Source: Comamonas thiooxydans
Lineage (GTDB): Bacteria > Pseudomonadota > Gammaproteobacteria > Burkholderiales > Burkholderiaceae_C
Reading direction: 5' to 3'
Length of the DNA stretch: 64,000 nt
Assembly (NCBI RefSeq): GCF_002157685.2
Contig: NZ_AP026738.1
Coordinates: 1-64,000, forward strand
Each line of letters opens with the position of its first letter. Position 1 is the stretch's first letter. The notes under the pieces are model-generated. The model was not told where the DNA came from. It was given only the letters and a program-made list of their open reading frames with translations, and did no database searches. This document shows, piece by piece, positions 1-64,000 of the stretch. Made by a program: the position numbers and the translations under genes.

Positions 1-1407
1 ATGACAGAGGAACCAACCAATGATGCAGGCCAGGCCCTGTGGCAGGTCTGCGTTGAGCAACTGGGTCAGGAGCTGCCAGAGCAGCAATTCAACACCTGGA
101 TCAAGCCGCTGACGGCACTCGTTGCAGAAGATTTTTCCAAGGTCACTGTCTATGTGGCCAACCGCTTCAAGCTGGACTGGATCCGTGCCCAGTATGCGGG
201 CCGCATCTCGGCCATGCTGGAGTCTCTCTACGGCCAGCCCGTCACTCTTGAGTTAGCACTTGCTCAGCGTGAAAGCGTTGTACGCACTTATGTGCGACCT
301 CCGTCGTCGACACAACAGACTGCGCCTCAGACGCACAATGTCGCCGTGCCCACCGTCACCAGCGAAGAGGCCAGCGCTCCGGTTTTCCGCACCCGATTGA
401 ACCCGGCCCTCACCTTCGAGACGCTGGTCGAAGGTACGGCCAACCGCATGGCGCGCTCGGCTGCCATGCATGTGGCAGGCTCGCCCGGTCATCTCTACAA
501 CCCGCTGTTCATCTACGGCGGTGTCGGTCTCGGTAAGACCCACCTGGTCCACGCTGTGGGTAACCAGCTGCTCAAGGACAAGCCCGACGCCAAGATTCTC
601 TACATCCACGCCGAGCAGTTCGTCTCGGATGTGGTCAAGGCCTACCAGCGCCGCACCTTCGACGAGTTCAAGGAACGCTACCACTCGCTCGACCTGCTGC
701 TGATCGACGATGTGCAGTTTTTCGCCAACAAGGACCGTACGCAGGAAGAGTTCTTCAATGCCTTCGAGGCCCTGCTGGCCAAGAAGAGCCATATCGTGAT
801 GACGTCCGACACCTACCCCAAGGGTCTGGCCAATATTCACGAGCGCCTGGTCTCGCGTTTCGACTCGGGCCTGACGGTGGCCATCGAGCCGCCTGAGCTG
901 GAAATGCGCGTGGCGATTCTGATCAACAAGGCCCGCGCCGAGAACGCCGACATGCCCGAGGAAGTCGCCTTCTTCGTGGCCAAGAACGTGCGCTCCAACG
1001 TGCGTGAGCTCGAAGGCGCGCTGCGCAAGATCCTGGCCTATTCGCGCTTCAATCAGAAGGAAGTGTCGATCCAGCTGGCCCGCGAGGCCCTGCGTGATCT
1101 GCTCAGTATTCAGAACCGCCAGATTTCTGTGGAAAACATCCAGAAGACGGTCGCTGACTACTACAAGATCAAGGTGGCCGACATGTACAGCAAGAAGCGC
1201 CCGGCCAGCATTGCCCGACCGCGCCAGATTGCCATGTATCTGGCCAAGGAGCTGACGCAGAAAAGCCTGCCCGAGATCGGCGAGCTGTTCGGCGGCCGCG
1301 ACCACACCACGGTGCTGCACGCCGTACGCAAGATTGCGGGCGAGCGCCAGACCAACACCGAGTTGAACCAGCAGCTGCATGTGCTGGAACAAACGCTCAA
1401 GGGTTAA
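1..1407 (+). CDS. dnaA: Chromosomal replication initiator DnaA
   Basis: Cytoplasmic AAA+ ATPase that binds DnaA boxes at oriC and opens the duplex. The 468-residue product has the usual layout: domain I at the N-terminus (about 1-90), a short linker, the AAA+ core with Walker A GGVGLGKT at residues 173-180 and Walker B ending LLLIDDVQF, and a C-terminal helix-turn-helix with the DnaA signature ([13 protein letters not shown], then [12 protein letters not shown]). Normal length for the family. The ATG is the first base of the window, so its promoter and ribosome site cannot be seen. dnaN follows 182 bp downstream in the same direction, the standard initiator-clamp-gyrase order. Confidence 0.98.
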
Positions 1408-1458
1408 GAGCGTGTTCACGATCTCCTCGCGCCGACGTAGAGGTCCTGACCACGCTCT
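1407..1458. repeat. 52-bp imperfect inverted repeat after dnaA
   Basis: Starts at the last base of the dnaA stop codon. The outer 8 bases are a perfect inverted repeat (AGAGCGTG / CACGCTCT), and about 18 of 23 positions pair overall around a short centre. The right arm is followed by TAAAAAA rather than a T-run, so it is not a classic plus-strand terminator. It could be an mRNA hairpin separating dnaA from dnaN, or a small MITE-like insertion. Confidence 0.5.
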
Positions 1459-1589
1459 AAAAAACTCCCCCATGAATGTCACTCACACAGGGCAAAATGG
1501 GGAATTCACGCGGCATGAGGGAGCGTCCGCCCTGCCCTGCGGACGCCGCCGCGTCAAAACAAATGCGCACTTAAATCACTGAGGTTGAC

Positions 1590-2711
1590 ATGATCGTCCT
1601 GAAAGCCACACAAGACAAAGTTCTCGCGGTCCTGCAATCGGTGGCCGGCATTGTCGAGCGCCGCCACACGCTGCCCATTCTGGCCAATGTGCTGATCAAG
1701 AAGACCGGCAATGCACTGCAGCTGACAACCAGCGATCTGGAAATCCAGATCCGCACAACGGCCGAGCTGGGCGGCGACGCCGGTGACTTCACCACCACCA
1801 TCGGTGCCCGCAAGCTGATCGACATCCTGAAGACCATGCCCGGCGACCAGACCGTGAGCCTGGAGACGCAGCAGTCCAAGATGATTCTGAAAGGCGGCAA
1901 GAGCCGCTTCACGCTGCAGACCCTGCCCGCCGAAGACTTCCCGCTGGTGCAGGAATCGGCCGCCTTCGGCCCCGCTTTCAGCGTGCCGCAAAAAGTGCTC
2001 AAGGACCTGCTGGGCCAGGTCTCCTTTGCCATGGCCGTGCAGGACATCCGCTACTACCTGAACGGCATTCTGTTCGTCGCCGAAGGCAACACCCTGAGCC
2101 TGGTGGCCACCGACGGCCACCGCCTGGCCTGGGCCAGCGCCACGCTGGACGTGGAAGTGCCCATCAAGCAGGAAGTGATTCTGCCGCGCAAGACCGTTCT
2201 GGAGCTGCAGCGCCTGCTGTCGGACGCCAGCGGCGAGAACCAGCCCGTCATCGAGATGCAGTTTGCCAACAACCAGGCCAAGTTCACCTTTGGCGGCATG
2301 GAGTTCGTGACCAAGCTGGTCGAGGGCAAGTTCCCCGACTACAACCGCGTCATCCCGCGCAACCACACCAACAGCGTGACCCTGGGCCGCGCACCGCTGC
2401 TGGCATCGCTGCAGCGCACGGCCATCATGACCAGCGACAAGTTCAAGGGCGTGCGCCTGTCGGTCGAGCCCGGCACGCTGCGCGTGGCGTCCAACAACGC
2501 CGAGCAGGAAGAGGCCATGGACGAGCTCGATATCGACTACGGTGGTGACACCATCGAGATCGGCTTCAACGTGACCTACCTGATCGACGTGCTCACCAAT
2601 ATGAGCCAGGACATGGTCAAGATCGATCTGCAGGACGGCAACAGCTCGGCGCTGGTCACCATCCCCGAGAACGAAAGCTTCAAGTACGTCGTGATGCCCA
2701 TGCGCATCTGA
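1590..2711 (+). CDS. dnaN: DNA polymerase III beta subunit (sliding clamp)
   Basis: The ring-shaped dimer tethers the polymerase III core to DNA. At 373 residues it is close to the usual length (366-fold class). The start MIVLKATQDKVLAVLQSVAGIVERRHTLPIL and the end YVVMPMRI are the conserved clamp termini; three repeated clamp domains of about 120 residues follow each other. The ATG is preceded by a GAGGT-like ribosome site 5-6 bases upstream. It lies between dnaA and gyrB, all in the same direction. Confidence 0.98.
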   Translation: MIVLKATQDKVLAVLQSVAGIVERRHTLPILANVLIKKTGNALQLTTSDLEIQIRTTAELGGDAGDFTTTIGARKLIDILKTMPGDQTVSLETQQSKMILKGGKSRFTLQTLPAEDFPLVQESAAFGPAFSVPQKVLKDLLGQVSFAMAVQDIRYYLNGILFVAEGNTLSLVATDGHRLAWASATLDVEVPIKQEVILPRKTVLELQRLLSDASGENQPVIEMQFANNQAKFTFGGMEFVTKLVEGKFPDYNRVIPRNHTNSVTLGRAPLLASLQRTAIMTSDKFKGVRLSVEPGTLRVASNNAEQEEAMDELDIDYGGDTIEIGFNVTYLIDVLTNMSQDMVKIDLQDGNSSALVTIPENESFKYVVMPMRI

Positions 2712-2844
2712 GCGGACCGAACGCAGCCAGCCATTTCATTGCCTGAAATAACAGGAGCAGCTACCGCTCATCCTGTAATGATTTCAGGCAAGTATTCATT
2801 TGAAAGTTATGCAGGTCAGGCGCCAACAGCTCCTGGCCTTGTAG

Positions 2845-5427
<2,583 letters not shown>

Positions 5428-5458
5428 TCCCCCTGTAGGTGGATGAAAAAACAAAGAG

Positions 5459-5484
5459 AAGGCCAGCGGAAGCTGGCCTTTTTT
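5459..5484. terminator. Bidirectional terminator between gyrB and GST gene
   Basis: Hairpin GGCCAGC-GGAA-GCTGGCC at 5461-5478, followed by six T on the plus strand and preceded by an A-rich stretch that serves the minus strand. It overlaps the last codon of the converging GST gene. Confidence 0.85.
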
Positions 5485-6100
5485 ATTTCAGCTTCTGCAC
5501 CGAAGCCCTGGCCTTCACGCGCTCGAAATGGGCTGCCACGCGCGGGAACTCGGCAATGTCCACGCCGTCGCCCTTGAGCCAGCCGGCCACGGTGTAGAGA
5601 TAGCCGTCGGCCACGGTGAACTGCTCGCCCATCACCCAGGTCTTGTCACCCAGATAGTGCTGCTCGATCACGGCAAAGCAATCGCGCATGTTCTGCGGCA
5701 CCTTGGCGCGCATGGCGGCCTGGGCGGCCTCGTCGTCGGCCCAGCGCGAGGCGCGTGGACGGTGGGCGTGGGCGATGTGCGCGGTAGAGGCCAGATAGGC
5801 ATTGAATTCCTGCATCTGCGCCAGCGCAAAGGGATCCTCCAGCGGCGCCAGCCTTGCCTGCGGATGGGTCTGCGCCACATACAGCAGCAGCGCCGGAGTC
5901 TCGGTCAGCACACCGCGTTCCGTGGCCAGCGCGGGCACCCTGCCCTTGGGATTGATGCTCAGGTATTCGGGGCTGCGCTGCTCGTTGTCGGCAAAGCTCA
6001 GCGTCTTCAGCGTGAACTGGGCATCGGCCTCATAAAGCGCAATCAATACGGCCTGCGCGCAGGTGCCAGCTGCGTAGTAAAGCGTGGTTTGGCTTGCCAA
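5483..6100 (-). CDS. Glutathione S-transferase, beta-class-like (TTG start)
   Basis: Likely cytosolic GST that conjugates or reduces electrophiles with glutathione; the substrate is unknown. The product is 205 residues: an N-terminal thioredoxin-fold domain (TLYYAAGTCAQAV, with Cys14 where beta-class GSTs carry their active-site Cys; INPKGRVPAL cis-Pro loop) and an all-helical C-terminal domain with the typical WVMGEQFTVADGYLYTVAGW segment. No ATG is available near the N-terminus. TTG at 6100 is chosen because GGGAG lies 7 bases upstream and the reading gives a full thioredoxin fold. It converges on gyrB and is divergent from the YkgJ-like gene. Confidence 0.88.
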   Translation of the reverse strand: MASQTTLYYAAGTCAQAVLIALYEADAQFTLKTLSFADNEQRSPEYLSINPKGRVPALATERGVLTETPALLLYVAQTHPQARLAPLEDPFALAQMQEFNAYLASTAHIAHAHRPRASRWADDEAAQAAMRAKVPQNMRDCFAVIEQHYLGDKTWVMGEQFTVADGYLYTVAGWLKGDGVDIAEFPRVAAHFERVKARASVQKLK

Positions 6101-6256
6101 AATCGTTCTCCCGTGGATGGTGATATGCCTGTGCAGTGTAGGCTGCTGCGCAGCCGGCTCAATCCCATGAACCGGGTCTGTTCATAGCAATGGCGCAAGG
6201 CAGACATCGACATCTCATGGCAGCATCGCGCTTCTCCCAGAAGTGCCCCACCCGAA

Positions 6257-6664
6257 ATGAAATCCTCCATCCGCATTGTTGACGTCGACCGCCTGGAAAC
6301 CTGGAGCAAGTACAAGGCCGGCATGTGTGACAGCTGCGCGGCCAATTGCTGCACCATGCCGCTGGAGGTGCGCCTGCCGGATCTGGTGCGCCTGGAGCTG
6401 GTGGACCCGTTCGAGGTCGAGAACATCGAGCCCAAGCTGATCGCCAAGCGGCTGCTGAAGATGCGCCTGATCGACCACTTCAACCCCAAGCACGAGATCT
6501 TCACCATGGCCCGCCGTGCGGGTGGCGACTGCAATTTTCTGGACAAGAACACGCGCCGCTGCACGGTCTATGAAAAGCGCCCGGAGACCTGCAGATTGCA
6601 TCCCAAGAAGGGGCCCAAACCGGGGTTCTGCGCCTACGGCAACAAGGCGCTTTCGCAGATCTGA
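6257..6664 (+). CDS. YkgJ-family cysteine cluster protein
   Basis: A 135-residue protein with the CxxxCxxCC-type cluster near the N-terminus (CDSCAANCC), then CNFLDKNTRRC and the conserved ending KRPETCRLHP. These Cys are thought to bind zinc or an iron-sulfur cluster in this family (UPF0153/YkgJ); the biological role is not established. No signal peptide, so probably cytoplasmic. It stands alone: divergent from the GST gene and convergent with the sensor-kinase gene, 18 bp away. Confidence 0.85.
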   Translation: MKSSIRIVDVDRLETWSKYKAGMCDSCAANCCTMPLEVRLPDLVRLELVDPFEVENIEPKLIAKRLLKMRLIDHFNPKHEIFTMARRAGGDCNFLDKNTRRCTVYEKRPETCRLHPKKGPKPGFCAYGNKALSQI

Positions 6665-6682
6665 AAGCGTCGCAGCAGCGCT

Positions 6683-8080
6683 TCAGACATCGGCCACGGC
6701 AGGCAGCCAGATGCGCGCCACCATGCCCGGATTGGCGTTGTGAAAACTGAGCTTGCCGCCATGCAGCTGGACAATGGCCAGCACGCTGGCCAGGCCCAGT
6801 CCGTAGCCTGGGCGATCCGATTCTGCGCGGTAGAAACGGGTGGTCATTTTCTCCAGGGTCTGAGGATCTGCGCCCGGTCCCTGGTCCTGCACGGTGATCT
6901 CCACCCCCCATGCCCCATCGCTGCCCTGCTCCTGCGCCGGGGCCGCACGCAGCAGCACGTCAGCGCCATGAATATCGTTGGATGATGCTCCGTATTTGAT
7001 AGCATTATCAACAAGATTGGAGACGGCGCTGGCCAACAGATCACCATCGCCCAGGGCCTGCACACCTTGCTGCACATCCAGCCTGAGAATGCCGCCGGCG
7101 TCTTCCACCAGCGGCTCGTAGAAGTCCACCACATCGACCAGCAAGGCCTGCAGATCAACCGGCGCAAAACTCTTGCGGCTGGCTCCGCTTTCCACTTCGG
7201 CAATCTGCAAAAGCTTCTCGAACACCACACCGAGTTCAGCGACTTCTTCGGCCACCAGCGCCAGCGTGGCGGACTGCATTTCGGGACTGGCCTGCTGCGC
7301 GTTGCGCAGGCGCAGCAGGATGCGCGTCAGCGGCGTTCTGAGGTTGTGCGCAATGCTGTTGGAGACATGGCGTATGCCTTCCATCAACTGCTCGAGCCGA
7401 TCGAGCATGGCATTGATATCGCGGTTGAGCAGCGTGAATTCATCGCCGCGCTGATCGACCGGAATGCGCTGTCGCAAATCGCCAGCCGCAACGCGCGACA
7501 TGGTGTTGCGAATGGCGGCCGCGCGCTCATCCACCACACGCCTGAAGACCATGGCACCTATCAGGGCCATGATGCAGGCCGCAACGGCCGCCAGCAAGCT
7601 GGCCTGACCGAACAGCTCTTCCATGTCGCGCTGCAGCTGCATGTCGCTGCCTACGGCCAGCAGATTGCCATTGGGCATTTCGACCACGGCAACCCGGCCC
7701 ACCATCAGCCGCCCGTTGCGCTTCACGGTCAGCTCGCGCACGCCCATGATGCTGAGCTTGCGCGGAGGATAGACCTCGGCATTGCTGACAATGGTCTCGC
7801 CTTGCGGGTTCATGAGAATGAGGATTTCCGTGTCGGTATTCACACCGTCACGAATGGTCTGCAGTATCTCGCTTTCCAGCGCTCCAGGGCCGTATTTGGC
7901 CGAGTGCTCGGTCAGTCTGCGCACATGGTTCTCGGCCTGCTTGTCGAGCCTCACCCGCACCACGCCGACGGTCTGGACATAGAAGACGGCCAGCACAATG
8001 GCCATGGTCAGAACCAGGAGGCCGCCATAGCTGAGTGCCAGCCTGAAGGCCAGTGAACTCCAGGGTCTGGAGCGCATCAT
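6683..8080 (-). CDS. Sensor histidine kinase of the metal-efflux operon
   Basis: Inner-membrane two-component sensor, 465 residues. TM1 at about 12-34, a periplasmic sensing loop, TM2 at about 160-182, HAMP linker, HisKA dimerisation domain with phospho-acceptor His245, then the ATPase domain with N box (SNLVDNAIKYG) and G box (DQGPGAD). The residue after His245 is Asn (HNLRTPL) where most HisKA proteins have Glu or Asp. The start codon overlaps the stop of the response-regulator gene (TGATG), so the pair is translationally coupled. It is the last gene of the minus-strand efflux operon, and the context suggests it senses periplasmic metal ions, like CzcS or CusS. Confidence 0.92.
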   Translation of the reverse strand: MMRSRPWSSLAFRLALSYGGLLVLTMAIVLAVFYVQTVGVVRVRLDKQAENHVRRLTEHSAKYGPGALESEILQTIRDGVNTDTEILILMNPQGETIVSNAEVYPPRKLSIMGVRELTVKRNGRLMVGRVAVVEMPNGNLLAVGSDMQLQRDMEELFGQASLLAAVAACIMALIGAMVFRRVVDERAAAIRNTMSRVAAGDLRQRIPVDQRGDEFTLLNRDINAMLDRLEQLMEGIRHVSNSIAHNLRTPLTRILLRLRNAQQASPEMQSATLALVAEEVAELGVVFEKLLQIAEVESGASRKSFAPVDLQALLVDVVDFYEPLVEDAGGILRLDVQQGVQALGDGDLLASAVSNLVDNAIKYGASSNDIHGADVLLRAAPAQEQGSDGAWGVEITVQDQGPGADPQTLEKMTTRFYRAESDRPGYGLGLASVLAIVQLHGGKLSFHNANPGMVARIWLPAVADV

Positions 8081-8784
8081 CAGACCACCTCGGGCAGGTC
8101 TTGCGGCTGGTCCGAAAGGCTGTAGCCCACACCGCGCACGGTATGGATGAGAGGCGTGGCAAAGCCTTTGTCCACCTTGCTGCGCAGGCGGCTGATGTGC
8201 ACGTCGATCACATTGGTCTGCGGATCGAAGCGGTAATCCCAGACCGACTCCAGCAGCATGGTGCGCGTGACGATCTGGTGCGCATGCTGCATGAGAAACG
8301 CCAGCAGGCGGAACTCGCGCGGCTGCAGTGACAGCGGCTGGCCGGCGCGCTCGGCGTTGCGCGAAATCAGGTTGACGCGCAGATCGGCTACCTGCATCTC
8401 GCGCGTGGGAGCCGGGATCTGGGCGCGGCGCACCAGGGCTTCGAGCCTTGCCGAAAGCTCGGAAAATGCAAAGGGCTTGGTCAGATAGTCATCGCAGCCG
8501 GCCTTGAGTCCGCGCACTCTCTCGTCCGTGGCAGACAAGGCACTGAGTACCAGCACCGGCGTCTGTTTGCCCATGGAACGCAGTGTCTGCAGAATCTGCA
8601 GCCCGTCAAAGCCATTGGGCAACATACGGTCGAGGATGATGACATCCCAGTTCTCGCCAACGGCCTGTGCAATGCCTTGCACGCCGTCACCGCAGACGCT
8701 GACATGCGCGCCTTGCTGGCGCAACCCTTCAGCGATGTAACGCGCGTTGAGCGCATCGTCTTCGATGATGAGGTAGCGGTACAT
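8080..8784 (-). CDS. OmpR-family response regulator, CzcR/CusR-like
   Basis: DNA-binding response regulator of 234 residues. Receiver domain with acidic pair Asp9/Asp10, phospho-acceptor Asp52 (ILDRMLPNG) and the conserved Lys in the TKPFAFSEL stretch; C-terminal winged helix (LQPREFRLLAFLMQHA to VDVHISRLRSKVDKG). The start MYRYLIIEDD is chosen because the receiver fold begins there; an in-frame extension to 8955 would add 57 low-complexity residues and overlap the preceding gene. It lies 122 bp after the outer-membrane channel gene and overlaps the kinase gene. Expected to activate the upstream RND operon. Confidence 0.93.
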   Translation of the reverse strand: MYRYLIIEDDALNARYIAEGLRQQGAHVSVCGDGVQGIAQAVGENWDVIILDRMLPNGFDGLQILQTLRSMGKQTPVLVLSALSATDERVRGLKAGCDDYLTKPFAFSELSARLEALVRRAQIPAPTREMQVADLRVNLISRNAERAGQPLSLQPREFRLLAFLMQHAHQIVTRTMLLESVWDYRFDPQTNVIDVHISRLRSKVDKGFATPLIHTVRGVGYSLSDQPQDLPEVV

Positions 8785-8906
8785 GCTGAGTCTGTCTCTG
8801 GCCGTTGGTGGACAGACACTATAAGCCGTTGCCTCCACCTTCGCAGCCGGAGACGCAGCGGCATCAGGAGGTGGTACAGGGGTTTGTGCCATCTCCCTCG
8901 CCTCGC

Positions 8907-10205
8907 TCAAGGCTGCACCTGTGGCAGATCGCCGCTGGCCTGACGCACTTCCCACTCGGCATCCAGCATGTCCTTGACCAGCTCCAGGTGCTCCAGCCTG
9001 TGCTCGGTAATCGAGCCCAGTGCATCGATCAGCTCCAGGATCGTGCCCTTGCCCAGCTTGTAGGCGTCTTGTGCCATCTGGTGCAGCGGCGCGATCTGCG
9101 CCAGCCCTTCCTTCTCGTAGTCGCGCACGGCCGTTCGGCGCAGCGACAGCTGCTGCAGGGCACGCTGCAATTCGGACTGAGCGGCAAGCACGACCGCATC
9201 ACGGCGCAGCTCGGCCTGATCGGCCTCGACCTTGGCGCGCTCGATAGGGCCCTGGCGACGGTCGAAAAGCGGGATCTCCACGCTCACGCCCACTTGGTTG
9301 AAACTGCCATCCACGCTGTTACGGATACGGGAGAGACCAAAGGATGGCGTGGGCAATGCTTCACGCTGCTCCAGCTTGATTTTCTGGCGCGACCTGTCGA
9401 GCTCGGCCTGCGCGGCACGCAGACTTGGCAACTGGGTCTGCGCCTGGTTCCACAGCTGCTCGTAGCTGGCTGCCTTGCGAATGTCAGTGGCCTGCAGGCT
9501 GCCTTCCACACGCACCTGCCATTGCGGCAAGGCCGCAATGATGGCCACGCGTGATGCTGCATCCCGCAAGGCTGCCTGAGCCTTGCTGACCTGCATGCTC
9601 ATCTGGGCCTGTTGCAGGTTAAGGCGCGCGCCGTCATAACGGCTGCGCGTGCCTGCTTCAATCTGGCCCCTGACGATGTTGCCGGCCTTCTCCAGCTCAT
9701 CACGGGCAGCCAACCACACCTGATAGCGCTGCTGTGCCACCAGCAGCTCGTTGAAGGCATGGGCTGCATCGCTCATGGTGACGGCGACTGCGACATCTGC
9801 ATTGGCCGCAGCGGCCTTCTCGCCCAGCCTGGCGTTCTCGATGCGCATGCCACGCTGGCCGAAGATGGGGATGGCCTGCTCCACGCCCCATTCCTTTTCT
9901 CCGCGCTTGCTGGAGTAGTGCATGGCGGGATTGGGTATGGTGGCAGCCGTTTTGCTGTCTGCCTTTGCCAGATCCAGCTGCATGCGATCTGCAGCCAGAT
10001 TGGGCTGGTTCTGCACGACGATGCGCAGATATTCCTGCAGGGTCACAGGCTGTGCAGGGGCCGCCATACGGCCCGCTGCAGCATTGCTCTGTGCGGCTGC
10101 ATCCATAGTCTCGGCAGCATGGCCTGTGCCGCTGAAAGCGCCGCAGCACAGTGCAGCGGCCATGGCCAGAGAGTGCCACTTATTCATCTTGAGCGCTTTC
10201 ATCAC
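8907..10205 (-). CDS. Outer-membrane efflux channel, TolC/CzcC family
   Basis: Outer-membrane component of a tripartite metal exporter, 432 residues. Signal peptide near the start (MAAALCCGAFSGTGHAAE), then two tandem alpha-helical OEP repeats rich in Ala, Gln and Glu, as expected for the coiled-coil barrel. The first ATG (10205) overlaps the end of the RND pump gene by 26 bp; a second Met (MNKWHSL, 10187) is an equally plausible start and begins nearer the signal peptide. Third gene of the operon: fusion protein, pump, channel. Confidence 0.9.
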   Translation of the reverse strand: MMKALKMNKWHSLAMAAALCCGAFSGTGHAAETMDAAAQSNAAAGRMAAPAQPVTLQEYLRIVVQNQPNLAADRMQLDLAKADSKTAATIPNPAMHYSSKRGEKEWGVEQAIPIFGQRGMRIENARLGEKAAAANADVAVAVTMSDAAHAFNELLVAQQRYQVWLAARDELEKAGNIVRGQIEAGTRSRYDGARLNLQQAQMSMQVSKAQAALRDAASRVAIIAALPQWQVRVEGSLQATDIRKAASYEQLWNQAQTQLPSLRAAQAELDRSRQKIKLEQREALPTPSFGLSRIRNSVDGSFNQVGVSVEIPLFDRRQGPIERAKVEADQAELRRDAVVLAAQSELQRALQQLSLRRTAVRDYEKEGLAQIAPLHQMAQDAYKLGKGTILELIDALGSITEHRLEHLELVKDMLDAEWEVRQASGDLPQVQP

Positions 10206-13200
10206 GTTCTTCCTGCGTCAACATGTTCTTGGGGCCCAGCAAGGCATACAGCACGGGCAGCAGCACCAGCGCCACCAGTGGCAGCACCACCATGCCGCCG
10301 ACGATGACCGAGGCAAAGGGGCGCTGGGTTTCGCTACCCACGCCGGTAGACAGAGCCATGGGCAGCAGGCCCAGCAGCGCCAGCAAAGCCACCAGAATGA
10401 TGGAGCGCATGCGCTCGGCTGCACCTTCGATCAGCGCCTGCATCAAGGGCATGCCCTGACGGCGCAAATCCTCGACCGCAGAGACCACCAGCAAGCCCGC
10501 CAGGGCCACCTGACCCAGCAAGGCGATAAAGCCGATGGCCGCGCTGATGGACAGCTCGATGTGTGCCAGATGCAAGGCTGCGATGCCACCCACCATCGCA
10601 AACGGCGCGCACAGCAGGATGATGCCGGCGCTGCGGGCCTGGCCCAGCGCACCGAACAACAGGGCATAGACGATGACCAGAGACAGCGGCACCACCACCT
10701 TCAGACGTGCAGCCGCACGCTGCTGGTTCTCCCACTCGCCGCCCCAGACAGCCTGGTAGCCTTCGGGCAGCTTCACGTTCTGCTTGAAGGTGGCCAGCGT
10801 GTCCTTCACCACCGAGCCGATATCGCGTCCTTCCACGTTGAACTTGAGCGCCATATAGCGCGCATTGCCTTCGCGGAAGATGGAGGAGTTGCCGATCTTC
10901 ATGCTGACCGTACCTACCGATCCCAGGGGGACCGAGCCACCATCGGGCAGCGGTATGGCGATGTTGCGAATGCGCTCCTCGTCCATGCGGTCCACATAGG
11001 GCAGGCGCACGCGCACCGGCACGGGGAATTCACCTTCCCACAGAGTGGTGGCCACATTGCCCGCCAGGGCCACTTCCAGCGTCTTTTGCGCGTCTTCCAT
11101 GGCGATGCCCTGGCGTGCCAACGCCTGGCGATCGAACTGCACATGCACCTGGGGTGCCGGAGCATCGCGGTACAGATCCAGGTCAACCACGCCATCGATG
11201 TCCTTCACCAGCGACTTGGTCTGCTGAAGAATGCCGCGCAGCGTGGGAATATCGGGGCCGAACAGCTTGAGCACGACCTGACCGCGCGCCCCCGATGTGG
11301 ACTCTTCCACGCTGTCGCGAATAGGCTGCGCGAAGTTGAAGGCCACGCCGGGAATCTCGCCCAGCGTCGCACGCATTTCCTCGATCAGCGCGGGCTTGGT
11401 CAGGCCCTTGCGCCATTCGCCATGGGGCTTGAGGCGCACCAGTACCTTGGCCAGATTCAGCGTCTCGTTGTCGGTGCCCGATTCGGGGCGTCCCTGCTCC
11501 GTGGTAACGGTAATCACCTCGGGGAAGACCTTGAGGCGCAGACGCACATCGCGCAGCACTTCCTGGCCTTTTTCCAGCGAGATGGAAGCAGGCATCTGCA
11601 CCAGCACATAGGCATCGCCCTCATCCAGCTCGGGCAGGAACTCAGTGCCCAGCCATTTGGCTGAAACCCCGGCCACCACCAGCACGCTCACGAACACGGC
11701 AATCACGGCCGTGCGGCGCTTGGCTGCGCCCAGCACCTTGGCGATCCAGTGCTGGTAGCCATGGTGCGCGCGGTCGAAGATCTTGGGTTCTTCCACCATC
11801 ACATGCTTGGGCTTGAGCATCAGGGCGCACAGCGCAGGCACCAGTCCCATGGCAAACACCAGCGCACCCAGAAGGGCAAAGCTGTAGGTCATGGCCAGCG
11901 GGCGGAAGATGCGGCCTTCAATGCTCTGCAGCGAGAACACGGGAATCAGCGCCGCAATCACGATGGCCATGGCAAACAGCGTGGGCTTGGCCACGGCAAC
12001 GGCCGAATCCACAATGATGTGGCGCATGTCGTTCGCCGTCTGCGGCTTGCGCTGGCGTGCGTTGCGGATGATGTTCTCGGCCAGCACCACGGCACCGTCC
12101 ACCATGATGCCGAAGTCGATGGCTCCCATGGAGATCAGATTGGCGGGCATGCCCAGCCAGTGCAGGCCGATGAAGGCCACCAGCAGCGACAGCGGAATCA
12201 CGGTAGCCACGATCAGCGAGCCACGCAGGCTGCGCAGGAACAGCCACAGCACGGCCACGATCAGCGTGGCCCCGAACAGCAGGTTGTGCTGCACGGTCTT
12301 GAGCGTATGGCCAACCAGATCGGAGCGGTCATAGTTGGTGACCATGTGCATGCCTTCAGGCAGGCCGCCGCTGTTGAGCTCATCGACCTTGGCATGAATG
12401 TCATCGAGCACGATGGAAGGGTTGGCGCCGCGCTTGAGCAGCACAATGCCCTGCACCACATCGTTCTGGTCGTCCATGCCCACCGAGCCCTGACGCGGCG
12501 TATGCGACTGCGCGACACGCGCCACGTCACCAATGGTCACGGGAGCCTTGCCACGCATGGCAACGACCACATCCTGAATCTCCTGCGGATTGCGCAACAG
12601 GCCGATACCGCGAATGATGAAGGACTGCTCTCCGCGGCGCATCAGGCCACCGCCAACGTTGCGGTTGGACTTGGACAGCGCATCGCTCACATCGTCCAGC
12701 GACAGGCCCAGGCTGTAGAGTTTCTCGGGGTCCACTTCAACGTGGAACTCCTTGACGAAGCCGCCAATGCTCACCACGTCAGCCACGCCCTGCACCTGCT
12801 TGAGCACGCGCACCACATGCCATTCCTGCTCGGTGCGCAGCTGCGCCAGGGTGTGCCTGTCGCTTTGCAGGCGATAGTAGAAAATCTTGCCCAGCGGGGT
12901 GTAGTCGGGCGCCATTTCAGGCGTCACGCCGTTGGGCAGATCCGCCTGCGGCAGACGCTGCGAAACCTCGGCGCGCGCGGTGAAACTTTTCGCGTCGTCG
13001 TTGAAGACCAGGTTGATCATGGAGAGGCCGAAATAGCTCTCCGAGCGCAGCGATATCAGACCCGGCGTGCCGTTGAGCTCACGCTCCAGCGGCTGGGTGA
13101 TCTGGCGCTCCACTTCTTCGGGAGCCAGGCCCGGCGCCTGGGTGATCACGCCGACCTGCACATTGGTCACGTCAGGATAGGCTTCGATGGCTGTCTGCAG

Positions 13201-13293
13201 ATAGGCGTAGACGCCATAGATGGCAATCGCCAGCGTGGCGCACAGCGCCAGCAGTCGGCGATGGACGACAAATGCAATAAATGAACGCAGCAT
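10180..13293 (-). CDS. Heavy-metal efflux RND pump, CzcA/CusA family
   Basis: Inner-membrane proton/cation antiporter of 1037 residues that drives export of metal ions from periplasm or cytoplasm. It starts MLRSFIAFVVHRRLL (TM1), has two large periplasmic loops and two six-helix bundles. The TM4 motif DFGIMVDGAVVLAEN, beginning at Asp393, keeps the Asp-Phe-Gly...Asp-Gly-Ala pattern that the literature associates with divalent-cation pumps (Zn, Co, Cd, Ni), not the AxGxMVDAAxxMxEN pattern of Cu/Ag pumps. The substrate is thus inferred to be a divalent metal. It lies 20 bp after the fusion-protein gene. Confidence 0.95.
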   Translation of the reverse strand: MLRSFIAFVVHRRLLALCATLAIAIYGVYAYLQTAIEAYPDVTNVQVGVITQAPGLAPEEVERQITQPLERELNGTPGLISLRSESYFGLSMINLVFNDDAKSFTARAEVSQRLPQADLPNGVTPEMAPDYTPLGKIFYYRLQSDRHTLAQLRTEQEWHVVRVLKQVQGVADVVSIGGFVKEFHVEVDPEKLYSLGLSLDDVSDALSKSNRNVGGGLMRRGEQSFIIRGIGLLRNPQEIQDVVVAMRGKAPVTIGDVARVAQSHTPRQGSVGMDDQNDVVQGIVLLKRGANPSIVLDDIHAKVDELNSGGLPEGMHMVTNYDRSDLVGHTLKTVQHNLLFGATLIVAVLWLFLRSLRGSLIVATVIPLSLLVAFIGLHWLGMPANLISMGAIDFGIMVDGAVVLAENIIRNARQRKPQTANDMRHIIVDSAVAVAKPTLFAMAIVIAALIPVFSLQSIEGRIFRPLAMTYSFALLGALVFAMGLVPALCALMLKPKHVMVEEPKIFDRAHHGYQHWIAKVLGAAKRRTAVIAVFVSVLVVAGVSAKWLGTEFLPELDEGDAYVLVQMPASISLEKGQEVLRDVRLRLKVFPEVITVTTEQGRPESGTDNETLNLAKVLVRLKPHGEWRKGLTKPALIEEMRATLGEIPGVAFNFAQPIRDSVEESTSGARGQVVLKLFGPDIPTLRGILQQTKSLVKDIDGVVDLDLYRDAPAPQVHVQFDRQALARQGIAMEDAQKTLEVALAGNVATTLWEGEFPVPVRVRLPYVDRMDEERIRNIAIPLPDGGSVPLGSVGTVSMKIGNSSIFREGNARYMALKFNVEGRDIGSVVKDTLATFKQNVKLPEGYQAVWGGEWENQQRAAARLKVVVPLSLVIVYALLFGALGQARSAGIILLCAPFAMVGGIAALHLAHIELSISAAIGFIALLGQVALAGLLVVSAVEDLRRQGMPLMQALIEGAAERMRSIILVALLALLGLLPMALSTGVGSETQRPFASVIVGGMVVLPLVALVLLPVLYALLGPKNMLTQEERDESAQDE

Positions 13294-13313
13294 GGTTCAG
13301 ACTCCTGCCGGGA

Positions 13314-14477
13314 CTACAGCAGCTGACTGGCCGCGCCGTCGAGCAGCAGACCACCACGCACCACGATCTTCTCACCGACCTTGAGGCCGCTGATCACCGG
13401 CACCATGCCTCGCGATGGACGCCCCAGCGTCACCACGCGTGCCTCGAACTGGTTGTTCTCATGCTGCACATAGACCACGCTGCGGCTCTCATCCTTGATG
13501 AGCACGGCAGTGACGGGAATCAGCATCTCCTGCAGATTCGACAACTGCACGCCCACCTTGGCCTGCATGCCGGGACGCAGCACCGGGTTCTGTTCGCTCA
13601 ACTCCACCACCACGGCAGCGCGGCGCGACTCCTTGTCCAGCGTAGCCCCCAGATGACGGACCGTGCCCTTGATCGGCTTGGGCAGCTGCGGTACCTCGAC
13701 CTGTACGGAACTGCCCAGACGAATGCCTGGCAGATCGGACTCGAACACCTCTGCGACCACATTCATGGCCTGGGGATCGCCAATCATGAACAGCGCCGCT
13801 CCCGGCTCAGCAGCAGTACCCACCACTGCCTTGCGCTCGGCCACGATGCCGGCACGCGGTGCGCGCAGCTCGATCCGATCGCCGCCACCGGATCCCAGCA
13901 GCGCTGCCGTGCCCTGTGCACGGCCAAGCTCCTGCGAGGTTTCACGCAGCTTGGCCTGCGCGGCACGCAGATCGACTTCCACGCCCACGCCCTTGTCCAC
14001 CATGGTCTGCTGGCGCTGGGCTTCCACCACAGCCACGTCGTGTGCGGTCTTGGCCGCAGCCACGTCATAGCGGGTGCGCAGTGCATCGGGGCTGACCAGC
14101 GTCGCCAGCAAATCGCCGGCCTTGACCATATCGCCCACATGCGCGTTGACGGCCACGACACGCGCCGATAACGGCACTGCAACCGAAGCCACACGATCCT
14201 CGACAAACGCCACATGCGCAGGAGCCCAGGCCATCTGCACCCCTTGCGGATCGGCCACGGGCGCGATCTCCAGCATCTTCACGGATTCTGGCTTGACCTG
14301 AATAAAGCCTTTGGGCAGCTGCGCAACCGGCTTCTTCGCTTCCTCGGTGGCCTTGGAGGCATCACAGCCACCCAACAGACCTGCCACGGCAATGGCCGCA
14401 GCCACCATCGGCAGTCTTGCCCATGTCCAGTTTGGTAAATGTGCCGCTCCCGGCAGTCCCACAAGGCTTTTGTTCAT
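13314..14477 (-). CDS. RND membrane-fusion lipoprotein, CzcB/CusB-like
   Basis: Periplasmic adaptor, 387 residues, linking the RND pump and outer channel. N-terminal lipoprotein signal with lipobox LLGGC (Cys38), so it is anchored in the inner membrane; then beta-barrel, lipoyl-like half motifs (VNAHVGDMVKAGDLLATL) flanking an alpha-helical hairpin, and a C-terminal domain ending LLLDGAASQLL. No His-rich extension of the CzcB type is visible. First gene of the five-gene minus-strand operon; its promoter should lie in 14478-14620. Confidence 0.92.
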   Translation of the reverse strand: MNKSLVGLPGAAHLPNWTWARLPMVAAAIAVAGLLGGCDASKATEEAKKPVAQLPKGFIQVKPESVKMLEIAPVADPQGVQMAWAPAHVAFVEDRVASVAVPLSARVVAVNAHVGDMVKAGDLLATLVSPDALRTRYDVAAAKTAHDVAVVEAQRQQTMVDKGVGVEVDLRAAQAKLRETSQELGRAQGTAALLGSGGGDRIELRAPRAGIVAERKAVVGTAAEPGAALFMIGDPQAMNVVAEVFESDLPGIRLGSSVQVEVPQLPKPIKGTVRHLGATLDKESRRAAVVVELSEQNPVLRPGMQAKVGVQLSNLQEMLIPVTAVLIKDESRSVVYVQHENNQFEARVVTLGRPSRGMVPVISGLKVGEKIVVRGGLLLDGAASQLL

Positions 14478-15498
14478 CGTTCACCCTTTTCCATGACTGG
14501 CAAGTGACGAGCTGGTCCACGGCTTCACTTGCAGTGATGCCACCATGCTAGGAACAGCCCCGAACTGCGTGGATGACACACGCATTACGGTTTGGTAAGA
14601 CCGGGCACGGACTGGAACGGGGCCAAGCAGGCCAGGCCCCGCTGATGGCCTGACACCAGGAAATCAGCCTTCAGACAGGCTGCATTGCCCGTTTTTCAGG
14701 CAACTCACGCATATCCTCTGCCATTTGCTCAAAAAATAGGCATTTCTCATGTATTTTTTCATACATGAGTACAAAAAGCATCATCATTTCATGCTCAAAG
14801 GCAGAAGCATGCCTTGTCTCTGAATTTCAGGGAAAACACAATCAAACCTTTGATAGTCCATGGATATCTACTATCAAAAGGTGAGCTTTGAAGTTATCCA
14901 CGCGGTGGATAGATTTCGCCCTCTTCTTCCTTAGCCTCCAGATTTCAACAGAAACAGGCGCTCTTGCATACAAAGCAGCGAGACGAGCACTGCCGGTGGG
15001 TAATCTTGTGCCTGAAGCCGCCCCAGCGGGCTTTCGCCAAACTTGTGGATAAATTTGCTTTTTCACCACTAGCAAGAGCGAAGAAAGCCATGAACAACCT
15101 TACCCACAGCACTTGAAAACCATGCCATTTCTGCAAAATTGCAGAAAATCCAAAATCTAGAAAAATCTTTTTATTCATAAAAATTTAACAACCATATCCA
15201 CAGGGATTGATACATGGTTGTCTCCAGGATATGTACAGGCAGACTTTCGACTCCTTCTGTGGATAAGTTTCTTGGTAACTACGCCTGACTCAATCCACAA
15301 CTACAATGAACAAGTCACATACAAGTGGTGGAAAAGTTTCGTTAAAACTGCTCATCGGATACAACCGTAGAACATACGAACTCCCCTGTTTTGTATGCCG
15401 TATCACATAAGAAATTCAATCTTATTTGATACATATCTCTGTACGAATACTTATAAAACGCCAAAGCACAGCGTCTTTGCGTCTCAAAAAACGCTGAA
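14478..15498. other. AT-rich gene-free region with DnaA boxes, left of dinG
   Basis: About 1 kb without a convincing gene, clearly richer in A+T than its neighbours. It contains a 9-bp perfect hairpin (CTCATGTAT / ATACATGAG, 14746-14769). DnaA-box matches include TGTGGATAA at 15044-15052 and 15258-15266 (exact), TTATCCACG at 14894-14902, TTACCCACA at 15100-15108, ATATCCACA at 15194-15202 and CAATCCACA at 15291-15299 (one or more mismatches). At 14895-14911 TATCCAC-GCG-GTGGATA is a perfect palindrome of two half-boxes. It holds the dinG and efflux promoters and is probably an outlying part of the origin region. Confidence 0.6.
14585..14598. promoter_or_regulatory. Possible operator upstream of efflux operon
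   Basis: TTAC-N6-GTAA palindrome about 108 bp upstream of the fusion-protein start. Spacing and symmetry are compatible with an OmpR-family response-regulator site, but only this copy is seen and no footprint-type repeat supports it. Confidence 0.25.
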
Positions 15499-17670
15499 AT
15501 GCATGAAAAAAAGTGGGCTGAAGAGGCCCTGAATTCCTTTGATGCCGTGGTCGGGGCCATGCCGGGATTTCGCAGTCGTGATGGACAGCGAAAAATGGCG
15601 GCCCAGATCGCGCAAACGCTGAGCCAGGCCCAGCTCGGAAAAGTCGATGAAGGCGAGCCGGAACCGCGTCGCGCCATCGCTGTCGTGCAGGCTGGAACCG
15701 GGGTCGGAAAATCGCTGGCCTACAGCATTCCGGCCATTCGCATGGCGCTGTCGCGCGGCACGCGCGTGCTGATCTCCACAGCCACGGTGGCGCTGCAGGA
15801 ACAGCTGGTGAACAAGGATTTGCCGGCCCTGGCGCAAAAGCTGGACCAGCCTTTCAAATTCGCCCTGGCCAAGGGGCGTGGCCGCTTTGTCTGCAAACTC
15901 AAGCTGGAACGTCTGGCGAGCACGGGAGAAGCGCAGGACGAGATGGACGATCTGTTTGGCGATGAGCAGGGCCAGGCCAAGTTCAGCCGTCCTCAGCATG
16001 AACTGCAGGCCCGCATGCAGTTCTACAAATCCATGGCCGATGCGCTGGCCACGGAGGCCTGGAACGGCGACCGCGATTCACTGGAGACCCCGCCTGAGGC
16101 CGAGGCCTGGAGCCCCGTGGCTGCCGAATCCTCTTCATGCACCGGAAAGCACTGCCCGGCTTTCGGCAACTGCGTCTATTACGAACGCCGCAAAGACCTG
16201 GTGGCGGCGCAAGTCATTGTCGCCAACCATGATTTACTGCTTTCCTCGCTGGGCTCCAAGCTGCTGCCCGAGCTGGACAATTGCCTGCTGGTGCTCGACG
16301 AGGCCCACCACCTGCCTTCCACGGCTCTGGACCAGTTTGCCGGCGAGATGGATCTGAGCCGCCTGGGCTGGATCGACAAGCTGGCCAGCCGTGCGCTGCG
16401 CGTGAACCAGGTCGCCGAAGTCGAGGAACTGGCCGACGTGCCCAAGCATGCGGGTCAGCTGCGCCAGCAGATGCAGGAGCTGGCGCGACTGGTCATGGAG
16501 CACTACGGAGAGACTCTCAAATCGCAGAAAGACAGCTATGGGCCAGCCAGGGTACGGGCACCCCGCGGAATGCTGCCAGAGGCCCTTCTGGAGCCTCTGG
16601 GACAGATTGCGCACCATGCCGACGGCTTTCTGGATGCGCTGCGTGCCGTCTCCAAGGCTCTGCGTGCCGAAATCAAGGAACAACCCGAGGAAGCACAGCG
16701 CCTGTCCACCGTCTATGCGCAGGTAGGCGCCCTGGCACCCAGGCTGGAAGCCATTTTCAACACCACGCAATTGCTGCTGCAGAACAACGATAGCGATGGC
16801 GACGGCAAGATGGTGCCCCATGCCAAGTGGTTCACGCTGGAGATGGATGGCGAGTTCATCGTGGTCAAGGCCCATGCCAGTCCCATACAGCCCGGCTCCA
16901 CCCTGCGCCAGCACCTGTGGTCGCAGGTGCGCGGTGCGGTGCTGACATCCGCCACGCTGACCAGTTGCGGCCATTTCGACTTCTTTTTGCGTGAGGCGGG
17001 GCTGGCCAATGACGCCTCTGTCACCACGCTGGAAGTGCCAAGTCCCTTCGACTATGCGCGCCAGGGCACGCTGGTGGCCCGTGAAACGGCCTCAGACCCG
17101 CGCGAAGCCGCCCGCTTTACCGAGGAGATGGTCGAGGCCCTGCTGAACGATCTGAGCCGCATAGAGGCCGGCGCACTGGTCCTGTTCACATCCCGCGAGC
17201 AGATGCGCCAGGCCGTGGACGCGCTTTCCACCAGCATGCGCAACCAGGTGCTGGTGCAGACCGCCCTGCCCCGCCAGACTCTGCTGGCACGCCATCGTGA
17301 GGCCGTGGCGATGGGCGAGCCCTCCATCATCTTCGGCATGCAGTCCTTTGGCGAAGGACTGGACCTGCCCGGAGCGCTCTGCGAGTCCCTGTTCATCACC
17401 AAGCTGCCCTTTGCTCCTCCCGACGATCCCGTTGGCGAAGCCAGAGCCGAATGGCTGCGCAGCAGCGGCCGCAACCCCTTCAACGAGTTGGTGGTGCCGG
17501 CCACGGCCATTCGCCTGGCCCAGTGGGTAGGCCGCGCCATCCGCACCGAGGAAGACCAGGCCCATGTGTACTGCTACGACCGCCGCCTGACGGGCACCAG
17601 CTACGGCCAATTGCTCATCAAGGGCCTGCCGCCCTTCACGCTGCAACGGCGCCCTGTTTCAATGCCTTGA
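15499..17670 (+). CDS. dinG: ATP-dependent DNA helicase DinG
   Basis: Superfamily 2, XPD-like 5'-3' helicase that unwinds R-loops and damaged structures. The product is 723 residues. Walker A AGTGVGKS at 65-72; four iron-sulfur Cys candidates at 132, 214, 219 and 225 (FVCKLK and CTGKHCPAFGNC); DEAHH Walker B at 267-271; C-terminal helicase motifs including QSFGEGLDLPG and QWVGRAIRTEED. The start ATG has no strong ribosome site but gives the expected N-terminus. It stands alone between the two AT-rich gene-free regions. Confidence 0.95.
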   Translation: MHEKKWAEEALNSFDAVVGAMPGFRSRDGQRKMAAQIAQTLSQAQLGKVDEGEPEPRRAIAVVQAGTGVGKSLAYSIPAIRMALSRGTRVLISTATVALQEQLVNKDLPALAQKLDQPFKFALAKGRGRFVCKLKLERLASTGEAQDEMDDLFGDEQGQAKFSRPQHELQARMQFYKSMADALATEAWNGDRDSLETPPEAEAWSPVAAESSSCTGKHCPAFGNCVYYERRKDLVAAQVIVANHDLLLSSLGSKLLPELDNCLLVLDEAHHLPSTALDQFAGEMDLSRLGWIDKLASRALRVNQVAEVEELADVPKHAGQLRQQMQELARLVMEHYGETLKSQKDSYGPARVRAPRGMLPEALLEPLGQIAHHADGFLDALRAVSKALRAEIKEQPEEAQRLSTVYAQVGALAPRLEAIFNTTQLLLQNNDSDGDGKMVPHAKWFTLEMDGEFIVVKAHASPIQPGSTLRQHLWSQVRGAVLTSATLTSCGHFDFFLREAGLANDASVTTLEVPSPFDYARQGTLVARETASDPREAARFTEEMVEALLNDLSRIEAGALVLFTSREQMRQAVDALSTSMRNQVLVQTALPRQTLLARHREAVAMGEPSIIFGMQSFGEGLDLPGALCESLFITKLPFAPPDDPVGEARAEWLRSSGRNPFNELVVPATAIRLAQWVGRAIRTEEDQAHVYCYDRRLTGTSYGQLLIKGLPPFTLQRRPVSMP

Positions 17671-18429
17671 AGTCCTGAGCGAAGCGCGCCTTTCACACTG
17701 CTGATTCAAGGCCGTTTCGCAGCTCTTTTGCGCCATTCCAGAGGCGGGTTTTCAGCGTTCCAGACCTTCGCCGCATGGCTCTTTTCTGCATTGCTGCAGC
17801 GCCCTTCCTGCGCACTTTCACTCAGTCCTGGCGCACTCCGCGCATTTGTAATTTTTCTAACAGTTGCCGGGCACTGCGAGCGGCATCCTTCTTGCCGGCT
17901 TGGCAAGCCACAAAGTCTTGCCCGAAACGGTGCAGCCAGGCAGGTGTGCTGCAGATCCCATGGTTGTTGAGCAACTCCGGATTTCAGACCTGTCGGTGTT
18001 GGCGGGTGCCGCACTCTCCCAGCGCTTGCCACATCTGGTCCGGGCTTGCTCCACGGACAAGCGAAAAGTTCTTTTAAAACAATGATTTATAGATCATTGA
18101 ATTTTTTTGAATGAGTAGAGCGCAATCATGGCTGATATCGATTGCACGCACTCCCGGCCAGTTTCCCCCAGCTGTTCATAACATTCTGTGGATAACAGTC
18201 GCGTCAAAGACTCTTCAATGGGAATTTATCCCCACCTCCTGTCATCGAGGAGGCGCATCTTACGCCAATTTTTCGAGATCTGGCGCGTCAATTTTTCCAA
18301 AGCCCTTTTTTTCTGGACTTCCCTCTGAATCAAAGGGATTGGAGCGCCTGATCAGCTGCGATTTTGCATGGCCCCGGCTCTTGCCTATGACTTTGCCTTC
18401 AGTTGTTCTTTAGAAGTTTTATAAAAATA

Positions 18430-18444
18430 TAGTCGTAGTAGTAA
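18430..18444 (+). repeat. DnaA-trio-like run, copy 1
   Basis: TAG TCG TAG TAG TAA in register, preceded by ATAAAAATA. This resembles the TAG-type trinucleotides by which DnaA loads on single strand at bacterial unwinding elements. Confidence 0.45.
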
Positions 18445-18858
18445 GACTTGGCATCTGCTGTTGATAACTTTAAAAACTCAAGGCAAATCAAGCATCTTGC
18501 GTAATGACAAACATGGAGACAAATGACGGTTGCTGCTGTCCTCGATCCATGAACAACTTGGCCTTTTTCCATGTTTCTGTGGAAAACATGAAAGTTGATA
18601 TCTGCTTATCCACAGAAATCCATTTTCCTGTTGATTGGCAGTAAATGCTATTTATTCGTTGATATATAAGCGTTGTTAGCTATTATTTTTATAGTGAACA
18701 ACTGATGAAGACATGCTTGAGCACATTGGATGTCAAGGGTGTGATGTAGCAAGAACTGCTTGAAGCCGATCTGATCCGCCTCTTTTTTTATTCAGACCAT
18801 CTCCGATTGCTGTGTACACTTCGGCCAAAGTTGTTATTTCTAGTCTTATCTTTTTACT

Positions 18859-18877
18859 TAGTAGTAATAGTAAGTAG
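18859..18877 (+). repeat. DnaA-trio-like run, copy 2
   Basis: TAGTAGTAATAGTAAGTAG, a run of TAG and TAA triplets with one extra G, followed directly by a very AT-rich stretch to 18920. TTATC at 18846-18850 upstream is a partial DnaA box. Confidence 0.5.
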
Positions 18878-19079
18878 TTCACTTAATTGTTGATAAGTAA
18901 TTAATTTAATTTAAAATCAACAACTTATGATTTCTAAAAGCCTGTGCCCTTGCATGGGCTGCCGATGTCCTTGATTTGGGAACAACTTTCCAGAAGCCAG
19001 CCTGGCTGTGGAAAACAGAAAATTTCCTCGGCTTTTATCACCATGTTTATTCACAGGCCGTGCAACTGCTGCAAAGCAT

Positions 19080-19103
19080 GAAAAAAGCCGCCCGTTGGGC
19101 GGC
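19080..19103 (-). terminator. Terminator of pagL-like gene
   Basis: On the minus strand GCCGCCC-AAC-GGGCGGC followed by six T. It lies 33 bp beyond the pagL stop and marks the right edge of the origin candidate. Confidence 0.8.
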
Positions 19104-19135
19104 CTGGTCGACCCGGATAGCGCTGGCCCGGGAAT

Positions 19136-19711
19136 TCAGAAGTGGCGTGCGTATCGCAGCTGAAGAAAGTTCTCTCCCGGATTGGGGCGCTTGATGCCTG
19201 CATTGGACTGGTGCTCGAAGCGCAGGCTGATCTCGTTTTTCAGTTGCTCGCCAAACAGGTAGCCGATGCCTATATGGCTGGCAAAGTTGTAGCGGGTCGA
19301 AAATTCCTTGTGATCGGTGATGAAGCGGTGGTTGATGGCATAGCTCACGCCCAGGCCGGCTTGCAGGAACCAGGGAGACTGGCCTTGAGAGGGGCGCCAG
19401 CGTAATGTGGGTTGTGCACCCAGAACCCAGGTTGCACGATTGCCGCCCTGATAGTCGGCCGACCAACGGCTGACAGAGAGATCCCAGTAACCCGTCATCC
19501 GTCCCGAGCCAAGGGCGTAGCTCCAGTTCCAGGGGAGGATGACGCCGCCTGTCCAGCTGTCGGTGCTGTGCTCCGCCGAGCCGTATTGCAGATAGAGGGC
19601 AGTCGTCGATGTTTGAACAGGCTGTGCATGAAGCATGGGGCTTGCCAGGCTGATCAGCATCGGGATTACGAGATTCGTTGCCAATTGCGGTTTTTTCATG
19701 TCAATTGCCAT
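19136..19711 (-). CDS. pagL: Lipid A 3-O-deacylase, PagL family
   Basis: Outer-membrane beta-barrel hydrolase that removes the 3-position acyl chain of lipid A, altering endotoxin structure. The product is 191 residues with a signal peptide ending at MLHAQ, then alternating beta-strands typical of an eight-stranded barrel. The C-terminal motif FEHQSNAGIKRPNPGENF carries the PagL catalytic His and Ser (His167, Ser169) and a candidate Glu (Glu180), and the protein ends in Phe, as outer-membrane barrels do. MKKPQL (19699) is an alternative start that gives a cleaner signal peptide. Single gene with its own terminator. Confidence 0.85.
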   Translation of the reverse strand: MAIDMKKPQLATNLVIPMLISLASPMLHAQPVQTSTTALYLQYGSAEHSTDSWTGGVILPWNWSYALGSGRMTGYWDLSVSRWSADYQGGNRATWVLGAQPTLRWRPSQGQSPWFLQAGLGVSYAINHRFITDHKEFSTRYNFASHIGIGYLFGEQLKNEISLRFEHQSNAGIKRPNPGENFLQLRYARHF

Positions 19712-19860
19712 CTAAATGTTTTGAATCTGGTCGCGACATCGATGCCTGTGTCATGCTTGGATTTCGCTCCCTCTGTGGATATGAATCTAGAAGCTTGTGA
19801 ATAAATGTTCTGTCGGCAAGCGCTTGCGTTGGTAGTCAGCCAATTGATATCGATATGAAA

Positions 19861-19893
19861 AAAAGCCCCCAGTCATTACGACCGGGGGCTTTT
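19861..19893. terminator. Terminator of Spy/CpxP-like gene
   Basis: AAAAGCCCCC ... GGGGGCTTTT inverted repeat with a 13-base loop. It lies 25 bp beyond the stop of the minus-strand gene, with A/T runs on both sides. Confidence 0.8.
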
Positions 19894-19917
19894 ATGGAGA
19901 AGGCGATTGAACTCGGC

Positions 19918-20472
19918 TTACTTTGCCGCAGGGGCTGGAGCTGCGGGACGCTCCTGGCCGGGTTTGCCGCCATGGTGGCCGTGATGGCGCTCACCGCGCT
20001 GGTGATGCATGTGCAGGGTGGCTGCATCGAAGGTCTTTTTCTGCTCGGCATTGAGCTGGGCGTAGAAGGCCTTGGTCGCTTCGGCACGGCGGTCCATCTC
20101 GGCCATGCGCTTGCCGCGCATTTCACGCATCTTGTCGATGCGCTCTGGCGTTGTCAGTTTGGCAAAGGCTTCGCGGTCGCCGGGGGCAGGGCGTTCACCG
20201 GGCTTCATGGCCTGGGTGTAGGTGGTCCAGGCAGCTTGCTGCGCAGGCGTCAGTTTCAGATCGGCCTTGAGTTTTTCCATGCGCTGCTTCATATGCTCCA
20301 TGCGGTCGCCGCGCTTGTCACCACGCTGGTGCTGGTGCGGCTCGGGCGCTTTCTGGGCTGCGGCAGGTTGCTCGGCAGCAGCGGTGGTCTGGGCAAAGCT
20401 GGGCAGGCTCAGCGAGGCGAGCAGGGCGGTTGCCACAGCGGCACTGGTCAATGTCTGGCGAAAGCGGGTCAT
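19918..20472 (-). CDS. Periplasmic Spy/CpxP-like LTxxQ-motif protein
   Basis: Small exported protein of 184 residues. Signal peptide MTRFRQTLTSAAVATALLASLSLPSFAQ is evident, followed by a Gln/Ala-rich spacer. The helical body has the two LTxxQ-type motifs (LKLTPAQQAAW and LNAEQKKTFD) typical of the Spy/CpxP fold, and the tail is rich in His, Gly and Pro (MHHQRGERHHGHHGG), which may bind metal. Spy/CpxP proteins act as periplasmic chaperones or envelope-stress sensors; the role here is inferred. The start at 20472 is fixed by AAGGA 8 bases upstream and by the signal peptide; the frame stays open much further upstream but without sense. Confidence 0.82.
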   Translation of the reverse strand: MTRFRQTLTSAAVATALLASLSLPSFAQTTAAAEQPAAAQKAPEPHQHQRGDKRGDRMEHMKQRMEKLKADLKLTPAQQAAWTTYTQAMKPGERPAPGDREAFAKLTTPERIDKMREMRGKRMAEMDRRAEATKAFYAQLNAEQKKTFDAATLHMHHQRGERHHGHHGGKPGQERPAAPAPAAK

Positions 20473-20736
20473 GTCTGTTTCCTTTTCGGTTGAAGTGGAA
20501 GAAGTGGCCGCCTGGTCTTGCTCCTGAATGGGCATTCGGTAGCGGATGACTGAAGTGTGGACCCCCCATGTTTCTGAGACGTGAGGTTTTGCAGCCGCTC
20601 TGTAAAGATTTGATAAGTTTGAATAGCTCCGACTGCGCAACAATGGATGCATGGGCTGCGTTGGCGGCCGGTTTTTTTTTCCGCGAGATCCAGCTGCAGG
20701 AGCTGGCGACGATTGAAGGTTTAGCAAAGGTTTTTG

Positions 20737-21774
20737 ATGTTCAAGAACATGATTGTTTATCGCATTGCCGAGAGCTGGCAGAGCGATCTGCAGCAGCTCG
20801 AAGATGCGCTGCAAAAGACGGTGTTTGAGGAGTGCGGCGCGACCCAGGAGCGCTCCATGGGCTGGGTGCCGCCGCGCGGCGAGCCGCATGGCCCGCTGGC
20901 GGAAAGCGTGGCCGGCCAGTGGGTGATGCGCTTCATGAGCGAGTCCAAGATGCTGCCGGCCAGCGTGCTCAACCGCAAGGTCAACGAGAAGGCCGAGCAC
21001 ATCGAAAAGACCGAGGGCCGCAAGCCCGGCAAGAAGGAAAAGAAAGAGCTCAAGGACGAGGCCAAGCTGGACCTGCTGCCCATGGCCTTTACCAAGCAGG
21101 GAGCCATGTGGGTCTGGATCGATCCGCAGGCGCGCACGCTGGTGCTCGATACCAGTGCACAAGGTCGTGCCGACGAGATCGTGACGCTGTTGGTCGAAGG
21201 CCTGCCGGGTTTTGCATTGGCGTTGCTGGATACGCAGACCAGTCCGCAGGCCGCCATGGCGCACTGGTTGATGACGCAGGAGCCGCCAGAAGGTTTTTCC
21301 ATAGACCGCGAGTGCGAGCTCAAGGCCGCCGATGAGTCCAAGGCCGTGGTGCGCTATGCGCGCCACCCGCTCGATATCGACGAGGTGCGCCAGCATATCG
21401 AGCATGGCAAGTTGCCCACCAAGCTGGCCATGACCTGGGATGACCGCGTGAGCTTTGTGCTGAGCGAAGGTCTGCAGATCAAGAAGATCGCGTTGCTCGA
21501 TGCGGTGATGGATGGCAACAGCCAGGACGATGGCGGTTTCGATACCGATGTGGCAATTGCCACGGGCGAGCTCTCGCGTCTGATTCCCGATCTGATCGAG
21601 GCTCTGGGTGGGGAAGGGCGTACAGGCCTGGGTGACGGCCTGCCTGCATCGCTGTCGTCGGCGCCGGCCGCAGAAACCCTGCCCGTGCGTCTGGCACAGG
21701 GGCGCAGCCAGGGAACGGTCACCGGACCGGCCACGGCTCCAGCCGATACGGCCCCGGAAGAGGCGCCGTTCTGA
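20737..21774 (+). CDS. rdgC: Recombination-associated protein RdgC
   Basis: Ring-forming DNA-binding protein that limits RecA activity and is associated with the nucleoid. The product is 345 residues, somewhat longer than the roughly 303 of E. coli; the extra residues form a Pro/Ala-rich C-terminal tail. The N-terminus MFKNMIVYRIAESW and the segments MGWVPPRG, LLPMAFTKQGAMWVWID and LALLDTQTSPQAAMAHWL are characteristic. ATG at 20737 follows AAAGG at a 6-base spacing; a TTG one codon upstream is less likely. Single gene with its own terminator, 1.6 kb to the right of the origin candidate. Confidence 0.93.
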   Translation: MFKNMIVYRIAESWQSDLQQLEDALQKTVFEECGATQERSMGWVPPRGEPHGPLAESVAGQWVMRFMSESKMLPASVLNRKVNEKAEHIEKTEGRKPGKKEKKELKDEAKLDLLPMAFTKQGAMWVWIDPQARTLVLDTSAQGRADEIVTLLVEGLPGFALALLDTQTSPQAAMAHWLMTQEPPEGFSIDRECELKAADESKAVVRYARHPLDIDEVRQHIEHGKLPTKLAMTWDDRVSFVLSEGLQIKKIALLDAVMDGNSQDDGGFDTDVAIATGELSRLIPDLIEALGGEGRTGLGDGLPASLSSAPAAETLPVRLAQGRSQGTVTGPATAPADTAPEEAPF

Positions 21775-21850
21775 CGCTATGGATGATGTAGCTGCTTGCG
21801 CTTTTCAATCATGGATATCAGTATTTATTGATGCTGAAATCAAGTGCTAG

Positions 21851-21872
21851 CAAGCGCTAGAAGCTATCAAAA
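21851..21872. repeat. Dispersed intergenic repeat, copy A
   Basis: Contains CAAGCGCTAG joined to AGAAGCTATCAAAA. Parts recur at 35786-35799, 39536-39551 (opposite orientation), 59585-59595 and near 62325. An inverted partner (AGCTGCTTGCGCTT) sits at about 21789, so the whole unit of roughly 85 bp has an inverted-repeat shape. Confidence 0.55.
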
Positions 21873-21905
21873 AAGGCCTGCCAGAGTGATCTGGCAGGCC
21901 TTTTT
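21869..21905. terminator. Bidirectional terminator between rdgC and thiolase
   Basis: GGCCTGCCAG-N6-CTGGCAGGCC, a perfect 10-bp stem flanked by A-run and T-run, serving the two converging genes. Confidence 0.9.
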
Positions 21906-21938
21906 CATGGACGTTTCAGGTGCTCTGAAACGCGGGAA

Positions 21939-23126
21939 TCAGACGCGCTCGAAAATCGCGGCAATACCCTGACCGCCGCCGATGCACATGGTCACCAGCG
22001 CGTAGCGGCCGCCAGTGCGCTGCAGCTCGTAGAGCGCCTTGGTGGTGATGATGGCGCCGGTGGCACCCACGGGATGGCCCAGGGAGATGCCGGAGCCGTT
22101 GGGGTTGACCTTGGCAGGGTCCAGAGCGAGCTCCTGAATCACGGCGCAGGCCTGGGCGGCGAAGGCTTCGTTGGCTTCGATCACGTCCATCTGCTCGATC
22201 TTCAGACCGGTGCGTGCCAGCACCTTCTGCGTGGCGGGGACCGGGCCGATGCCCATGTATGCGGGCTCGACGCCGGCGTGGGCGTAGCCGACCAGGCGGG
22301 CAATGGGTTTGGCGCCGGAAGACTTCAGTGCCTGCTCGCTCATCATCAGCACGGCAGCCGCGCCATCGTTGATGCCGGAGGCGTTGCCGGCAGTGACCGT
22401 GCCGCCTTCCTTCTTGAACGCGGGCTTCATGCCGGCCAGGGTGTCCAGTGTGGTGGCGGCGCGCACATGTTCGTCGGTGTCGAACAGCACCACGCCCTTG
22501 CGGCTGGCAATTTCCACGGGAACGATCTGTTCCTTGAAGCGGCCGGCCTCGATGGCGGCAGCAGCGCGCTGTTGGCTGATGACCGCCAGTTCGTCCTGCA
22601 TCACGCGGCTGATCTTGTAGCGCTCGGCCACGTTTTCAGCAGTGATGCCCATATGCATTTTTTGCCAGGGATCGTGCAGGATGCCCAGCATGTAGTCGAT
22701 GCTCTTGGCATCGCCCATGCGTGCGCCCCAGCGTGCGGACATGTCGAAGTAGGGGCCGCGGCTCATGGATTCGGAGCCGGCGCCGATCGCCACTTCGCAG
22801 TCGCCCAGCGCAATGGATTGCGCTGCCGAGACGATGGCCTGCAGGCCAGAACCGCACAGGCGGTTGACGTTGTAGGCCGGGGTTTCGATGGAACAGCCGG
22901 CGTCCACGGCCGCCACGCGGGACAGGTAGGCGTCGCGCGTGTCGGTGGGGATGACGTTGCCCATCACCACATGGCCCACGGTGTCGGCAGCGATGCCGGC
23001 ACGCGCAATGGCGGCCTTGACCACGGTGGTGGCCAGCTGGGCGTTGGGAACGTCCTTGAGGCTGCCGCCAAATGTGCCGATGGCCGTGCGCGCGGCGCTG
23101 ACAACGAAGATGTCTCTGGTGCTCAT
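21939..23126 (-). CDS. Acetyl-CoA C-acyltransferase (thiolase)
   Basis: Thiolase of 395 residues that condenses or cleaves acyl-CoA: acetoacetyl-CoA formation or the last step of beta-oxidation-type routes. The active-site Cys lies in [18 protein letters not shown]; the second motif [18 protein letters not shown] carries the catalytic His, and [15 protein letters not shown] at the C-terminus the second Cys. Start [21 protein letters not shown] follows GGAG. It is monocistronic here; no phaB, phaC or 3-hydroxyacyl-CoA dehydrogenase is adjacent, so biosynthetic (PhaA/BktB) versus degradative role cannot be set. Confidence 0.92.
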
Positions 23127-23278
23127 GGTTTGTCTCCTGCATCGCGTCGGCAATGCTTGTGCTTGAGTGATTTGAAAAGATGAATGAGAGCAACCGCATT
23201 CATCGCACAGAGTATTCTGCAGTATTTGCTGCAGTGCAACATGTCTCGTTGTTGACGCGGCCCTGTGTGGGCGGCGAT

Positions 23279-23294
23279 GGTTTCACGTGAAACC
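23279..23294. other. parS-like centromere site 1
   Basis: GGTTTCACGTGAAACC. The central 14 bases match the ParB-binding consensus TGTTTCACGTGAAACA exactly. Intergenic, between thiolase and cueR. Confidence 0.85.
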
Positions 23295-23305
23295 CATGAG
23301 CAGCC

Positions 23306-23812
23306 TCAGGCCGCAGCCCTGCGCCGGCTTCTCGGAGTGGGAGCCCTGGGTTCGTGATGGGCCGGTGTCAGGTCGGTGTCCGCGCTGGCCAGGTCGTCGA
23401 GGATGGGGCAGTCCGGCCTGTCATCGCCATGGCAGCAATGCACCAGGGTCTGCAGCGTGCGCTGCATGGACTGCATGGCGGCGATGCGCTCGGTCAGCGT
23501 GGCGATGTGCTTTTGCGCGATGGCCTTGACCTGACTGCTGGCGCGGCCCTGGTCCTGCCACAGGCCGAGCAGGGTGGCGATCTCGTCCATGGAAAAGCCG
23601 AGATCGCGCCCGCGGCGGATGAAGCGCAGCGCATGCACATCGGCTTCGGTGTACTGGCGATAGCCGCTGTCGGTTCGGTGCACGGGTGGCAGCAGGCCCA
23701 GTGACTCGTAGTGACGCACCATGCGCGCAGAAACCCCGGCGCGGCGTGCGGCCTCGCCGATGACGACAGGCCAGTTCTGAGCGATTTTTTGTGTCGATAG
23801 GTGGTTGGGCAT
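23306..23812 (-). CDS. cueR: Cu(I)-responsive MerR-family regulator CueR
   Basis: MerR-type activator of 168 residues that remodels promoters with over-long spacers. N-terminal winged helix (VIGEAARRAGVSARMVRHYESLGLLP), central dimerisation coiled coil, and C-terminal metal loop HCCHGDDRPDCPIL. Cys127 and Cys135 occupy the spacing of the two Cu(I) ligands of E. coli CueR (CPGDDSADC). Start MPNHLST is supported by AGGA upstream. It lies 76 bp after copZ on the same strand and probably autoregulates through the copZ promoter. The C-terminal tail past residue 140 is longer than in E. coli. Confidence 0.9.
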   Translation of the reverse strand: MPNHLSTQKIAQNWPVVIGEAARRAGVSARMVRHYESLGLLPPVHRTDSGYRQYTEADVHALRFIRRGRDLGFSMDEIATLLGLWQDQGRASSQVKAIAQKHIATLTERIAAMQSMQRTLQTLVHCCHGDDRPDCPILDDLASADTDLTPAHHEPRAPTPRSRRRAAA

Positions 23813-23888
23813 GGACGATCCTGAAAAAACGCGCCAGCAGCCTTCTGATGGCTTGCATGAGGTGCTGGCGCGGTGGGAGAGGTAGCGC

Positions 23889-24083
23889 TCAGGCGACCTT
23901 GTAGCCCTCTTCGGCAATGGCGGCTGCCACGGCCTCGCGGCTGGCGCCGGTTTCGACTTCCACTCGGTTGGCGGTGCGGTCGATCTTGATCTGCGCCTGG
24001 GCATCGACGCCCTGGATGGCGTTGGTGACGGCGCGTTCGCAGTGGCCGCAGGTCATGCCTTGAACTTCAAAAACTTGTTGCAT
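23889..24083 (-). CDS. copZ: Copper chaperone, heavy-metal-associated domain
   Basis: A 64-residue single ferredoxin-like HMA domain with metal motif GMTCGHC (Cys12, Cys15), as in CopZ/Atx1 proteins that carry Cu(I) to a P-type ATPase. Cytoplasmic. First gene of the copZ-cueR unit and directly downstream of a CueR-type promoter. No copA or oxidase gene is next to it, so the partner ATPase must be encoded elsewhere or absent. Confidence 0.9.
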   Translation of the reverse strand: MQQVFEVQGMTCGHCERAVTNAIQGVDAQAQIKIDRTANRVEVETGASREAVAAAIAEEGYKVA

Positions 24084-24137
24084 GGATGGCTCCTTCAGAA
24101 AGTGAGTCGACCGGACTGGCGGACTCCATGTCTTGAA

Positions 24138-24167
24138 TGGTTAACCCTAACATCATGGCAAGGTCAA
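24138..24167 (-). promoter_or_regulatory. CueR-type promoter of copZ
   Basis: On the minus strand a -35 element TTGACC is followed by an 18-base spacer and TAACCA, with a 21-bp imperfect dyad (24144-24164) of the form ACCTTGCC...TTAGGGT. Length and ends mirror the E. coli copA operator (ACCTTCC...GGAAGGT). Confidence 0.8.
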
Positions 24168-24215
24168 GCCTTTGACAAGACATGAAGCCGGCAGGGTTGA
24201 TAAGTCGCAAAGACT

Positions 24216-24223
24216 GCCGATAA
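24216..24223 (+). promoter_or_regulatory. Sigma-28 (FliA) -10 element candidate
   Basis: GCCGATAA, the exact flagellar sigma -10 octamer, 133 bp before the chemoreceptor start. The matching -35 (TTGATAAG at the right distance) is poor, which limits confidence. Confidence 0.4.
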
Positions 24224-24355
24224 GAACTTGTCATATTGCAGATCGCCATGGCTTGGACATCGCAGTCACGGGTTTTTCTCGGCGTCGGTGACAATCTGAA
24301 ACAATTTGCAAGTTCTGGCCCGACAATGCCAGTCGTTCAAAGTGGAGAGGGATTC

Positions 24356-26044
24356 ATGAGTCTGTTGGAAATGATGCGGGGCTTCACCATTCGCACGCGC
24401 ATGCTGGGCGCCATTGGTGTGGTGATGGTATTGCTGAGTCTGCTGGGGGGCGCCGGGATGTTGGGCATGTTCCGCATTCAGGACATGAGTCAGGAGTTTC
24501 TGAGCAACGCCTTTGTCAAATCGGGCCATATGGCGCAGTTGCGCACGGAGCTGGGCGGCATTCGTTCCAGTGAGAAGGACATGGTCATCCAGTACGAAAA
24601 GCCTGAAGAGGTGCGCAAGGCCTATCAGCAATGGGTCATGTTCATCGACAAATCCAAGGTGACATTGGGCAAGTTTGTGACCGACCAGAACGCGCAGGAC
24701 GCACAGCTGACCAAGAGCATCATTGGGCACATCGACGCTTATCGAAAGCTCTTCGAGCCTGTTGCACGCCAGCTTGAAGCCGGTGGCTATGACTCTGCCA
24801 CCACGGCCAACCGCATGAGCGGCAAGGCTCTGGCCGAAGTCATGGAGGCCGACAAGCTGCTGGCGCAGCTGGACAACCTGCTGCGTGAGCAGGCCAATGA
24901 ATTGGCCGCAGCCGAGCGCGACGTGGCCGACCAAACGCGCTGGATGTTTGTGGCGGCCGTGATTCTGGCGCTGGTGGTGGTGATTCCGCTGACTTTGCTG
25001 AACATGCTGTCCATCTGCCGTCCGCTTGAAGTGGCCCGTCAGATGGCACTGACGATTGCCGGCGGCGATCTGTCGCACAGGGCCGAGGTCAGCGGCAAGG
25101 ATGAACTGACGGATCTGCAGCGTGCGCTGGACCAGATGCAGCAATCGCTGAGCACCACGGTGGCCCAGGTGCGCGATGCCAGCGGCAATATCGCCACGGC
25201 CAGCCAGGAAATTGCCACGGGCAATCAGGATCTGTCGGCCCGAACCGAACAGACTGCCAGCAATCTGCAGGAAACCGTCGCGTCGCTGGCTCAGCTGACG
25301 GCCACGGTGCAGCAGACCGCATCGTCTTCGCAACTGGCCAACCAGCTGGCGGCCTCGGCCTCTTCGACGGCCGTGCAGGGCGGCGAGATCGTCGGCCAGG
25401 CCGTCAACAGCATGCAGGAGATTTCGGCCTCCAGCCGCAAGATCGGCGACATCATCGGCCTGATTGATTCCATTGCTTTCCAGACCAATATCCTGGCGCT
25501 GAATGCCGCTGTGGAAGCGGCCCGTGCCGGCGAGCAGGGTCGTGGTTTTGCCGTGGTGGCGGCCGAGGTGCGCAGCCTTGCCCAGCGTTCGGCACAGGCC
25601 GCCAACGAGATCAAATCGTTGATCAACACCAGCGTGCAGACCGTGGACGTGGGCGCGCGTCAGGTGGAGAGTGCAGGCAAGGCCATGCAGGAGACCGTGG
25701 ACAGCGCACAGCGTGTGGGCGACATCATTGGCGAGATTACGGCGGCGTCCAGCGAGCAGTCGCTGGGCATCAGCCAGGTCAATCAGGCCGTGGGTGATAT
25801 CGACCGCATGACCCAGCAGAATGCGGCACTGGTGGAAGAGTCTGCCGCCGCCGCAGAATCGCTGCGCGAGCAGGCGGCGCGACTGGCACAGCTGGTCAGC
25901 CAGTTCAAGCTGGCGGGCGGCGCGATACATGCAGTCATGCGCAGCCCCAGAGGCGCAGCCCATCCCGGCATGGCACCGGCGGTGCCTGCATCCGCTCAGA
26001 CTGCTTTGCCTGGTCAGAAGGCGCAATTGCTGGAACATGCCTGA
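24356..26044 (+). CDS. Methyl-accepting chemotaxis protein
   Basis: Inner-membrane chemoreceptor of 562 residues. TM1 (about 15-38), a four-helix-bundle periplasmic domain, TM2 (about 200-222), HAMP domain, then the long cytoplasmic coiled coil with the signalling hairpin ([35 protein letters not shown], in part). Adaptation Gln/Glu stretches flank it. The C-terminus has no NWETF-type CheR tether. The start [10 protein letters not shown] follows GGAGAGG; an upstream in-frame ATG at 24236 would add 40 unrelated residues. Isolated from other chemotaxis genes; the ligand is unknown. Confidence 0.93.
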
Positions 26045-26071
26045 GCCCTGAGCGGCTCATCCCTGAGCGGC
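26043..26071 (+). repeat. Partial stop-adjacent repeat after chemoreceptor
   Basis: CCCTGAGCGGCTC occurs twice in tandem right after the stop codon. This is the same core that opens the longer repeats at 31531, 56204 and 57710. Confidence 0.45.
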
Positions 26072-26081
26072 TCGTTCCATG

Positions 26082-26116
26082 AAAAAAGCCCGGTTGCAGT
26101 GATGCACCGGGCTTTT
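26082..26116. terminator. Terminator after chemoreceptor gene
   Basis: AAAAGCCCGGT-N11-ACCGGGCTTTT. An 11-bp stem with A/T ends that can serve both the chemoreceptor and the converging alkene reductase. Confidence 0.85.
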
Positions 26117-26178
26117 GCTTTTTATTCAATAGGCTCCAGCCAAATCAGAGAAAGGGCCGGAGGCTTGATGGATTGAAG

Positions 26179-27297
26179 TTACTGGCAGGCAACCGCTGGG
26201 TAGTCGGTATAACCATCGGCACCCCCCCCGTAGAAGCGCTCGCTGTTCCAGGCATTGAGCGGCAGATCGTCGCGTAGGCGGTGCACCAGATCGGGGTTGG
26301 AGATATAGGCCTTGCCGAAGGCCACGACATCGGCATAGCCGCTTTCCACGGCGCGCGTGGCCAGTTGGCGGTCATAGCCGTTGTTGACCATCCAGGCTCC
26401 CTTGCCGTCTGCAGAGCGATAGGCCTGCTTGAGTGCCTGGTAGTCGAAGGGACGATCCGCCAGCTCGCGCGGGCCGCCAGTTGCGCCTTCGATCACATGG
26501 ATATAGGACAGGCCCAGCGGGGCGAGCTGGCGCACCAGATATTCGAACAGCACCTGCGGGTTTTCGTCCACGATGTCATTGGCTGGCGTGACCGGAGAGA
26601 TGCGGATGCCGACCTTTCCGGCACCGATGGCATCGGCCACGGAGCGTACGCATTCCAGCACCAGACGGGCGCGGTTCTCGATGCTGCCGCCGTAGTCGTC
26701 GCTGCGCTGGTTGGTGCCGGTCTTGAGGAATTGATCGAGCAGATAGCCGTTGGCTGCATGCAGCTCCACGCCATCGAAGCCCGCCGACTGTACGGCTTCG
26801 CGCGCGGCGGTGGCGAAACTGTGAACAATGCCTGGCAGCTCCTGCTGCCTGAGTGCGCGCGGTGCCGAGGTGGCGACAAACTGGCCTTGCCCGGTCTGCT
26901 TGTCGATCACATAGGTCTTGGAGCGGGCCGTCAGCGCGGAGGGCGCGACCGGGGGCTGGCTGTCTGGCTGCAGCACGTTGTGGGAGATGCGACCCACATG
27001 CCAGAGCTGGGTGACGATGCGGCCACCCTTGGCATGCACGGCATCGGTGACTTTTTTCCAGGCCCGCAGTTGCTCTTCGTCATACAGACCGGGCACATCG
27101 GCATAGCCCTGTCCCTGGTGGCTGATGGCCGTGCCTTCGCTGATCAGCAGACCGGCAGAGGCGCGCTGGACGTAGTAGGTTTGCATCAGCGGCGTGGGTA
27201 TCGCGTCGGGGGCGCGGTTGCGCGTCAGCGGTGCCATGGCAATGCGGTTGGGCAGACGCAGGCTGCCTGCTTCAATCGGTTCGAACAATGAGGTCAT
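26179..27297 (-). CDS. Old Yellow Enzyme family alkene/nitroester reductase
   Basis: FMN-dependent NAD(P)H oxidoreductase of 372 residues, reducing activated C=C bonds of enals, enones or nitro compounds. TIM-barrel motifs: FEPIEAGSLRLPNRIAMAPLTRNRA at the start, TQLWHVGRISH, the substrate-anchoring His-Asn pair in GVELHAANGYLLDQFL, DDYGGSIENRARL, and ADVVAFGKAYISNPDL at the phosphate site. NemA/XenA-like. It follows a GST gene and an FMN reductase on the same strand, a set consistent with electrophile detoxification, though a terminator separates it from the GST gene. Confidence 0.93.
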   Translation of the reverse strand: MTSLFEPIEAGSLRLPNRIAMAPLTRNRAPDAIPTPLMQTYYVQRASAGLLISEGTAISHQGQGYADVPGLYDEEQLRAWKKVTDAVHAKGGRIVTQLWHVGRISHNVLQPDSQPPVAPSALTARSKTYVIDKQTGQGQFVATSAPRALRQQELPGIVHSFATAAREAVQSAGFDGVELHAANGYLLDQFLKTGTNQRSDDYGGSIENRARLVLECVRSVADAIGAGKVGIRISPVTPANDIVDENPQVLFEYLVRQLAPLGLSYIHVIEGATGGPRELADRPFDYQALKQAYRSADGKGAWMVNNGYDRQLATRAVESGYADVVAFGKAYISNPDLVHRLRDDLPLNAWNSERFYGGGADGYTDYPAVACQ

Positions 27298-27312
27298 GCA
27301 GAACTCCAGATG

Positions 27313-27340
27313 AAAAAAGCTCGGTGGGTACCGAGCTTTT
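27313..27340 (-). terminator. Terminator between GST and alkene reductase genes
   Basis: AGCTCGGT-GGGT-ACCGAGCT with six A on the plus strand, read as a T-run on the minus strand. It lies just after the GST stop. Confidence 0.8.
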
Positions 27341-27364
27341 GAGTGTGCATGGGTGTCGAAAAAC

Positions 27365-27973
27365 TTACTTGAGCAAGCCCTCTGCCTTCATGGCAGCCTG
27401 CACTGCGGGACGCGCCAGAATGCGTTCGCGATAAGCCTGAAGGTGCTGGAGTTCAGAGATATCCAGGCCCACAAATTGGGCCCAGCCTGTGACCGTGAAA
27501 AAGTAGGCATCGGCCACAGTGAACTGATCGCCCATCAGATAGGACTTGTTGGCGAGCTGCTCGTTGACCCAGCTCAGGCGCTTGAACAGATTGCCGAGCA
27601 GCACGGGCTTGAAGTCTTCGGGCGTTGCGGGGCTGAACAAGGGGCTGAAGCCCTTGTGCACCTCGGTGCTGATGAAGTTCAGCCATTCCTGAAGGTGGTA
27701 GCGGGCCACGGTGCCGTTGGCCGGTGCCAGGTTCTTTTCGGGGGCCAGATCGGCGAGGTACTGAACAATGGCCGGACCTTCGTGCAAGGTGTCGCCGTTG
27801 TCCAGTACCAGAAAGGGCACATAACCCAGGGGATTGATGCCGTAGTAATCCGTTCCGTCCTGGAGCTTGTGGCTCTTGGTGCTGACCATCACGGTTTCAT
27901 GCGGCAGGCCTGCTTCATGCAGCACGATGTGCGGAGACATGGAGCAAGCGCCGGGGCTGTAGTAAAGCTTCAT
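27365..27973 (-). CDS. Glutathione S-transferase, beta class
   Basis: Cytosolic GST of 202 residues. MKLYYSPGACSMSPHIVLHEAGLP is the classic bacterial beta-class N-terminus with Cys10; NPLGYVPFL is the cis-Pro loop, and the C-terminal domain contains YLMGDQFTVADAYFFTVTGWA. An upstream in-frame ATG (27994) would add seven residues and is less likely. It shares the VADAYFFTVTGW pattern with the GST at 5483 but is otherwise a separate, more typical member. Confidence 0.93.
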   Translation of the reverse strand: MKLYYSPGACSMSPHIVLHEAGLPHETVMVSTKSHKLQDGTDYYGINPLGYVPFLVLDNGDTLHEGPAIVQYLADLAPEKNLAPANGTVARYHLQEWLNFISTEVHKGFSPLFSPATPEDFKPVLLGNLFKRLSWVNEQLANKSYLMGDQFTVADAYFFTVTGWAQFVGLDISELQHLQAYRERILARPAVQAAMKAEGLLK

Positions 27974-28078
27974 GGTGAGTGGCTCTCTATGCAATGAAAA
28001 GACAAGCGCCCATGCTAAACCGGTTGCACTTCATATGCATGCGCAGCCGGCAGAAGTCCGGATCGGAGAGGAGATTGC

Positions 28079-28654
28079 TCAGCCCAGGCGCCCTGCGGCC
28101 CACAGCACCTGCTGCACAAGAGCCTCCATGCCTTGCTGGTTCTGTGTACGCAGCAGATGACCCTGGGCATCGAAAGCCTCTGCCGCATGGCTCACGGCAT
28201 GGCTGCGCGGTGCTACCCAGCATTCCAGATTCAATAGCAGCGCAGCTAGGTGAGACTGGGCCCTCAGGCCGCCAAGACCGCCAGGTGAGGCACTGGCCAT
28301 GCCGACGACCTTGTTGCGAAAGGGCAGAACGCCATCGGACCACTGTGCATCGCCCTTGACCGGGCTGGAGGCCCAGTCGATCGCGTTCTTGAGCAGGGCA
28401 GGGTAGCTGCCGTTGTATTCGGGGCTGCAGACAATCCAGGCAGCATGGCTATGCATGGCCTGCTTGAGACGAATGACGTCGGCAGGCGTTCCCCGAGCTT
28501 CGAGGTCGGCGTTGTAGAGCGGAATGTCGTAGTCCGACAATTCCAGCAGGCTGGGCTGTGCGCCTTGTTGTTCCGCGATGGAGGCTGCGACCTTGGCCAG
28601 CTTGCGGTTGTACGAATCCTGGCGGGTACTGCCCGCGAAAATGAGTATTTGCAT
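28079..28654 (-). CDS. NAD(P)H-dependent FMN reductase
   Basis: Flavodoxin-fold reductase of 191 residues (NADPH-dependent FMN reductase / chromate reductase family). MQILIFAGSTRQDSYNRKLA carries the phosphate-binding GSxRxxSxN-type loop and SPEYNGSYPALLKNAIDW the flavin-contacting motif. It supplies reduced flavin or reduces quinones or metal ions; the substrate is unknown. An in-frame ATG at 28690 would add 12 residues with three Cys; neither start has a strong ribosome site. Minus strand, 105 bp upstream of the GST gene. Confidence 0.88.
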   Translation of the reverse strand: MQILIFAGSTRQDSYNRKLAKVAASIAEQQGAQPSLLELSDYDIPLYNADLEARGTPADVIRLKQAMHSHAAWIVCSPEYNGSYPALLKNAIDWASSPVKGDAQWSDGVLPFRNKVVGMASASPGGLGGLRAQSHLAALLLNLECWVAPRSHAVSHAAEAFDAQGHLLRTQNQQGMEALVQQVLWAAGRLG

Positions 28655-28741
28655 GCAGTGATTGCAGCACAGAGCGATTGCATTTTTCATGCATAGACGG
28701 GACTATCAGGGCAAACATCTAGGCTGGGCTTCAGGTCGCCA

Positions 28742-28757
28742 TGTTTCACGTGAAACC
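28742..28757. other. parS-like centromere site 2
   Basis: TGTTTCACGTGAAACC, 15 of 16 consensus bases. It lies in the divergent gap between the FMN reductase and mnmG. Confidence 0.9.
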
Positions 28758-28909
28758 CCCCTGGCAAGGCATTGTTGGGCCAATGGTGGGAAAATTGCAG
28801 GTTCCCCGCAGGGCTGGACATGGCGCGAGAACATGTCCGCCTGCCGTGAGAGCCGAGGCATGGTTGCTTCGTGCAGGGGCAAGGGCCGGGCTTGGCCCGG
28901 AGCAGGAAT

Positions 28910-30874
28910 ATGTTGTACCCACAGGAATTTGATGTGATCGTGGTCGGTGGCGGCCATGCCGGCACCGAGGCTGCGTTGGCCGCTGCGCGCATGGGCAGCA
29001 AGACATTGCTGCTGACCCACAATATCGAAACCCTGGGGCAGATGAGCTGCAACCCCAGCATCGGCGGTATCGGCAAGGGCCATCTGGTCAAGGAGGTCGA
29101 TGCTCTGGGCGGCGCCATGGCCCTGGCTACGGACAAGGGCGGCATCCAGTTCCGCATCCTGAACAGCTCCAAGGGCCCGGCCGTACGCGCTACGCGCGCC
29201 CAGGCCGACCGCATTCTGTACAAGGCCGCGATTCGCGAGATGCTGGAAAACCAGCCCAATCTCTGGCTCTTCCAGCAGGCCGTGGATGATCTGATGGTGG
29301 AGGGTGACCGCGTGGTCGGTGCCGTCACCCAGGTGGGTCTCAAGTTCCGCAGCCGCACCGTGGTGCTGACGGCGGGCACCTTCCTCGATGGCAAGATCCA
29401 TGTGGGCCTGAACAACTATGCCGCAGGCCGTGCTGGCGATCCTCCGGCCGTGAGCCTGTCGGCGCGCCTGAAGGAACTCAAGCTGCCACAGGGGCGCCTG
29501 AAGACCGGAACGCCACCGCGCATCGACGGCCGCAGCATCGATTTCAGCCAGTGCGAGGAACAGCCCGGCGACGGCATGCCTGGCGGTGTCAACGAGGGCG
29601 AAGTGCCCGTGTTCAGCTTCATGGGCAACCGTGCCATGCATCCCCGGCAGATGCCTTGCTGGATCACGCACACCAATGCGCGCACGCACGAGATCATCCG
29701 CAGCGGCTTTGACCGCAGTCCCATGTTCACCGGCAAGATCGAGGGTGTGGGTCCGCGTTACTGCCCCAGCGTGGAAGACAAGATCAACCGTTTCGCGGAC
29801 AAGGAAAGCCATCAGATCTTTCTGGAGCCCGAAGGCCTGACCACGCACGAGTTCTACCCCAACGGGATCTCCACCAGCCTGCCGTTCGACATCCAGTACG
29901 AACTGGTGCGCAGCATGAAGGGGCTGGAGAACGCCCATATCCTGCGTCCCGGCTATGCCATCGAGTACGACTATTTCGATCCCCGCTCGCTCAAGAGCAG
30001 TTTCGAGACCAAGCAGATTCAAGGTCTGTTCTTTGCGGGCCAGATCAATGGTACGACCGGCTATGAAGAGGCGGCCGCCCAGGGCCTGTTCGCCGGCTTG
30101 AACGCAGCGCTGCAGTGCCGTGGCGAAGGCCCCTGGATGCCGCGTCGTGACGAGGCCTATCTGGGCGTGCTGGTCGACGATCTGATCACCAAGGGCGTGA
30201 CCGAGCCCTATCGCATGTTCACCAGCCGCGCCGAGTTCCGCCTGCAACTGCGTGAAGACAATGCCGACATGCGTCTGACCGAAGCGGGCCGCCAGATGGG
30301 GCTGGTCGACGATGCGCGCTGGGACTCCTTCAGTCGCAAGCGCGATGCTGTTTCACGTGAAACAGAGCGCCTCAAGTCCACCTGGGTGAACCCGCGTGTC
30401 GTGACTGCGGAAGAGTCCGAGCGCGTGCTGGGCAAGGCCATGGAGCGCGAATACAACCTGTTCGACCTGCTGCGTCGCCCTGGTGTGGACTACGACAAGC
30501 TCATGGGCATGAACCAGGGCCGGTATGCCTCTGCCGATGTGCAGCCTGAGGCGCTGGGCGAACTCAGCGCTCCAGTGATCGAGCAGGTGGAGATCGCCGC
30601 GAAGTACTCTGGCTATATCGACCGCCAGAAGGATGAGGTAGAACGTGCCGCGCATTTCGAGCGTCTGCGTCTGCCGCTGGACTTCGACTATATGCAGGTG
30701 GCGGCGCTTTCCTTCGAGGTGCGCCAGAAGCTGCAAAAGCACAGGCCCGAAACCCTGGGTCAGGCCTCGCGTATTTCGGGAGTGACGCCTGCCGCCATCT
30801 CGCTGCTCATGGTGCATCTGAAAAAAGGCGGCTTCAAGGGCTTTGCCAATCAGAACGAAGAGGCTTCCGCATGA
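28910..30874 (+). CDS. mnmG: tRNA uridine-34 carboxymethylaminomethyl enzyme MnmG (GidA)
   Basis: FAD-dependent partner of MnmE that installs the cmnm5 group on wobble U34 of several tRNAs. The product is 654 residues. Dinucleotide-binding motif [15 protein letters not shown] at 8-22, then the signatures [24 protein letters not shown] and [21 protein letters not shown], and a C-terminal helical domain for MnmE binding. Start MLYPQEF follows AGGA closely. The last codons overlap rsmG by ATGA. A parS site is embedded in the coding sequence at 30349. Confidence 0.98.
30349..30364. other. parS-like site 3, inside mnmG
   Basis: Perfect TGTTTCACGTGAAACA within the mnmG reading frame, where it encodes the residues Val-Ser-Arg-Glu. 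Confidence 0.92.
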
Positions 30875-31530
30875 GCCAGGTTTTGCGTACCCAACTGGAG
30901 CAGGGCGTTCAGGCACTGAAGCTGGAACTGGCACCGGCGCAGATCGATCTGCTGATGTCCTTCATGGATCTGCTGCAGAAATGGAACAAGGTCTACAACC
31001 TGACGTCGGTGCGTGATCCCCAGGAGATGCTGACACATCACCTGCTCGACAGCCTGGCCGCCGTGCCCGCCTTGCTGCGGCATGTGAACCGCCTGCCGGT
31101 GGAAGAAGGCAAGCGCCTGCCTCTGCTGGACGTGGGCTCCGGCGGTGGTCTGCCCGGTGTGGTGTTTGCCATCTGCTGCCCGCAGATCGATGTGAACTGC
31201 GTGGATACCGTGGGCAAGAAGGCCGCTTTCATCCAGCAGGTGGCTGCCTCCCTGCGCCTGCCCAATCTGCGCGGCATTCATGATCGGGTGGAAAATCTCA
31301 AGACCCGCTATCCGGTCATCAGCTGCCGCGCCTTTGCGTCCTTGGTGGACTTCACCACCTGGTCGCGCAAGGCGCTGGCCGAGGACGGCATCTGGTTTGC
31401 CATGAAGGGCAAGCACCCTGATGAGGAAATTGCTGCGCTGCCTGCCGATGTGAAAGTGTTTCACGTGGAACCATTGCAGGTTCCCGGCCTGGATGCCGAG
31501 CGCTGCGTCATCTGGTTGAAAATCGAGTAA
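30871..31530 (+). CDS. rsmG: 16S rRNA m7G527 methyltransferase RsmG (GidB)
   Basis: SAM-dependent methyltransferase acting on G527 of 16S rRNA; loss gives low-level streptomycin resistance in other bacteria. The product is 219 residues. [19 protein letters not shown] and HHLLDSLA at the N-terminus and the SAM loop [14 protein letters not shown] are typical. It overlaps mnmG by four bases (ATGA), so the two are translationally coupled. A degenerate parS lies in its 3' part. Confidence 0.97.
31457..31472. other. Degenerate parS-like site 4, inside rsmG
   Basis: TGTTTCACGTGGAACC: one change in the core (A to G) and one at the edge. It keeps the CACGTG centre and may be a weaker ParB site. Confidence 0.6.
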
Positions 31531-31590
31531 CCCCCTGAGCGGCTTTGCCGCTTCCCCCTGGAAAGGGGACGACGCCTTCGCCGCAGGGCG
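31531..31590 (+). repeat. Stop-adjacent REP-like repeat, copy 1
   Basis: Begins on the base after the rsmG stop: CCCCCTGAGCGGC, then GCCGC, CCCCCTGG and GGGGACGACGCC. Alternating self-complementary blocks give a cloverleaf-like fold. The same order of blocks occurs at 56132-56204 on the minus strand. Confidence 0.7.
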
Positions 31591-31766
31591 GCGGGGCCGC
31601 CCAGGCCTTTGCTTGGCGTCCTCGACCTGGGCCGGCACATATCGAAGTCGCTGGCCACGGCGAAAACCGTTTTTTTACACACCGTATCGGACAACATCTG
31701 CGCAATGCAGATGCGCCGGTCACGGCCCTCGCATAAACTTGCTGTTTTCCATCGCGCAGGGTTTGA

Positions 31767-32378
31767 ATGTTTGGCATCTCTGATTACGGCGCTTTTGCAG
31801 CCGCCGTTACCGTCTTCTTGCTGATCCCTGGACCGGGCAATCTGGCCTTGATTACCTCCACGGGCAAGGGCGGATGGAGAGCCGGTGTCGCCTGCTGCCT
31901 GGGTGTGATGGCCGCCGACCAGGTGCTGATGTGGCTGGCTGTTGCCGGTGTGGCCGCGGTGCTGGCCGCCTATCCAGCGGCCTTCCATGCCGTGCAATGG
32001 GTGGGGGCGGCCTATCTGGCCTGGCTGGGCTACAAGCTGCTCACGGCCAAGCCCGGCGATGCGCCGGCCATTGAAATCCAGCCGCGCCAGTATTTCCGTC
32101 AGGGTGCTTTGATCACCCTGATGAACCCCAAGGCCATCGTGTTCTACATGGCCTTCTTTCCCATGTTCGTGGACCCGGCCAATCACCAGGGCGCCATCAC
32201 CTTTGGCGTGATGGCCGCCACGGTGGCGGCAATTACCTTTATCTACAGCGTCATCGTGGTGACGCTGACCACGGTGCTGGCAGAGCGTTTGCGTGCCAAT
32301 CCGGCCGTGGTGAAGTGGCTGGAAAAAACAGCCGGTGTGTTTCTGATCGGTTTTGGCCTCAAGCTGGCCACCAACTAA
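31767..32378 (+). CDS. LysE/RhtB-family amino-acid exporter
   Basis: Inner-membrane efflux protein of 203 residues with about six hydrophobic helices. Family hallmarks: the N-terminal VFLLIPGPGNLALITSTGKGGWRAG region and the central LMNPKAIVFYMAFFP motif. Exports an amino acid or derivative; substrate unknown. It sits between rsmG and parA in the same direction, 12 bp before parA, so it may be co-transcribed with the partition genes. Confidence 0.9.
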   Translation: MFGISDYGAFAAAVTVFLLIPGPGNLALITSTGKGGWRAGVACCLGVMAADQVLMWLAVAGVAAVLAAYPAAFHAVQWVGAAYLAWLGYKLLTAKPGDAPAIEIQPRQYFRQGALITLMNPKAIVFYMAFFPMFVDPANHQGAITFGVMAATVAAITFIYSVIVVTLTTVLAERLRANPAVVKWLEKTAGVFLIGFGLKLATN

Positions 32379-32390
32379 AAGAGAAGTTCA

Positions 32391-33161
32391 ATGGCCAAAA
32401 TTTTCTGCGTTGCCAATCAAAAGGGTGGAGTGGGCAAGACCACGACCACGGTCAATCTTGCCGCCGGTCTGGCCAAGGTCGGCCAGCGTGTGTTGCTGAT
32501 CGACCTGGACCCGCAGGGCAATGCCACCATGGGCTCCGGCGTGGACAAGCGCGCGCTGGAGCTGACGGTCTACGACGTGCTGCTGGAAAACGCCAGCGTC
32601 AAGGAAGTGGCTCAGAAGTCCGAGCAGGTCGGCTACGACGTGCTGGGTGCCAACCGTGAGCTGTCGGGTGCCGAGATCGAGCTGGTCTCGCTGGAGCGCC
32701 GCAACGAGCGCCTCAAGACTGCTCTGCAGGCCGTGGCCGCCGACTATGACTTTGTGCTGATCGACTGCCCGCCTTCGCTGTCCATGCTGACCCTGAACGG
32801 TCTGTGCTCGGCGCATGGCGTGATCGTGCCCATGCAGTGCGAGTACTTTGCGCTGGAAGGTCTGACCGACCTGGTCAACACCATCAAACAGGTGCATGCG
32901 AACATGAACCCTGACCTGCAGATCATCGGTCTGCTGCGCGTGATGTTCGATCCGCGCACCACGCTGCAGCAGCAGGTCAGCGACCAGCTCAAGGAACATT
33001 TCGGCGACAAGGTGTTCGATACCGTGATTCCGCGCAATGTACGCCTGGCCGAAGCCCCCAGCTACGGTTTGCCCGGTGTGGTGTTCGATGCCTCGGCCAA
33101 GGGCAGCAAGGCCTTTGTCGAGTTTGCCGAAGAGATGGTGCGACGCATCAAGAAAATGTGA
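32391..33161 (+). CDS. parA: Chromosome partitioning ATPase ParA (Soj)
   Basis: Deviant Walker-type ATPase of 256 residues that forms the gradient pulling ParB-parS complexes. KGGVGKTTT at 11-19 carries the signature Lys, DLDPQGNATMGSG is the Walker A' region, and DCPPSLSMLTLNGL the Walker B region. No N-terminal HTH, as expected for chromosomal (type Ib-like) ParA. AGAGAAG precedes the ATG. A perfect parS starts two bases after its stop; parB is 616 bp further on. Confidence 0.97.
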   Translation: MAKIFCVANQKGGVGKTTTTVNLAAGLAKVGQRVLLIDLDPQGNATMGSGVDKRALELTVYDVLLENASVKEVAQKSEQVGYDVLGANRELSGAEIELVSLERRNERLKTALQAVAADYDFVLIDCPPSLSMLTLNGLCSAHGVIVPMQCEYFALEGLTDLVNTIKQVHANMNPDLQIIGLLRVMFDPRTTLQQQVSDQLKEHFGDKVFDTVIPRNVRLAEAPSYGLPGVVFDASAKGSKAFVEFAEEMVRRIKKM

Positions 33162-33162
33162 G

Positions 33163-33178
33163 TGTTTCACGTGAAACA
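33163..33178. other. parS-like centromere site 5
   Basis: Perfect TGTTTCACGTGAAACA directly after the parA stop codon. Confidence 0.93.
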
Positions 33179-33213
33179 GCTCCCCGTCACCCATCCAGCC
33201 ATCGCCAACGACC

Positions 33214-33762
33214 ATGACCTCTGAAGCACTGAACCCTCAGCATGTCTGGCTGCTTCCCGGCTGGCAGAACTCCGACCCCGGCCATTGGCAGAGCCTGTGG
33301 CAGGACCGGTACGGCTACCAGCGGCTGGAGCAGCATAGCTGGCAGCATCCGCTGCGCGGTGACTGGAGCATTCGCCTGCAGGAAACCGTGCTCGACGCTC
33401 CCGCCCCCGTGACGCTGGTGGCGCACAGCCTGGGCTGTATTCTGGTGGCATGGTGGGCGGCGCATTCTCAGGTCGCGAAAACCAAGGTACGCGGCGCTCT
33501 GCTGGTTGCCCCTGGCGATACGGAGCAGGAAAGCCTGCGCGGCGCTTTGCCGGGCTGGTCGCCTGTGCTGCTGCAAAAGCTGCCCTTCCCGTCGATACTG
33601 GTAGGCAGCGAGAACGACCCCAACTGCTCTGTGGCACGCGCACAGACCATGGCTGAGGGCTGGGGCAGCCGGTTTGTGAATGCGGGTGCCGCAGGCCATA
33701 TCAACACGGCCAGCGGACTGGGACTGTGGGACGCAGGGCATGAGCTGCTGCTCTCCCTTTAA
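33214..33762 (+). CDS. RBBP9/YdeN-type alpha/beta hydrolase
   Basis: Predicted serine hydrolase of 182 residues. VWLLPGWQNSDPGHWQSLW at the N-terminus and the nucleophile elbow VAHSLGC (Ser in the GxSxG-like AHSLG turn) are typical of the RBBP9/YdeN family (DUF1234-like); the catalytic His is likely in AAGHINTASGLG near the C-terminus. Substrate unknown. It is inserted between parA and parB, 15 bp before parB, so it is probably co-expressed with the partition proteins. Confidence 0.87.
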   Translation: MTSEALNPQHVWLLPGWQNSDPGHWQSLWQDRYGYQRLEQHSWQHPLRGDWSIRLQETVLDAPAPVTLVAHSLGCILVAWWAAHSQVAKTKVRGALLVAPGDTEQESLRGALPGWSPVLLQKLPFPSILVGSENDPNCSVARAQTMAEGWGSRFVNAGAAGHINTASGLGLWDAGHELLLSL

Positions 33763-33777
33763 AGAAAGAATTCAGCA

Positions 33778-34707
33778 ATGGTGACTAAGAAACCCAAGGG
33801 CCTGGGACGAGGTCTGGAAGCCCTGCTGGGCCCCAAGGTCAGTGAAACAGAGCAGGCCGCTGCGAGCGGGTCTCAGGCCAATCTGCCGAGCAGCCTGGCG
33901 CTCAATGTGATGGTGGCCGGCCAGTACCAGCCGCGCACTCGCATGGACGAAGGTGCCTTGTATGAGCTGGCCGAGAGCATCAAGGCCCAGGGCATCATGC
34001 AGCCGATTCTGGTGCGTCAGCTCTCCAGGGGCGACAACGCCGGCAAGTACGAAATCATTGCTGGCGAGCGACGCTTCCGTGCCGCGCATATCGCGGGTCT
34101 GTCCGAGGTGCCGGTGCTGGTGCGCGAGGTGCCCGACGAGGCGGCGGCGGCCATGGCACTGATCGAGAACATTCAGCGCGAGGACCTGAATCCGCTGGAA
34201 GAGGCGCAGGGTCTGGCCCGTCTGGTCAAGGAATTCGGCCTGACCCACGAGCAGACCGCGCAGGCCGTGGGCCGCTCGCGCAGCGCTGCCACCAATCTGT
34301 TGCGCCTGCTGAATCTGGCCGAGCCCGTGCAGACCATGCTGATGGCCGGCGATATCGACATGGGCCATGCGCGGGCACTGCTGACGCTGGACCGTGCCAC
34401 CCAGATCACGGCAGGCAACCAGATCGCGGCCAAGAAGATGTCGGTGCGCGAGGCCGAGTCGCTGGTCAAGAAGATCGGTGCCGAGTTCAATCTGACGCGC
34501 CAGAAGGCCAAGAAAGATGGCAAGTCGCGTGACGTGAAGCGCATCGAGGAAGAGCTGTCCGACCTGCTCACGGCCGATGTCGAGGTGCGCATCAAGAAGA
34601 CCGTGCGCCGCCATGGCAAGCAGCAGGAAATGGGCGAGATCGCCATCCAGTTCGGCTCGCTGGAGGAGCTCAACGGCCTCATCGAAAAGCTGCGCGGCGA
34701 AGTCTGA
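33778..34707 (+). CDS. parB: Chromosome partitioning protein ParB (Spo0J)
   Basis: CTP-dependent DNA clamp of 309 residues that loads at parS and spreads. N-terminal KKPKGLGRGLEALLG is the ParA-contacting tail; the ParB/Srx domain has ENIQREDLNPLEEAQGLARL and GERRFRAAHIAGL (CTP-binding box); a central HTH (THEQTAQAVGRSRSAATNLLRLL) reads parS; the C-terminal segment dimerises. Last gene of the rsmG-parB group before a strong terminator. Confidence 0.97.
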   Translation: MVTKKPKGLGRGLEALLGPKVSETEQAAASGSQANLPSSLALNVMVAGQYQPRTRMDEGALYELAESIKAQGIMQPILVRQLSRGDNAGKYEIIAGERRFRAAHIAGLSEVPVLVREVPDEAAAAMALIENIQREDLNPLEEAQGLARLVKEFGLTHEQTAQAVGRSRSAATNLLRLLNLAEPVQTMLMAGDIDMGHARALLTLDRATQITAGNQIAAKKMSVREAESLVKKIGAEFNLTRQKAKKDGKSRDVKRIEEELSDLLTADVEVRIKKTVRRHGKQQEMGEIAIQFGSLEELNGLIEKLRGEV

Positions 34708-34727
34708 TTCTTGCGCCCAAGCAAGCG

Positions 34728-34758
34728 AAAAGAGCATCCACGGGATGCTCTTTTTTTT
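34728..34758 (+). terminator. Terminator after parB
   Basis: AGAGCATCC-ACG-GGATGCTCT followed by eight T. Confidence 0.9.
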
Positions 34759-34774
34759 GCACGCGCGCAGCAGC

Positions 34775-35548
34775 TCAGCTGCGGTAACCGGGGTCGATTC
34801 GGTCGAGCTTGCGCAGCAGGGCGGGCCAGGCAAACCGGCCGCCCATTCCGCCGGTCTGCACCTTCATGGCATGGGCGATGCCTTGCAGGATCTGCGGGTC
34901 GACCTCGGTGAGTTCGGTGCCGCCGGACTGGGCCGCGATCTGGATCTGACAGGCGGACTCGAAGACGTACATGGACAGAAAGGCATCGGCAATCGTGGCG
35001 CCGCAGGTCAGCAGGCCGTGGTTGCGCAACATGAGGAAGTTGGCCTCGCCCATGTCGGCCAGCAGACGCGGTTTCTCGTCCTCGCGAAAGGCCACGCCTT
35101 CATAGACGTGATAGGCCAGCGACCCCAGGACAAAGGTGCTCTGCTGGCTGATGGGCAGCAGCCCTTGCTTCTGGGCCGCCACGGCCACGCCGGCACGCGT
35201 GTGGGTATGGATCACGCATTGCGCATCGGCGCGTGCCTCATGCACGGCGCTGTGGATGACGAAGCCTGCCGGGTTCACGGGGAAGGGCGAGTCCATGAGC
35301 TTGTTGCAGCCCAGATCCACCTTGATCAGCGAGGAGGCCGTGATCTCGTCAAACATCAGCCCATAGGGGTTGATCAGAAAGTGGTGCCCGGCGCCCGGCA
35401 GCCGCGCGCTGATGTGGGTGAAGACCAGATCGCTCCAGCCGTACAGCGCCACCAGCCGGTAGCAGGCGGCCAGGTCCACGCGCAGCTGCCATTCCTCGGG
35501 GCTGACCAGATGCCGGACGCTGGGGATGTTCAAGGGCTCTTGGCTCAC
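34775..35548 (-). CDS. Class II aldolase/adducin-family protein (GTG start)
   Basis: Zinc-dependent aldolase or epimerase-like protein of 257 residues. The metal site is visible as the HTHTRAG (His-x-His) stretch and the later His in MLRNHGLLTCG; YGWSDLVFTHISARLPG is the N-terminal phosphate-handling region. Similar proteins include sugar-phosphate aldolases and many uncharacterised adducin-like enzymes; the substrate cannot be set. The start is GTG at 35548 with AAGGAGAG upstream. Single gene. Confidence 0.88.
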   Translation of the reverse strand: MSQEPLNIPSVRHLVSPEEWQLRVDLAACYRLVALYGWSDLVFTHISARLPGAGHHFLINPYGLMFDEITASSLIKVDLGCNKLMDSPFPVNPAGFVIHSAVHEARADAQCVIHTHTRAGVAVAAQKQGLLPISQQSTFVLGSLAYHVYEGVAFREDEKPRLLADMGEANFLMLRNHGLLTCGATIADAFLSMYVFESACQIQIAAQSGGTELTEVDPQILQGIAHAMKVQTGGMGGRFAWPALLRKLDRIDPGYRS

Positions 35549-35710
35549 GGGCGACTCTCCTTCATCGTTGATCCGATGAATGTAGACACTCGTGCGCCTG
35601 CGGTCTGTTGGCTAGGCGACAGAACCGTGGAAACGCAGGCGAGGCCGGTTCGGATCAGGAGCGGCGGACATGCTCGTCGCAGATGTTGGTCCGAATCCGG
35701 GACATAAAAA

Positions 35711-35739
35711 AACAGGAGCTTACAGCGCAAGCTCCTGTT
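35711..35739 (-). terminator. Terminator of M20 peptidase gene
   Basis: AACAGGAGCT ... AGCTCCTGTT, 10-bp stem with a 9-base loop. The plus-strand A-run at 35705-35712 is a T-run on the minus strand. Confidence 0.85.
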
Positions 35740-35785
35740 GATTTTCAGATCGCTTTTTTATGGAAACCGAAGCAGATCAGGCGCA

Positions 35786-35799
35786 AGAAGCTATCAAAA
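35786..35799 (+). repeat. Dispersed intergenic repeat, copy B
   Basis: AGAAGCTATCAAAA, identical to part of the unit at 21851-21872. It lies just beyond the stop of the M20 peptidase. Confidence 0.5.
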
Positions 35800-35803
35800 G
35801 CGC

Positions 35804-37090
35804 TTACTTGATCTGGCCGCGCGACAGGTCCTGGATCATGCGGGCAGCCAGATACAGGCGCGGTGCAATGGTGTTGATGTGCACGTATTCGGCATCGTTG
35901 GAGTGTGCGCCATAGCCGGACAGGCCGAAGCCCTCGATCACGCCGCCCTTGGCCTTGAGGGCCGCGAAAGCCGCATCCGTGCCGCCGCCCGTGGCCTTGT
36001 CCATGACCTTCATGGGCAGCTTCAGATCCTGCTCATAAATGCCCTGGGCATGGGCGGCCAGCTTGCGTGCCATGGCATTGGCCTCCAGCGGCGGGCGGCG
36101 CACTTCGAACTTCAGCTCCACCTTGCTGGCGGGGAGCAGCTTGTTGCCGATCTTGTCCTGCATGGCTTTTTCCAGCGCCGCGAAGTCGGCCACGCGCAGT
36201 GCGCGGGCATCGGCCTGGGCGGTGGCTTCGGCGGGAATCACATTGCGGTTGGTGCCGGCCTTGGACACCGTCCAGTTGAGCTTGAGGCCGTCCTGGGGCT
36301 GGGACAGGTCCTTCATCTGCAGCAGCTGATGGGAGAGCTCGTACAGCGCATTCACGCCGTCTTCGGGCTTGGCGCCCGCATGCGACGCCTTGCCCGTGAC
36401 CTTGAGGTAGGCGGCGCCGATGCCGCTGGTGGCCAGGCGCAGGCTGCCGTCGGTGCCGCCGCCTTCAAAGCTGAACACGGCGTCCTGCTCGGCCCCCAGG
36501 CGGGTGATGGTGCTGCGTGCGCCGGGCGAGCTGATTTCCTCGTCGCCGTTGATCAGCACGGTCAGCGTGCCGTAGTCCTCGATGCCCAGCTTCTTGAGCA
36601 GGGGCACGATATGCATGATCAGGGCCACGCCCTGCTTGTCGTCGGCAATGCCCAGGCCATAGGCCTTGTCGCCGTCGATGCGGAAGGGCTGGTCCTTGAG
36701 CATGCCGGGCAGATAGACGGTGTCCATGTGCGCGATCAGCATGATGCGGCTGCTGCCCTTGCCCTTGAATTCGGCATGCACCATGGGGCCGACCTTCTCG
36801 GGTGTGTCATCGAGGCGGTAGATGTCGTTGGGCTCGATCACCTCGACCTTGCCACCCTGCGAGCGCAGCTTGCCGGCAATGTATTCGGCAATCTTCTTCA
36901 CGCCCGCCACATCCTTGCTGCCGGACTCGATATGCACCAGATCGCGCAGCGTGTCCAGATAGGGCTGCTGCTCCTTTTTCGCATGCTCCAGCCATTCGGC
37001 CTGAGGGGCAGCCTGGGCAGAGCCGAAGGCCAGCACCAGGGCCAGAGGCAGGGCGCGCAGCAAAGGGGCAGAGGGCGTGTTCCAACGCAT
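35804..37090 (-). CDS. Secreted M20-family metallopeptidase (carboxypeptidase G2-like)
   Basis: Zinc peptidase of 428 residues with a signal peptide (LRALPLALVLAFGSAQA), so periplasmic or secreted. Metal-binding segments HMDTVYLPG, LGIADDKQGVALIMH and GDEEISSPGAR hold the bridging Asp and catalytic Glu; the lid domain follows, and the last ligand His is likely in GAHSNDAEYV. This pattern is that of glutamate carboxypeptidases (CPG2) that cleave C-terminal Glu from peptides or folates. AAGGAG precedes the ATG. Monocistronic. Confidence 0.92.
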   Translation of the reverse strand: MRWNTPSAPLLRALPLALVLAFGSAQAAPQAEWLEHAKKEQQPYLDTLRDLVHIESGSKDVAGVKKIAEYIAGKLRSQGGKVEVIEPNDIYRLDDTPEKVGPMVHAEFKGKGSSRIMLIAHMDTVYLPGMLKDQPFRIDGDKAYGLGIADDKQGVALIMHIVPLLKKLGIEDYGTLTVLINGDEEISSPGARSTITRLGAEQDAVFSFEGGGTDGSLRLATSGIGAAYLKVTGKASHAGAKPEDGVNALYELSHQLLQMKDLSQPQDGLKLNWTVSKAGTNRNVIPAEATAQADARALRVADFAALEKAMQDKIGNKLLPASKVELKFEVRRPPLEANAMARKLAAHAQGIYEQDLKLPMKVMDKATGGGTDAAFAALKAKGGVIEGFGLSGYGAHSNDAEYVHINTIAPRLYLAARMIQDLSRGQIK

Positions 37091-37248
37091 AGAAATTCTC
37101 CTTAGGGGCGGGGCCGCTCCCGGATAGGGCCACGGCAGAAAAGGCGGCGTGATGCACCGCTCAGGGAATTCAGCTTAGCAGCCGTGTTTGCAGCATCCGG
37201 GCTGCTGGCCTAGGGATAAATACCAGGGTAACTTGATCTTTCGTGCCG

Positions 37249-37281
37249 AAAAAAAGCCCTGCAGCTTGCGCGGGCAGGGCT
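37249..37281 (-). terminator. Terminator of MFS gene
   Basis: AGCCCTGC ... GCAGGGCT stem with the plus-strand A-run at 37249-37254, read as T-run on the minus strand. Confidence 0.8.
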
Positions 37282-37301
37282 GGGTGGGTTGCGCCGGTTG
37301 C

Positions 37302-38579
37302 TCAGGCAGCGGCCAGATGGGATTTGGCCTTTTTGCTCACGCCGTCACCGACGATGACGGCCGAGACCACAGACAGTACAAGCGCAATCGCCGAGCCATA
37401 GAACACTGCGTTGGTCATCTGGTGGTCCAGCATGTAGCCGAAGACCGGCGCCGCCAGGCAGAAGCCCAGATCCAGGCCCGAATACACCGTGCCGTAGACG
37501 CGGCCCGTTGCGCCGGGGGGCGCTGCGCGCTTGATCAGCATGTCGCGTGAGGGGCCGGCCAGGCCCGTGCCCAGACCGGCGACTGAGGCCACGACCACCG
37601 CCACCATGCCGGGCAGCCAGCCCGTTCCGACGACAAACAGCAACAGGCCCGAGCCCAGCATGCAGATGGAGATCACCTTTTCCAACCGCTGCACGCGGCC
37701 GACCAGAAAGCCGCCCACGACCATGCCGGCAGCGCCGCACAGCATATAGCCGGTGACGATCAGCGCCGTCACGGAAAGCGGCAGGCCGTACATGGATTGC
37801 AGGGCCGGGCTGGCAAAGCTCTGGATGGCACTGAGCGCGCAGGTGCTCCAGAAGAAGAAGGAAAAGCACAGCCACACCGATGGCAGCTTCATGAAGGCCA
37901 TGGGGTGTTCCTGAGGTGCGGCAATGGTTCCGGCGGCCGGCTTGGCGGCAGCTCCGGCGGATTCGGCGCGATCATCGAGCGCGTCGCGGTTGAAGACCAT
38001 GATGGCCAGCACCACGGCTGCGCAGAGGGCTCCGCCCAGGCAGGCCAGGCGCCAGGAGCCCGTGGCCGTGGTGATGCCCGCCATGAATAGCGGCGCCAGC
38101 GCCCAGCCTAGATTGCCGGACAGGCCATGCACCGAGAACGCATGGCCTATGCGCTGCTGCGACACGCGCTTGTTGAGGATGGTGAAGTCCACGGGGTGGA
38201 AGGGCGCATTGCCCAGGCCCGCAAAAAAGGAGGCAGCAAGCAGCATGCTGTAGCCTTGGGCCGTGCTGGCAATCAGGCCCGCCACCACAAAGCTGCCGAG
38301 GGCGGCAAACAGAATCGGGCGTGCGCCAAAGCGGTCCACCGCAAAGCCGGCCAGTGCCTGGCCGGTGCCGGAAACAATGAAGAACAGCGAGACCATGACG
38401 CTGAGCTCGGCATAGCTGTAGCCGAAGTCCTTGATCAGCCAGGGAAACAACGGCGGCAGCAGCAGATGGAAGAAATGCGACGAGCCATGGGCCAGACCGA
38501 TGAGGCTGATGGTGCGCGCGTCACTGCGCAGTGTCTCTGGCGCCTGGTTTTGAGGTGTTGTGGAGGCAGGGCGGTTCAT
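37302..38579 (-). CDS. MFS transporter, 12-TM
   Basis: Inner-membrane secondary transporter of 425 residues with twelve hydrophobic helices in two halves and a central cytoplasmic loop (NRDALDDRAESAG). Motif-A-like DRFGARPILFAALGSF follows TM2. The N-terminal HGSSHFFHLLLPPLFPWLIKDFG resembles fosmidomycin-resistance-type or sugar/antibiotic exporters, but the substrate is unknown. Start MNRPAST (38579); MRHMNRP (38588) is possible. Divergently transcribed from an AraC-type regulator 78 bp away, which likely controls it. Confidence 0.88.
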   Translation of the reverse strand: MNRPASTTPQNQAPETLRSDARTISLIGLAHGSSHFFHLLLPPLFPWLIKDFGYSYAELSVMVSLFFIVSGTGQALAGFAVDRFGARPILFAALGSFVVAGLIASTAQGYSMLLAASFFAGLGNAPFHPVDFTILNKRVSQQRIGHAFSVHGLSGNLGWALAPLFMAGITTATGSWRLACLGGALCAAVVLAIMVFNRDALDDRAESAGAAAKPAAGTIAAPQEHPMAFMKLPSVWLCFSFFFWSTCALSAIQSFASPALQSMYGLPLSVTALIVTGYMLCGAAGMVVGGFLVGRVQRLEKVISICMLGSGLLLFVVGTGWLPGMVAVVVASVAGLGTGLAGPSRDMLIKRAAPPGATGRVYGTVYSGLDLGFCLAAPVFGYMLDHQMTNAVFYGSAIALVLSVVSAVIVGDGVSKKAKSHLAAA

Positions 38580-38657
38580 ATGTCGCATCTTAGGCAGACT
38601 GCTCGCGTCTTGTATGCGATAGTCTGCCAATTGCTATCGCAAGCCAGCCAAACCATC

Positions 38658-39539
38658 ATGTCCAGTCTCCACGACCCCGAGCCCCTGCGTGCAGGCAAGG
38701 CCACCGCCTATGTGGAGACGCTGACACCCCATCTCTACATACCCACGGCACAGCGTCCGGTGCGTGCCAAATGTCGCTGGCTGGAGGCCGACACCCAGGT
38801 CAAGCCGCACCGTCATCCCTGGGGGCAACTGGCCATCTCCACCACGGGCACCATACGCCTGACGGTAGCGCAGGGCACCTATATCGTGCCGCCCTCGCGC
38901 GTGCTGTGGGTGCCGCCGGGCATGGAGCATGCCGTGACCATGGTGGAAAGCGCCGATCTGCGCACCTTGTACTTCTTTCAGACCCAGGGGCGTTGCGGCC
39001 CCGATGTGGCCCCCGGCGAAGAGGCGGCCTGGCGCCAGTGCCGGGTGCTCAATGCCTCGGATCTGCTGCGCGCCGTGGTGCGCGAGCTGCCCACGCTGCC
39101 CGATGACAGCCAGCAGCTGTGCGAGCAGGACAGGGCACGCGAGCACCATCTGAGCCAGCTGCTGCTCGACGAGCTGCGCCGTGCCAGTGCCGTGCAGCTG
39201 GGCGTGAGCCTGCCCCAGGACAAGCGCTTGCGCCAGCTCTGCGAGGCCGTGCTGGCCGATCCCACGCGCAACGAGACGCTGGAGGACTGGGCGCGCGATA
39301 CCGGGGCCAGTCCGCGCACGGTGGCGCGACTGTTTCGCCAGCAGCTGGAATGCAGCTTTACCCAGTGGCGCCAGCAGGTGGTGCTGGCCCATGCCGTCAG
39401 CTTGGCAGCGCGCAACTGGCCGATTCAGCGCATTGCGGCCGAGCTGGACTACAGTCCCAGCGCCTTCAGCGCCATGGTGCGCCGCACGGTGGGTATGCCT
39501 CCGGCACAATTTTTCGGCATGCATGCTCAAAATGTATAG
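38658..39539 (+). CDS. AraC-family transcriptional regulator
   Basis: A 293-residue regulator: N-terminal cupin-like ligand domain (HRHPWGQLAISTTGTIRLTVAQGTYIVPPSRVLWVPPGMEH in part) and two C-terminal helix-turn-helix motifs (TLEDWARDTGASPRTVARLFRQQL and IQRIAAELDYSPSAFSAMVRRTVGMPP). Such proteins with a conserved WVPPGMEH segment often repress or activate a neighbouring exporter. Divergent from the MFS gene, so regulation of that transporter and of itself is inferred. The stop codon lies inside a dispersed repeat (39536-39551). Confidence 0.92.
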   Translation: MSSLHDPEPLRAGKATAYVETLTPHLYIPTAQRPVRAKCRWLEADTQVKPHRHPWGQLAISTTGTIRLTVAQGTYIVPPSRVLWVPPGMEHAVTMVESADLRTLYFFQTQGRCGPDVAPGEEAAWRQCRVLNASDLLRAVVRELPTLPDDSQQLCEQDRAREHHLSQLLLDELRRASAVQLGVSLPQDKRLRQLCEAVLADPTRNETLEDWARDTGASPRTVARLFRQQLECSFTQWRQQVVLAHAVSLAARNWPIQRIAAELDYSPSAFSAMVRRTVGMPPAQFFGMHAQNV

Positions 39540-39551
39540 CTTCTAGCGCTT
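39536..39551 (-). repeat. Dispersed intergenic repeat, copy C
   Basis: ATAGCTTCTAGCGCTT, the reverse complement of part of the unit at 21851-21872. It includes the stop codon of the AraC gene. Confidence 0.5.
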
Positions 39552-39657
39552 TGTGCAAAAGGGTTTGAGGCGGTTTTCGTTATTTTGAAGGGCGGAGCCT
39601 CAAACAATATTTGCAGCGGCATGGAATGAAAGCTGCAAACCTGTGCTCTTTAGCACC

Positions 39658-40218
39658 ATGATCTTCTCCGCCGAGTCGCGCTACAACCAGTGGGTGCGCG
39701 AGCACTACCGCTTTTTGCTGCGCAGCGCCTGGGCGCTGACGGGCTCTCGTGCCACGGCCGAGGATGTGGTGCAGGATTGCTTCACCAGCGCCTGGCGCTT
39801 TCGCCACCAACTGCGCGACCAGAGCATGGCCAGGGCCTGGCTGTTCCAGATCATGCGCCGCCATGCCTTCAGGCACTTCGATCCTGTGCAATCGCAGACC
39901 GAGTCTCTGGATGAAGCCTGCGAGCAGGGAGTGAATCATCACGATGCACTCGATGCGCAGCTGGACGTGGTCAAGGCGCTGAGCCGCATTGCCCCCATCC
40001 ATCGTGAAGTGCTGGTGCTTTACTACTTTGACGACATGCCCACGGCCCAGATGGCCGAGGCGCTGGATATTGCACCGGGCACTGTGCTCTCTCGCCTGGC
40101 GCGGGCCCGTGAAGCGCTCAAGACGGCACTGCAGGAGCCGGCGCGCCATCCCGCTGGGGCCGCCACTGAATCTTCCGCAGCTGCCAGCGTGATACCGCTG
40201 AGAAAGCGCGCACCATGA
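39658..40218 (+). CDS. ECF-type RNA polymerase sigma factor
   Basis: Sigma-70 family factor of 186 residues with only regions 2 and 4: region 2 (FLLRSAWALTGSRATAEDVVQDCFTSAWRF) and region 4 (IHREVLVLYYFDDMPTAQMAEALDIAPGTVLSRLARAREAL). ATG at 39658 is chosen over a GTG five codons upstream. It overlaps the next gene by four bases (ATGA). The downstream membrane protein and sulfite dehydrogenase genes make a single-direction group, so it probably controls them and is held inactive by the membrane protein. Confidence 0.9.
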   Translation: MIFSAESRYNQWVREHYRFLLRSAWALTGSRATAEDVVQDCFTSAWRFRHQLRDQSMARAWLFQIMRRHAFRHFDPVQSQTESLDEACEQGVNHHDALDAQLDVVKALSRIAPIHREVLVLYYFDDMPTAQMAEALDIAPGTVLSRLARAREALKTALQEPARHPAGAATESSAAASVIPLRKRAP

Positions 40219-40802
40219 AACACCAAGACCGCCCCGAAGACACCGATTTCGACCTGCGCGCCCGTGCCGAGCTGGCGCTGGCTTTCGATCCCGGCGAGCC
40301 GCCGGCCCATTTGCTGCGCCACACGCCCTGGTATGCCCGTCGTGGCCTGCAGGTGCTGTGTGCAGCAGCGATCGTCAGCAGCGTCGCTGCAGGCAGCGTG
40401 CTGAGCCTGCGCCCGCCGCAGATGGTGCGCTCGGCCATCGAGCATGAGTACTACGAACGCACGCTGCGCGGTCAGTTCATCCCGGAGGCCGAGATTGCCA
40501 AGCATATGGACTGGCCTGTCGACCAGAAGCTGCCTGGCTATACCCAGCTCATGCGGCCCTGCGACATCGATGGCAGTCGCGCCTATCACCTGACCACTTT
40601 CTTTGAAAAAGGCGGCATCGTCACCGTGCTGGCCTTCGAGCAGCCCCAGCGGATGGCCGACGGCCAGGGCTGGTGGGCCAACAGCTACTGGAAGGTGGTG
40701 CGTTCGAGGGAAGGCCGCCCGCTGGTGCTGATCGCACAGAAGAAACAGGCTCTGGCCGTGGCATCGCGCGCTCTGGGGGCCCCTGAGAAAGTCGATGGCT
40801 GA
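40215..40802 (+). CDS. Single-pass membrane protein, probable anti-sigma partner
   Basis: A 195-residue protein with a cytoplasmic N-terminus of about 43 residues, one hydrophobic segment (about 44-63, VLCAAAIVSSVAAGSVLSL) and a periplasmic C-terminal domain with one Cys (RPCDIDGSRAYHLTTF). No HxxxCxxC zinc anti-sigma motif is present. It overlaps the ECF sigma gene by ATGA, the usual arrangement of sigma/anti-sigma pairs, and similar DUF3379-like proteins are thought to be anti-sigma factors. The function is inferred from position and topology, not from a recognised catalytic motif. Confidence 0.7.
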   Translation: MKHQDRPEDTDFDLRARAELALAFDPGEPPAHLLRHTPWYARRGLQVLCAAAIVSSVAAGSVLSLRPPQMVRSAIEHEYYERTLRGQFIPEAEIAKHMDWPVDQKLPGYTQLMRPCDIDGSRAYHLTTFFEKGGIVTVLAFEQPQRMADGQGWWANSYWKVVRSREGRPLVLIAQKKQALAVASRALGAPEKVDG

Positions 40803-40850
40803 ACCGGATTTTTCGCTCTGATCATTCACAAAAATTACCGAGGAGACCCC

Positions 40851-42062
40851 ATGCAACAACCCACCTCTCTGCCACGTCGCCGCCTGCTCGCCGGTAGCGC
40901 CAGCGCGCTGGCTGCAGCCGGTCTGGCCAGCTTCCAGAGCCAGGCCATGGCACAGGCCGCTGCACCAGCAGCCAAGCCTCTACCCGGCTATGCCGGCTTC
41001 AAGAATGCCGATGCCGTCATCGTGCACAGCTCTACCACCATCGAGACCAAGCGCAGCGCGTTTGGCTCCAGCGTGGTCACGCCCACCAACCAGCTCTATG
41101 TGCGCAACAACCTGCCCACGCCTGCCGAGGCCATCGTGGCCGATCGCGATGCATGGGCGGTGCAGATTGATGGCGTGAAGAAGCCCGCCAAGCTGACCGT
41201 TGGCGAGCTCAAGAAGCTGGGCCTGGAAACTGTGACCATGGTGCTGCAATGCTCGGGCAATGGCCGCGCCTTCTTCCCCACCAAGCCCAGCGGCACGCAA
41301 TGGACCGTAGGCGCTGCAGGCTGCGTGGTCTGGAGCGGCGTGCCAGTGCGTGAGGTGGTCAAGGCCCTGGGCGGCGTGGCCGACGGCATGGCCTACATGA
41401 CGGGAACGGGTGGAGAGGTGCTGCCCGCAGGACTGGACCCCAAGAGCGTGCTGGTGGAGCGTTCCGTGCCTTTGTCGGCCATGGAGGACGCGCTGCTGGC
41501 CTGGGAAATGAACGGCGAGCCAGTGCCTCTGGCCCATGGCGGCCCGCTGCGCCTGATCGTTCCCGGTTACACCGGCGTGAACAACATCAAGTACATCAAG
41601 CAGCTGGCCTTTACCGTCAAGGAAAGCGAGGCGCACATCATGTCCCACGGCTACCGCATCTCCCCCCCCGGCAGCAAGGGCGACCCCAGCCAGCCTTCGG
41701 TGCAGGAAATGAGCGTCAAGTCCTGGATCAACAGCCCCATCCCCGAAAACGGCAACCAAGCCCCCGGCCTGGTGCAGATTCAGGGCGTGGCCTTTGGCGG
41801 CATGAACGCCGTCAAGGGGGTGGAGGTCTCCATCGACGGCGGCAAGACCTGGAAGCAGGCCCGTCTGGTGGGCCCCGATATGGGCCGGTACGCCTGGCGT
41901 CAGTTCGTGCTGCCAGCGCAGCTGCCCAAGGGCACCTACCAACTGGCCAGTCGCGCAACCGACGTCAAGGGCAATGTGCAGCCCGAGACGCGCGGTGAAA
42001 ACCAGAGCGGCTACAACAATACCAGCTGGGCCGATCACGCCGTCACTGTCACCGTGGCCTGA
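40851..42062 (+). CDS. sorA: Sulfite dehydrogenase molybdenum subunit, SorA-like
   Basis: Periplasmic molybdopterin oxidoreductase of 403 residues that oxidises sulfite to sulfate. Twin-arginine signal LPRRRLLAGSASALAAAGLA; molybdenum-ligand Cys134 in VLQCSGNGRAFF; Moco domain with GGPLRLIVPGYTGVNNIKYIKQL; C-terminal dimerisation domain with VEVSIDGGKTWKQARL. The next gene is a small cytochrome c, matching the SorA-SorB pair of Starkeya-type enzymes. It could also be a related sulfite-oxidase-family enzyme with another substrate. Confidence 0.9.
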   Translation: MQQPTSLPRRRLLAGSASALAAAGLASFQSQAMAQAAAPAAKPLPGYAGFKNADAVIVHSSTTIETKRSAFGSSVVTPTNQLYVRNNLPTPAEAIVADRDAWAVQIDGVKKPAKLTVGELKKLGLETVTMVLQCSGNGRAFFPTKPSGTQWTVGAAGCVVWSGVPVREVVKALGGVADGMAYMTGTGGEVLPAGLDPKSVLVERSVPLSAMEDALLAWEMNGEPVPLAHGGPLRLIVPGYTGVNNIKYIKQLAFTVKESEAHIMSHGYRISPPGSKGDPSQPSVQEMSVKSWINSPIPENGNQAPGLVQIQGVAFGGMNAVKGVEVSIDGGKTWKQARLVGPDMGRYAWRQFVLPAQLPKGTYQLASRATDVKGNVQPETRGENQSGYNNTSWADHAVTVTVA

Positions 42063-42078
42063 GCGCCGCACTCGCTAC

Positions 42079-42115
42079 CCATGCCGGGCGCCGAAGAAGG
42101 GGCGCCGGGCCATGG
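42079..42115 (+). promoter_or_regulatory. GC-rich hairpin between sorA and sorB
   Basis: CCATGCCGGGCGCC pairs with GGGCGCCGGGCCATGG around a short AAGAAG-type loop. With no T-run, it may protect or partly attenuate the mRNA between the two subunit genes. Confidence 0.4.
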
Positions 42116-42152
42116 GCATCAAACCCCGATGCATCGCATTTCCCTAAGAACA

Positions 42153-42488
42153 ATGATGAAGACAAAACCCACCCTCGCCGCCCTGTTGCTGACCGTCCTG
42201 GCGGGCACTGCCGCCCATGCCGATCAGGCCGCCCAGATGGCGCGCGGCAAAGAGCTGTTCACCACGGCTGCCGTCCCTGCCTGCGCGGTGTGCCATACCC
42301 TCAAGGACGCCGGCACCGAAGGTGCCATAGGCCCGGTGCTGGACGAGTTGCAGCCCGATGCGGCCCGCGTGGCGCGTGCCCTGAAGGACGGCATCGGCTC
42401 CATGCCCTCCTTCAAGGCCACAATGAGCGAAGCCGATATCGCTGCCGTTGCTCTCTACGTGAGCAAGGCCAGCGGCGCAGCCAAATAA
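42153..42488 (+). CDS. sorB: Cytochrome c subunit of sulfite dehydrogenase, SorB-like
   Basis: Periplasmic monohaem cytochrome c of 111 residues. Signal peptide MKTKPTLAALLLTVLAGTAAHA, haem site CAVCH (Cys44, Cys47, His48) and the probable Met ligand in GIGSMPSF. It should accept electrons from SorA and pass them to the respiratory chain. ATG-ATG at 42153/42156 gives two equivalent starts. Last gene of the sigma-membrane protein-sorA-sorB group; the next gene converges 6 bp later. Confidence 0.9.
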   Translation: MMKTKPTLAALLLTVLAGTAAHADQAAQMARGKELFTTAAVPACAVCHTLKDAGTEGAIGPVLDELQPDAARVARALKDGIGSMPSFKATMSEADIAAVALYVSKASGAAK

Positions 42489-42494
42489 AACGCC

Positions 42495-43247
42495 TCAGCT
42501 GCGTTCTGCGCCATCCAGCGGCATGGCGTAGATCCATACCTTGTGGCGGCTATTGCCTTGCAGACATGCCGTCGCTTCCACGCCGGGCAGTTGGAAATCC
42601 AGGCTCACCAGCCAGCTGCCGGGCTGCATCTCGGTGGCAGCCTTGACAGCAGCGCGGCCCATGCTTTCGGGCCGCTGGAACAGATAGACCAACTGGTAGC
42701 CGCTCCAGTCGGTCAGCCAGATATCGCCACGCCGCACGCGTGCCCAGGGGCAGCGCAGGGCGCTGGCAATCGCCAGTGGCCAGCTCCATTCCAGACCATT
42801 GAGGCGGGCCTGCGGCAGCGCGCTGCGCAGCGCGCGCAAGCCATCGCCCATGCCGCAGCCGGCGTCCAGCACCAGCGCCTGCCCCGGCAACTGCACGACC
42901 TCTGCCAGTCCTTTGAGCGCATTTGACGGCGTTGGAAAGACCGGGGCATCACGCCAGGCATTGAGCGGGTAGATCAGCAGCAGCAAGGCCAGAGGCAGCA
43001 GCCAGCCCCAGGCGGGCAACTGGCTGGCGCTGAGCACCAGAAACGACAGCGGAAACCCGGCCGCAATGATGAGCCTGCGCCACCAGTTGGGCCCGTAGAG
43101 ACTGGCCGCCGTGCTGAAGCCACCGGCGACCAGCAGGGCCAGCCACCAGGGCAGCAGGCGCGCCAGACCCGCAAAAATCACCCAGGCCAGCAGCCAGACG
43201 AGCAATGCAGGCAGAGGCCAGGTCGAGGCAAGCCATTTTTTTGTCAT
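42495..43247 (-). CDS. Membrane-anchored class I SAM methyltransferase-like protein
   Basis: A 250-residue protein with about four hydrophobic N-terminal helices (residues about 8-110) followed by a Rossmann domain with the SAM loop VLDAGCGMGDGLRAL and post-motifs LNGLEWSWPLA and RRGDIWLTDWSGYQLVYLF. The second half resembles type 11/25 methyltransferases; the acceptor is unknown. Start MTKKWLAST is chosen because the helices begin directly after it. Single gene, convergent with sorB. Confidence 0.75.
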   Translation of the reverse strand: MTKKWLASTWPLPALLVWLLAWVIFAGLARLLPWWLALLVAGGFSTAASLYGPNWWRRLIIAAGFPLSFLVLSASQLPAWGWLLPLALLLLIYPLNAWRDAPVFPTPSNALKGLAEVVQLPGQALVLDAGCGMGDGLRALRSALPQARLNGLEWSWPLAIASALRCPWARVRRGDIWLTDWSGYQLVYLFQRPESMGRAAVKAATEMQPGSWLVSLDFQLPGVEATACLQGNSRHKVWIYAMPLDGAERS

Positions 43248-43444
43248 GAGTTTTGAAATGTATCCGTCAATCACAGGCTCCACGACACTGCAGTGCAGAC
43301 AAGGCCTTGTCGGGGTTTTGCATTTTGTGCGGGATACCCCTCTTTGGTGGGGTATGCGTGTTGTCAACTCGTCGTAAAAATTACTGATTTTTGCTTATGT
43401 ATACTTTTCGGCTTTCAGCGGCTGAGAATTCAGAGGAGACATCC

Positions 43445-44047
43445 ATGCGCCTGCTCGCCCCCACCTTTTCATTGGCGGCTCTTGCATTGACAGCATGCGC
43501 GGTACAGACACCGCAGGAGCAGTTGGCACCTGCTTCGCCCACCGTGCGCCTGTGCGAAGGCAATAACTGTTCCGAGCTGCCGCGCAATGTCGCGACTTTC
43601 CGTGGCGAGCCCGTCAATCCCGAGGCGGAGCGCCGCCTGGCGGCACTGGTGCAAAAAGCCGAAGCCGATCCTCGCGCAGCCTATGACCTGGGGCTGCGCT
43701 ATCTGCGCGGCGATGGCGTGGAGCGCAACAGCTATCAGGCCATCGAATGGATGCGCAAGGCCGGTGATGCCGGTAACGGTCAGGCCCAGTTTGCATTGGG
43801 CCGTCTATATCTGCTGGGCTTTGAAGAAATGGGTCCGGACCCCGCCGAAGCCGAGGCCTGGCTGTCGCGTGCTGCCGCCAAGGGTTTCAAGGAAGCCAAG
43901 CGCCTGCTGCCCCAGGCGCAAGCCGCCAAACAGAATGCTCATGCACGCTATCAGGCCATCGAGGACGAGCGCAAGTCCTGGAATGGCTGGTATGTGGGCG
44001 CGCCCTACTACATGGTGTGGGGCTCGTCGGGTTGGTATTACCGCTGA
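43445..44047 (+). CDS. Sel1-repeat lipoprotein
   Basis: A 200-residue exported lipoprotein: signal and lipobox LTAC with Cys18. Two to three Sel1-like repeats (DPRAAYDLGLRYLRGDGVERNSYQAIEWMRKAGDAGNGQAQFALGRLYLLG in part) mediate protein contacts, and an aromatic C-terminal tail (WNGWYVGAPYYMVWGSSGWYYR in part) is rich in Trp and Tyr. AGAGGAG precedes the ATG. It lies 46 bp before a CsgG-like lipoprotein gene in the same direction, so the two probably act together in the envelope. Confidence 0.85.
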   Translation: MRLLAPTFSLAALALTACAVQTPQEQLAPASPTVRLCEGNNCSELPRNVATFRGEPVNPEAERRLAALVQKAEADPRAAYDLGLRYLRGDGVERNSYQAIEWMRKAGDAGNGQAQFALGRLYLLGFEEMGPDPAEAEAWLSRAAAKGFKEAKRLLPQAQAAKQNAHARYQAIEDERKSWNGWYVGAPYYMVWGSSGWYYR

Positions 44048-44093
44048 GGCGCTGTGAGCGCTGCAGCATTTTTATTTTTTTGAAAGCATCACT

Positions 44094-44921
44094 ATGTCCA
44101 AGAAGACAACGCTGCGTCTGGCAGCCATCGCATCGGCCCTGGCACTGGGCGGCTGCGTGACCCCCGGCGGCGGCACCATTTCCACAGGTACGGCTCCCAC
44201 GGCTGCCACTGGCGCAGCGGGCGGCGCAACCAGCGTGAATGCGAACTCTACGCTCGAGCGTTGCGATGCCCCTCTGGGTACGCTGGCTGTGGACGACGGT
44301 CGCGGCAAGGAGTGGTATGCCAGCTTTGGCGCCGCCACCAAGATCACGACCATCGAGCCCCTGATCCGTCTGGCCGTGCAGCAGTCCAACTGCTTCGTGA
44401 TCACCTCCATCGGCAACAACCGCACCGAAAGCAAGATGTCGGCGATCACCGACAAGCAGCGAAATTCCGGTGAATTCCGCGCCGGCTCCAAGCAGCAAAA
44501 GGGCCAGCGCGTGGCAGCCGATTACTACATGGAGCCTTCCATCATCATCGACAACGATGCAACCGGTCAGCTGGCAGCGGGCGTGGGCGGTCTGTTCGGC
44601 AATGTGGGTACGCTGATCGGCGGTGCCATGCAGAGTAAGGCTTCGGTGGTGACGCTGAGCATGTTCGACATCCGTTCTGGCGTGCAGATCTCCATCTCCG
44701 AAGGCAACTCCACAGCCACCAACTTCGGCGCAGCCATGGGCGCGTTCGGCGGTGGCGTGGGTGGTGGTCTGGGCGGCTTCTCGCGCTCTCCCGAAGGCAA
44801 GGCCACGGTGGCCGCCTTCATGGATGCCTACAACAATATGGTGATCTCGCTGCGCAACTACAAGGCACAGGAAGTCAAGGGCGGCCTGGGTCGTGGCGGT
44901 CAGCTCAAGGTCGGCAAGTAA
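44094..44921 (+). CDS. CsgG/HfaB-like outer-membrane lipoprotein
   Basis: A 275-residue lipoprotein (lipobox ALGGC, Cys21). The body has the CsgG-like pattern: PLGTLAVDD start of the fold, IEPLIRLAVQQSNCFVI, ADYYMEPSI, and an alternating transmembrane region (LSMFDIRSGVQISISEGNSTATNFG in part), followed by a Gly-rich stretch (GAFGGGVGGGLGGF). CsgG forms a nine-subunit export pore for curli; HfaB anchors holdfast. No curlin, CsgE or CsgF genes are adjacent, so the cargo is unknown. Paired with the Sel1 lipoprotein. Confidence 0.7.
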   Translation: MSKKTTLRLAAIASALALGGCVTPGGGTISTGTAPTAATGAAGGATSVNANSTLERCDAPLGTLAVDDGRGKEWYASFGAATKITTIEPLIRLAVQQSNCFVITSIGNNRTESKMSAITDKQRNSGEFRAGSKQQKGQRVAADYYMEPSIIIDNDATGQLAAGVGGLFGNVGTLIGGAMQSKASVVTLSMFDIRSGVQISISEGNSTATNFGAAMGAFGGGVGGGLGGFSRSPEGKATVAAFMDAYNNMVISLRNYKAQEVKGGLGRGGQLKVGK

Positions 44922-44940
44922 AGCACCGATCCGAGAACAG

Positions 44941-44969
44941 AAAAGGGCCTGCAACTGCAGGCCCTTTTT
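44941..44969. terminator. Bidirectional terminator after CsgG-like gene
   Basis: AAAAGGGCCTGC-AACT-GCAGGCCCTTTTT, a strong stem with A/T tails, shared by the converging FAD-dehydrogenase gene. Confidence 0.9.
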
Positions 44970-45005
44970 CATGGTTTGTGCGTCTTCAGCCAGCGCGAGC
45001 AAGGC

Positions 45006-46433
45006 TCACTGCAGCTGGAAGATCTTGCCCGGGTTCAGGATGTTCTTGGGGTCCAGAGCCTGCTTGATGGCGCGCATCATCTGCACCGCACCGGCTCCCG
45101 CCTCTTCGAGCAAAAAGCCCTGCTTGTGGATGCCGATGCCGTGCTCGCCCGTGCAGGTACCGCCCAGCGCAATCGCGCGCGCCACCAGCGTGTGGTTGAG
45201 TTGCTCGGCCTGCTGGCGCTGGGTGTCGTTGTCGGGATCGATCAGATAGCCGAAGTGGAAGTTGCCGTCGCCCACATGGCCGACCAGGAAGTAGGGGATG
45301 CCACTGGCATCGGCTTCGGTCACGCACTCCAGCAGCGCATCGGCCAGGCGGCTGATGGGCACACAGGCATCGGTGGTGATGCAGCGGCATCCGGGCACGC
45401 TGGAGACGGCCGCGAAATAGGCGTTGTGGCGCGCGGTGAACAGGCGCGTACGGTCTTCGGGGCGTTCGGCCCATTCAAAGGCATTGCCGCCGAATTCATG
45501 GGCAATGTCCTGAACCATCTCGGCCTGCTCCTTCACGCCGGTGGGGGAGCCGTGGAACTCCATCAGCAGCATGGGCTCTTCCCGCAGGGACAGCTTGCTG
45601 TAGGCATTGACCATGCGCACTGAATTCACATCGACCAGCTCCACGCGGGCGATGGGAATGCCCATCTGGATGGTCTGGATCACCGCGTGCACGGCGTTCT
45701 CGATGCTGGAAAAAGAGCAGATGGCTGCACTCACCGCTTCGGGCAGCGGGTAGATGCGCAGCGTGATCTCGGTGAAGATGCCCAGCGTGCCTTCGCTGCC
45801 CACCAGCAGGCGGGTCAGGTCGTAGCCGGCGGCGCTCTTCTTGGCACGGTTGCCGGTGCGCACCACTTCGCCGCTGGCCGTCACTACCTCCAGGGCCAGC
45901 ACGTTCTCGCGCATGGTGCCGTAGCGCACGGCATTGGTGCCGCTGGCGCGGGTCGAGGTCATGCCGCCGATCGAAGCGTCGGCACCGGGGTCGATGGGAA
46001 AGAAGAAGCCGGTGTCCTTGATGGCCTCGTTCAACGCCTTGCGCGTGATGCCGGGTTGCACGGTGATGGTCAGGTCTTCGGTATTGACCGAGAGCACCCG
46101 GTTCATGCGGCTGACGTCGATGGTGATGCCACCCTGCACGGCCAGCAGATGGCCTTCCAGCGACGAACCTGCGCCATAGGCAATCACGGGCACGCCGTAC
46201 TGGTCGCAGAGCCTGACGGCGTCCTGCACGTCCTGGGTGGACTCGGCAAACACCACGGCAGCCGGAGGGGGCGCGGAAATCGCGCCTTCGTCGCGGCCAT
46301 GCTGCTCGCGCACGGCCAATGCCGTGGAGCACTGACCGCCGAAACGTGTTTGCAGAGCCTGCAGAAATTCTTCGGGGATGGGGCGCTGCACGAAATCGGG
46401 CTGCAGCGAGGTATGGGAAACAGGTGCGTTCAT
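45006..46433 (-). CDS. FAD-linked 2-hydroxyacid dehydrogenase (GlcD/D-LDH-like)
   Basis: Flavoprotein of 475 residues that oxidises a 2-hydroxy acid such as D-lactate or glycolate. N-terminal PCMH FAD domain (PVIAYGAGSSLEGHLLAVQGGITIDVSRMN in part; GADASIGGMTSTRASGTNAVRYG), substrate cap domain and C-terminal FAD-oxidase_C with GTCTGEHGIGIHKQGFL. Without glcE/glcF neighbours, a stand-alone D-lactate dehydrogenase (cytochrome) is more likely than glycolate oxidase. GGAG lies 8 bases before the ATG. Divergent from the Bug receptor gene. Confidence 0.9.
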   Translation of the reverse strand: MNAPVSHTSLQPDFVQRPIPEEFLQALQTRFGGQCSTALAVREQHGRDEGAISAPPPAAVVFAESTQDVQDAVRLCDQYGVPVIAYGAGSSLEGHLLAVQGGITIDVSRMNRVLSVNTEDLTITVQPGITRKALNEAIKDTGFFFPIDPGADASIGGMTSTRASGTNAVRYGTMRENVLALEVVTASGEVVRTGNRAKKSAAGYDLTRLLVGSEGTLGIFTEITLRIYPLPEAVSAAICSFSSIENAVHAVIQTIQMGIPIARVELVDVNSVRMVNAYSKLSLREEPMLLMEFHGSPTGVKEQAEMVQDIAHEFGGNAFEWAERPEDRTRLFTARHNAYFAAVSSVPGCRCITTDACVPISRLADALLECVTEADASGIPYFLVGHVGDGNFHFGYLIDPDNDTQRQQAEQLNHTLVARAIALGGTCTGEHGIGIHKQGFLLEEAGAGAVQMMRAIKQALDPKNILNPGKIFQLQ

Positions 46434-46732
46434 CGGGGTCTCCAGAGGAGAAAAAGAATATCACCTGGCCCGATCAGGGCGTGTACGTATTGGGTACTAG
46501 GCCATGCCGCTCAAGGTCGCAATCGATACGCATGGCGCATGCCCGTTGGAGCTGGCAGAGATCGCGGTTTCGCCGTGGCGCAGCCGTCTGCCGCGGGCAC
46601 ATAGATAAGTTCCGCCCTAGCTAATGAGAAATCAGTGTTTAGGGTTTGCTCCTAGTGTGCCTATATTGGCAAGCCTCATGGCGTGCGCTGCAGAGCTCGC
46701 TTCAAACCAAAAGCAGTTCGGAGGGCAAAGCC

Positions 46733-47731
46733 ATGCGCGATACGGGTCGCAGATCATTCATACAGGGGCTGGCCGGGGTGTCGGCGGCAGGCATGCTGGG
46801 CGCTGCATGGCATGTGCGTGCGGCGCAGACGCAGGCCTGGCCGGCACGACCCATCAAACTGGTCGTGACCTTTCCGCCCGGCGGATCCAGCGATATCGTG
46901 GCGCGGGTGCTGGCTCCCGCGCTGGCCGAGAAGCTGGGCCAGAGTGTGGTCATAGACAACAAGCCAGGCGCGGGCTCGTCGATTGGCGCGCAGATCGTGG
47001 CGCACAGCGCCAACGACGGCTACACGCTGCTGGTATCCAATTCGGCGGCGCTGTCGATTGCGCCATCGCTGCTGCAAAGTCCTGGCTACGACCCCTTGCG
47101 CAGCTTCGAACACCTGGCCTATATCGGTGCCGTGCCCACGGTGTTTGCAGTGCATCCCTCGGTGCCCGCCAACAGCCTGAGCGAGCTGGTGAGCTGGATC
47201 AAGGAGCAGCCTGCTCCCGTGGCCTTTGGCAGCGGTGGCGCTGCCTCGGTGGGGCATCTGGTGGGCGAGCAGTTTGCGCAGACGCTCAAGCTGTCCATGG
47301 AGCATGTGCCTTATCGCGGTGCCGGTCCCATGCGTGCGGATCTGCTCAGCGGCCATATCAAGCTGGCCATCGATGCGCTGCCGCAGAACATCGCGCTGCA
47401 CAAGCAGGGCCGGCTCAAGCTGCTGGCGCTGACATCGTCACGCCGCGTGGCGCAGGCACCGACGGTGCCCAGCGTGGCCGAACTGGGACTGGCACAGCTG
47501 GTTTCCGAGAATTTCGTCGGCATCTCGGCACCCGCCGGCCTGCCCAGGGCGCTGGCCGAAAGAATCGCCAGCGCGGTGCGGCAGATCAGCGCGCGCCCCG
47601 AGTTTGCACAGACGCTCGAAGCCCAGGGATTCGTGACCCGGGACATGGAATCCAAAGCCTTCACCCAGCTGATTGCAGACCAGCATCTGGCCTGGGGCGA
47701 TATCGCGAAAAAGACCGGCGCAAAACTTTAA
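46733..47731 (+). CDS. Bug-family tripartite tricarboxylate transporter receptor
   Basis: Periplasmic solute receptor of 332 residues (TctC/Bug family). Twin-arginine-like signal RRSFIQGLAGVSAAGMLGAAWHVRA, then WPARPIKLVVTFPPGGSSDIVARVLAPALAEKLGQ, which is the family signature, and NKPGAGSSIGAQIVA. Such receptors bind carboxylates. No TctA/TctB membrane genes are adjacent: an orphan receptor, as is common in Comamonadaceae and Bordetella. GGAGGG precedes the ATG; 15 bp separate it from the next gene, implying co-transcription. Confidence 0.93.
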   Translation: MRDTGRRSFIQGLAGVSAAGMLGAAWHVRAAQTQAWPARPIKLVVTFPPGGSSDIVARVLAPALAEKLGQSVVIDNKPGAGSSIGAQIVAHSANDGYTLLVSNSAALSIAPSLLQSPGYDPLRSFEHLAYIGAVPTVFAVHPSVPANSLSELVSWIKEQPAPVAFGSGGAASVGHLVGEQFAQTLKLSMEHVPYRGAGPMRADLLSGHIKLAIDALPQNIALHKQGRLKLLALTSSRRVAQAPTVPSVAELGLAQLVSENFVGISAPAGLPRALAERIASAVRQISARPEFAQTLEAQGFVTRDMESKAFTQLIADQHLAWGDIAKKTGAKL

Positions 47732-47746
47732 GCAATCAGGACAACG

Positions 47747-48718
47747 ATGAGCAACGAAAACCTGCATTCACCCCGCAAGCCACGCTATGCCGTGGTGCTG
47801 TTTGGCCCCGAAGGGCAGGGCAGTTTCAATGAGTCGGGACTGCGCGGAGCCCACAAGGCCAGAGAGGCCGGCCATGAGGTCGATGTGCTCTGGGTGGCCG
47901 GCCAGTCGGCGCAGCAGCGCGCCGCCGAAATGTCCGCATTGTGCGGCGGTCGCTATGCGCTGATTCTTGCGCATGGCGGTCAGGGTGACGGTCCGGTGCA
48001 GATCCTGGCCGAGCGCTGGCCCCAGCAGGCCTTCGCGGTCACGCAAGGCAGCTGGGCGGCTCCCAATGTGGCGCGTTACGAGGTGCTGCAGGAGCAGTCG
48101 GCATTCCTCGCCGGCGTGCTGGCCAGCCAGTGGAGCAAGACGGGCAAGGTGGGGCATTTCTCGGGCGAGAAAGTACCGCCAGGTCTGCGTGGCCGCGCGG
48201 CCTATGCGGACGGTCTCAGGCGCGCCGGCTTCGAGGGGCAGCTGGTCACCCAGTTCTGTGGTCACCAGCATCGTCCGGGCTGGGCCCGCACCTGTGTCTC
48301 GGCGATGGTCGAGCAGACGGATCTGGACATTGTGTTTGCCATGCTCGATGGCGGTCGCCCCGGCGTCACGCAGGCCTGCCGGGCGCATGGCGTGGCGCAG
48401 ATCGGCAATGTGCTGAACTGGGTGGAGCGCGACCCCGAAGTGTTTGTGGCCTCGGCAATCTGCGATTCCGGCGAGGCCTTGTTTCGCGCCGTCGAGGACC
48501 ATGCCCGGGGCCTGCTGCCGCTGGGCGGCTATCGTGCCTTCGGCCTCGAGGAGCCTAGCCTGGTGCGGCTGGAAATGGGGGCCGGCGTGAGTGCTGCGCA
48601 GCGCAGCCTGGTCGATGACTGGGCGCAGCGTCTGCTGCGCCGCGAGTTCGAGATTCACCTGGACTATGCCGGGGCCGAGTTCGCCTTGCCGCAGGAGGAA
48701 CTCAGCGCTGTGGCGTGA
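47747..48718 (+). CDS. BMP-family substrate-binding-like protein without signal peptide
   Basis: A 323-residue protein resembling the PnrA/BMP (basic membrane protein) periplasmic-binding fold: YAVVLFGPEGQGSFNESGLRGAHKA at the start, FAVTQGSWAAPNVARYEVLQEQSAFLAGVLAS, and a ligand-cleft region near GGRPGVTQACRAHGVAQIGN. The N-terminus MSNENLHSPRKPRYAVVL has no signal peptide or lipobox, so the protein should remain in the cytoplasm unless translation starts elsewhere. It follows the Bug receptor by 15 bp. Function unknown; nucleoside-like ligands are typical of the family. Confidence 0.78.
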   Translation: MSNENLHSPRKPRYAVVLFGPEGQGSFNESGLRGAHKAREAGHEVDVLWVAGQSAQQRAAEMSALCGGRYALILAHGGQGDGPVQILAERWPQQAFAVTQGSWAAPNVARYEVLQEQSAFLAGVLASQWSKTGKVGHFSGEKVPPGLRGRAAYADGLRRAGFEGQLVTQFCGHQHRPGWARTCVSAMVEQTDLDIVFAMLDGGRPGVTQACRAHGVAQIGNVLNWVERDPEVFVASAICDSGEALFRAVEDHARGLLPLGGYRAFGLEEPSLVRLEMGAGVSAAQRSLVDDWAQRLLRREFEIHLDYAGAEFALPQEELSAVA

Positions 48719-48742
48719 TCAGGAAAGCGCCGCGGCAAGGCC

Positions 48743-49111
48743 TCAGTACTGCTGAGCGCCCTTGTCGAATTCGGCGCGTGACAGCTGGCCGTTGCGGTCG
48801 CTGTCGATCTCTTCGAAGCGCTGGGAGATGACAGGCAACTGGCGTGCCTCCTGTGCACTGAGCTGACCGTCGCGATTGGCGTCGGCACGCTCGAAGGCCG
48901 CTTGCACGCTGTTCTTGGCGGTTGGGGCCTGCTGCACACCGGTGGCCGCGCCCGATTGCACGATGCGCGCAGGCTCCTTGTTGTTGCCGGCGTTGCTGCC
49001 GCCGGTTTGCGCAAAAGCCATGCCCCCGCCGAGGGTGAGTGCGGAGAACAGCACCACGCTGACGACTTCGAATGACGAGACCTTGCAATTGAGCAGATTC
49101 TTCTTGTTCAT
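48743..49111 (-). CDS. Exported EF-hand domain protein
   Basis: A 122-residue protein with a signal peptide (VVLFSALTLGGGMAFAQ), a low-complexity linker and two EF-hand calcium loops (DANRDGQLSAQEA and DSDRNGQLSRAEF) with Asp/Asn/Asp ligands and the final Glu. Probably periplasmic calcium-binding. ATG at 49111 has AAGGA nine bases upstream; an ATG three codons earlier lies directly on that AAGGA and is less likely. Convergent with the BMP-like gene. Confidence 0.85.
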   Translation of the reverse strand: MNKKNLLNCKVSSFEVVSVVLFSALTLGGGMAFAQTGGSNAGNNKEPARIVQSGAATGVQQAPTAKNSVQAAFERADANRDGQLSAQEARQLPVISQRFEEIDSDRNGQLSRAEFDKGAQQY

Positions 49112-49295
49112 GAATGGCATTCCTTCTCTATGCGATAACAGGAGTGCATTGCACCTTGTGAGGCGGCAAAGGGCCAGCACTTTTGCCTGCTGTTGCCTCA
49201 GACTACATTTGCCTGCGGGCTGTAACGCACAATGGCGGCAGTATCTGAGGGCCGCGCCGGCCCTGAAAACTCGCAGTTTTGACAAGGGATGACCC

Positions 49296-49862
49296 ATGGG
49301 CAACCGCCTCACGCAAATCGCCACCCGCACCGGAGATGACGGAACCACCGGCCTCGGAGACAACACCCGCGTTTCCAAGAACAGCGGTCGCCCGCATGCC
49401 ATGGGCGATGTGGATGAACTGAACTCGCATATCGGCCTGCTGCTGTGCGAGCCGATGCCCCAGGATGTGCGCGACCTGTTGATCGACATCCAGCATCAGC
49501 TGTTCAACCTGGGTGGCGAGCTGTCCATGCCGGGCTATGAGCTGCTCAAGGACGATGCACTGCTGCAGCTCGACAACGCGCTGGCCCACTACAACGCGCA
49601 GTTGCCGCGCCTGCAGGAGTTCATCCTGCCGGCCGGCACGCGCGCTGCCGCGCAGGCCCATGTATGCCGCACCGTGGCGCGCCGTGCCGAGCGCCAGGTG
49701 GTGGCGCTGGAGCAGGCCGAGGCCATGCGAGCCGCGCCGCGCCAGTATCTGAACCGCCTGTCCGATCTGCTGTTCGTGCTGGCCCGCGTGCTCAACCGCC
49801 TCGACGGCGGCGACGATGTGTACTGGAAGAGCGAACGCCTGGCGCGCGCGCAGTCCGAGTGA
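49296..49862 (+). CDS. Cob(I)alamin adenosyltransferase, PduO type
   Basis: Transfers adenosyl from ATP to cob(I)alamin to make coenzyme B12. The product is 188 residues. IATRTGDDGTTGLGDNTRVSKNSGRPHAMGDVDELNSHIG holds the ATP site (TRTGDDGTTGLG) and FILPAGTRAAAQAHVCRTVARRAER with NRLSDLLFVLARVLNR the C-terminal helices. No cobalamin riboswitch was recognised upstream. Followed after 21 bp by a LysR gene in the same direction. Confidence 0.93.
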   Translation: MGNRLTQIATRTGDDGTTGLGDNTRVSKNSGRPHAMGDVDELNSHIGLLLCEPMPQDVRDLLIDIQHQLFNLGGELSMPGYELLKDDALLQLDNALAHYNAQLPRLQEFILPAGTRAAAQAHVCRTVARRAERQVVALEQAEAMRAAPRQYLNRLSDLLFVLARVLNRLDGGDDVYWKSERLARAQSE

Positions 49863-49883
49863 GGCGGTGGCAGGAGGCCGGGC

Positions 49884-50792
49884 ATGCGTCTGCGACATAT
49901 CGAAGTCTTCAATGCCGTGATGCAGACCGGCAGCGTCAGCGCGGCCGCGCGCCTCATCAACGTCACCCAGCCCGCAGTCAGCCGCACGCTGCAGCATGCC
50001 GAGCTGCAGATGGGCTTTGCGCTGTTCCAGCGCGCGCGGGGGCGGCTGACGCCGACCAATGAGGCACTGGCCCTGTTTCCGCATATCGAGAAGCTGTTCG
50101 AGCAGCTCGACGAGGTGCAGCGCCTGGCCGCCAATCTGCGTCATGGCCAGTCTGCCGACCGGCTCAATGTGCTGACGGTATTCGCGCTCAGTCGCGAGGT
50201 GCTGCCGCGAGCCGTGGCGGGCTTCAGGCGTCGCCATCCGCAGGTCCAGGTGCACGTGCAGGCGTTGCACACGCCGCAGGTGGTATCGGCCCTGTTGCTG
50301 CAGGAGGCCGATGTGGGCTTTGTGATCAGCTCCGTGGGCCAGCCCGCGCTGGAGCACGAACTGCTGGCCGAGGTTGACATGTTCTGTGTGCTGCCCAAGG
50401 GACTGCTGCCGCCTTCGCGCGTGCGCGCCGAAGGCATGGAACTCAAGGATCTGGCCGATCTGCCCGTGGTCGCGCTCGATGCGCGCGACCCGCTGGGCAT
50501 GCGCCTGGGCCAGGCCTGCCGCGAGCATGGCGTGGGGCTGTCGCCCGTGGTGACGGTGCAGACCTACCATGCGGCGCTGTCCATGGCCGAATACGGGCTG
50601 GGCGCGGCCATCATGGACGGCTGCACGGCCCTGGCGGCCGACCGGCGCCGCGTGCATGTGGTGCCGCTGCTGCCGCGCATCACCGTGGGCGTGAACGCGC
50701 TGAGCCTGCCCCAGCGCCCGGGATCGGTGCTGGCGCGCGCCATGACCCAGGAAATGCGCAAGGCCCTGCAGGAGCTTCTGAGCGCCTCCTGA
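49884..50792 (+). CDS. LysR-family transcriptional regulator
   Basis: A 302-residue regulator with an N-terminal winged HTH (MRLRHIEVFNAVMQTGSVSAAARLINVTQPAVSRTLQHAE in part) and a C-terminal periplasmic-binding-like effector domain. It lies between the adenosyltransferase gene and a converging D-amino-acid dehydrogenase gene 11 bp away; the amino-acid receptor and racemase genes lie beyond. Control of that amino-acid set is plausible but not shown by an operator here. Confidence 0.92.
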   Translation: MRLRHIEVFNAVMQTGSVSAAARLINVTQPAVSRTLQHAELQMGFALFQRARGRLTPTNEALALFPHIEKLFEQLDEVQRLAANLRHGQSADRLNVLTVFALSREVLPRAVAGFRRRHPQVQVHVQALHTPQVVSALLLQEADVGFVISSVGQPALEHELLAEVDMFCVLPKGLLPPSRVRAEGMELKDLADLPVVALDARDPLGMRLGQACREHGVGLSPVVTVQTYHAALSMAEYGLGAAIMDGCTALAADRRRVHVVPLLPRITVGVNALSLPQRPGSVLARAMTQEMRKALQELLSAS

Positions 50793-50803
50793 GCAGCCCG
50801 GGT

Positions 50804-52033
50804 TCAGGCCGCGCGCATCTGCGCAGCCAGCCGCTGGGCCGAGCCGAAGGCCAGCGTCAGGCCCAGCGCGCCATGGCCTGTCTGCAGCCACAGATTGCGC
50901 GGGCCGCCGCGCTGGCGACCGGTGATGGGCAGGCCTGTGGGCGTGGCCGGGCGCATGCCGCTCCAGGGATGCAGCGAGCCCTGCAGCGGCAGCTGGGCAA
51001 AGACCTGCTGCGTGGAGCGGCGCAGGCTGTCGATGCGGGCCGGATCGATGCGTGTGTCGCGGCCGATGATCTCCACCATGCCGGCCACGCGCAGGCGCTC
51101 GCCCAGGCGTGCGAACACCACCTTGCGCGCGGTGTCGGTCACGCTCACGCGCGGCGCGGCGTGGGTGTGGGTGTGGTCGTACCCTATGTCCACGGTGATG
51201 CTGTAGCCCTTGAGCGGATAGACGGGAATGCGCAGGCCCAGCTGACGCGCGTGGGCCGGGCTTTCCCAGCCGCTGGCCAGCACGTAGTGCTCGGCCTGCA
51301 GCAGGCCTGCGGCGGTGCGCAGGCCGGTGACGGCGTCGCCCTGGCGCTCGAAGCCCTGCACTTCGGTGTTGTAGCGCAACTCGGCGCCGCGCACGGCCAG
51401 CAGCGCCGCCAGTTGCTCGCACAGCTGGCGGCAGTCGGCGGCGCTTTCGCTGGGGGTGTGAACGGCGCCCGCCATGCGGCCCGCGTAGCCGGCCAGCGCG
51501 GGCTCCAGGCGCACGGCGGTGGCCGCATCCACCACCTGCTGACTGGCGCCGCCAAGGCGCGATTGCAGGGCCACCTGCCGGGCCGCGGCATCCAGGCCCT
51601 GCTGCGTGTGGTAGAGCACCAGCTTGCCCGGCGTGTGCAGTGCGCAGCTCAGGGATTCCTGCGCCTGCAGACGCTCGAAAGCCTCCCGGCTTTCGGCGGC
51701 CAGCCTCAGCAGCGCCTGCGTGCCGGCCATGGAAGCGCGTGCATTGCAGGCGCCCAGAAAGCGCAGTCCCCAGGCCCATTGGGCGGGGTCGGCGCGCAGG
51801 CGCAGGGCCAGCGGCGAGTCCTTATCCAGTAGCAGCTGCGGCAGCATCTTCCAGATGCCGGGATCGGCCAGCGGCTGCACGTAGGAATAGCTGAGCTGCG
51901 CGCCGTTGCCGCCGCTGGCGCCCGCTGCCGGGCCGGGCCCGCGCTCCAGGACCGTGACGCGGCAGCCCGCGCGCTGCAGCGCATAGGCAGTGGCCAGGCC
52001 GACGATGCCGGCGCCCACGATGCAGACATGCAT
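50804..52033 (-). CDS. D-amino-acid dehydrogenase-like FAD oxidoreductase
   Basis: A 409-residue flavoenzyme of the DadA/DAO family that oxidatively deaminates D-amino acids, feeding the respiratory chain. MHVCIVGAGIVGLATAYALQRAG is the Rossmann FAD motif; EPALAGYAGRMAGAVHTPSE and the final WSGMRPATPTGLPITG ... TGHGALGLTLAFGSAQRLA are DadA-like. GGAG nine bases before ATG 52033 decides the start. Next to an Asp/Glu racemase and an amino-acid receptor across a divergent gap, suggesting D-amino-acid use. Confidence 0.9.
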   Translation of the reverse strand: MHVCIVGAGIVGLATAYALQRAGCRVTVLERGPGPAAGASGGNGAQLSYSYVQPLADPGIWKMLPQLLLDKDSPLALRLRADPAQWAWGLRFLGACNARASMAGTQALLRLAAESREAFERLQAQESLSCALHTPGKLVLYHTQQGLDAAARQVALQSRLGGASQQVVDAATAVRLEPALAGYAGRMAGAVHTPSESAADCRQLCEQLAALLAVRGAELRYNTEVQGFERQGDAVTGLRTAAGLLQAEHYVLASGWESPAHARQLGLRIPVYPLKGYSITVDIGYDHTHTHAAPRVSVTDTARKVVFARLGERLRVAGMVEIIGRDTRIDPARIDSLRRSTQQVFAQLPLQGSLHPWSGMRPATPTGLPITGRQRGGPRNLWLQTGHGALGLTLAFGSAQRLAAQMRAA

Positions 52034-52302
52034 AGATCGTTTCTCCATGCGCCGCACTGTAGGCCCGTACGGGGCCTGGCAGCCATGGCATTTGGCATGC
52101 AGGGTATGCGCCCAGGTTATGGTCTGTCCGCGCGATGCGTGCGGCGGGTTGGTCCTTCGTCGCGGTGTTTACCCGGAGCATGGCCGTGCCTGTGCTGCCA
52201 CCCATAAACCAGGGGCATGGATCCGCCCGATATTGTCATCCCCGGGAGTCGGGCGTGCTTTCTACACTGGCGGCACATCCACCACCGAAGAGGAGACATC
52301 GC

Positions 52303-53184
52303 ATGCAACTTCACTCCACCGTGCTTTGCGCAGTACTGGGCCTGGGTTTTCTGGGCGCCGCCCATGCCGATACCCTGGCCAAGGTGCGCGACAGCGGGCG
52401 CATCACGCTGGCCTACCGCGAGTCCTCCGTGCCCTTCAGCTACCTGGACAACGGCAAGCCCATCGGCATGACCGTGGAGCTTTCGCAGGCGGTGGCCGAA
52501 GCCGTGAAAAAGCAGTTGAACCTACCCGCGCTGGAGGTGCGCTGGCAGGCCGTGACTTCGCAAAATCGCATGCCGCTGCTGGCCAACGGCACCATAGATC
52601 TGGAGTGCGGATCGACCACCAACAACACGGTGCGGGCCAAGGAGGTGGGTTTTGCCGTCAATCACTTCTACACCGGCACGCGGCTGCTGGTGAAGAAGAG
52701 CTCGGGCATCCAGAGCTATGCCGACCTCAAGGGCAAGACCGCGGCCATCACCACCGGCACCACCAATCTGCAGGTGCTGCGCAAGGCCAATGCCGAGCAG
52801 GGCTGGGGCATGAACATCGTCATGGCCAAAGACCATGCCGACGGCTTTCTGCTGGTCGAGAACGACCGCGCCGCGGCCTTCGGCATGGACGACATCCTGC
52901 TCTACGGCCTGATCGCCAACGCCAAGAATCCCAAGGATTTCCACGTCGTGGCCGATGCGCTGCAGGTCGAGCCCTATGCCTGCATGCTGCGCAAGGACGA
53001 CCCGCAGTTCAAGCAGCTGGTGGATGGCGTGATCGGCGACATGATGAAGTCGGGCGCCTTCGCCAGGCTCTACGACAAATGGTTCATGCAGCCCATTCCG
53101 CCCAAGAACGCGGCCCTGGGTCTGCCCATGAGCGAGCAGCTGCAGCGCAACGTGCAGGAGCGCGGCGACAAGCCGGCGTTCTGA
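52303..53184 (+). CDS. Polar amino-acid ABC transporter substrate-binding protein
   Basis: Periplasmic binding protein of 293 residues (SBP_bac_3, GltI/AatJ-like). Signal peptide LHSTVLCAVLGLGFLGAAHA; then ITLAYRESSVPFSYLDNGKPIGMTVEL and LLANGTIDLECGSTTNNTVRAKEVGF, typical of glutamate/aspartate receptors. GAGGAG precedes the ATG. No permease or ATPase gene follows; instead a racemase gene starts one base after its stop, so the two are probably co-transcribed. Confidence 0.93.
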   Translation: MQLHSTVLCAVLGLGFLGAAHADTLAKVRDSGRITLAYRESSVPFSYLDNGKPIGMTVELSQAVAEAVKKQLNLPALEVRWQAVTSQNRMPLLANGTIDLECGSTTNNTVRAKEVGFAVNHFYTGTRLLVKKSSGIQSYADLKGKTAAITTGTTNLQVLRKANAEQGWGMNIVMAKDHADGFLLVENDRAAAFGMDDILLYGLIANAKNPKDFHVVADALQVEPYACMLRKDDPQFKQLVDGVIGDMMKSGAFARLYDKWFMQPIPPKNAALGLPMSEQLQRNVQERGDKPAF

Positions 53185-53185
53185 G

Positions 53186-53914
53186 ATGCGGGCAGTGGGC
53201 ATTCTCGGCGGCATGGGGCCTGCTGCGGGCGCGGATTTCGTGCGCCTGTTCGTGCAGGCCTGCACCCGGCACCTGCAGGACCAGGGCCTGCCCGTGCACG
53301 ACCAGGCCTATCCCGAGCACTGGCTGGTTCAACTGCCCATGCCCGATCGCACACAGGCGCTGCGCCGCGATCCGCAGTCCCCTGCGGGCCCGGCTGCGCA
53401 TCTGCTGCAGGGCGCGGGCCGGCTCGCGGCCCTGGGCGTGCGCAGCATGGCCCTGGCCTGCAACACGGCCCATGCCTGGCATGGGCAGATACAGGCACTT
53501 TTCCCGCAGCTGCGCGTGCTGCACATCGCGCAGCAGACGGCGCTGTACCTGAAGGCAGGCGGTGCGCGTCAGGCCCTGGTGCTGGCCACGGACGGCACCT
53601 ATGACAGCGGCCTCTACGACGCGGCGCTGGCCGATTGCGGCATTGCCGCGTTGCGGCCCGGACCGGCGGGCCGGGCCCGGCTCATGCAAGGCATCTACGA
53701 GGGCGTGAAACAGGGCGATATGCCGCTGGCCGTGCAATGCTTCGGCGAGGCGCTGGCACCACTGCTGCAGCGCCACGGCGCCGTGCCCGTGATCATGGGC
53801 TGCACCGAAATCCCGCTGGCACTGCCGCAGGCGCCGCAGGCCCGCGGCGCCGAGCTGGTGGACCCGGCCTGGATACTGGCCTGCGCGCTGGCGCAGGACG
53901 CCTACGCGCATTAG
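53186..53914 (+). CDS. Aspartate/glutamate racemase family protein
   Basis: Cofactor-independent racemase of 242 residues interconverting L- and D-forms of aspartate or glutamate. MRAVGILGGMGPAAGADFV is the standard N-terminus; the two catalytic Cys are Cys92 (LACNTAHAW) and Cys206 (MGCTEIPLAL). The gene starts one base after the amino-acid receptor stop. With DadA opposite, uptake of acidic L-amino acids or conversion for deamination is an attractive but unproven route. Confidence 0.92.
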   Translation: MRAVGILGGMGPAAGADFVRLFVQACTRHLQDQGLPVHDQAYPEHWLVQLPMPDRTQALRRDPQSPAGPAAHLLQGAGRLAALGVRSMALACNTAHAWHGQIQALFPQLRVLHIAQQTALYLKAGGARQALVLATDGTYDSGLYDAALADCGIAALRPGPAGRARLMQGIYEGVKQGDMPLAVQCFGEALAPLLQRHGAVPVIMGCTEIPLALPQAPQARGAELVDPAWILACALAQDAYAH

Positions 53915-54054
53915 CAGCGAGGGAGGGCCAGAGCCCTGTAAAAAGATGAGCTGCAATCGCCTGCAGTACAACGGATAGGTATCGAATAACGGCCAGATCC
54001 GTTGATGGGTGTGCGGTGCCAGCTCATCTTTTGAAGGTGGTTTGCCGGTATCCG

Positions 54055-54657
54055 CTACGGCTTCCGGGCGCTCTGCATCTCCGTGTCCATGGCGGCCTTG
54101 TAGATGCTTTGCCGGGGCCTCTGCATCAGGCGGCGCAGCATGGGTTCGAACTCGCTCAGGGGCAGGGTCTCCCCCCGGGGATCGAAGGCCGGGTTGTCAT
54201 AGAGTTCGCAGAACTCGGCCGTGCGCTGGTAGTGCGGATGTTCCCGGAACTGCTCGCGCATGTCCCTGTCCAGGCCGATGTGATGGAAGAAGTAATGGCC
54301 CTGGAAGATGCCGTGATGCTGGACCATCCAGTGGTTGGCCTCGCTCACAAAGGGCTGAAGAATCGCGGCGGCAATATCGGGGTGGTTGAACGAGCCCAGG
54401 GTATCGCCAATGTCGTGCAGCAGCGCGCACACCACATACTCCTCGTCGCGGCCGTCGCGCAGCGCGCGCGTGGCGGTTTGCAGGGAGTGCGTATAGCGGT
54501 CCACCGGAAAGCCGCCATAGTCGCCCTCCAGCAGCTTCAGATGGGCCATCACCCTATCGGGCAGGCCGCTGGTGAAGTGTGCAAATTCGCCGCCGATCAA
54601 CTGCCAGTTTTCACGCGTGCTGTCTTGCATGCGCAGAAAGTTCGCCCGTGCATTCAT
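54055..54657 (-). CDS. HD-domain protein
   Basis: A 200-residue metal-dependent HD-superfamily protein. Conserved ligands: His in YTHSLQTATRA, the HD pair in CALLHDIGDTLGSFNHPDIAA, and further His in NHWMVQHHGIFQGHYFFHHIGL, a pattern like the mixed-valent di-iron oxygenases of the PhnZ group as well as hydrolytic HD proteins. The substrate is unknown; no phosphonate genes are nearby. Start MNARANFLRMQD (54657) is chosen as the first Met before the helical core. Single gene. Confidence 0.8.
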   Translation of the reverse strand: MNARANFLRMQDSTRENWQLIGGEFAHFTSGLPDRVMAHLKLLEGDYGGFPVDRYTHSLQTATRALRDGRDEEYVVCALLHDIGDTLGSFNHPDIAAAILQPFVSEANHWMVQHHGIFQGHYFFHHIGLDRDMREQFREHPHYQRTAEFCELYDNPAFDPRGETLPLSEFEPMLRRLMQRPRQSIYKAAMDTEMQSARKP

Positions 54658-54795
54658 GCCATGTCTTTCGTGGGTTATGGTCGTTGCACTGTAGGTCGCT
54701 GGCAGGGGCTGCGCTGTCAAGGGCATGACATGCGGCCGCCGCCTTGATGCGCGAATCCTGTTTTCCGTCCACAGGATTCGCGAGGGCTTGAGGCC

Positions 54796-56097
54796 TCAAT
54801 AGGTTTCCAGGTGCAGACGTCCTTCGCGCTTGAGTCTTGCTCCCAGTTCCTCCCAGCCCAGGCCTGCCTGCTGGGCCACGTCACGCAGGGCCAGAACGAC
54901 GCCGTCCTCCATGCTTTTGAGACCGCAGACATAGATGTGCGTGTTGTCGTCGCGCAGCAACTCCATGAGATCGGCCGAGCGCTCGCGCATGGCGTCCTGA
55001 ACATAGCGCCTGGGCTGGCCGGCCACGCGCGAGAAGGCGAAGTTGATGTCGATGAAGTCCTTGGGCAGGTTTTGCAGGGGGCCGAAATAAGGCAGCTCCT
55101 GAGGCGTGCGCGCACCGAAGAACAGCAGCAGTTTCCCGCTGTCGAACTTGCCGCTCTTGCGCAGGCGGCGGCGCCATTCCGTCATGGCGCGCATGGGCGC
55201 GCTGCCCGTGCCGGTGCAGATCATCACGATGTGCGAGCGCGGGTGGTTGGGCATGAGAAAGCTGCTGCCGAACGGGCCTATGACCTGCACCTTGTCACCC
55301 ACCTGCAGATCGCAGAGATAGTTGCTGGCCACGCCGCGCACGGGCTGGCCCTGGTGATCCTCGACCACGCGTTTCACGGTCAATGCCAGATTGTTGTAGC
55401 CGGGGCGTTCGCCGTTGCGGGCGCTGGCAATCGAGTACTGGCGCGCCACATGGGGCTTGCCGCCGGCATCCACACCGGGCGGAACAATGCCCAGCGACTG
55501 GCCTTCGAGCACCGGGAAAGGCATGGCGCCGAAGTCCAGCACGATGTGGTGGGTCTCGTTGTCGAAGCCGGCTTCCGTACAGTTCAGATTGCCCACCACC
55601 GTGGCCGTTACCGGAGCCTTGGGACCATGCAGATTGGTATAGGCATGGGCGGCAGACCAGGGCGGCGTGGTGGCGCCATAGCTGGCTGCGCGAAAGACTT
55701 CCGCAGCGCCGCTTTCGGCCAGACCGGCAGCGGCCGCAATCACTGCCTGGGCCTGGCTCAGATCCTGCACATCGCCGGCATTCTCGGCCTTCTGCGCGGC
55801 GGCCAGTGCATCGGCAGAAAGCTCTTCGGGCAGGCTCTCCCAGCCCAGCTGCTCGGCCACGCTGTAGGGCTTGCTTGCCGACACCAGCCGCCAGTTGTCG
55901 ATGGAGCCGGTGGGGCAGGGCGAGATGCAGTCCATGCAGCCGTTGCACTTGTCCGCCATGACCACATAGTTGTTGTCGTCATGCGTGATGGCGTCCACGG
56001 GGCAGGTCGCCTCGCAGGTGTTGCAGCGAATGCAGATCTCCGGGTCGATCAGATGCTGCTTCAGGATGCCGTTTTCAATCAGCGTGATGGTGCTCAT
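54796..56097 (-). CDS. boxA: Benzoyl-CoA 2,3-epoxidase reductase subunit BoxA
   Basis: A 433-residue flavoprotein that passes electrons from NADPH to BoxB. Two 4Fe-4S clusters in the N-terminus ([12 protein letters not shown] and [12 protein letters not shown]), a spacer, then the FNR-type FAD domain ([26 protein letters not shown] in part) and NADP domain ([38 protein letters not shown]). It starts [10 protein letters not shown] at 56097. Last gene of the boxC-boxB-boxA series; 107 bp with a repeat separate it from boxB. Confidence 0.95.
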
Positions 56098-56131
56098 TTT
56101 GTTCTCCAAACCGGGGCAACCCCACTCAGTG

Positions 56132-56204
56132 ACATCGAGCAAGGGCCGCTCCGCCGCGAGGATGTCGTCCCCCTTGGGGGAGGCGGCTCGGCCGCTCAGG
56201 GGGA
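56132..56204 (-). repeat. Stop-adjacent REP-like repeat, copy 2 (boxB-boxA gap)
   Basis: On the minus strand, one base after the boxB stop: CCCCCTGAGCGGC, then GCCGCC, CCCCCAAGGGGG and ACGACATCC, matching block by block the element after rsmG. Confidence 0.7.
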
Positions 56205-57629
56205 TCAGAATTTCACATACTCGAAGTCCACGGGCTGGCGATTGATACCCATGACCGGCGGGGCGATCCAGCCGGCAAACTTGCCGGGCTCCAGACATGG
56301 CTTCATCAGCGATGCGACAAAGTTGCGGTCGTCGTCGCCGGCCAGCCACTCGCTCTTTCTGGCCAGCCATTCCTGCTCGCTCACGGGACGGCCGTCGGGG
56401 CTGATGCGCACGCCCGCCAGCGCTCCGATCTGCCGGTTGAAGGCCTTGTGCGGCACCGTCAGGCGAAAGTCGATGCCGGCCTTCTCCATCACCTTGTTCC
56501 AGCGGCCCACACCGGCATTGCTGTCCTTGATGTAGTCGTCGCGCAGCACCTCGTTCAAGGCGTTGAGCATGGGCACTTCCTTCTCCTGCAACTTGCCGTC
56601 CACCACCTCCAGCACCTTGTAGTTCTGGTCGTGCAGCTTGTGGTCGTCCTCGCGCTTGCCCTCTTCGTAACGGCCCTTGAGGCCCGAGCTGTAGAAGGTG
56701 GCGGCATTGCTCGACTGGTCGGCGCCGAACAGGTCGATGGTCACGCTGTAGTGGAAGTTCAGATAGCGCTGGATTGTGGGCAGGTCGATGACGCCCGCGT
56801 TGCGCAGCTTGCTCACATCGTCGGTCTTGAGCTCGTTCATGACCTGGCAGGTGCGGGCCAGAACGCGCGAGACGCCGGACTCGCCGACAAACATGTGATG
56901 CGCCTCTTCGGTCAGCATGAATTTGGTGGTGCGCGCCAGCGGGTCGAACGCGGATTCGGCCAGCGCTGCGAGCTGGAATTTTCCGTCTCTGTCGGTGAAG
57001 TAGGTGAACATGAAGAACGCCAGCCAGTCCGGCGTTTTTTCATTGAAGGCGCCCAGAATGCGCGGGTTGTTTTCATCGCCGCTCTGGCGCTCCAGCAGGG
57101 CCTCGGCTTCCTCGCGTCCGTCACGTCCGAAATGCTTGTGCAGCAGGTAGACCATGGCCCAGAGATGGCGGCCTTCTTCCACATTGACCTGGAACAGATT
57201 GCGCAGGTCGTACATGGACGGCGCGGTCAGGCCCAGGTGGCGCTGCTGCTCCACCGATGCAGGCTCGGTATCGCCTTGCGTGACGATGATGCGGCGCAGG
57301 TTCGCGCGGTGCTCGCCGGGCACGTCCTGCCAGGCTTTCTCGCCCTTGTGATCGCCAAAGTGAATGCTGCGTTCCTGATCCGCCGGGTTCAGAAAAATGC
57401 CCCAGCGATAGTCACGCATCTTGACGTAGCCGAACTGCGCCCAGCCCTGCGGATCCACGCTCACCGCGGTGCGCAGATAGACATCGTAGTTGGTCGATCC
57501 TTCGGGGCCCACATCGTCCCACCAGCGGATGAAGCTGGGCTGCCAGCTCTCCAGCGCACGCTGCAGCGTGCGGTCACCGCTGAGGTCCACGTTGTTGGGA
57601 ATCTTCTGGCTGTAGTCGATGCTGCTCAT
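56205..57629 (-). CDS. boxB: Benzoyl-CoA 2,3-epoxidase oxygenase subunit BoxB
   Basis: A 474-residue di-iron oxygenase that converts benzoyl-CoA to its 2,3-epoxide. The core has ligand segments [20 protein letters not shown] and [16 protein letters not shown] (Glu/His ligands), and the protein starts [16 protein letters not shown], as BoxB proteins do. CAGGAG precedes the ATG. Middle gene of the box series, after an 88-bp gap behind boxC that holds a short repeat copy. Confidence 0.96.
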
Positions 57630-57690
57630 GGGAAGTCTCCTGTGATGTTTTGCCGATTCATGAAACCGCGTACTCGATGCGAAACTGGCG

Positions 57691-57710
57691 CGGCGTAGCC
57701 GCTCAGGGGG
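57691..57710 (-). repeat. Stop-adjacent REP-like repeat, copy 3 (boxC-boxB gap)
   Basis: Minus strand CCCCCTGAGCGGCTACGCCG, seven bases after the boxC stop. Shortened compared with the copies at 31531 and 56204. Confidence 0.6.
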
Positions 57711-57717
57711 AGTTTCC

Positions 57718-59376
57718 TCATACCCTGTTGAAATCGAAGCCGGCTTTCTGTCCGGTGCCGTAGAGCTTCAGCGCGCCTTTTTCGCCCACCGCGTTGGGGC
57801 GGTTGAAGATCCAGTTCTGCCAGGCGGACAGACGCCCGAAGATGCGCGTGACCATGTTTTCCTGGCTGGCGAAACGCAGATTGGCTTCGAGGCCCGTGAG
57901 CGCATCGGGCGACATCGCGGCGCGCTCTTCCATGGCGATGCGGATCTCGTCTTCCCAGTCGATATCGTCAAGCGCGGCGGTGACCAGTCCGAGCTGCTGG
58001 GCCGCATCGCCGTTGAGCGGCTTGCCCACCGCTGCGCGCGCGGCTTCCAGGGGCCCGGACTCCTCGTAGAAGCGGCGCTGCAGACGGCTTTGATCGTTGA
58101 CCAGCGGCAGCAGGCCGAAGTTGAAGGCATCGAGCTCGATGACGGGTTCGCGCTCGGGTTCGTCGGGCAGCACCAGCATGTAGGCTCGGTCGGCGCAGAA
58201 GACCAGCTCGGCCAGCATGCCGGCAAAGCAGGAGCCGGGCTCGATCAAGGCGAACAGCGAGCGCGACGACACATCGAGGCGTGCAAAGGTACGGCGCAGC
58301 AGGCCTGTGGTTTGCTGCACCAGCCAGTGATCGCGGTGCGCCATCAGAGACTGGCCTGCCGCCAGCACGGCGCGCGCATCGCCCTCGGTCTTGAGAATCC
58401 AGGTGCCCACATCGAGCTCGTTGGTGCGCAGATGCAGGATGGCGTCGTCGAGCTCGCGGCCCATGGCCAGCGGCCACCAGGCGGCGCCTGCGCTTTCTAT
58501 GGCTTCAAGGCTGACGGGCTGTTCGCCGCTGGGGGCCTTGACCGTGATGGTGGCGCTGCGCTTGCTGCGATCGATCTGCACGCTGACGTGGCGATAGTGC
58601 AGGCCGTCCGGGCTTTGCTCGCGCTGCAGCCTGGCGAGCTGTATGCCCTGGGCGGAAGCCGGGCGCGGGCTGCTTTCGCCCAGGGCCGTGGCACGTTGCT
58701 GCACCACCTCGGCAAACTGCGCGGGCTTGGCGATCGCATCCACCAGTCGCCAGTCCACGGCGCGCTGGCCTCGCACGCCTTCCACGCTGGTGCAAAAGAT
58801 GTCGGCCAGGTCGTGGCGCACATGGCGCTTGTCGGTGACGCGCGTCAGCCCGCCCGTGCCGGGCAGCACGCCCAGCAGCGGAACCTCGGGCAGCGATACC
58901 GAGGAGGAGCGGTCGTCGATCAGCACGATGTCATCGCAGGCCAGAGCCAGCTCGTAGCCGCCACCCGCGCAGGCACCGTTGACGGCGGCAACGAACTTGA
59001 GTCCGTCGTGCCGGGAGCTGTCCTCCATGCCGTTACGGGTCTCGTTGGTGAACTTGCAGAAGTTCACCTTCCAGGCGTGGGACGAGACTCCGAGCATGAA
59101 GATATTCGCGCCAGAGCAGAAGATGCGTTCCTTGCCGCTGGTGACGATGACGGAGCGCACCTGCGGGTGCTCGAAGCGGATGCGGTTGAGCGCATCGTGC
59201 AGTTCCACATCCACGCCCAGGTCATAGCTGTTGAGCTTGAGCTTGTAGCCGGGGCGTATGCCGCCGTCCTCGGCAATGTCCAGCTTGAGCCGGGCGATAT
59301 TGCCATCCACTTCAAACGACCAGTGCCGATACTGGCTGGGGTCGGTGCGGTAATCGACGACGGTTTGCTGCTGCAT
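57718..59376 (-). CDS. boxC: 2,3-epoxybenzoyl-CoA dihydrolase (BoxC)
   Basis: A 552-residue crotonase-superfamily enzyme that opens the ring of 2,3-epoxybenzoyl-CoA to a semialdehyde plus formate. Crotonase-like CoA-binding segments SVIVTSGKERIFCSGANIFMLG and AAVNGACAGGGYELALACDDIVLIDD are in the N-terminal half; a second crotonase-like half follows. GGAG precedes ATG 59376. First gene of the box operon. No benzoate-CoA ligase gene or BoxR-type regulator gene lies next to it in this window. Confidence 0.95.
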   Translation of the reverse strand: MQQQTVVDYRTDPSQYRHWSFEVDGNIARLKLDIAEDGGIRPGYKLKLNSYDLGVDVELHDALNRIRFEHPQVRSVIVTSGKERIFCSGANIFMLGVSSHAWKVNFCKFTNETRNGMEDSSRHDGLKFVAAVNGACAGGGYELALACDDIVLIDDRSSSVSLPEVPLLGVLPGTGGLTRVTDKRHVRHDLADIFCTSVEGVRGQRAVDWRLVDAIAKPAQFAEVVQQRATALGESSPRPASAQGIQLARLQREQSPDGLHYRHVSVQIDRSKRSATITVKAPSGEQPVSLEAIESAGAAWWPLAMGRELDDAILHLRTNELDVGTWILKTEGDARAVLAAGQSLMAHRDHWLVQQTTGLLRRTFARLDVSSRSLFALIEPGSCFAGMLAELVFCADRAYMLVLPDEPEREPVIELDAFNFGLLPLVNDQSRLQRRFYEESGPLEAARAAVGKPLNGDAAQQLGLVTAALDDIDWEDEIRIAMEERAAMSPDALTGLEANLRFASQENMVTRIFGRLSAWQNWIFNRPNAVGEKGALKLYGTGQKAGFDFNRV

Positions 59377-59680
59377 GCTCGGCTCCTGCTGAGATGAAAA
59401 ATAGTGCAGTTATTGACTGGGTGTAGGCACAATTATGCAGGCGACTTAAAAAAATGCACGCTATTTCAAGCACTATGTTGCATGTTTTGCGTTAACTAAG
59501 GGAAATCCTTAGCTGTTCGTCCATCGCAGCGCGGCGCTGAAATTCAGGTATTTTTGCGAGCAATCCCTTTCATATGAAAGGCTTGAAGCTATCAATTGAA
59601 GAGCAACAGGGGTGGAGGCCGCTGATCGGCAAACCCAGCACTGGCGCGGGGTGATGAGCTGCTTGCAAAATGGCTTCACC
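59377..59680. other. Divergent gap between boxC and threonine ammonia-lyase
   Basis: 304 bp without a gene. Four TGCA tetranucleotides occur at 59405, 59436, 59455 and 59479; TGCA repeats are part of BzdR/BoxR operators, but the spacings here (31, 19, 24) are not the published TGCA-N6-TGCA. A short match to the dispersed repeat (GAAGCTATCAA) is at 59585-59595. Confidence 0.35.
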
Positions 59681-60880
59681 ATGCTGACCTTTGCAGATAT
59701 CCAAGCCGCCGCTGCGCGCCTGAATGGCGCCGTCCTTCAAACCCCTTTCGTGGAATCACGCACGCTTTCGCAGATCACGGGGGCGCAGGTCTATCTCAAG
59801 TTCGAGAACCTGCAGTTCACTGCATCCTTCAAGGAGCGTGGCGCGCTGAACAAGCTGCTCATGCTCAGCGATGCCGAGCGCGCACGCGGCGTGGTCGCCA
59901 TGAGTGCGGGCAATCACGCCCAGGGCGTGGCCTATCACGCACAACGTCTGGGCTTGCGTGCCGTCATCGTCATGCCGCGTTTCACCCCAGGTGTGAAGGT
60001 GGAGCGCACGCGCGGCTTCGGCGCCGAGGTGGTGCTGCATGGCGACACCCTGGCCGAGGCCCGCGCCCATGCCTACCAGCTGGCGCAGGAGCAGCAGCTG
60101 ACCTTTGTCCATCCCTATGACGACGAAGCGATTGCCGCCGGCCAGGGCACGCTGGCACTGGAAATCCTGCAGGCCCAGAGCGATCTGGATGTGCTGGTCA
60201 TTGCCATTGGCGGCGGCGGCCTGATCGCGGGCATTGCCACGGCGGCCAAGGCCATCAAGCCGGAGATCGAAGTCGTGGGGGTTCAGACCCAGCGCTTTCC
60301 CTCCATGCTCAACGCCTTGCGCCATACCGATCTGCCCATGGGCACGTCGACGATTGCCGAGGGCATTGCGGTGACCCAGCCAGGGCTCATCACCCAGGAA
60401 GTGGTGCAGCGTTGCGTGGACGATCTGCTGCTGGTGGACGAGGGCGATATCGAGCAGGCCGTGCTCATGCTGCTGGAGATCGAGAAGACACTGGTCGAAG
60501 GTGCGGGGGCGGCAGGCCTGGCGGCGCTGCTGCGCTATCCGGCGCAGTTCAAGGGCAAGAAGGTGGGCCTGGTGCTGTCGGGCGGCAACATCGACCCCAT
60601 GCTGCTGGCCGCCATCATCGAGCGCGGCATGGTGCGCTCCGGCCGTCTGGCACGCGTGCGTGTCAGCGCGCGCGACGTACCAGGCGTGCTGGCCCAGATC
60701 ACGGCCACGGTGGCCGGTGCCGGCGCGAATATCGAGGAAGTCCATCACCAGCGTGCCTTCACCATGCTGGCTGCGCAGAATGTGGAGATCGAATTCGTGC
60801 TGCAGACACGCGGCCACGCCCATGTGAGCGAGGTGCTGGAGCAACTGCGCCGCGCAGGCATGGAGGCGGCCCTGGTGTGA
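59681..60880 (+). CDS. Threonine ammonia-lyase with ACT domain
   Basis: PLP enzyme of 399 residues that deaminates threonine to 2-oxobutyrate. PLP Lys51 in FTASFKERGALN; substrate loop VAMSAGNHAQGVAYHA; phosphate-binding IAIGGGGLIAGIATA; C-terminal single ACT domain (VSARDVPGVLAQITATVAGAGANIEEVHHQRAF in part). Length and single ACT domain fit the catabolic/TdcB-like or IlvA-short type. The start MLTFADIQ matches the family N-terminus; MSCLQNGF (59654) is an alternative with GGGG upstream. Divergent from boxC. Confidence 0.92.
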   Translation: MLTFADIQAAAARLNGAVLQTPFVESRTLSQITGAQVYLKFENLQFTASFKERGALNKLLMLSDAERARGVVAMSAGNHAQGVAYHAQRLGLRAVIVMPRFTPGVKVERTRGFGAEVVLHGDTLAEARAHAYQLAQEQQLTFVHPYDDEAIAAGQGTLALEILQAQSDLDVLVIAIGGGGLIAGIATAAKAIKPEIEVVGVQTQRFPSMLNALRHTDLPMGTSTIAEGIAVTQPGLITQEVVQRCVDDLLLVDEGDIEQAVLMLLEIEKTLVEGAGAAGLAALLRYPAQFKGKKVGLVLSGGNIDPMLLAAIIERGMVRSGRLARVRVSARDVPGVLAQITATVAGAGANIEEVHHQRAFTMLAAQNVEIEFVLQTRGHAHVSEVLEQLRRAGMEAALV

Positions 60881-60901
60881 GGCTTGAGCCGCAGGCCTTG
60901 C

Positions 60902-61672
60902 TCAGGCCTGCAGGGGCGTGATCTTCTTGATCAGCGGAGTTACCAGGTCCATGGGCAAGGGGAACACCACCGTGGTGTTCCTGTCCGCGCCGATCACGGT
61001 CAGCGTCTCCAGGTAGCGCAGCAAGATGGCCTGAGGCTCCTGCGCCAGAACCTTCGCTGCCTGAGACAGTTTTTCCGAAGCCTGCAACTCGCCTTCGGCG
61101 TGGATCACCTTGGCGCGGCGTTCGCGCTCGGCCTCGGCCTGACGTGCGATCGCCCGGATCATGGATTCAGTCAGATCGACCTGCTTGATCTCCACGTTCG
61201 AGACCTTGATGCCCCAGGTGTCGGTTTGCGCATCCAGCGCCTGCTGGATATCCAGGTTCAGCGATTCGCGCTCTGCCAGCATTTCGTCGAGCTGATGCTT
61301 GCCAAGTACGGAGCGCAGCATGGTTTGCGCGAGCTGACTGGTGGCCTCCAGATAATTGACCACCTGGATCACTGCCTTTTCCGCATCCACCACGCGCAGA
61401 TAGATCACGGCGTTGACCTTGACCGAGACGTTGTCGCGCGAGATCACATCCTGCGCCGGGACCTCCAGGACCACGGTGCGCAGATCGACCCGTACCACCT
61501 GCTGGATGGCGGGAATGATGAAGATCAGTCCCGGCCCCTTGACCTTCCAGAAGCGCCCCAGCGTGAAGACCACGCCGCGCTCATACTCGCGAAAAATCCG
61601 GATCGACGCCGTCCCCAGGCCAATCACCAGCATCAGCAGGATCAGCCAGAACAGGAAAGAAGCGCTAACCAT
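60902..61672 (-). CDS. SPFH/Band 7 (slipin) membrane protein
   Basis: A 256-residue stomatin-like protein with one N-terminal hydrophobic segment (about 3-24) and the SPFH domain ([41 protein letters not shown] in part), followed by an Ala/Glu/Arg-rich coiled coil ([25 protein letters not shown]). Oligomerises on the inner membrane; slipins are often paired with NfeD, which is not seen here. Start at 61672 follows AAAGGA at a good spacing; ATG 61681 lies directly on it. Confidence 0.9.
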
Positions 61673-61976
61673 AGAAGCCATCCTTTCAGCGAGGGACTTC
61701 GGCGCTGCGATCTGACGCTGGACGGTGCACATCGATTTCGCAATCGGCGCCGGGTCGTCCGCAAGCCCAGCATATGCTGTTGCACTCCGAGTGTGAACTT
61801 GTCCGCGCATGGTCGACATCGAAGAAGTGCTGTTCGCCATTGGCAGCGCACGAGACGCGGATCTGAGCGCCAGGAACGGCTATGGCTTTCCCTGAGCCAT
61901 GTCGCCAGGGCTGTGCCTAGAATGGCTGCAGAGCTTGCTTGTTTCACCGCCTGCTTTCAGGAGGAGCATTGATCAC
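61673..61976. other. Divergent gap between slipin and small membrane protein
   Basis: 304 bp. No RNA gene or recognised operator seen; promoters for both flanking genes must lie here. A frame running upstream from the slipin through this gap has no recognisable content. Confidence 0.4.
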
Positions 61977-62114
61977 ATGTCAGATGATTCCGCAGTGAAC
62001 CACGAGGCACAGGATGCGGCCGAAGCCGTTGTGCCCTATATTCCCATCATCATTCCCGCCGCTGGCGCCGTGATGATGTTCCTGCTGGCCTTTATTGCCG
62101 TGAACATGGCCTAG
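61977..62114 (+). CDS. 45-residue single-pass membrane peptide
   Basis: Small ORF with a strong ribosome site (GGAGGAG, 9 bases before the ATG). The acidic N-terminal half (MSDDSAVNHEAQDAAEAV) is followed by one hydrophobic helix (about 21-44, IPIIIPAAGAVMMFLLAFIAVNM). A terminator follows 22 bp after the stop, supporting a real monocistronic gene. Not recognised; the layout resembles small membrane regulators or oxidase accessory peptides, but no function is assigned. Confidence 0.65.
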   Translation: MSDDSAVNHEAQDAAEAVVPYIPIIIPAAGAVMMFLLAFIAVNMA

Positions 62115-62435
62115 GCATTCCAACCTTCCCGAGCCCAACCCCGCGACGCGGGGTTTTTTTACGTCTGTGCAGGTTATGAATGAATGCAATGTGCATACAT
62201 TGATGCGCAAAATGCATAGATATTGCCAGTGATTTGCTGACAAATTCAAGGCCCCTACCTAAAATCGATCTCCCGCTGCTATTCAAAACAAGGTTGTTTT
62301 GACTATTTCAGACGGATTTCAGGCGCCAACAAGCGCTAGGGAAAGCAAGCGAGACACCTTCAAAAGCCTTTTTTCAAAGACGCAGCCAAGGATGCTTCTT
62401 TGAAAAACTGGTTTTTTAATTGAAGGACTTCCCCC
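62115..62435. other. Gap upstream of pckG with TGCA-rich cluster
   Basis: 321 bp. After the terminator, 62184-62217 holds a run of ATGCA/TGCAT words including the near-palindrome AATGTGCATACATT, a plausible operator for pckG. CAAGCGCTAG near 62325 matches the dispersed repeat. No gene seen. Confidence 0.4.
62137..62160 (+). terminator. Terminator after small membrane peptide
   Basis: CCCCGC ... GCGGGG hairpin followed by seven T. Confidence 0.85.
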
Positions 62436-64000
62436 ATGAACGCCGCTGTGCAAAGCCTGAACATCCAGGCTCCCGATTACGTCAAGAACCCCAAGCTCAT
62501 TGCCTGGGTCGCCGAAATGGCCGCGCTGTGCAAGCCTGCCCAGATCCACTGGTGCGACGGCTCGCAAGCCGAATATGACGCGCTGTGCCAGCAACTGGTG
62601 GATGCCGGCACCTTCAAGCCCCTGGCCAAGCGCCCCGGCTCCTTCCTGGCCTGGACCGATCCTTCGGACGTGGCCCGCGTGGAAGACCGCACCTATATCT
62701 GCTCCGCCAAGAAGGAAGACGCAGGCCCCACCAACAACTGGATGGAACCTGCGGAAATGCGTGCCACGCTGAACCCGCTGTTCGACGGCTGCATGGCTGG
62801 CCGCACCATGTACGTGGTGCCCTTCTCCATGGGCCCGCTGGGTTCGCCCATCGCCCACGTGGGCATCGAGCTGTCCGACAGCCCCTATGTAGCCGTCAAC
62901 ATGAAGATCATGACCCGCATGGGCAAGGCCGTGTATGACGTGATCGGCACCAGCGGCGAGTTCGTGCCCTGCGTGCACACCATCGGCGCACCTCTGGCCG
63001 CAGGCCAGAAGGACGAGACCACCTGGCCTTGCAGCAAGACCAAGTACATCGTTCACTATCCTGAAACCCGCGAAATCTGGTCTTACGGCTCGGGCTACGG
63101 CGGCAACGCGCTGCTGGGCAAGAAGTGCTTTGCGCTGCGTATCGCCTCCACCATGGGCCGCGACCAGGGCTGGCTGGCCGAGCACATGCTGATCCTGGGC
63201 GTCACCAACCCCGAAGGCAAGAAGTACCACGTGGCTGCCGCCTTCCCCTCGGCCTGCGGCAAGACCAATTTCTCCATGCTGGTGCCGCCCAAGGCCTTCG
63301 ACGGCTGGAAGGTCACGACCATCGGCGACGACATCGCCTGGATCAAGCCCCAGGCCGACGGCTCGCTGCGCGCCATCAACCCCGAAGCCGGTTACTTCGG
63401 CGTGGCTCCCGGCACCAATATGCTGACCAACCCGAACTGCATGTTGAGCCTGGACAAGAACGTGATCTTCACCAACGTGGCCCTGACCGATGACGGCGAC
63501 GTGTGGTGGGAAGGCATGGAAAAGGACCAGGGCAAGCTGCCCGATCACCTGATCGACTGGCAAGGCAAGGACTGGACGCCCCAGATCGCCAAGGAAACCG
63601 GCGCCAAGGCCGCCCACCCCAATGCCCGCTTCACCGTGGCTGCCACCAACAACCCCGCGCTGGACGAAGCCTGGGACGATCCCGCCGGCGTGAAGATCGA
63701 TGCCATGATCTTCGGCGGCCGCCGCTCCACCACCGTGCCTCTGGTGACCGAAGCCCGCGACTGGACCGAAGGCGTGTACATGGCTGCGACCATGGGCTCC
63801 GAGACCACCGCCGCCGCCTTTGGCGCACAAGGCGTGGTGCGCCGCGACCCCTTCGCCATGCTGCCTTTTGCCGGCTACAACATGAGCGACTATTTCCAGC
63901 ACTGGCTGGACCTGGGCGCCAAGATCGAAGGCCAGGGCGCAACCCAGCCCAAGATCTTCACCACCAACTGGTTCCGCAAGAATGCCGAAGGCAAGTTCGT
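62436..64000 (+). CDS. pckG: Phosphoenolpyruvate carboxykinase (GTP), 5' part
   Basis: Converts oxaloacetate plus GTP to phosphoenolpyruvate and CO2, the first gluconeogenic step. 521 codons are present and the frame is open at the window edge; full-length bacterial enzymes have about 600-620 residues, so roughly the last 90-100 are missing. Visible: the GTP-type phosphate loop [15 protein letters not shown] with the reactive Cys274, [17 protein letters not shown] with metal-binding Asp, [14 protein letters not shown], and FTTNWFRKN near the edge. ATG 62436 follows GAAGGA. Separated from the small peptide gene by a terminator. Confidence 0.96.

What the first reader, a model, noticed from the sequence alone, without database searches (positions are those of the whole stretch)
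17671..19080. Candidate oriC away from dnaA, between dinG and pagL
Several independent signs coincide: a 1.4-kb gene-free AT-rich region, two exact and four near-exact DnaA boxes, DnaA-trio-like runs, and a change of GC skew. Hand counts on sampled 60-base lines of the plus strand: gyrB (5 lines) G 91 / C 109; RND gene, coded on minus (2 lines) 32/41; dinG (2 lines) 35/47; then rdgC (2 lines) 38/30; thiolase, coded on minus (2 lines) 43/36; mnmG (6 lines) 125/111; parA-parB (3 lines) 65/55. The sign flips between about 17.6 and 20.7 kb regardless of gene direction. Most betaproteobacterial origins are assumed to sit beside dnaA.
Basis: partly seen in the sequence, partly recalled or inferred. 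Interest (0 to 1): 0.8.

Follow-up and report, generated by a model that had tools for sequence, protein, structure and literature searches.

The report
Comamonas replication origin with twin modules
The gap between dinG and pagL is almost certainly where this Comamonas chromosome starts copying itself, 17 kb from the initiator gene dnaA, and it holds two near-copies of a rigidly spaced DNA-opening module that recurs, at different chromosomal addresses, in a number of related bacteria.

Summary
Confirmed and sharpened. GC skew reaches its minimum at base 18325 in the 104 kb read around it; 40 sampled 20-kb stretches put the opposite switch at 2.76-3.04 Mb, near the antipode. Five of six parS-like palindromes of the 5.9-Mb chromosome lie 4-14 kb away. 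The region holds 8 DnaA boxes, the most AT-rich 100 bp of the window and the chromosome's only two trio+box sites under the pattern used. They form two colinear units: trio, 14 bp, DnaA box, 119 bp, divergent box pair (28-bp type, then 40-bp type). Unit 2 has an exact IHF consensus. Both units recur in 13 aligned Comamonas/Delftia-type loci. The 118/119-bp distance holds in 76 of 80 units with a pair. The origin follows rdgC, not dinG. Of 22 family genomes with unit and dnaA on one contig, 5 have it in the dnaA-dnaN gap, 17 at 7.6-259 kb. An origin away from dnaA is a known kind (C. metallidurans, in print); twin modules, ruler and changing address look new. Initiation itself is untested.

The parts
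17671..19135 (.). non-coding region between dinG and pagL that contains the origin
   Evidence: ORFs and Pfam; no Rfam match
18187..19055 (.). core oriC: 8 DnaA boxes with at most 1 mismatch
18187..18195 (-). left outlying exact DnaA box (TTATCCACA); a near box TTATCCCCA follows at 18226 (+)
18430..18445 (+). unit 1 DnaA-trio run (TAGTCGTAGTAGTAAG), likely unwinding site
18459..18467 (-). unit 1 DnaA box (TTATCAACA), 14 bp from the trio
18578..18614 (.). unit 1 divergent DnaA-box pair, 119 bp from the unit box, 28-bp type (18578 minus; 18606 plus, exact)
18829..18887 (+). unit 2 AT-rich stretch with trios TAGTAGTAATAGTAA at 18859-18873, likely main unwinding element
18888..18896 (-). unit 2 DnaA box (TTATCAACA), 14 bp from the trio
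18915..18927 (+). exact IHF consensus (AATCAACAACTTA), 18 bp after the unit 2 box; one of 4 exact matches in 64 kb; exact in 12 of 13 aligned loci
19007..19055 (.). unit 2 divergent DnaA-box pair, 119 bp from the unit box, 40-bp type (19007 minus, 19047 plus)
18325..18325 (.). cumulative GC-skew minimum of window plus the 40 kb before it
19136..19711 (-). pagL (lipid A 3-O-deacylase), landmark: in several genera a 40-type pair lies next to its 3' end
20734..21774 (+). rdgC, landmark gene that the origin follows in the nearer relatives
15499..17670 (+). dinG helicase gene, neighbour only
1..1407 (+). dnaA initiator gene, 17 kb from the first unit
23279..33178 (.). five parS-like palindromes (23279, 28742, 30349, 31457, 33163)

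Best explanation
This is the chromosomal origin oriC. DnaA binds the boxes. From the box of each unit it would spread leftwards onto the trio strand and melt the AT-rich DNA. IHF bending just behind the unit 2 box would bring the box pair 119 bp away back onto the complex, and helicase is then loaded. The origin holds two such modules in tandem, facing the same way; unit 2 (five trios, 79% AT, exact IHF consensus) is probably the main opening site and unit 1 an auxiliary or alternative one. Shown here: location, sequence elements, spacing, conservation. Inferred: DnaA and IHF binding, melting, initiation, and the division of labour between the units. The stated confidence is for its being oriC; for both units being active it is about 0.6.
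For: Skew minimum at 18325 and a sampled chromosome-wide switch; third-position skew flips irrespective of gene strand. The trio+box pattern occurs at only two distinct sites in 5.9 Mb, both here, with 0 control hits in this genome. parS-like sites cluster beside it. Both units are recognisable in all 13 aligned Comamonas/Delftia-type sequences: each box within 2 mismatches of the consensus, trio runs of three or more in 13 of 13 (unit 1) and 12 of 13 (unit 2, interrupted in L047). Box cluster and skew minimum move together in 17 dinG loci where the cluster lies up to 6.7 kb after dinG (L046-L060, L088, L099). In 37 stretches from the family that hold a unit or pair, most centred on it, the skew minimum is within 1 kb of one in 20, against 4.8 expected. 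An exact IHF consensus occurs at one fixed offset in 17 of 70 distinct units, 0.45 expected from shuffles.
Against: No initiation, binding or marker-frequency data. In 17 of those 37 stretches the skew minimum is not within 1 kb of a unit, and in C. denitrificans-type L092 it is 8.8 kb away from dinG's end on the other side. Unit 1 of the window lacks an exact IHF match. No dif site was found with two recalled patterns, so the terminus rests on sampled skew alone. Another DnaA-box cluster lies upstream of dinG (14894-15266).
Confidence: 0.93

Rival explanations
1. The true origin is beside dnaA, and the 18-kb cluster is a DnaA-titrating or DnaA-reactivating site (like datA or DARS).
For: An exact box lies at 5914024, 74 bases before dnaA, with a further near box in the same stretch (sequence). 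DnaA-box clusters without a trio do exist elsewhere in this genome (upstream of dinG; between priA and hemE). Five relatives do have the unit between dnaA and dnaN.
Against: Skew keeps falling from dnaA to 18325. No trio+box match near dnaA in this genome. A titration site would not need trios, an AT-rich element, parS neighbours and a skew switch.
Confidence: 0.04
2. The origin is bipartite, with the dinG-upstream cluster (14894-15266) and the dinG-pagL cluster acting together across dinG.
For: Five boxes with at most 1 mismatch upstream of dinG; such a cluster is kept in Comamonas, weaker in Delftia.
Against: That cluster has no trio run and stays with dinG when the rest of the origin is 3-7 kb away beside rdgC, so it looks like a dinG promoter or other DnaA-binding regulatory site.
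Confidence: 0.08
3. It is oriC, but only one of the two units works; the other is a decaying duplicate.
For: Unit 1 has fewer trios and no exact IHF match. The units align with a modest score (70 against a shuffle mean of 26 and maximum of 51). 25 of 52 loci with a trio+box site show no second one within 200-700 bp under the pattern used.
Against: Both units are recognisable in 13 of 13 aligned loci, and the order 28-type then 40-type recurs in other genera (L070, L094, L183, L194). Tandem trio+box sites recur in another family, f7 (G402, G663, G686).
Confidence: 0.35

Closest known systems
Basal unwinding system (BUS) of Bacillus subtilis oriC and its bacterial relatives (PMC8287927, passages read)
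   Same: DnaA box, short spacer, DnaA trios in the same order; in some relatives of this genome it even lies between dnaA and dnaN
   Different: two modules in tandem, 17 kb from dnaA, each followed by a box pair at 119 bp, unit 2 with an IHF-like site
Escherichia coli oriC (recalled)
   Same: away from dnaA; unwinding element, box, IHF site, further boxes in that order
   Different: runs of TAG/TAA trios, different box spacing, neighbours pagL-rdgC rather than mnmG-mioC, repeated module
Cupriavidus metallidurans CH34 chromosome 1 skew transition (PMC2864759, passages read)
   Same: skew switch with three exact DnaA boxes in 213 nt, about 90 kb from dnaA; related bacterium
   Different: no module structure in the passages read; not compared base by base here
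Bipartite origin of Helicobacter pylori (PMC8235120, search listing and start of abstract only; partly recalled)
   Same: two DnaA-binding parts in one origin; DnaA trios
   Different: here no gene separates the two units and each has its own trio. In some relatives units do flank rdgC (L166, L167, L188)

Membership tests
DnaA-dependent chromosomal oriC | cluster of DnaA boxes above chance | tested here: met
   8 in 869 bp; window 21 against 4.7 expected
DnaA-dependent chromosomal oriC | AT-rich unwinding element beside a box | tested here: met
   most AT-rich 100 bp of the window in 18831-18940
DnaA-dependent chromosomal oriC | GC-skew minimum of the chromosome | tested here: met
   18325 within 104 kb; 40 sampled stretches agree, the whole genome was not read
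DnaA-dependent chromosomal oriC | replication starts there | not testable with these tools
   needs marker frequency, nascent-strand mapping or a plasmid replication assay
Basal unwinding system (BUS) | at least 3 trios within 16 bp of a DnaA box, correct order | tested here: met
   14 bp in both units; rule from PMC8287927
IHF-assisted (E. coli-like) origin | IHF site between the first box and further boxes | tested here: inconclusive
   exact in unit 2, not exact in unit 1; consensus recalled; binding untested
Bipartite origin (H. pylori-like) | two DnaA-binding parts separated by a gene | tested here: not met
   no gene between the units in the window
datA/DARS-type DnaA control site | DnaA boxes without unwinding element, away from the skew minimum (as recalled) | tested here: not met
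   trios, AT-rich element and skew minimum present

The most novel reading that the evidence does not exclude
In this family the origin is a portable cassette of about 200 bp with a fixed internal ruler (trio, 14 bp, box, IHF-like site at +18, second box at 118/119 bp, partner at 28 or 40 bp). It has changed chromosomal address, between the dnaA-dnaN gap, the pagL-rdgC neighbourhood and elsewhere. In Comamonas and kin it works as a two-module origin with two non-equivalent unwinding sites, in some genera split around rdgC. Other families may use another ruler of the same kind (87/88 bp and 36 bp).
Probability: 0.45. Interest if true: 0.78.

Novelty: new variant of a known kind. Interest (0 to 1): 0.62.

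Why it matters
Bacterial origins are usually described as very diverse in build. Here a spacing preserved to within a base pair across many genera, at different addresses, gives a ready ruler for how DnaA, IHF and the melted strand fit together. Twin unwinding modules allow a direct test of whether one origin can open at two places. A family with the unit both inside and outside dnaA-dnaN makes origin relocation studiable. It also warns against reading base 1 of such chromosomes, set at dnaA, as the origin.

Tried and rejected
Considered and rejected: origin at dnaA (skew, trios); dinG as the landmark; a dinG-spanning bipartite origin (the cluster upstream of dinG has no trio and follows dinG). 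A third box-to-box match at 119 bp in this genome (5802018-5802145) shows no trio in the printed sequence and no partner box with at most 1 mismatch nearby, so it is taken as unrelated. dif searches with two recalled patterns found nothing.

Limits of the ruler. At order level 20 of 53 listed box-box matches had 118 or 119 bp (tallied by hand; two of 31 allowed gaps, so about 3.4 expected), but 11 of those 20 come from the 12 rows of family f1; outside it 9 of 41 do (about 2.6 expected), and the search had 2 control hits. None of the 7 f7 genomes, nor the f5, f26 and f15 ones, whose trio+box sites were read has the pair at 116-126 bp; several show weak matches at 87/88 bp with a 36-bp pair (up to 4 mismatches, exact only in L245 of f15). 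The +18 IHF match recurs at one site each in 4 of the 7 f7 genomes (L237, L238, L240, L242). Units in the dnaA-dnaN gap do keep 118/119 bp (L199, L221-L224), three of them only at 3-4 mismatches over the pair; a stricter first scan missed those three.

The order-level trio+box search had 9 control hits in 8 of 300 genomes against matches in 15 of 300, so single hits there are weak; in the family the control was 0 in all 126. An early third-codon list held ORFs not verified as genes, one wrong (28706 minus instead of mnmG); recomputed with verified genes.

Papers: ten searches showed none on a Comamonas oriC among what they listed (several lists were capped); (Comamonas, oriC, DnaA box) found 0. 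DoriC may hold predicted origins for these genomes; its entries were not available, so priority for the bare location is not claimed. No search was aimed at the 119-bp spacing.

Full report
What is there. The window is bases 1-64000 of a single 5,914,097-base contig with dnaA starting at base 1. The closest named records by dinG are Comamonas testosteroni and an unnamed Comamonas (98-99% identity). Between dinG (ends 17670) and pagL (minus, 19136-19711) lies a region without a recognisable gene.

Skew. The cumulative GC-skew minimum of the window joined to the 40 kb before it is at 18325; the value is -422 at dnaA and -1023 at the minimum. Forty sampled 20-kb stretches: from 64 kb to 2.76 Mb 16 of 18 are positive, the other two about zero (-0.002, -0.003); at 2.84 and 2.94 Mb the two signs differ; from 3.04 Mb to the end 20 of 20 are negative. 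The switch brackets the antipode of 18 kb (2.975 Mb). Third-position skew on the plus strand flips at the same place whatever the gene strand (7 of 8 left negative, first 5 of 5 right positive, next four mixed). Block permutation: range 843 against a maximum of 605 in 5000.

Elements. Eight DnaA boxes with at most one mismatch fall in 18187-19055. The only two runs of three or more TA[GA] in the 64 kb are at 18436 and 18859. Over the whole chromosome the pattern TAGTARTAR-N10-20-TGTKGAYAA occurs at two distinct sites, both here. The most AT-rich 100 bp of the window is in 18831-18940. Five of six parS-like palindromes of the genome with up to 2 mismatches lie at 23.3-33.2 kb; the sixth, at 5857353, has 2 mismatches.

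Two units. 18348-18615 and 18771-19056 align colinearly (score 70; 200 shuffles: mean 26, maximum 51). Each reads trio, 14 bp, box, 119 bp, divergent box pair; the pair spacing is 28 in unit 1 and 40 in unit 2. In the window and 12 Comamonas/Delftia-type loci aligned (output partly cut; elements read again), each of the six unit boxes is within 2 mismatches of the consensus in all 13; trio runs of three or more are uninterrupted in 13 of 13 (unit 1) and 12 of 13 (unit 2); the IHF consensus of unit 2 is exact in 12 of 13. The surrounding DNA varies much more.

Which neighbour does it follow? Of 59 dinG loci, 12 of the C. testosteroni group and Delftia type (L046-L055, L088, L099) have the densest box cluster and the skew minimum 0.46-1.5 kb after dinG. 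In five C. aquatica/kerstersii-type loci (L056-L060) both lie 3.3-6.9 kb after dinG but still before rdgC. In three C. denitrificans-type loci (L091, L092, L095) the cluster is between dinG and rdgC; the skew minimum is near in two of three. L094 has its cluster 2.2 kb after dinG, before rdgC. The remaining 38, mostly Acidovorax and kin, have at most one box within 2.2 kb after dinG; a few of these have a cluster farther on, in L064 just before a pagL-rdgC pair. So the origin follows rdgC, often with pagL, not dinG.

Beyond the genus. The divergent box pair occurs in 60 of 397 family genomes, with no control hit in the table. In the window and loci L046-L104 and L165-L204, 85 trio+box sites were found; 80 have a box pair. 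The distance is 119 in 58, 118 in 18, and 116, 117, 126 and 267 once each; the pair spacing is 40 in 42 and 28 in 35. Two trio+box sites 200-700 bp apart on one strand occur in 27 of 52 loci with a site, window and repeats included. In some genomes units flank rdgC (L166, L167, L188). The skew minimum is within 1 kb of a unit or pair in 20 of 37 stretches, 4.8 expected; 17 of 37 miss. An exact IHF consensus occurs in 17 of 70 distinct units, always at the same offset; shuffles give 0.45.

Address. The trio+box pattern was found in 31 of 126 family genomes (controls 0 in all 126). In 22 of the 31 dnaA is on the same contig: 5 have the unit in the dnaA-dnaN gap (G040, G057, G073, G090, G113), and 17 have it 7.6 to 259 kb from dnaA. 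The other 9 could not be measured. The 95 genomes without a match are not evidence of absence, since the pattern is strict. Order-wide 15 of 300 genomes match, with 9 control hits in 8 genomes. Sites in family f7 include tandem units (G402, G663, G686) and an IHF-like match at the same offset in 4 of 7 genomes, but no pair at 119 bp.

Mechanism. Established: box-adjacent trios guide DnaA onto single strand and open the origin (PMC8287927, passages). Inferred: here DnaA opens unit 2 and perhaps unit 1, with IHF bending to bring the pair at 119 bp into the complex. Direction of opening, from order and strand, is leftwards.

Known or new. An origin separate from dnaA is known, also among related bacteria (PMC2864759, passages); for B. 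cenocepacia the exact place is reported unclear (PMC4948915, passages). The searches named in Tried and rejected listed nothing on a Comamonas origin. The twin-module build and the conserved ruler were not met in the passages read. Hence: new variant of a known kind.

Noticed in passing
14894-15266: A second DnaA-box cluster (5 boxes with at most 1 mismatch, 2 exact) upstream of dinG, without trios; kept with dinG in Comamonas and in weaker form in Delftia, so possibly DnaA control of dinG.
   Followed up: partly
L205:5958-6303 (G000 439957-440302): Three DnaA boxes (two exact, one near) between priA and hemE, with similar arrays in five other genomes (L206-L210); candidate DnaA-regulated or DnaA-control site. 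Genes were named only in L205, from the ORF sequence, not by a family search.
   Followed up: partly
G000:C1:20734, 1742636, 2190027, 4475397: Four rdgC-like genes in this genome; the three others are 84-90% identical to the origin copy. Of 91 family genomes with a match most show one.
   Followed up: no
19774-19804: Two further near DnaA boxes just beyond the start of pagL.
   Followed up: no
L236, L238, L240, L241, L242, L245: Trio+box sites of families f7 and f15 show a partner pair at 87/88 bp with 36-bp spacing, exact in L245 and weak in the others; perhaps a second ruler.
   Followed up: no
18551-18559 and 18979-18987: A motif like GGGnACAActt stands before the box pair in the unit profile (window GAACAACTT); no binding protein assigned.
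   Followed up: no
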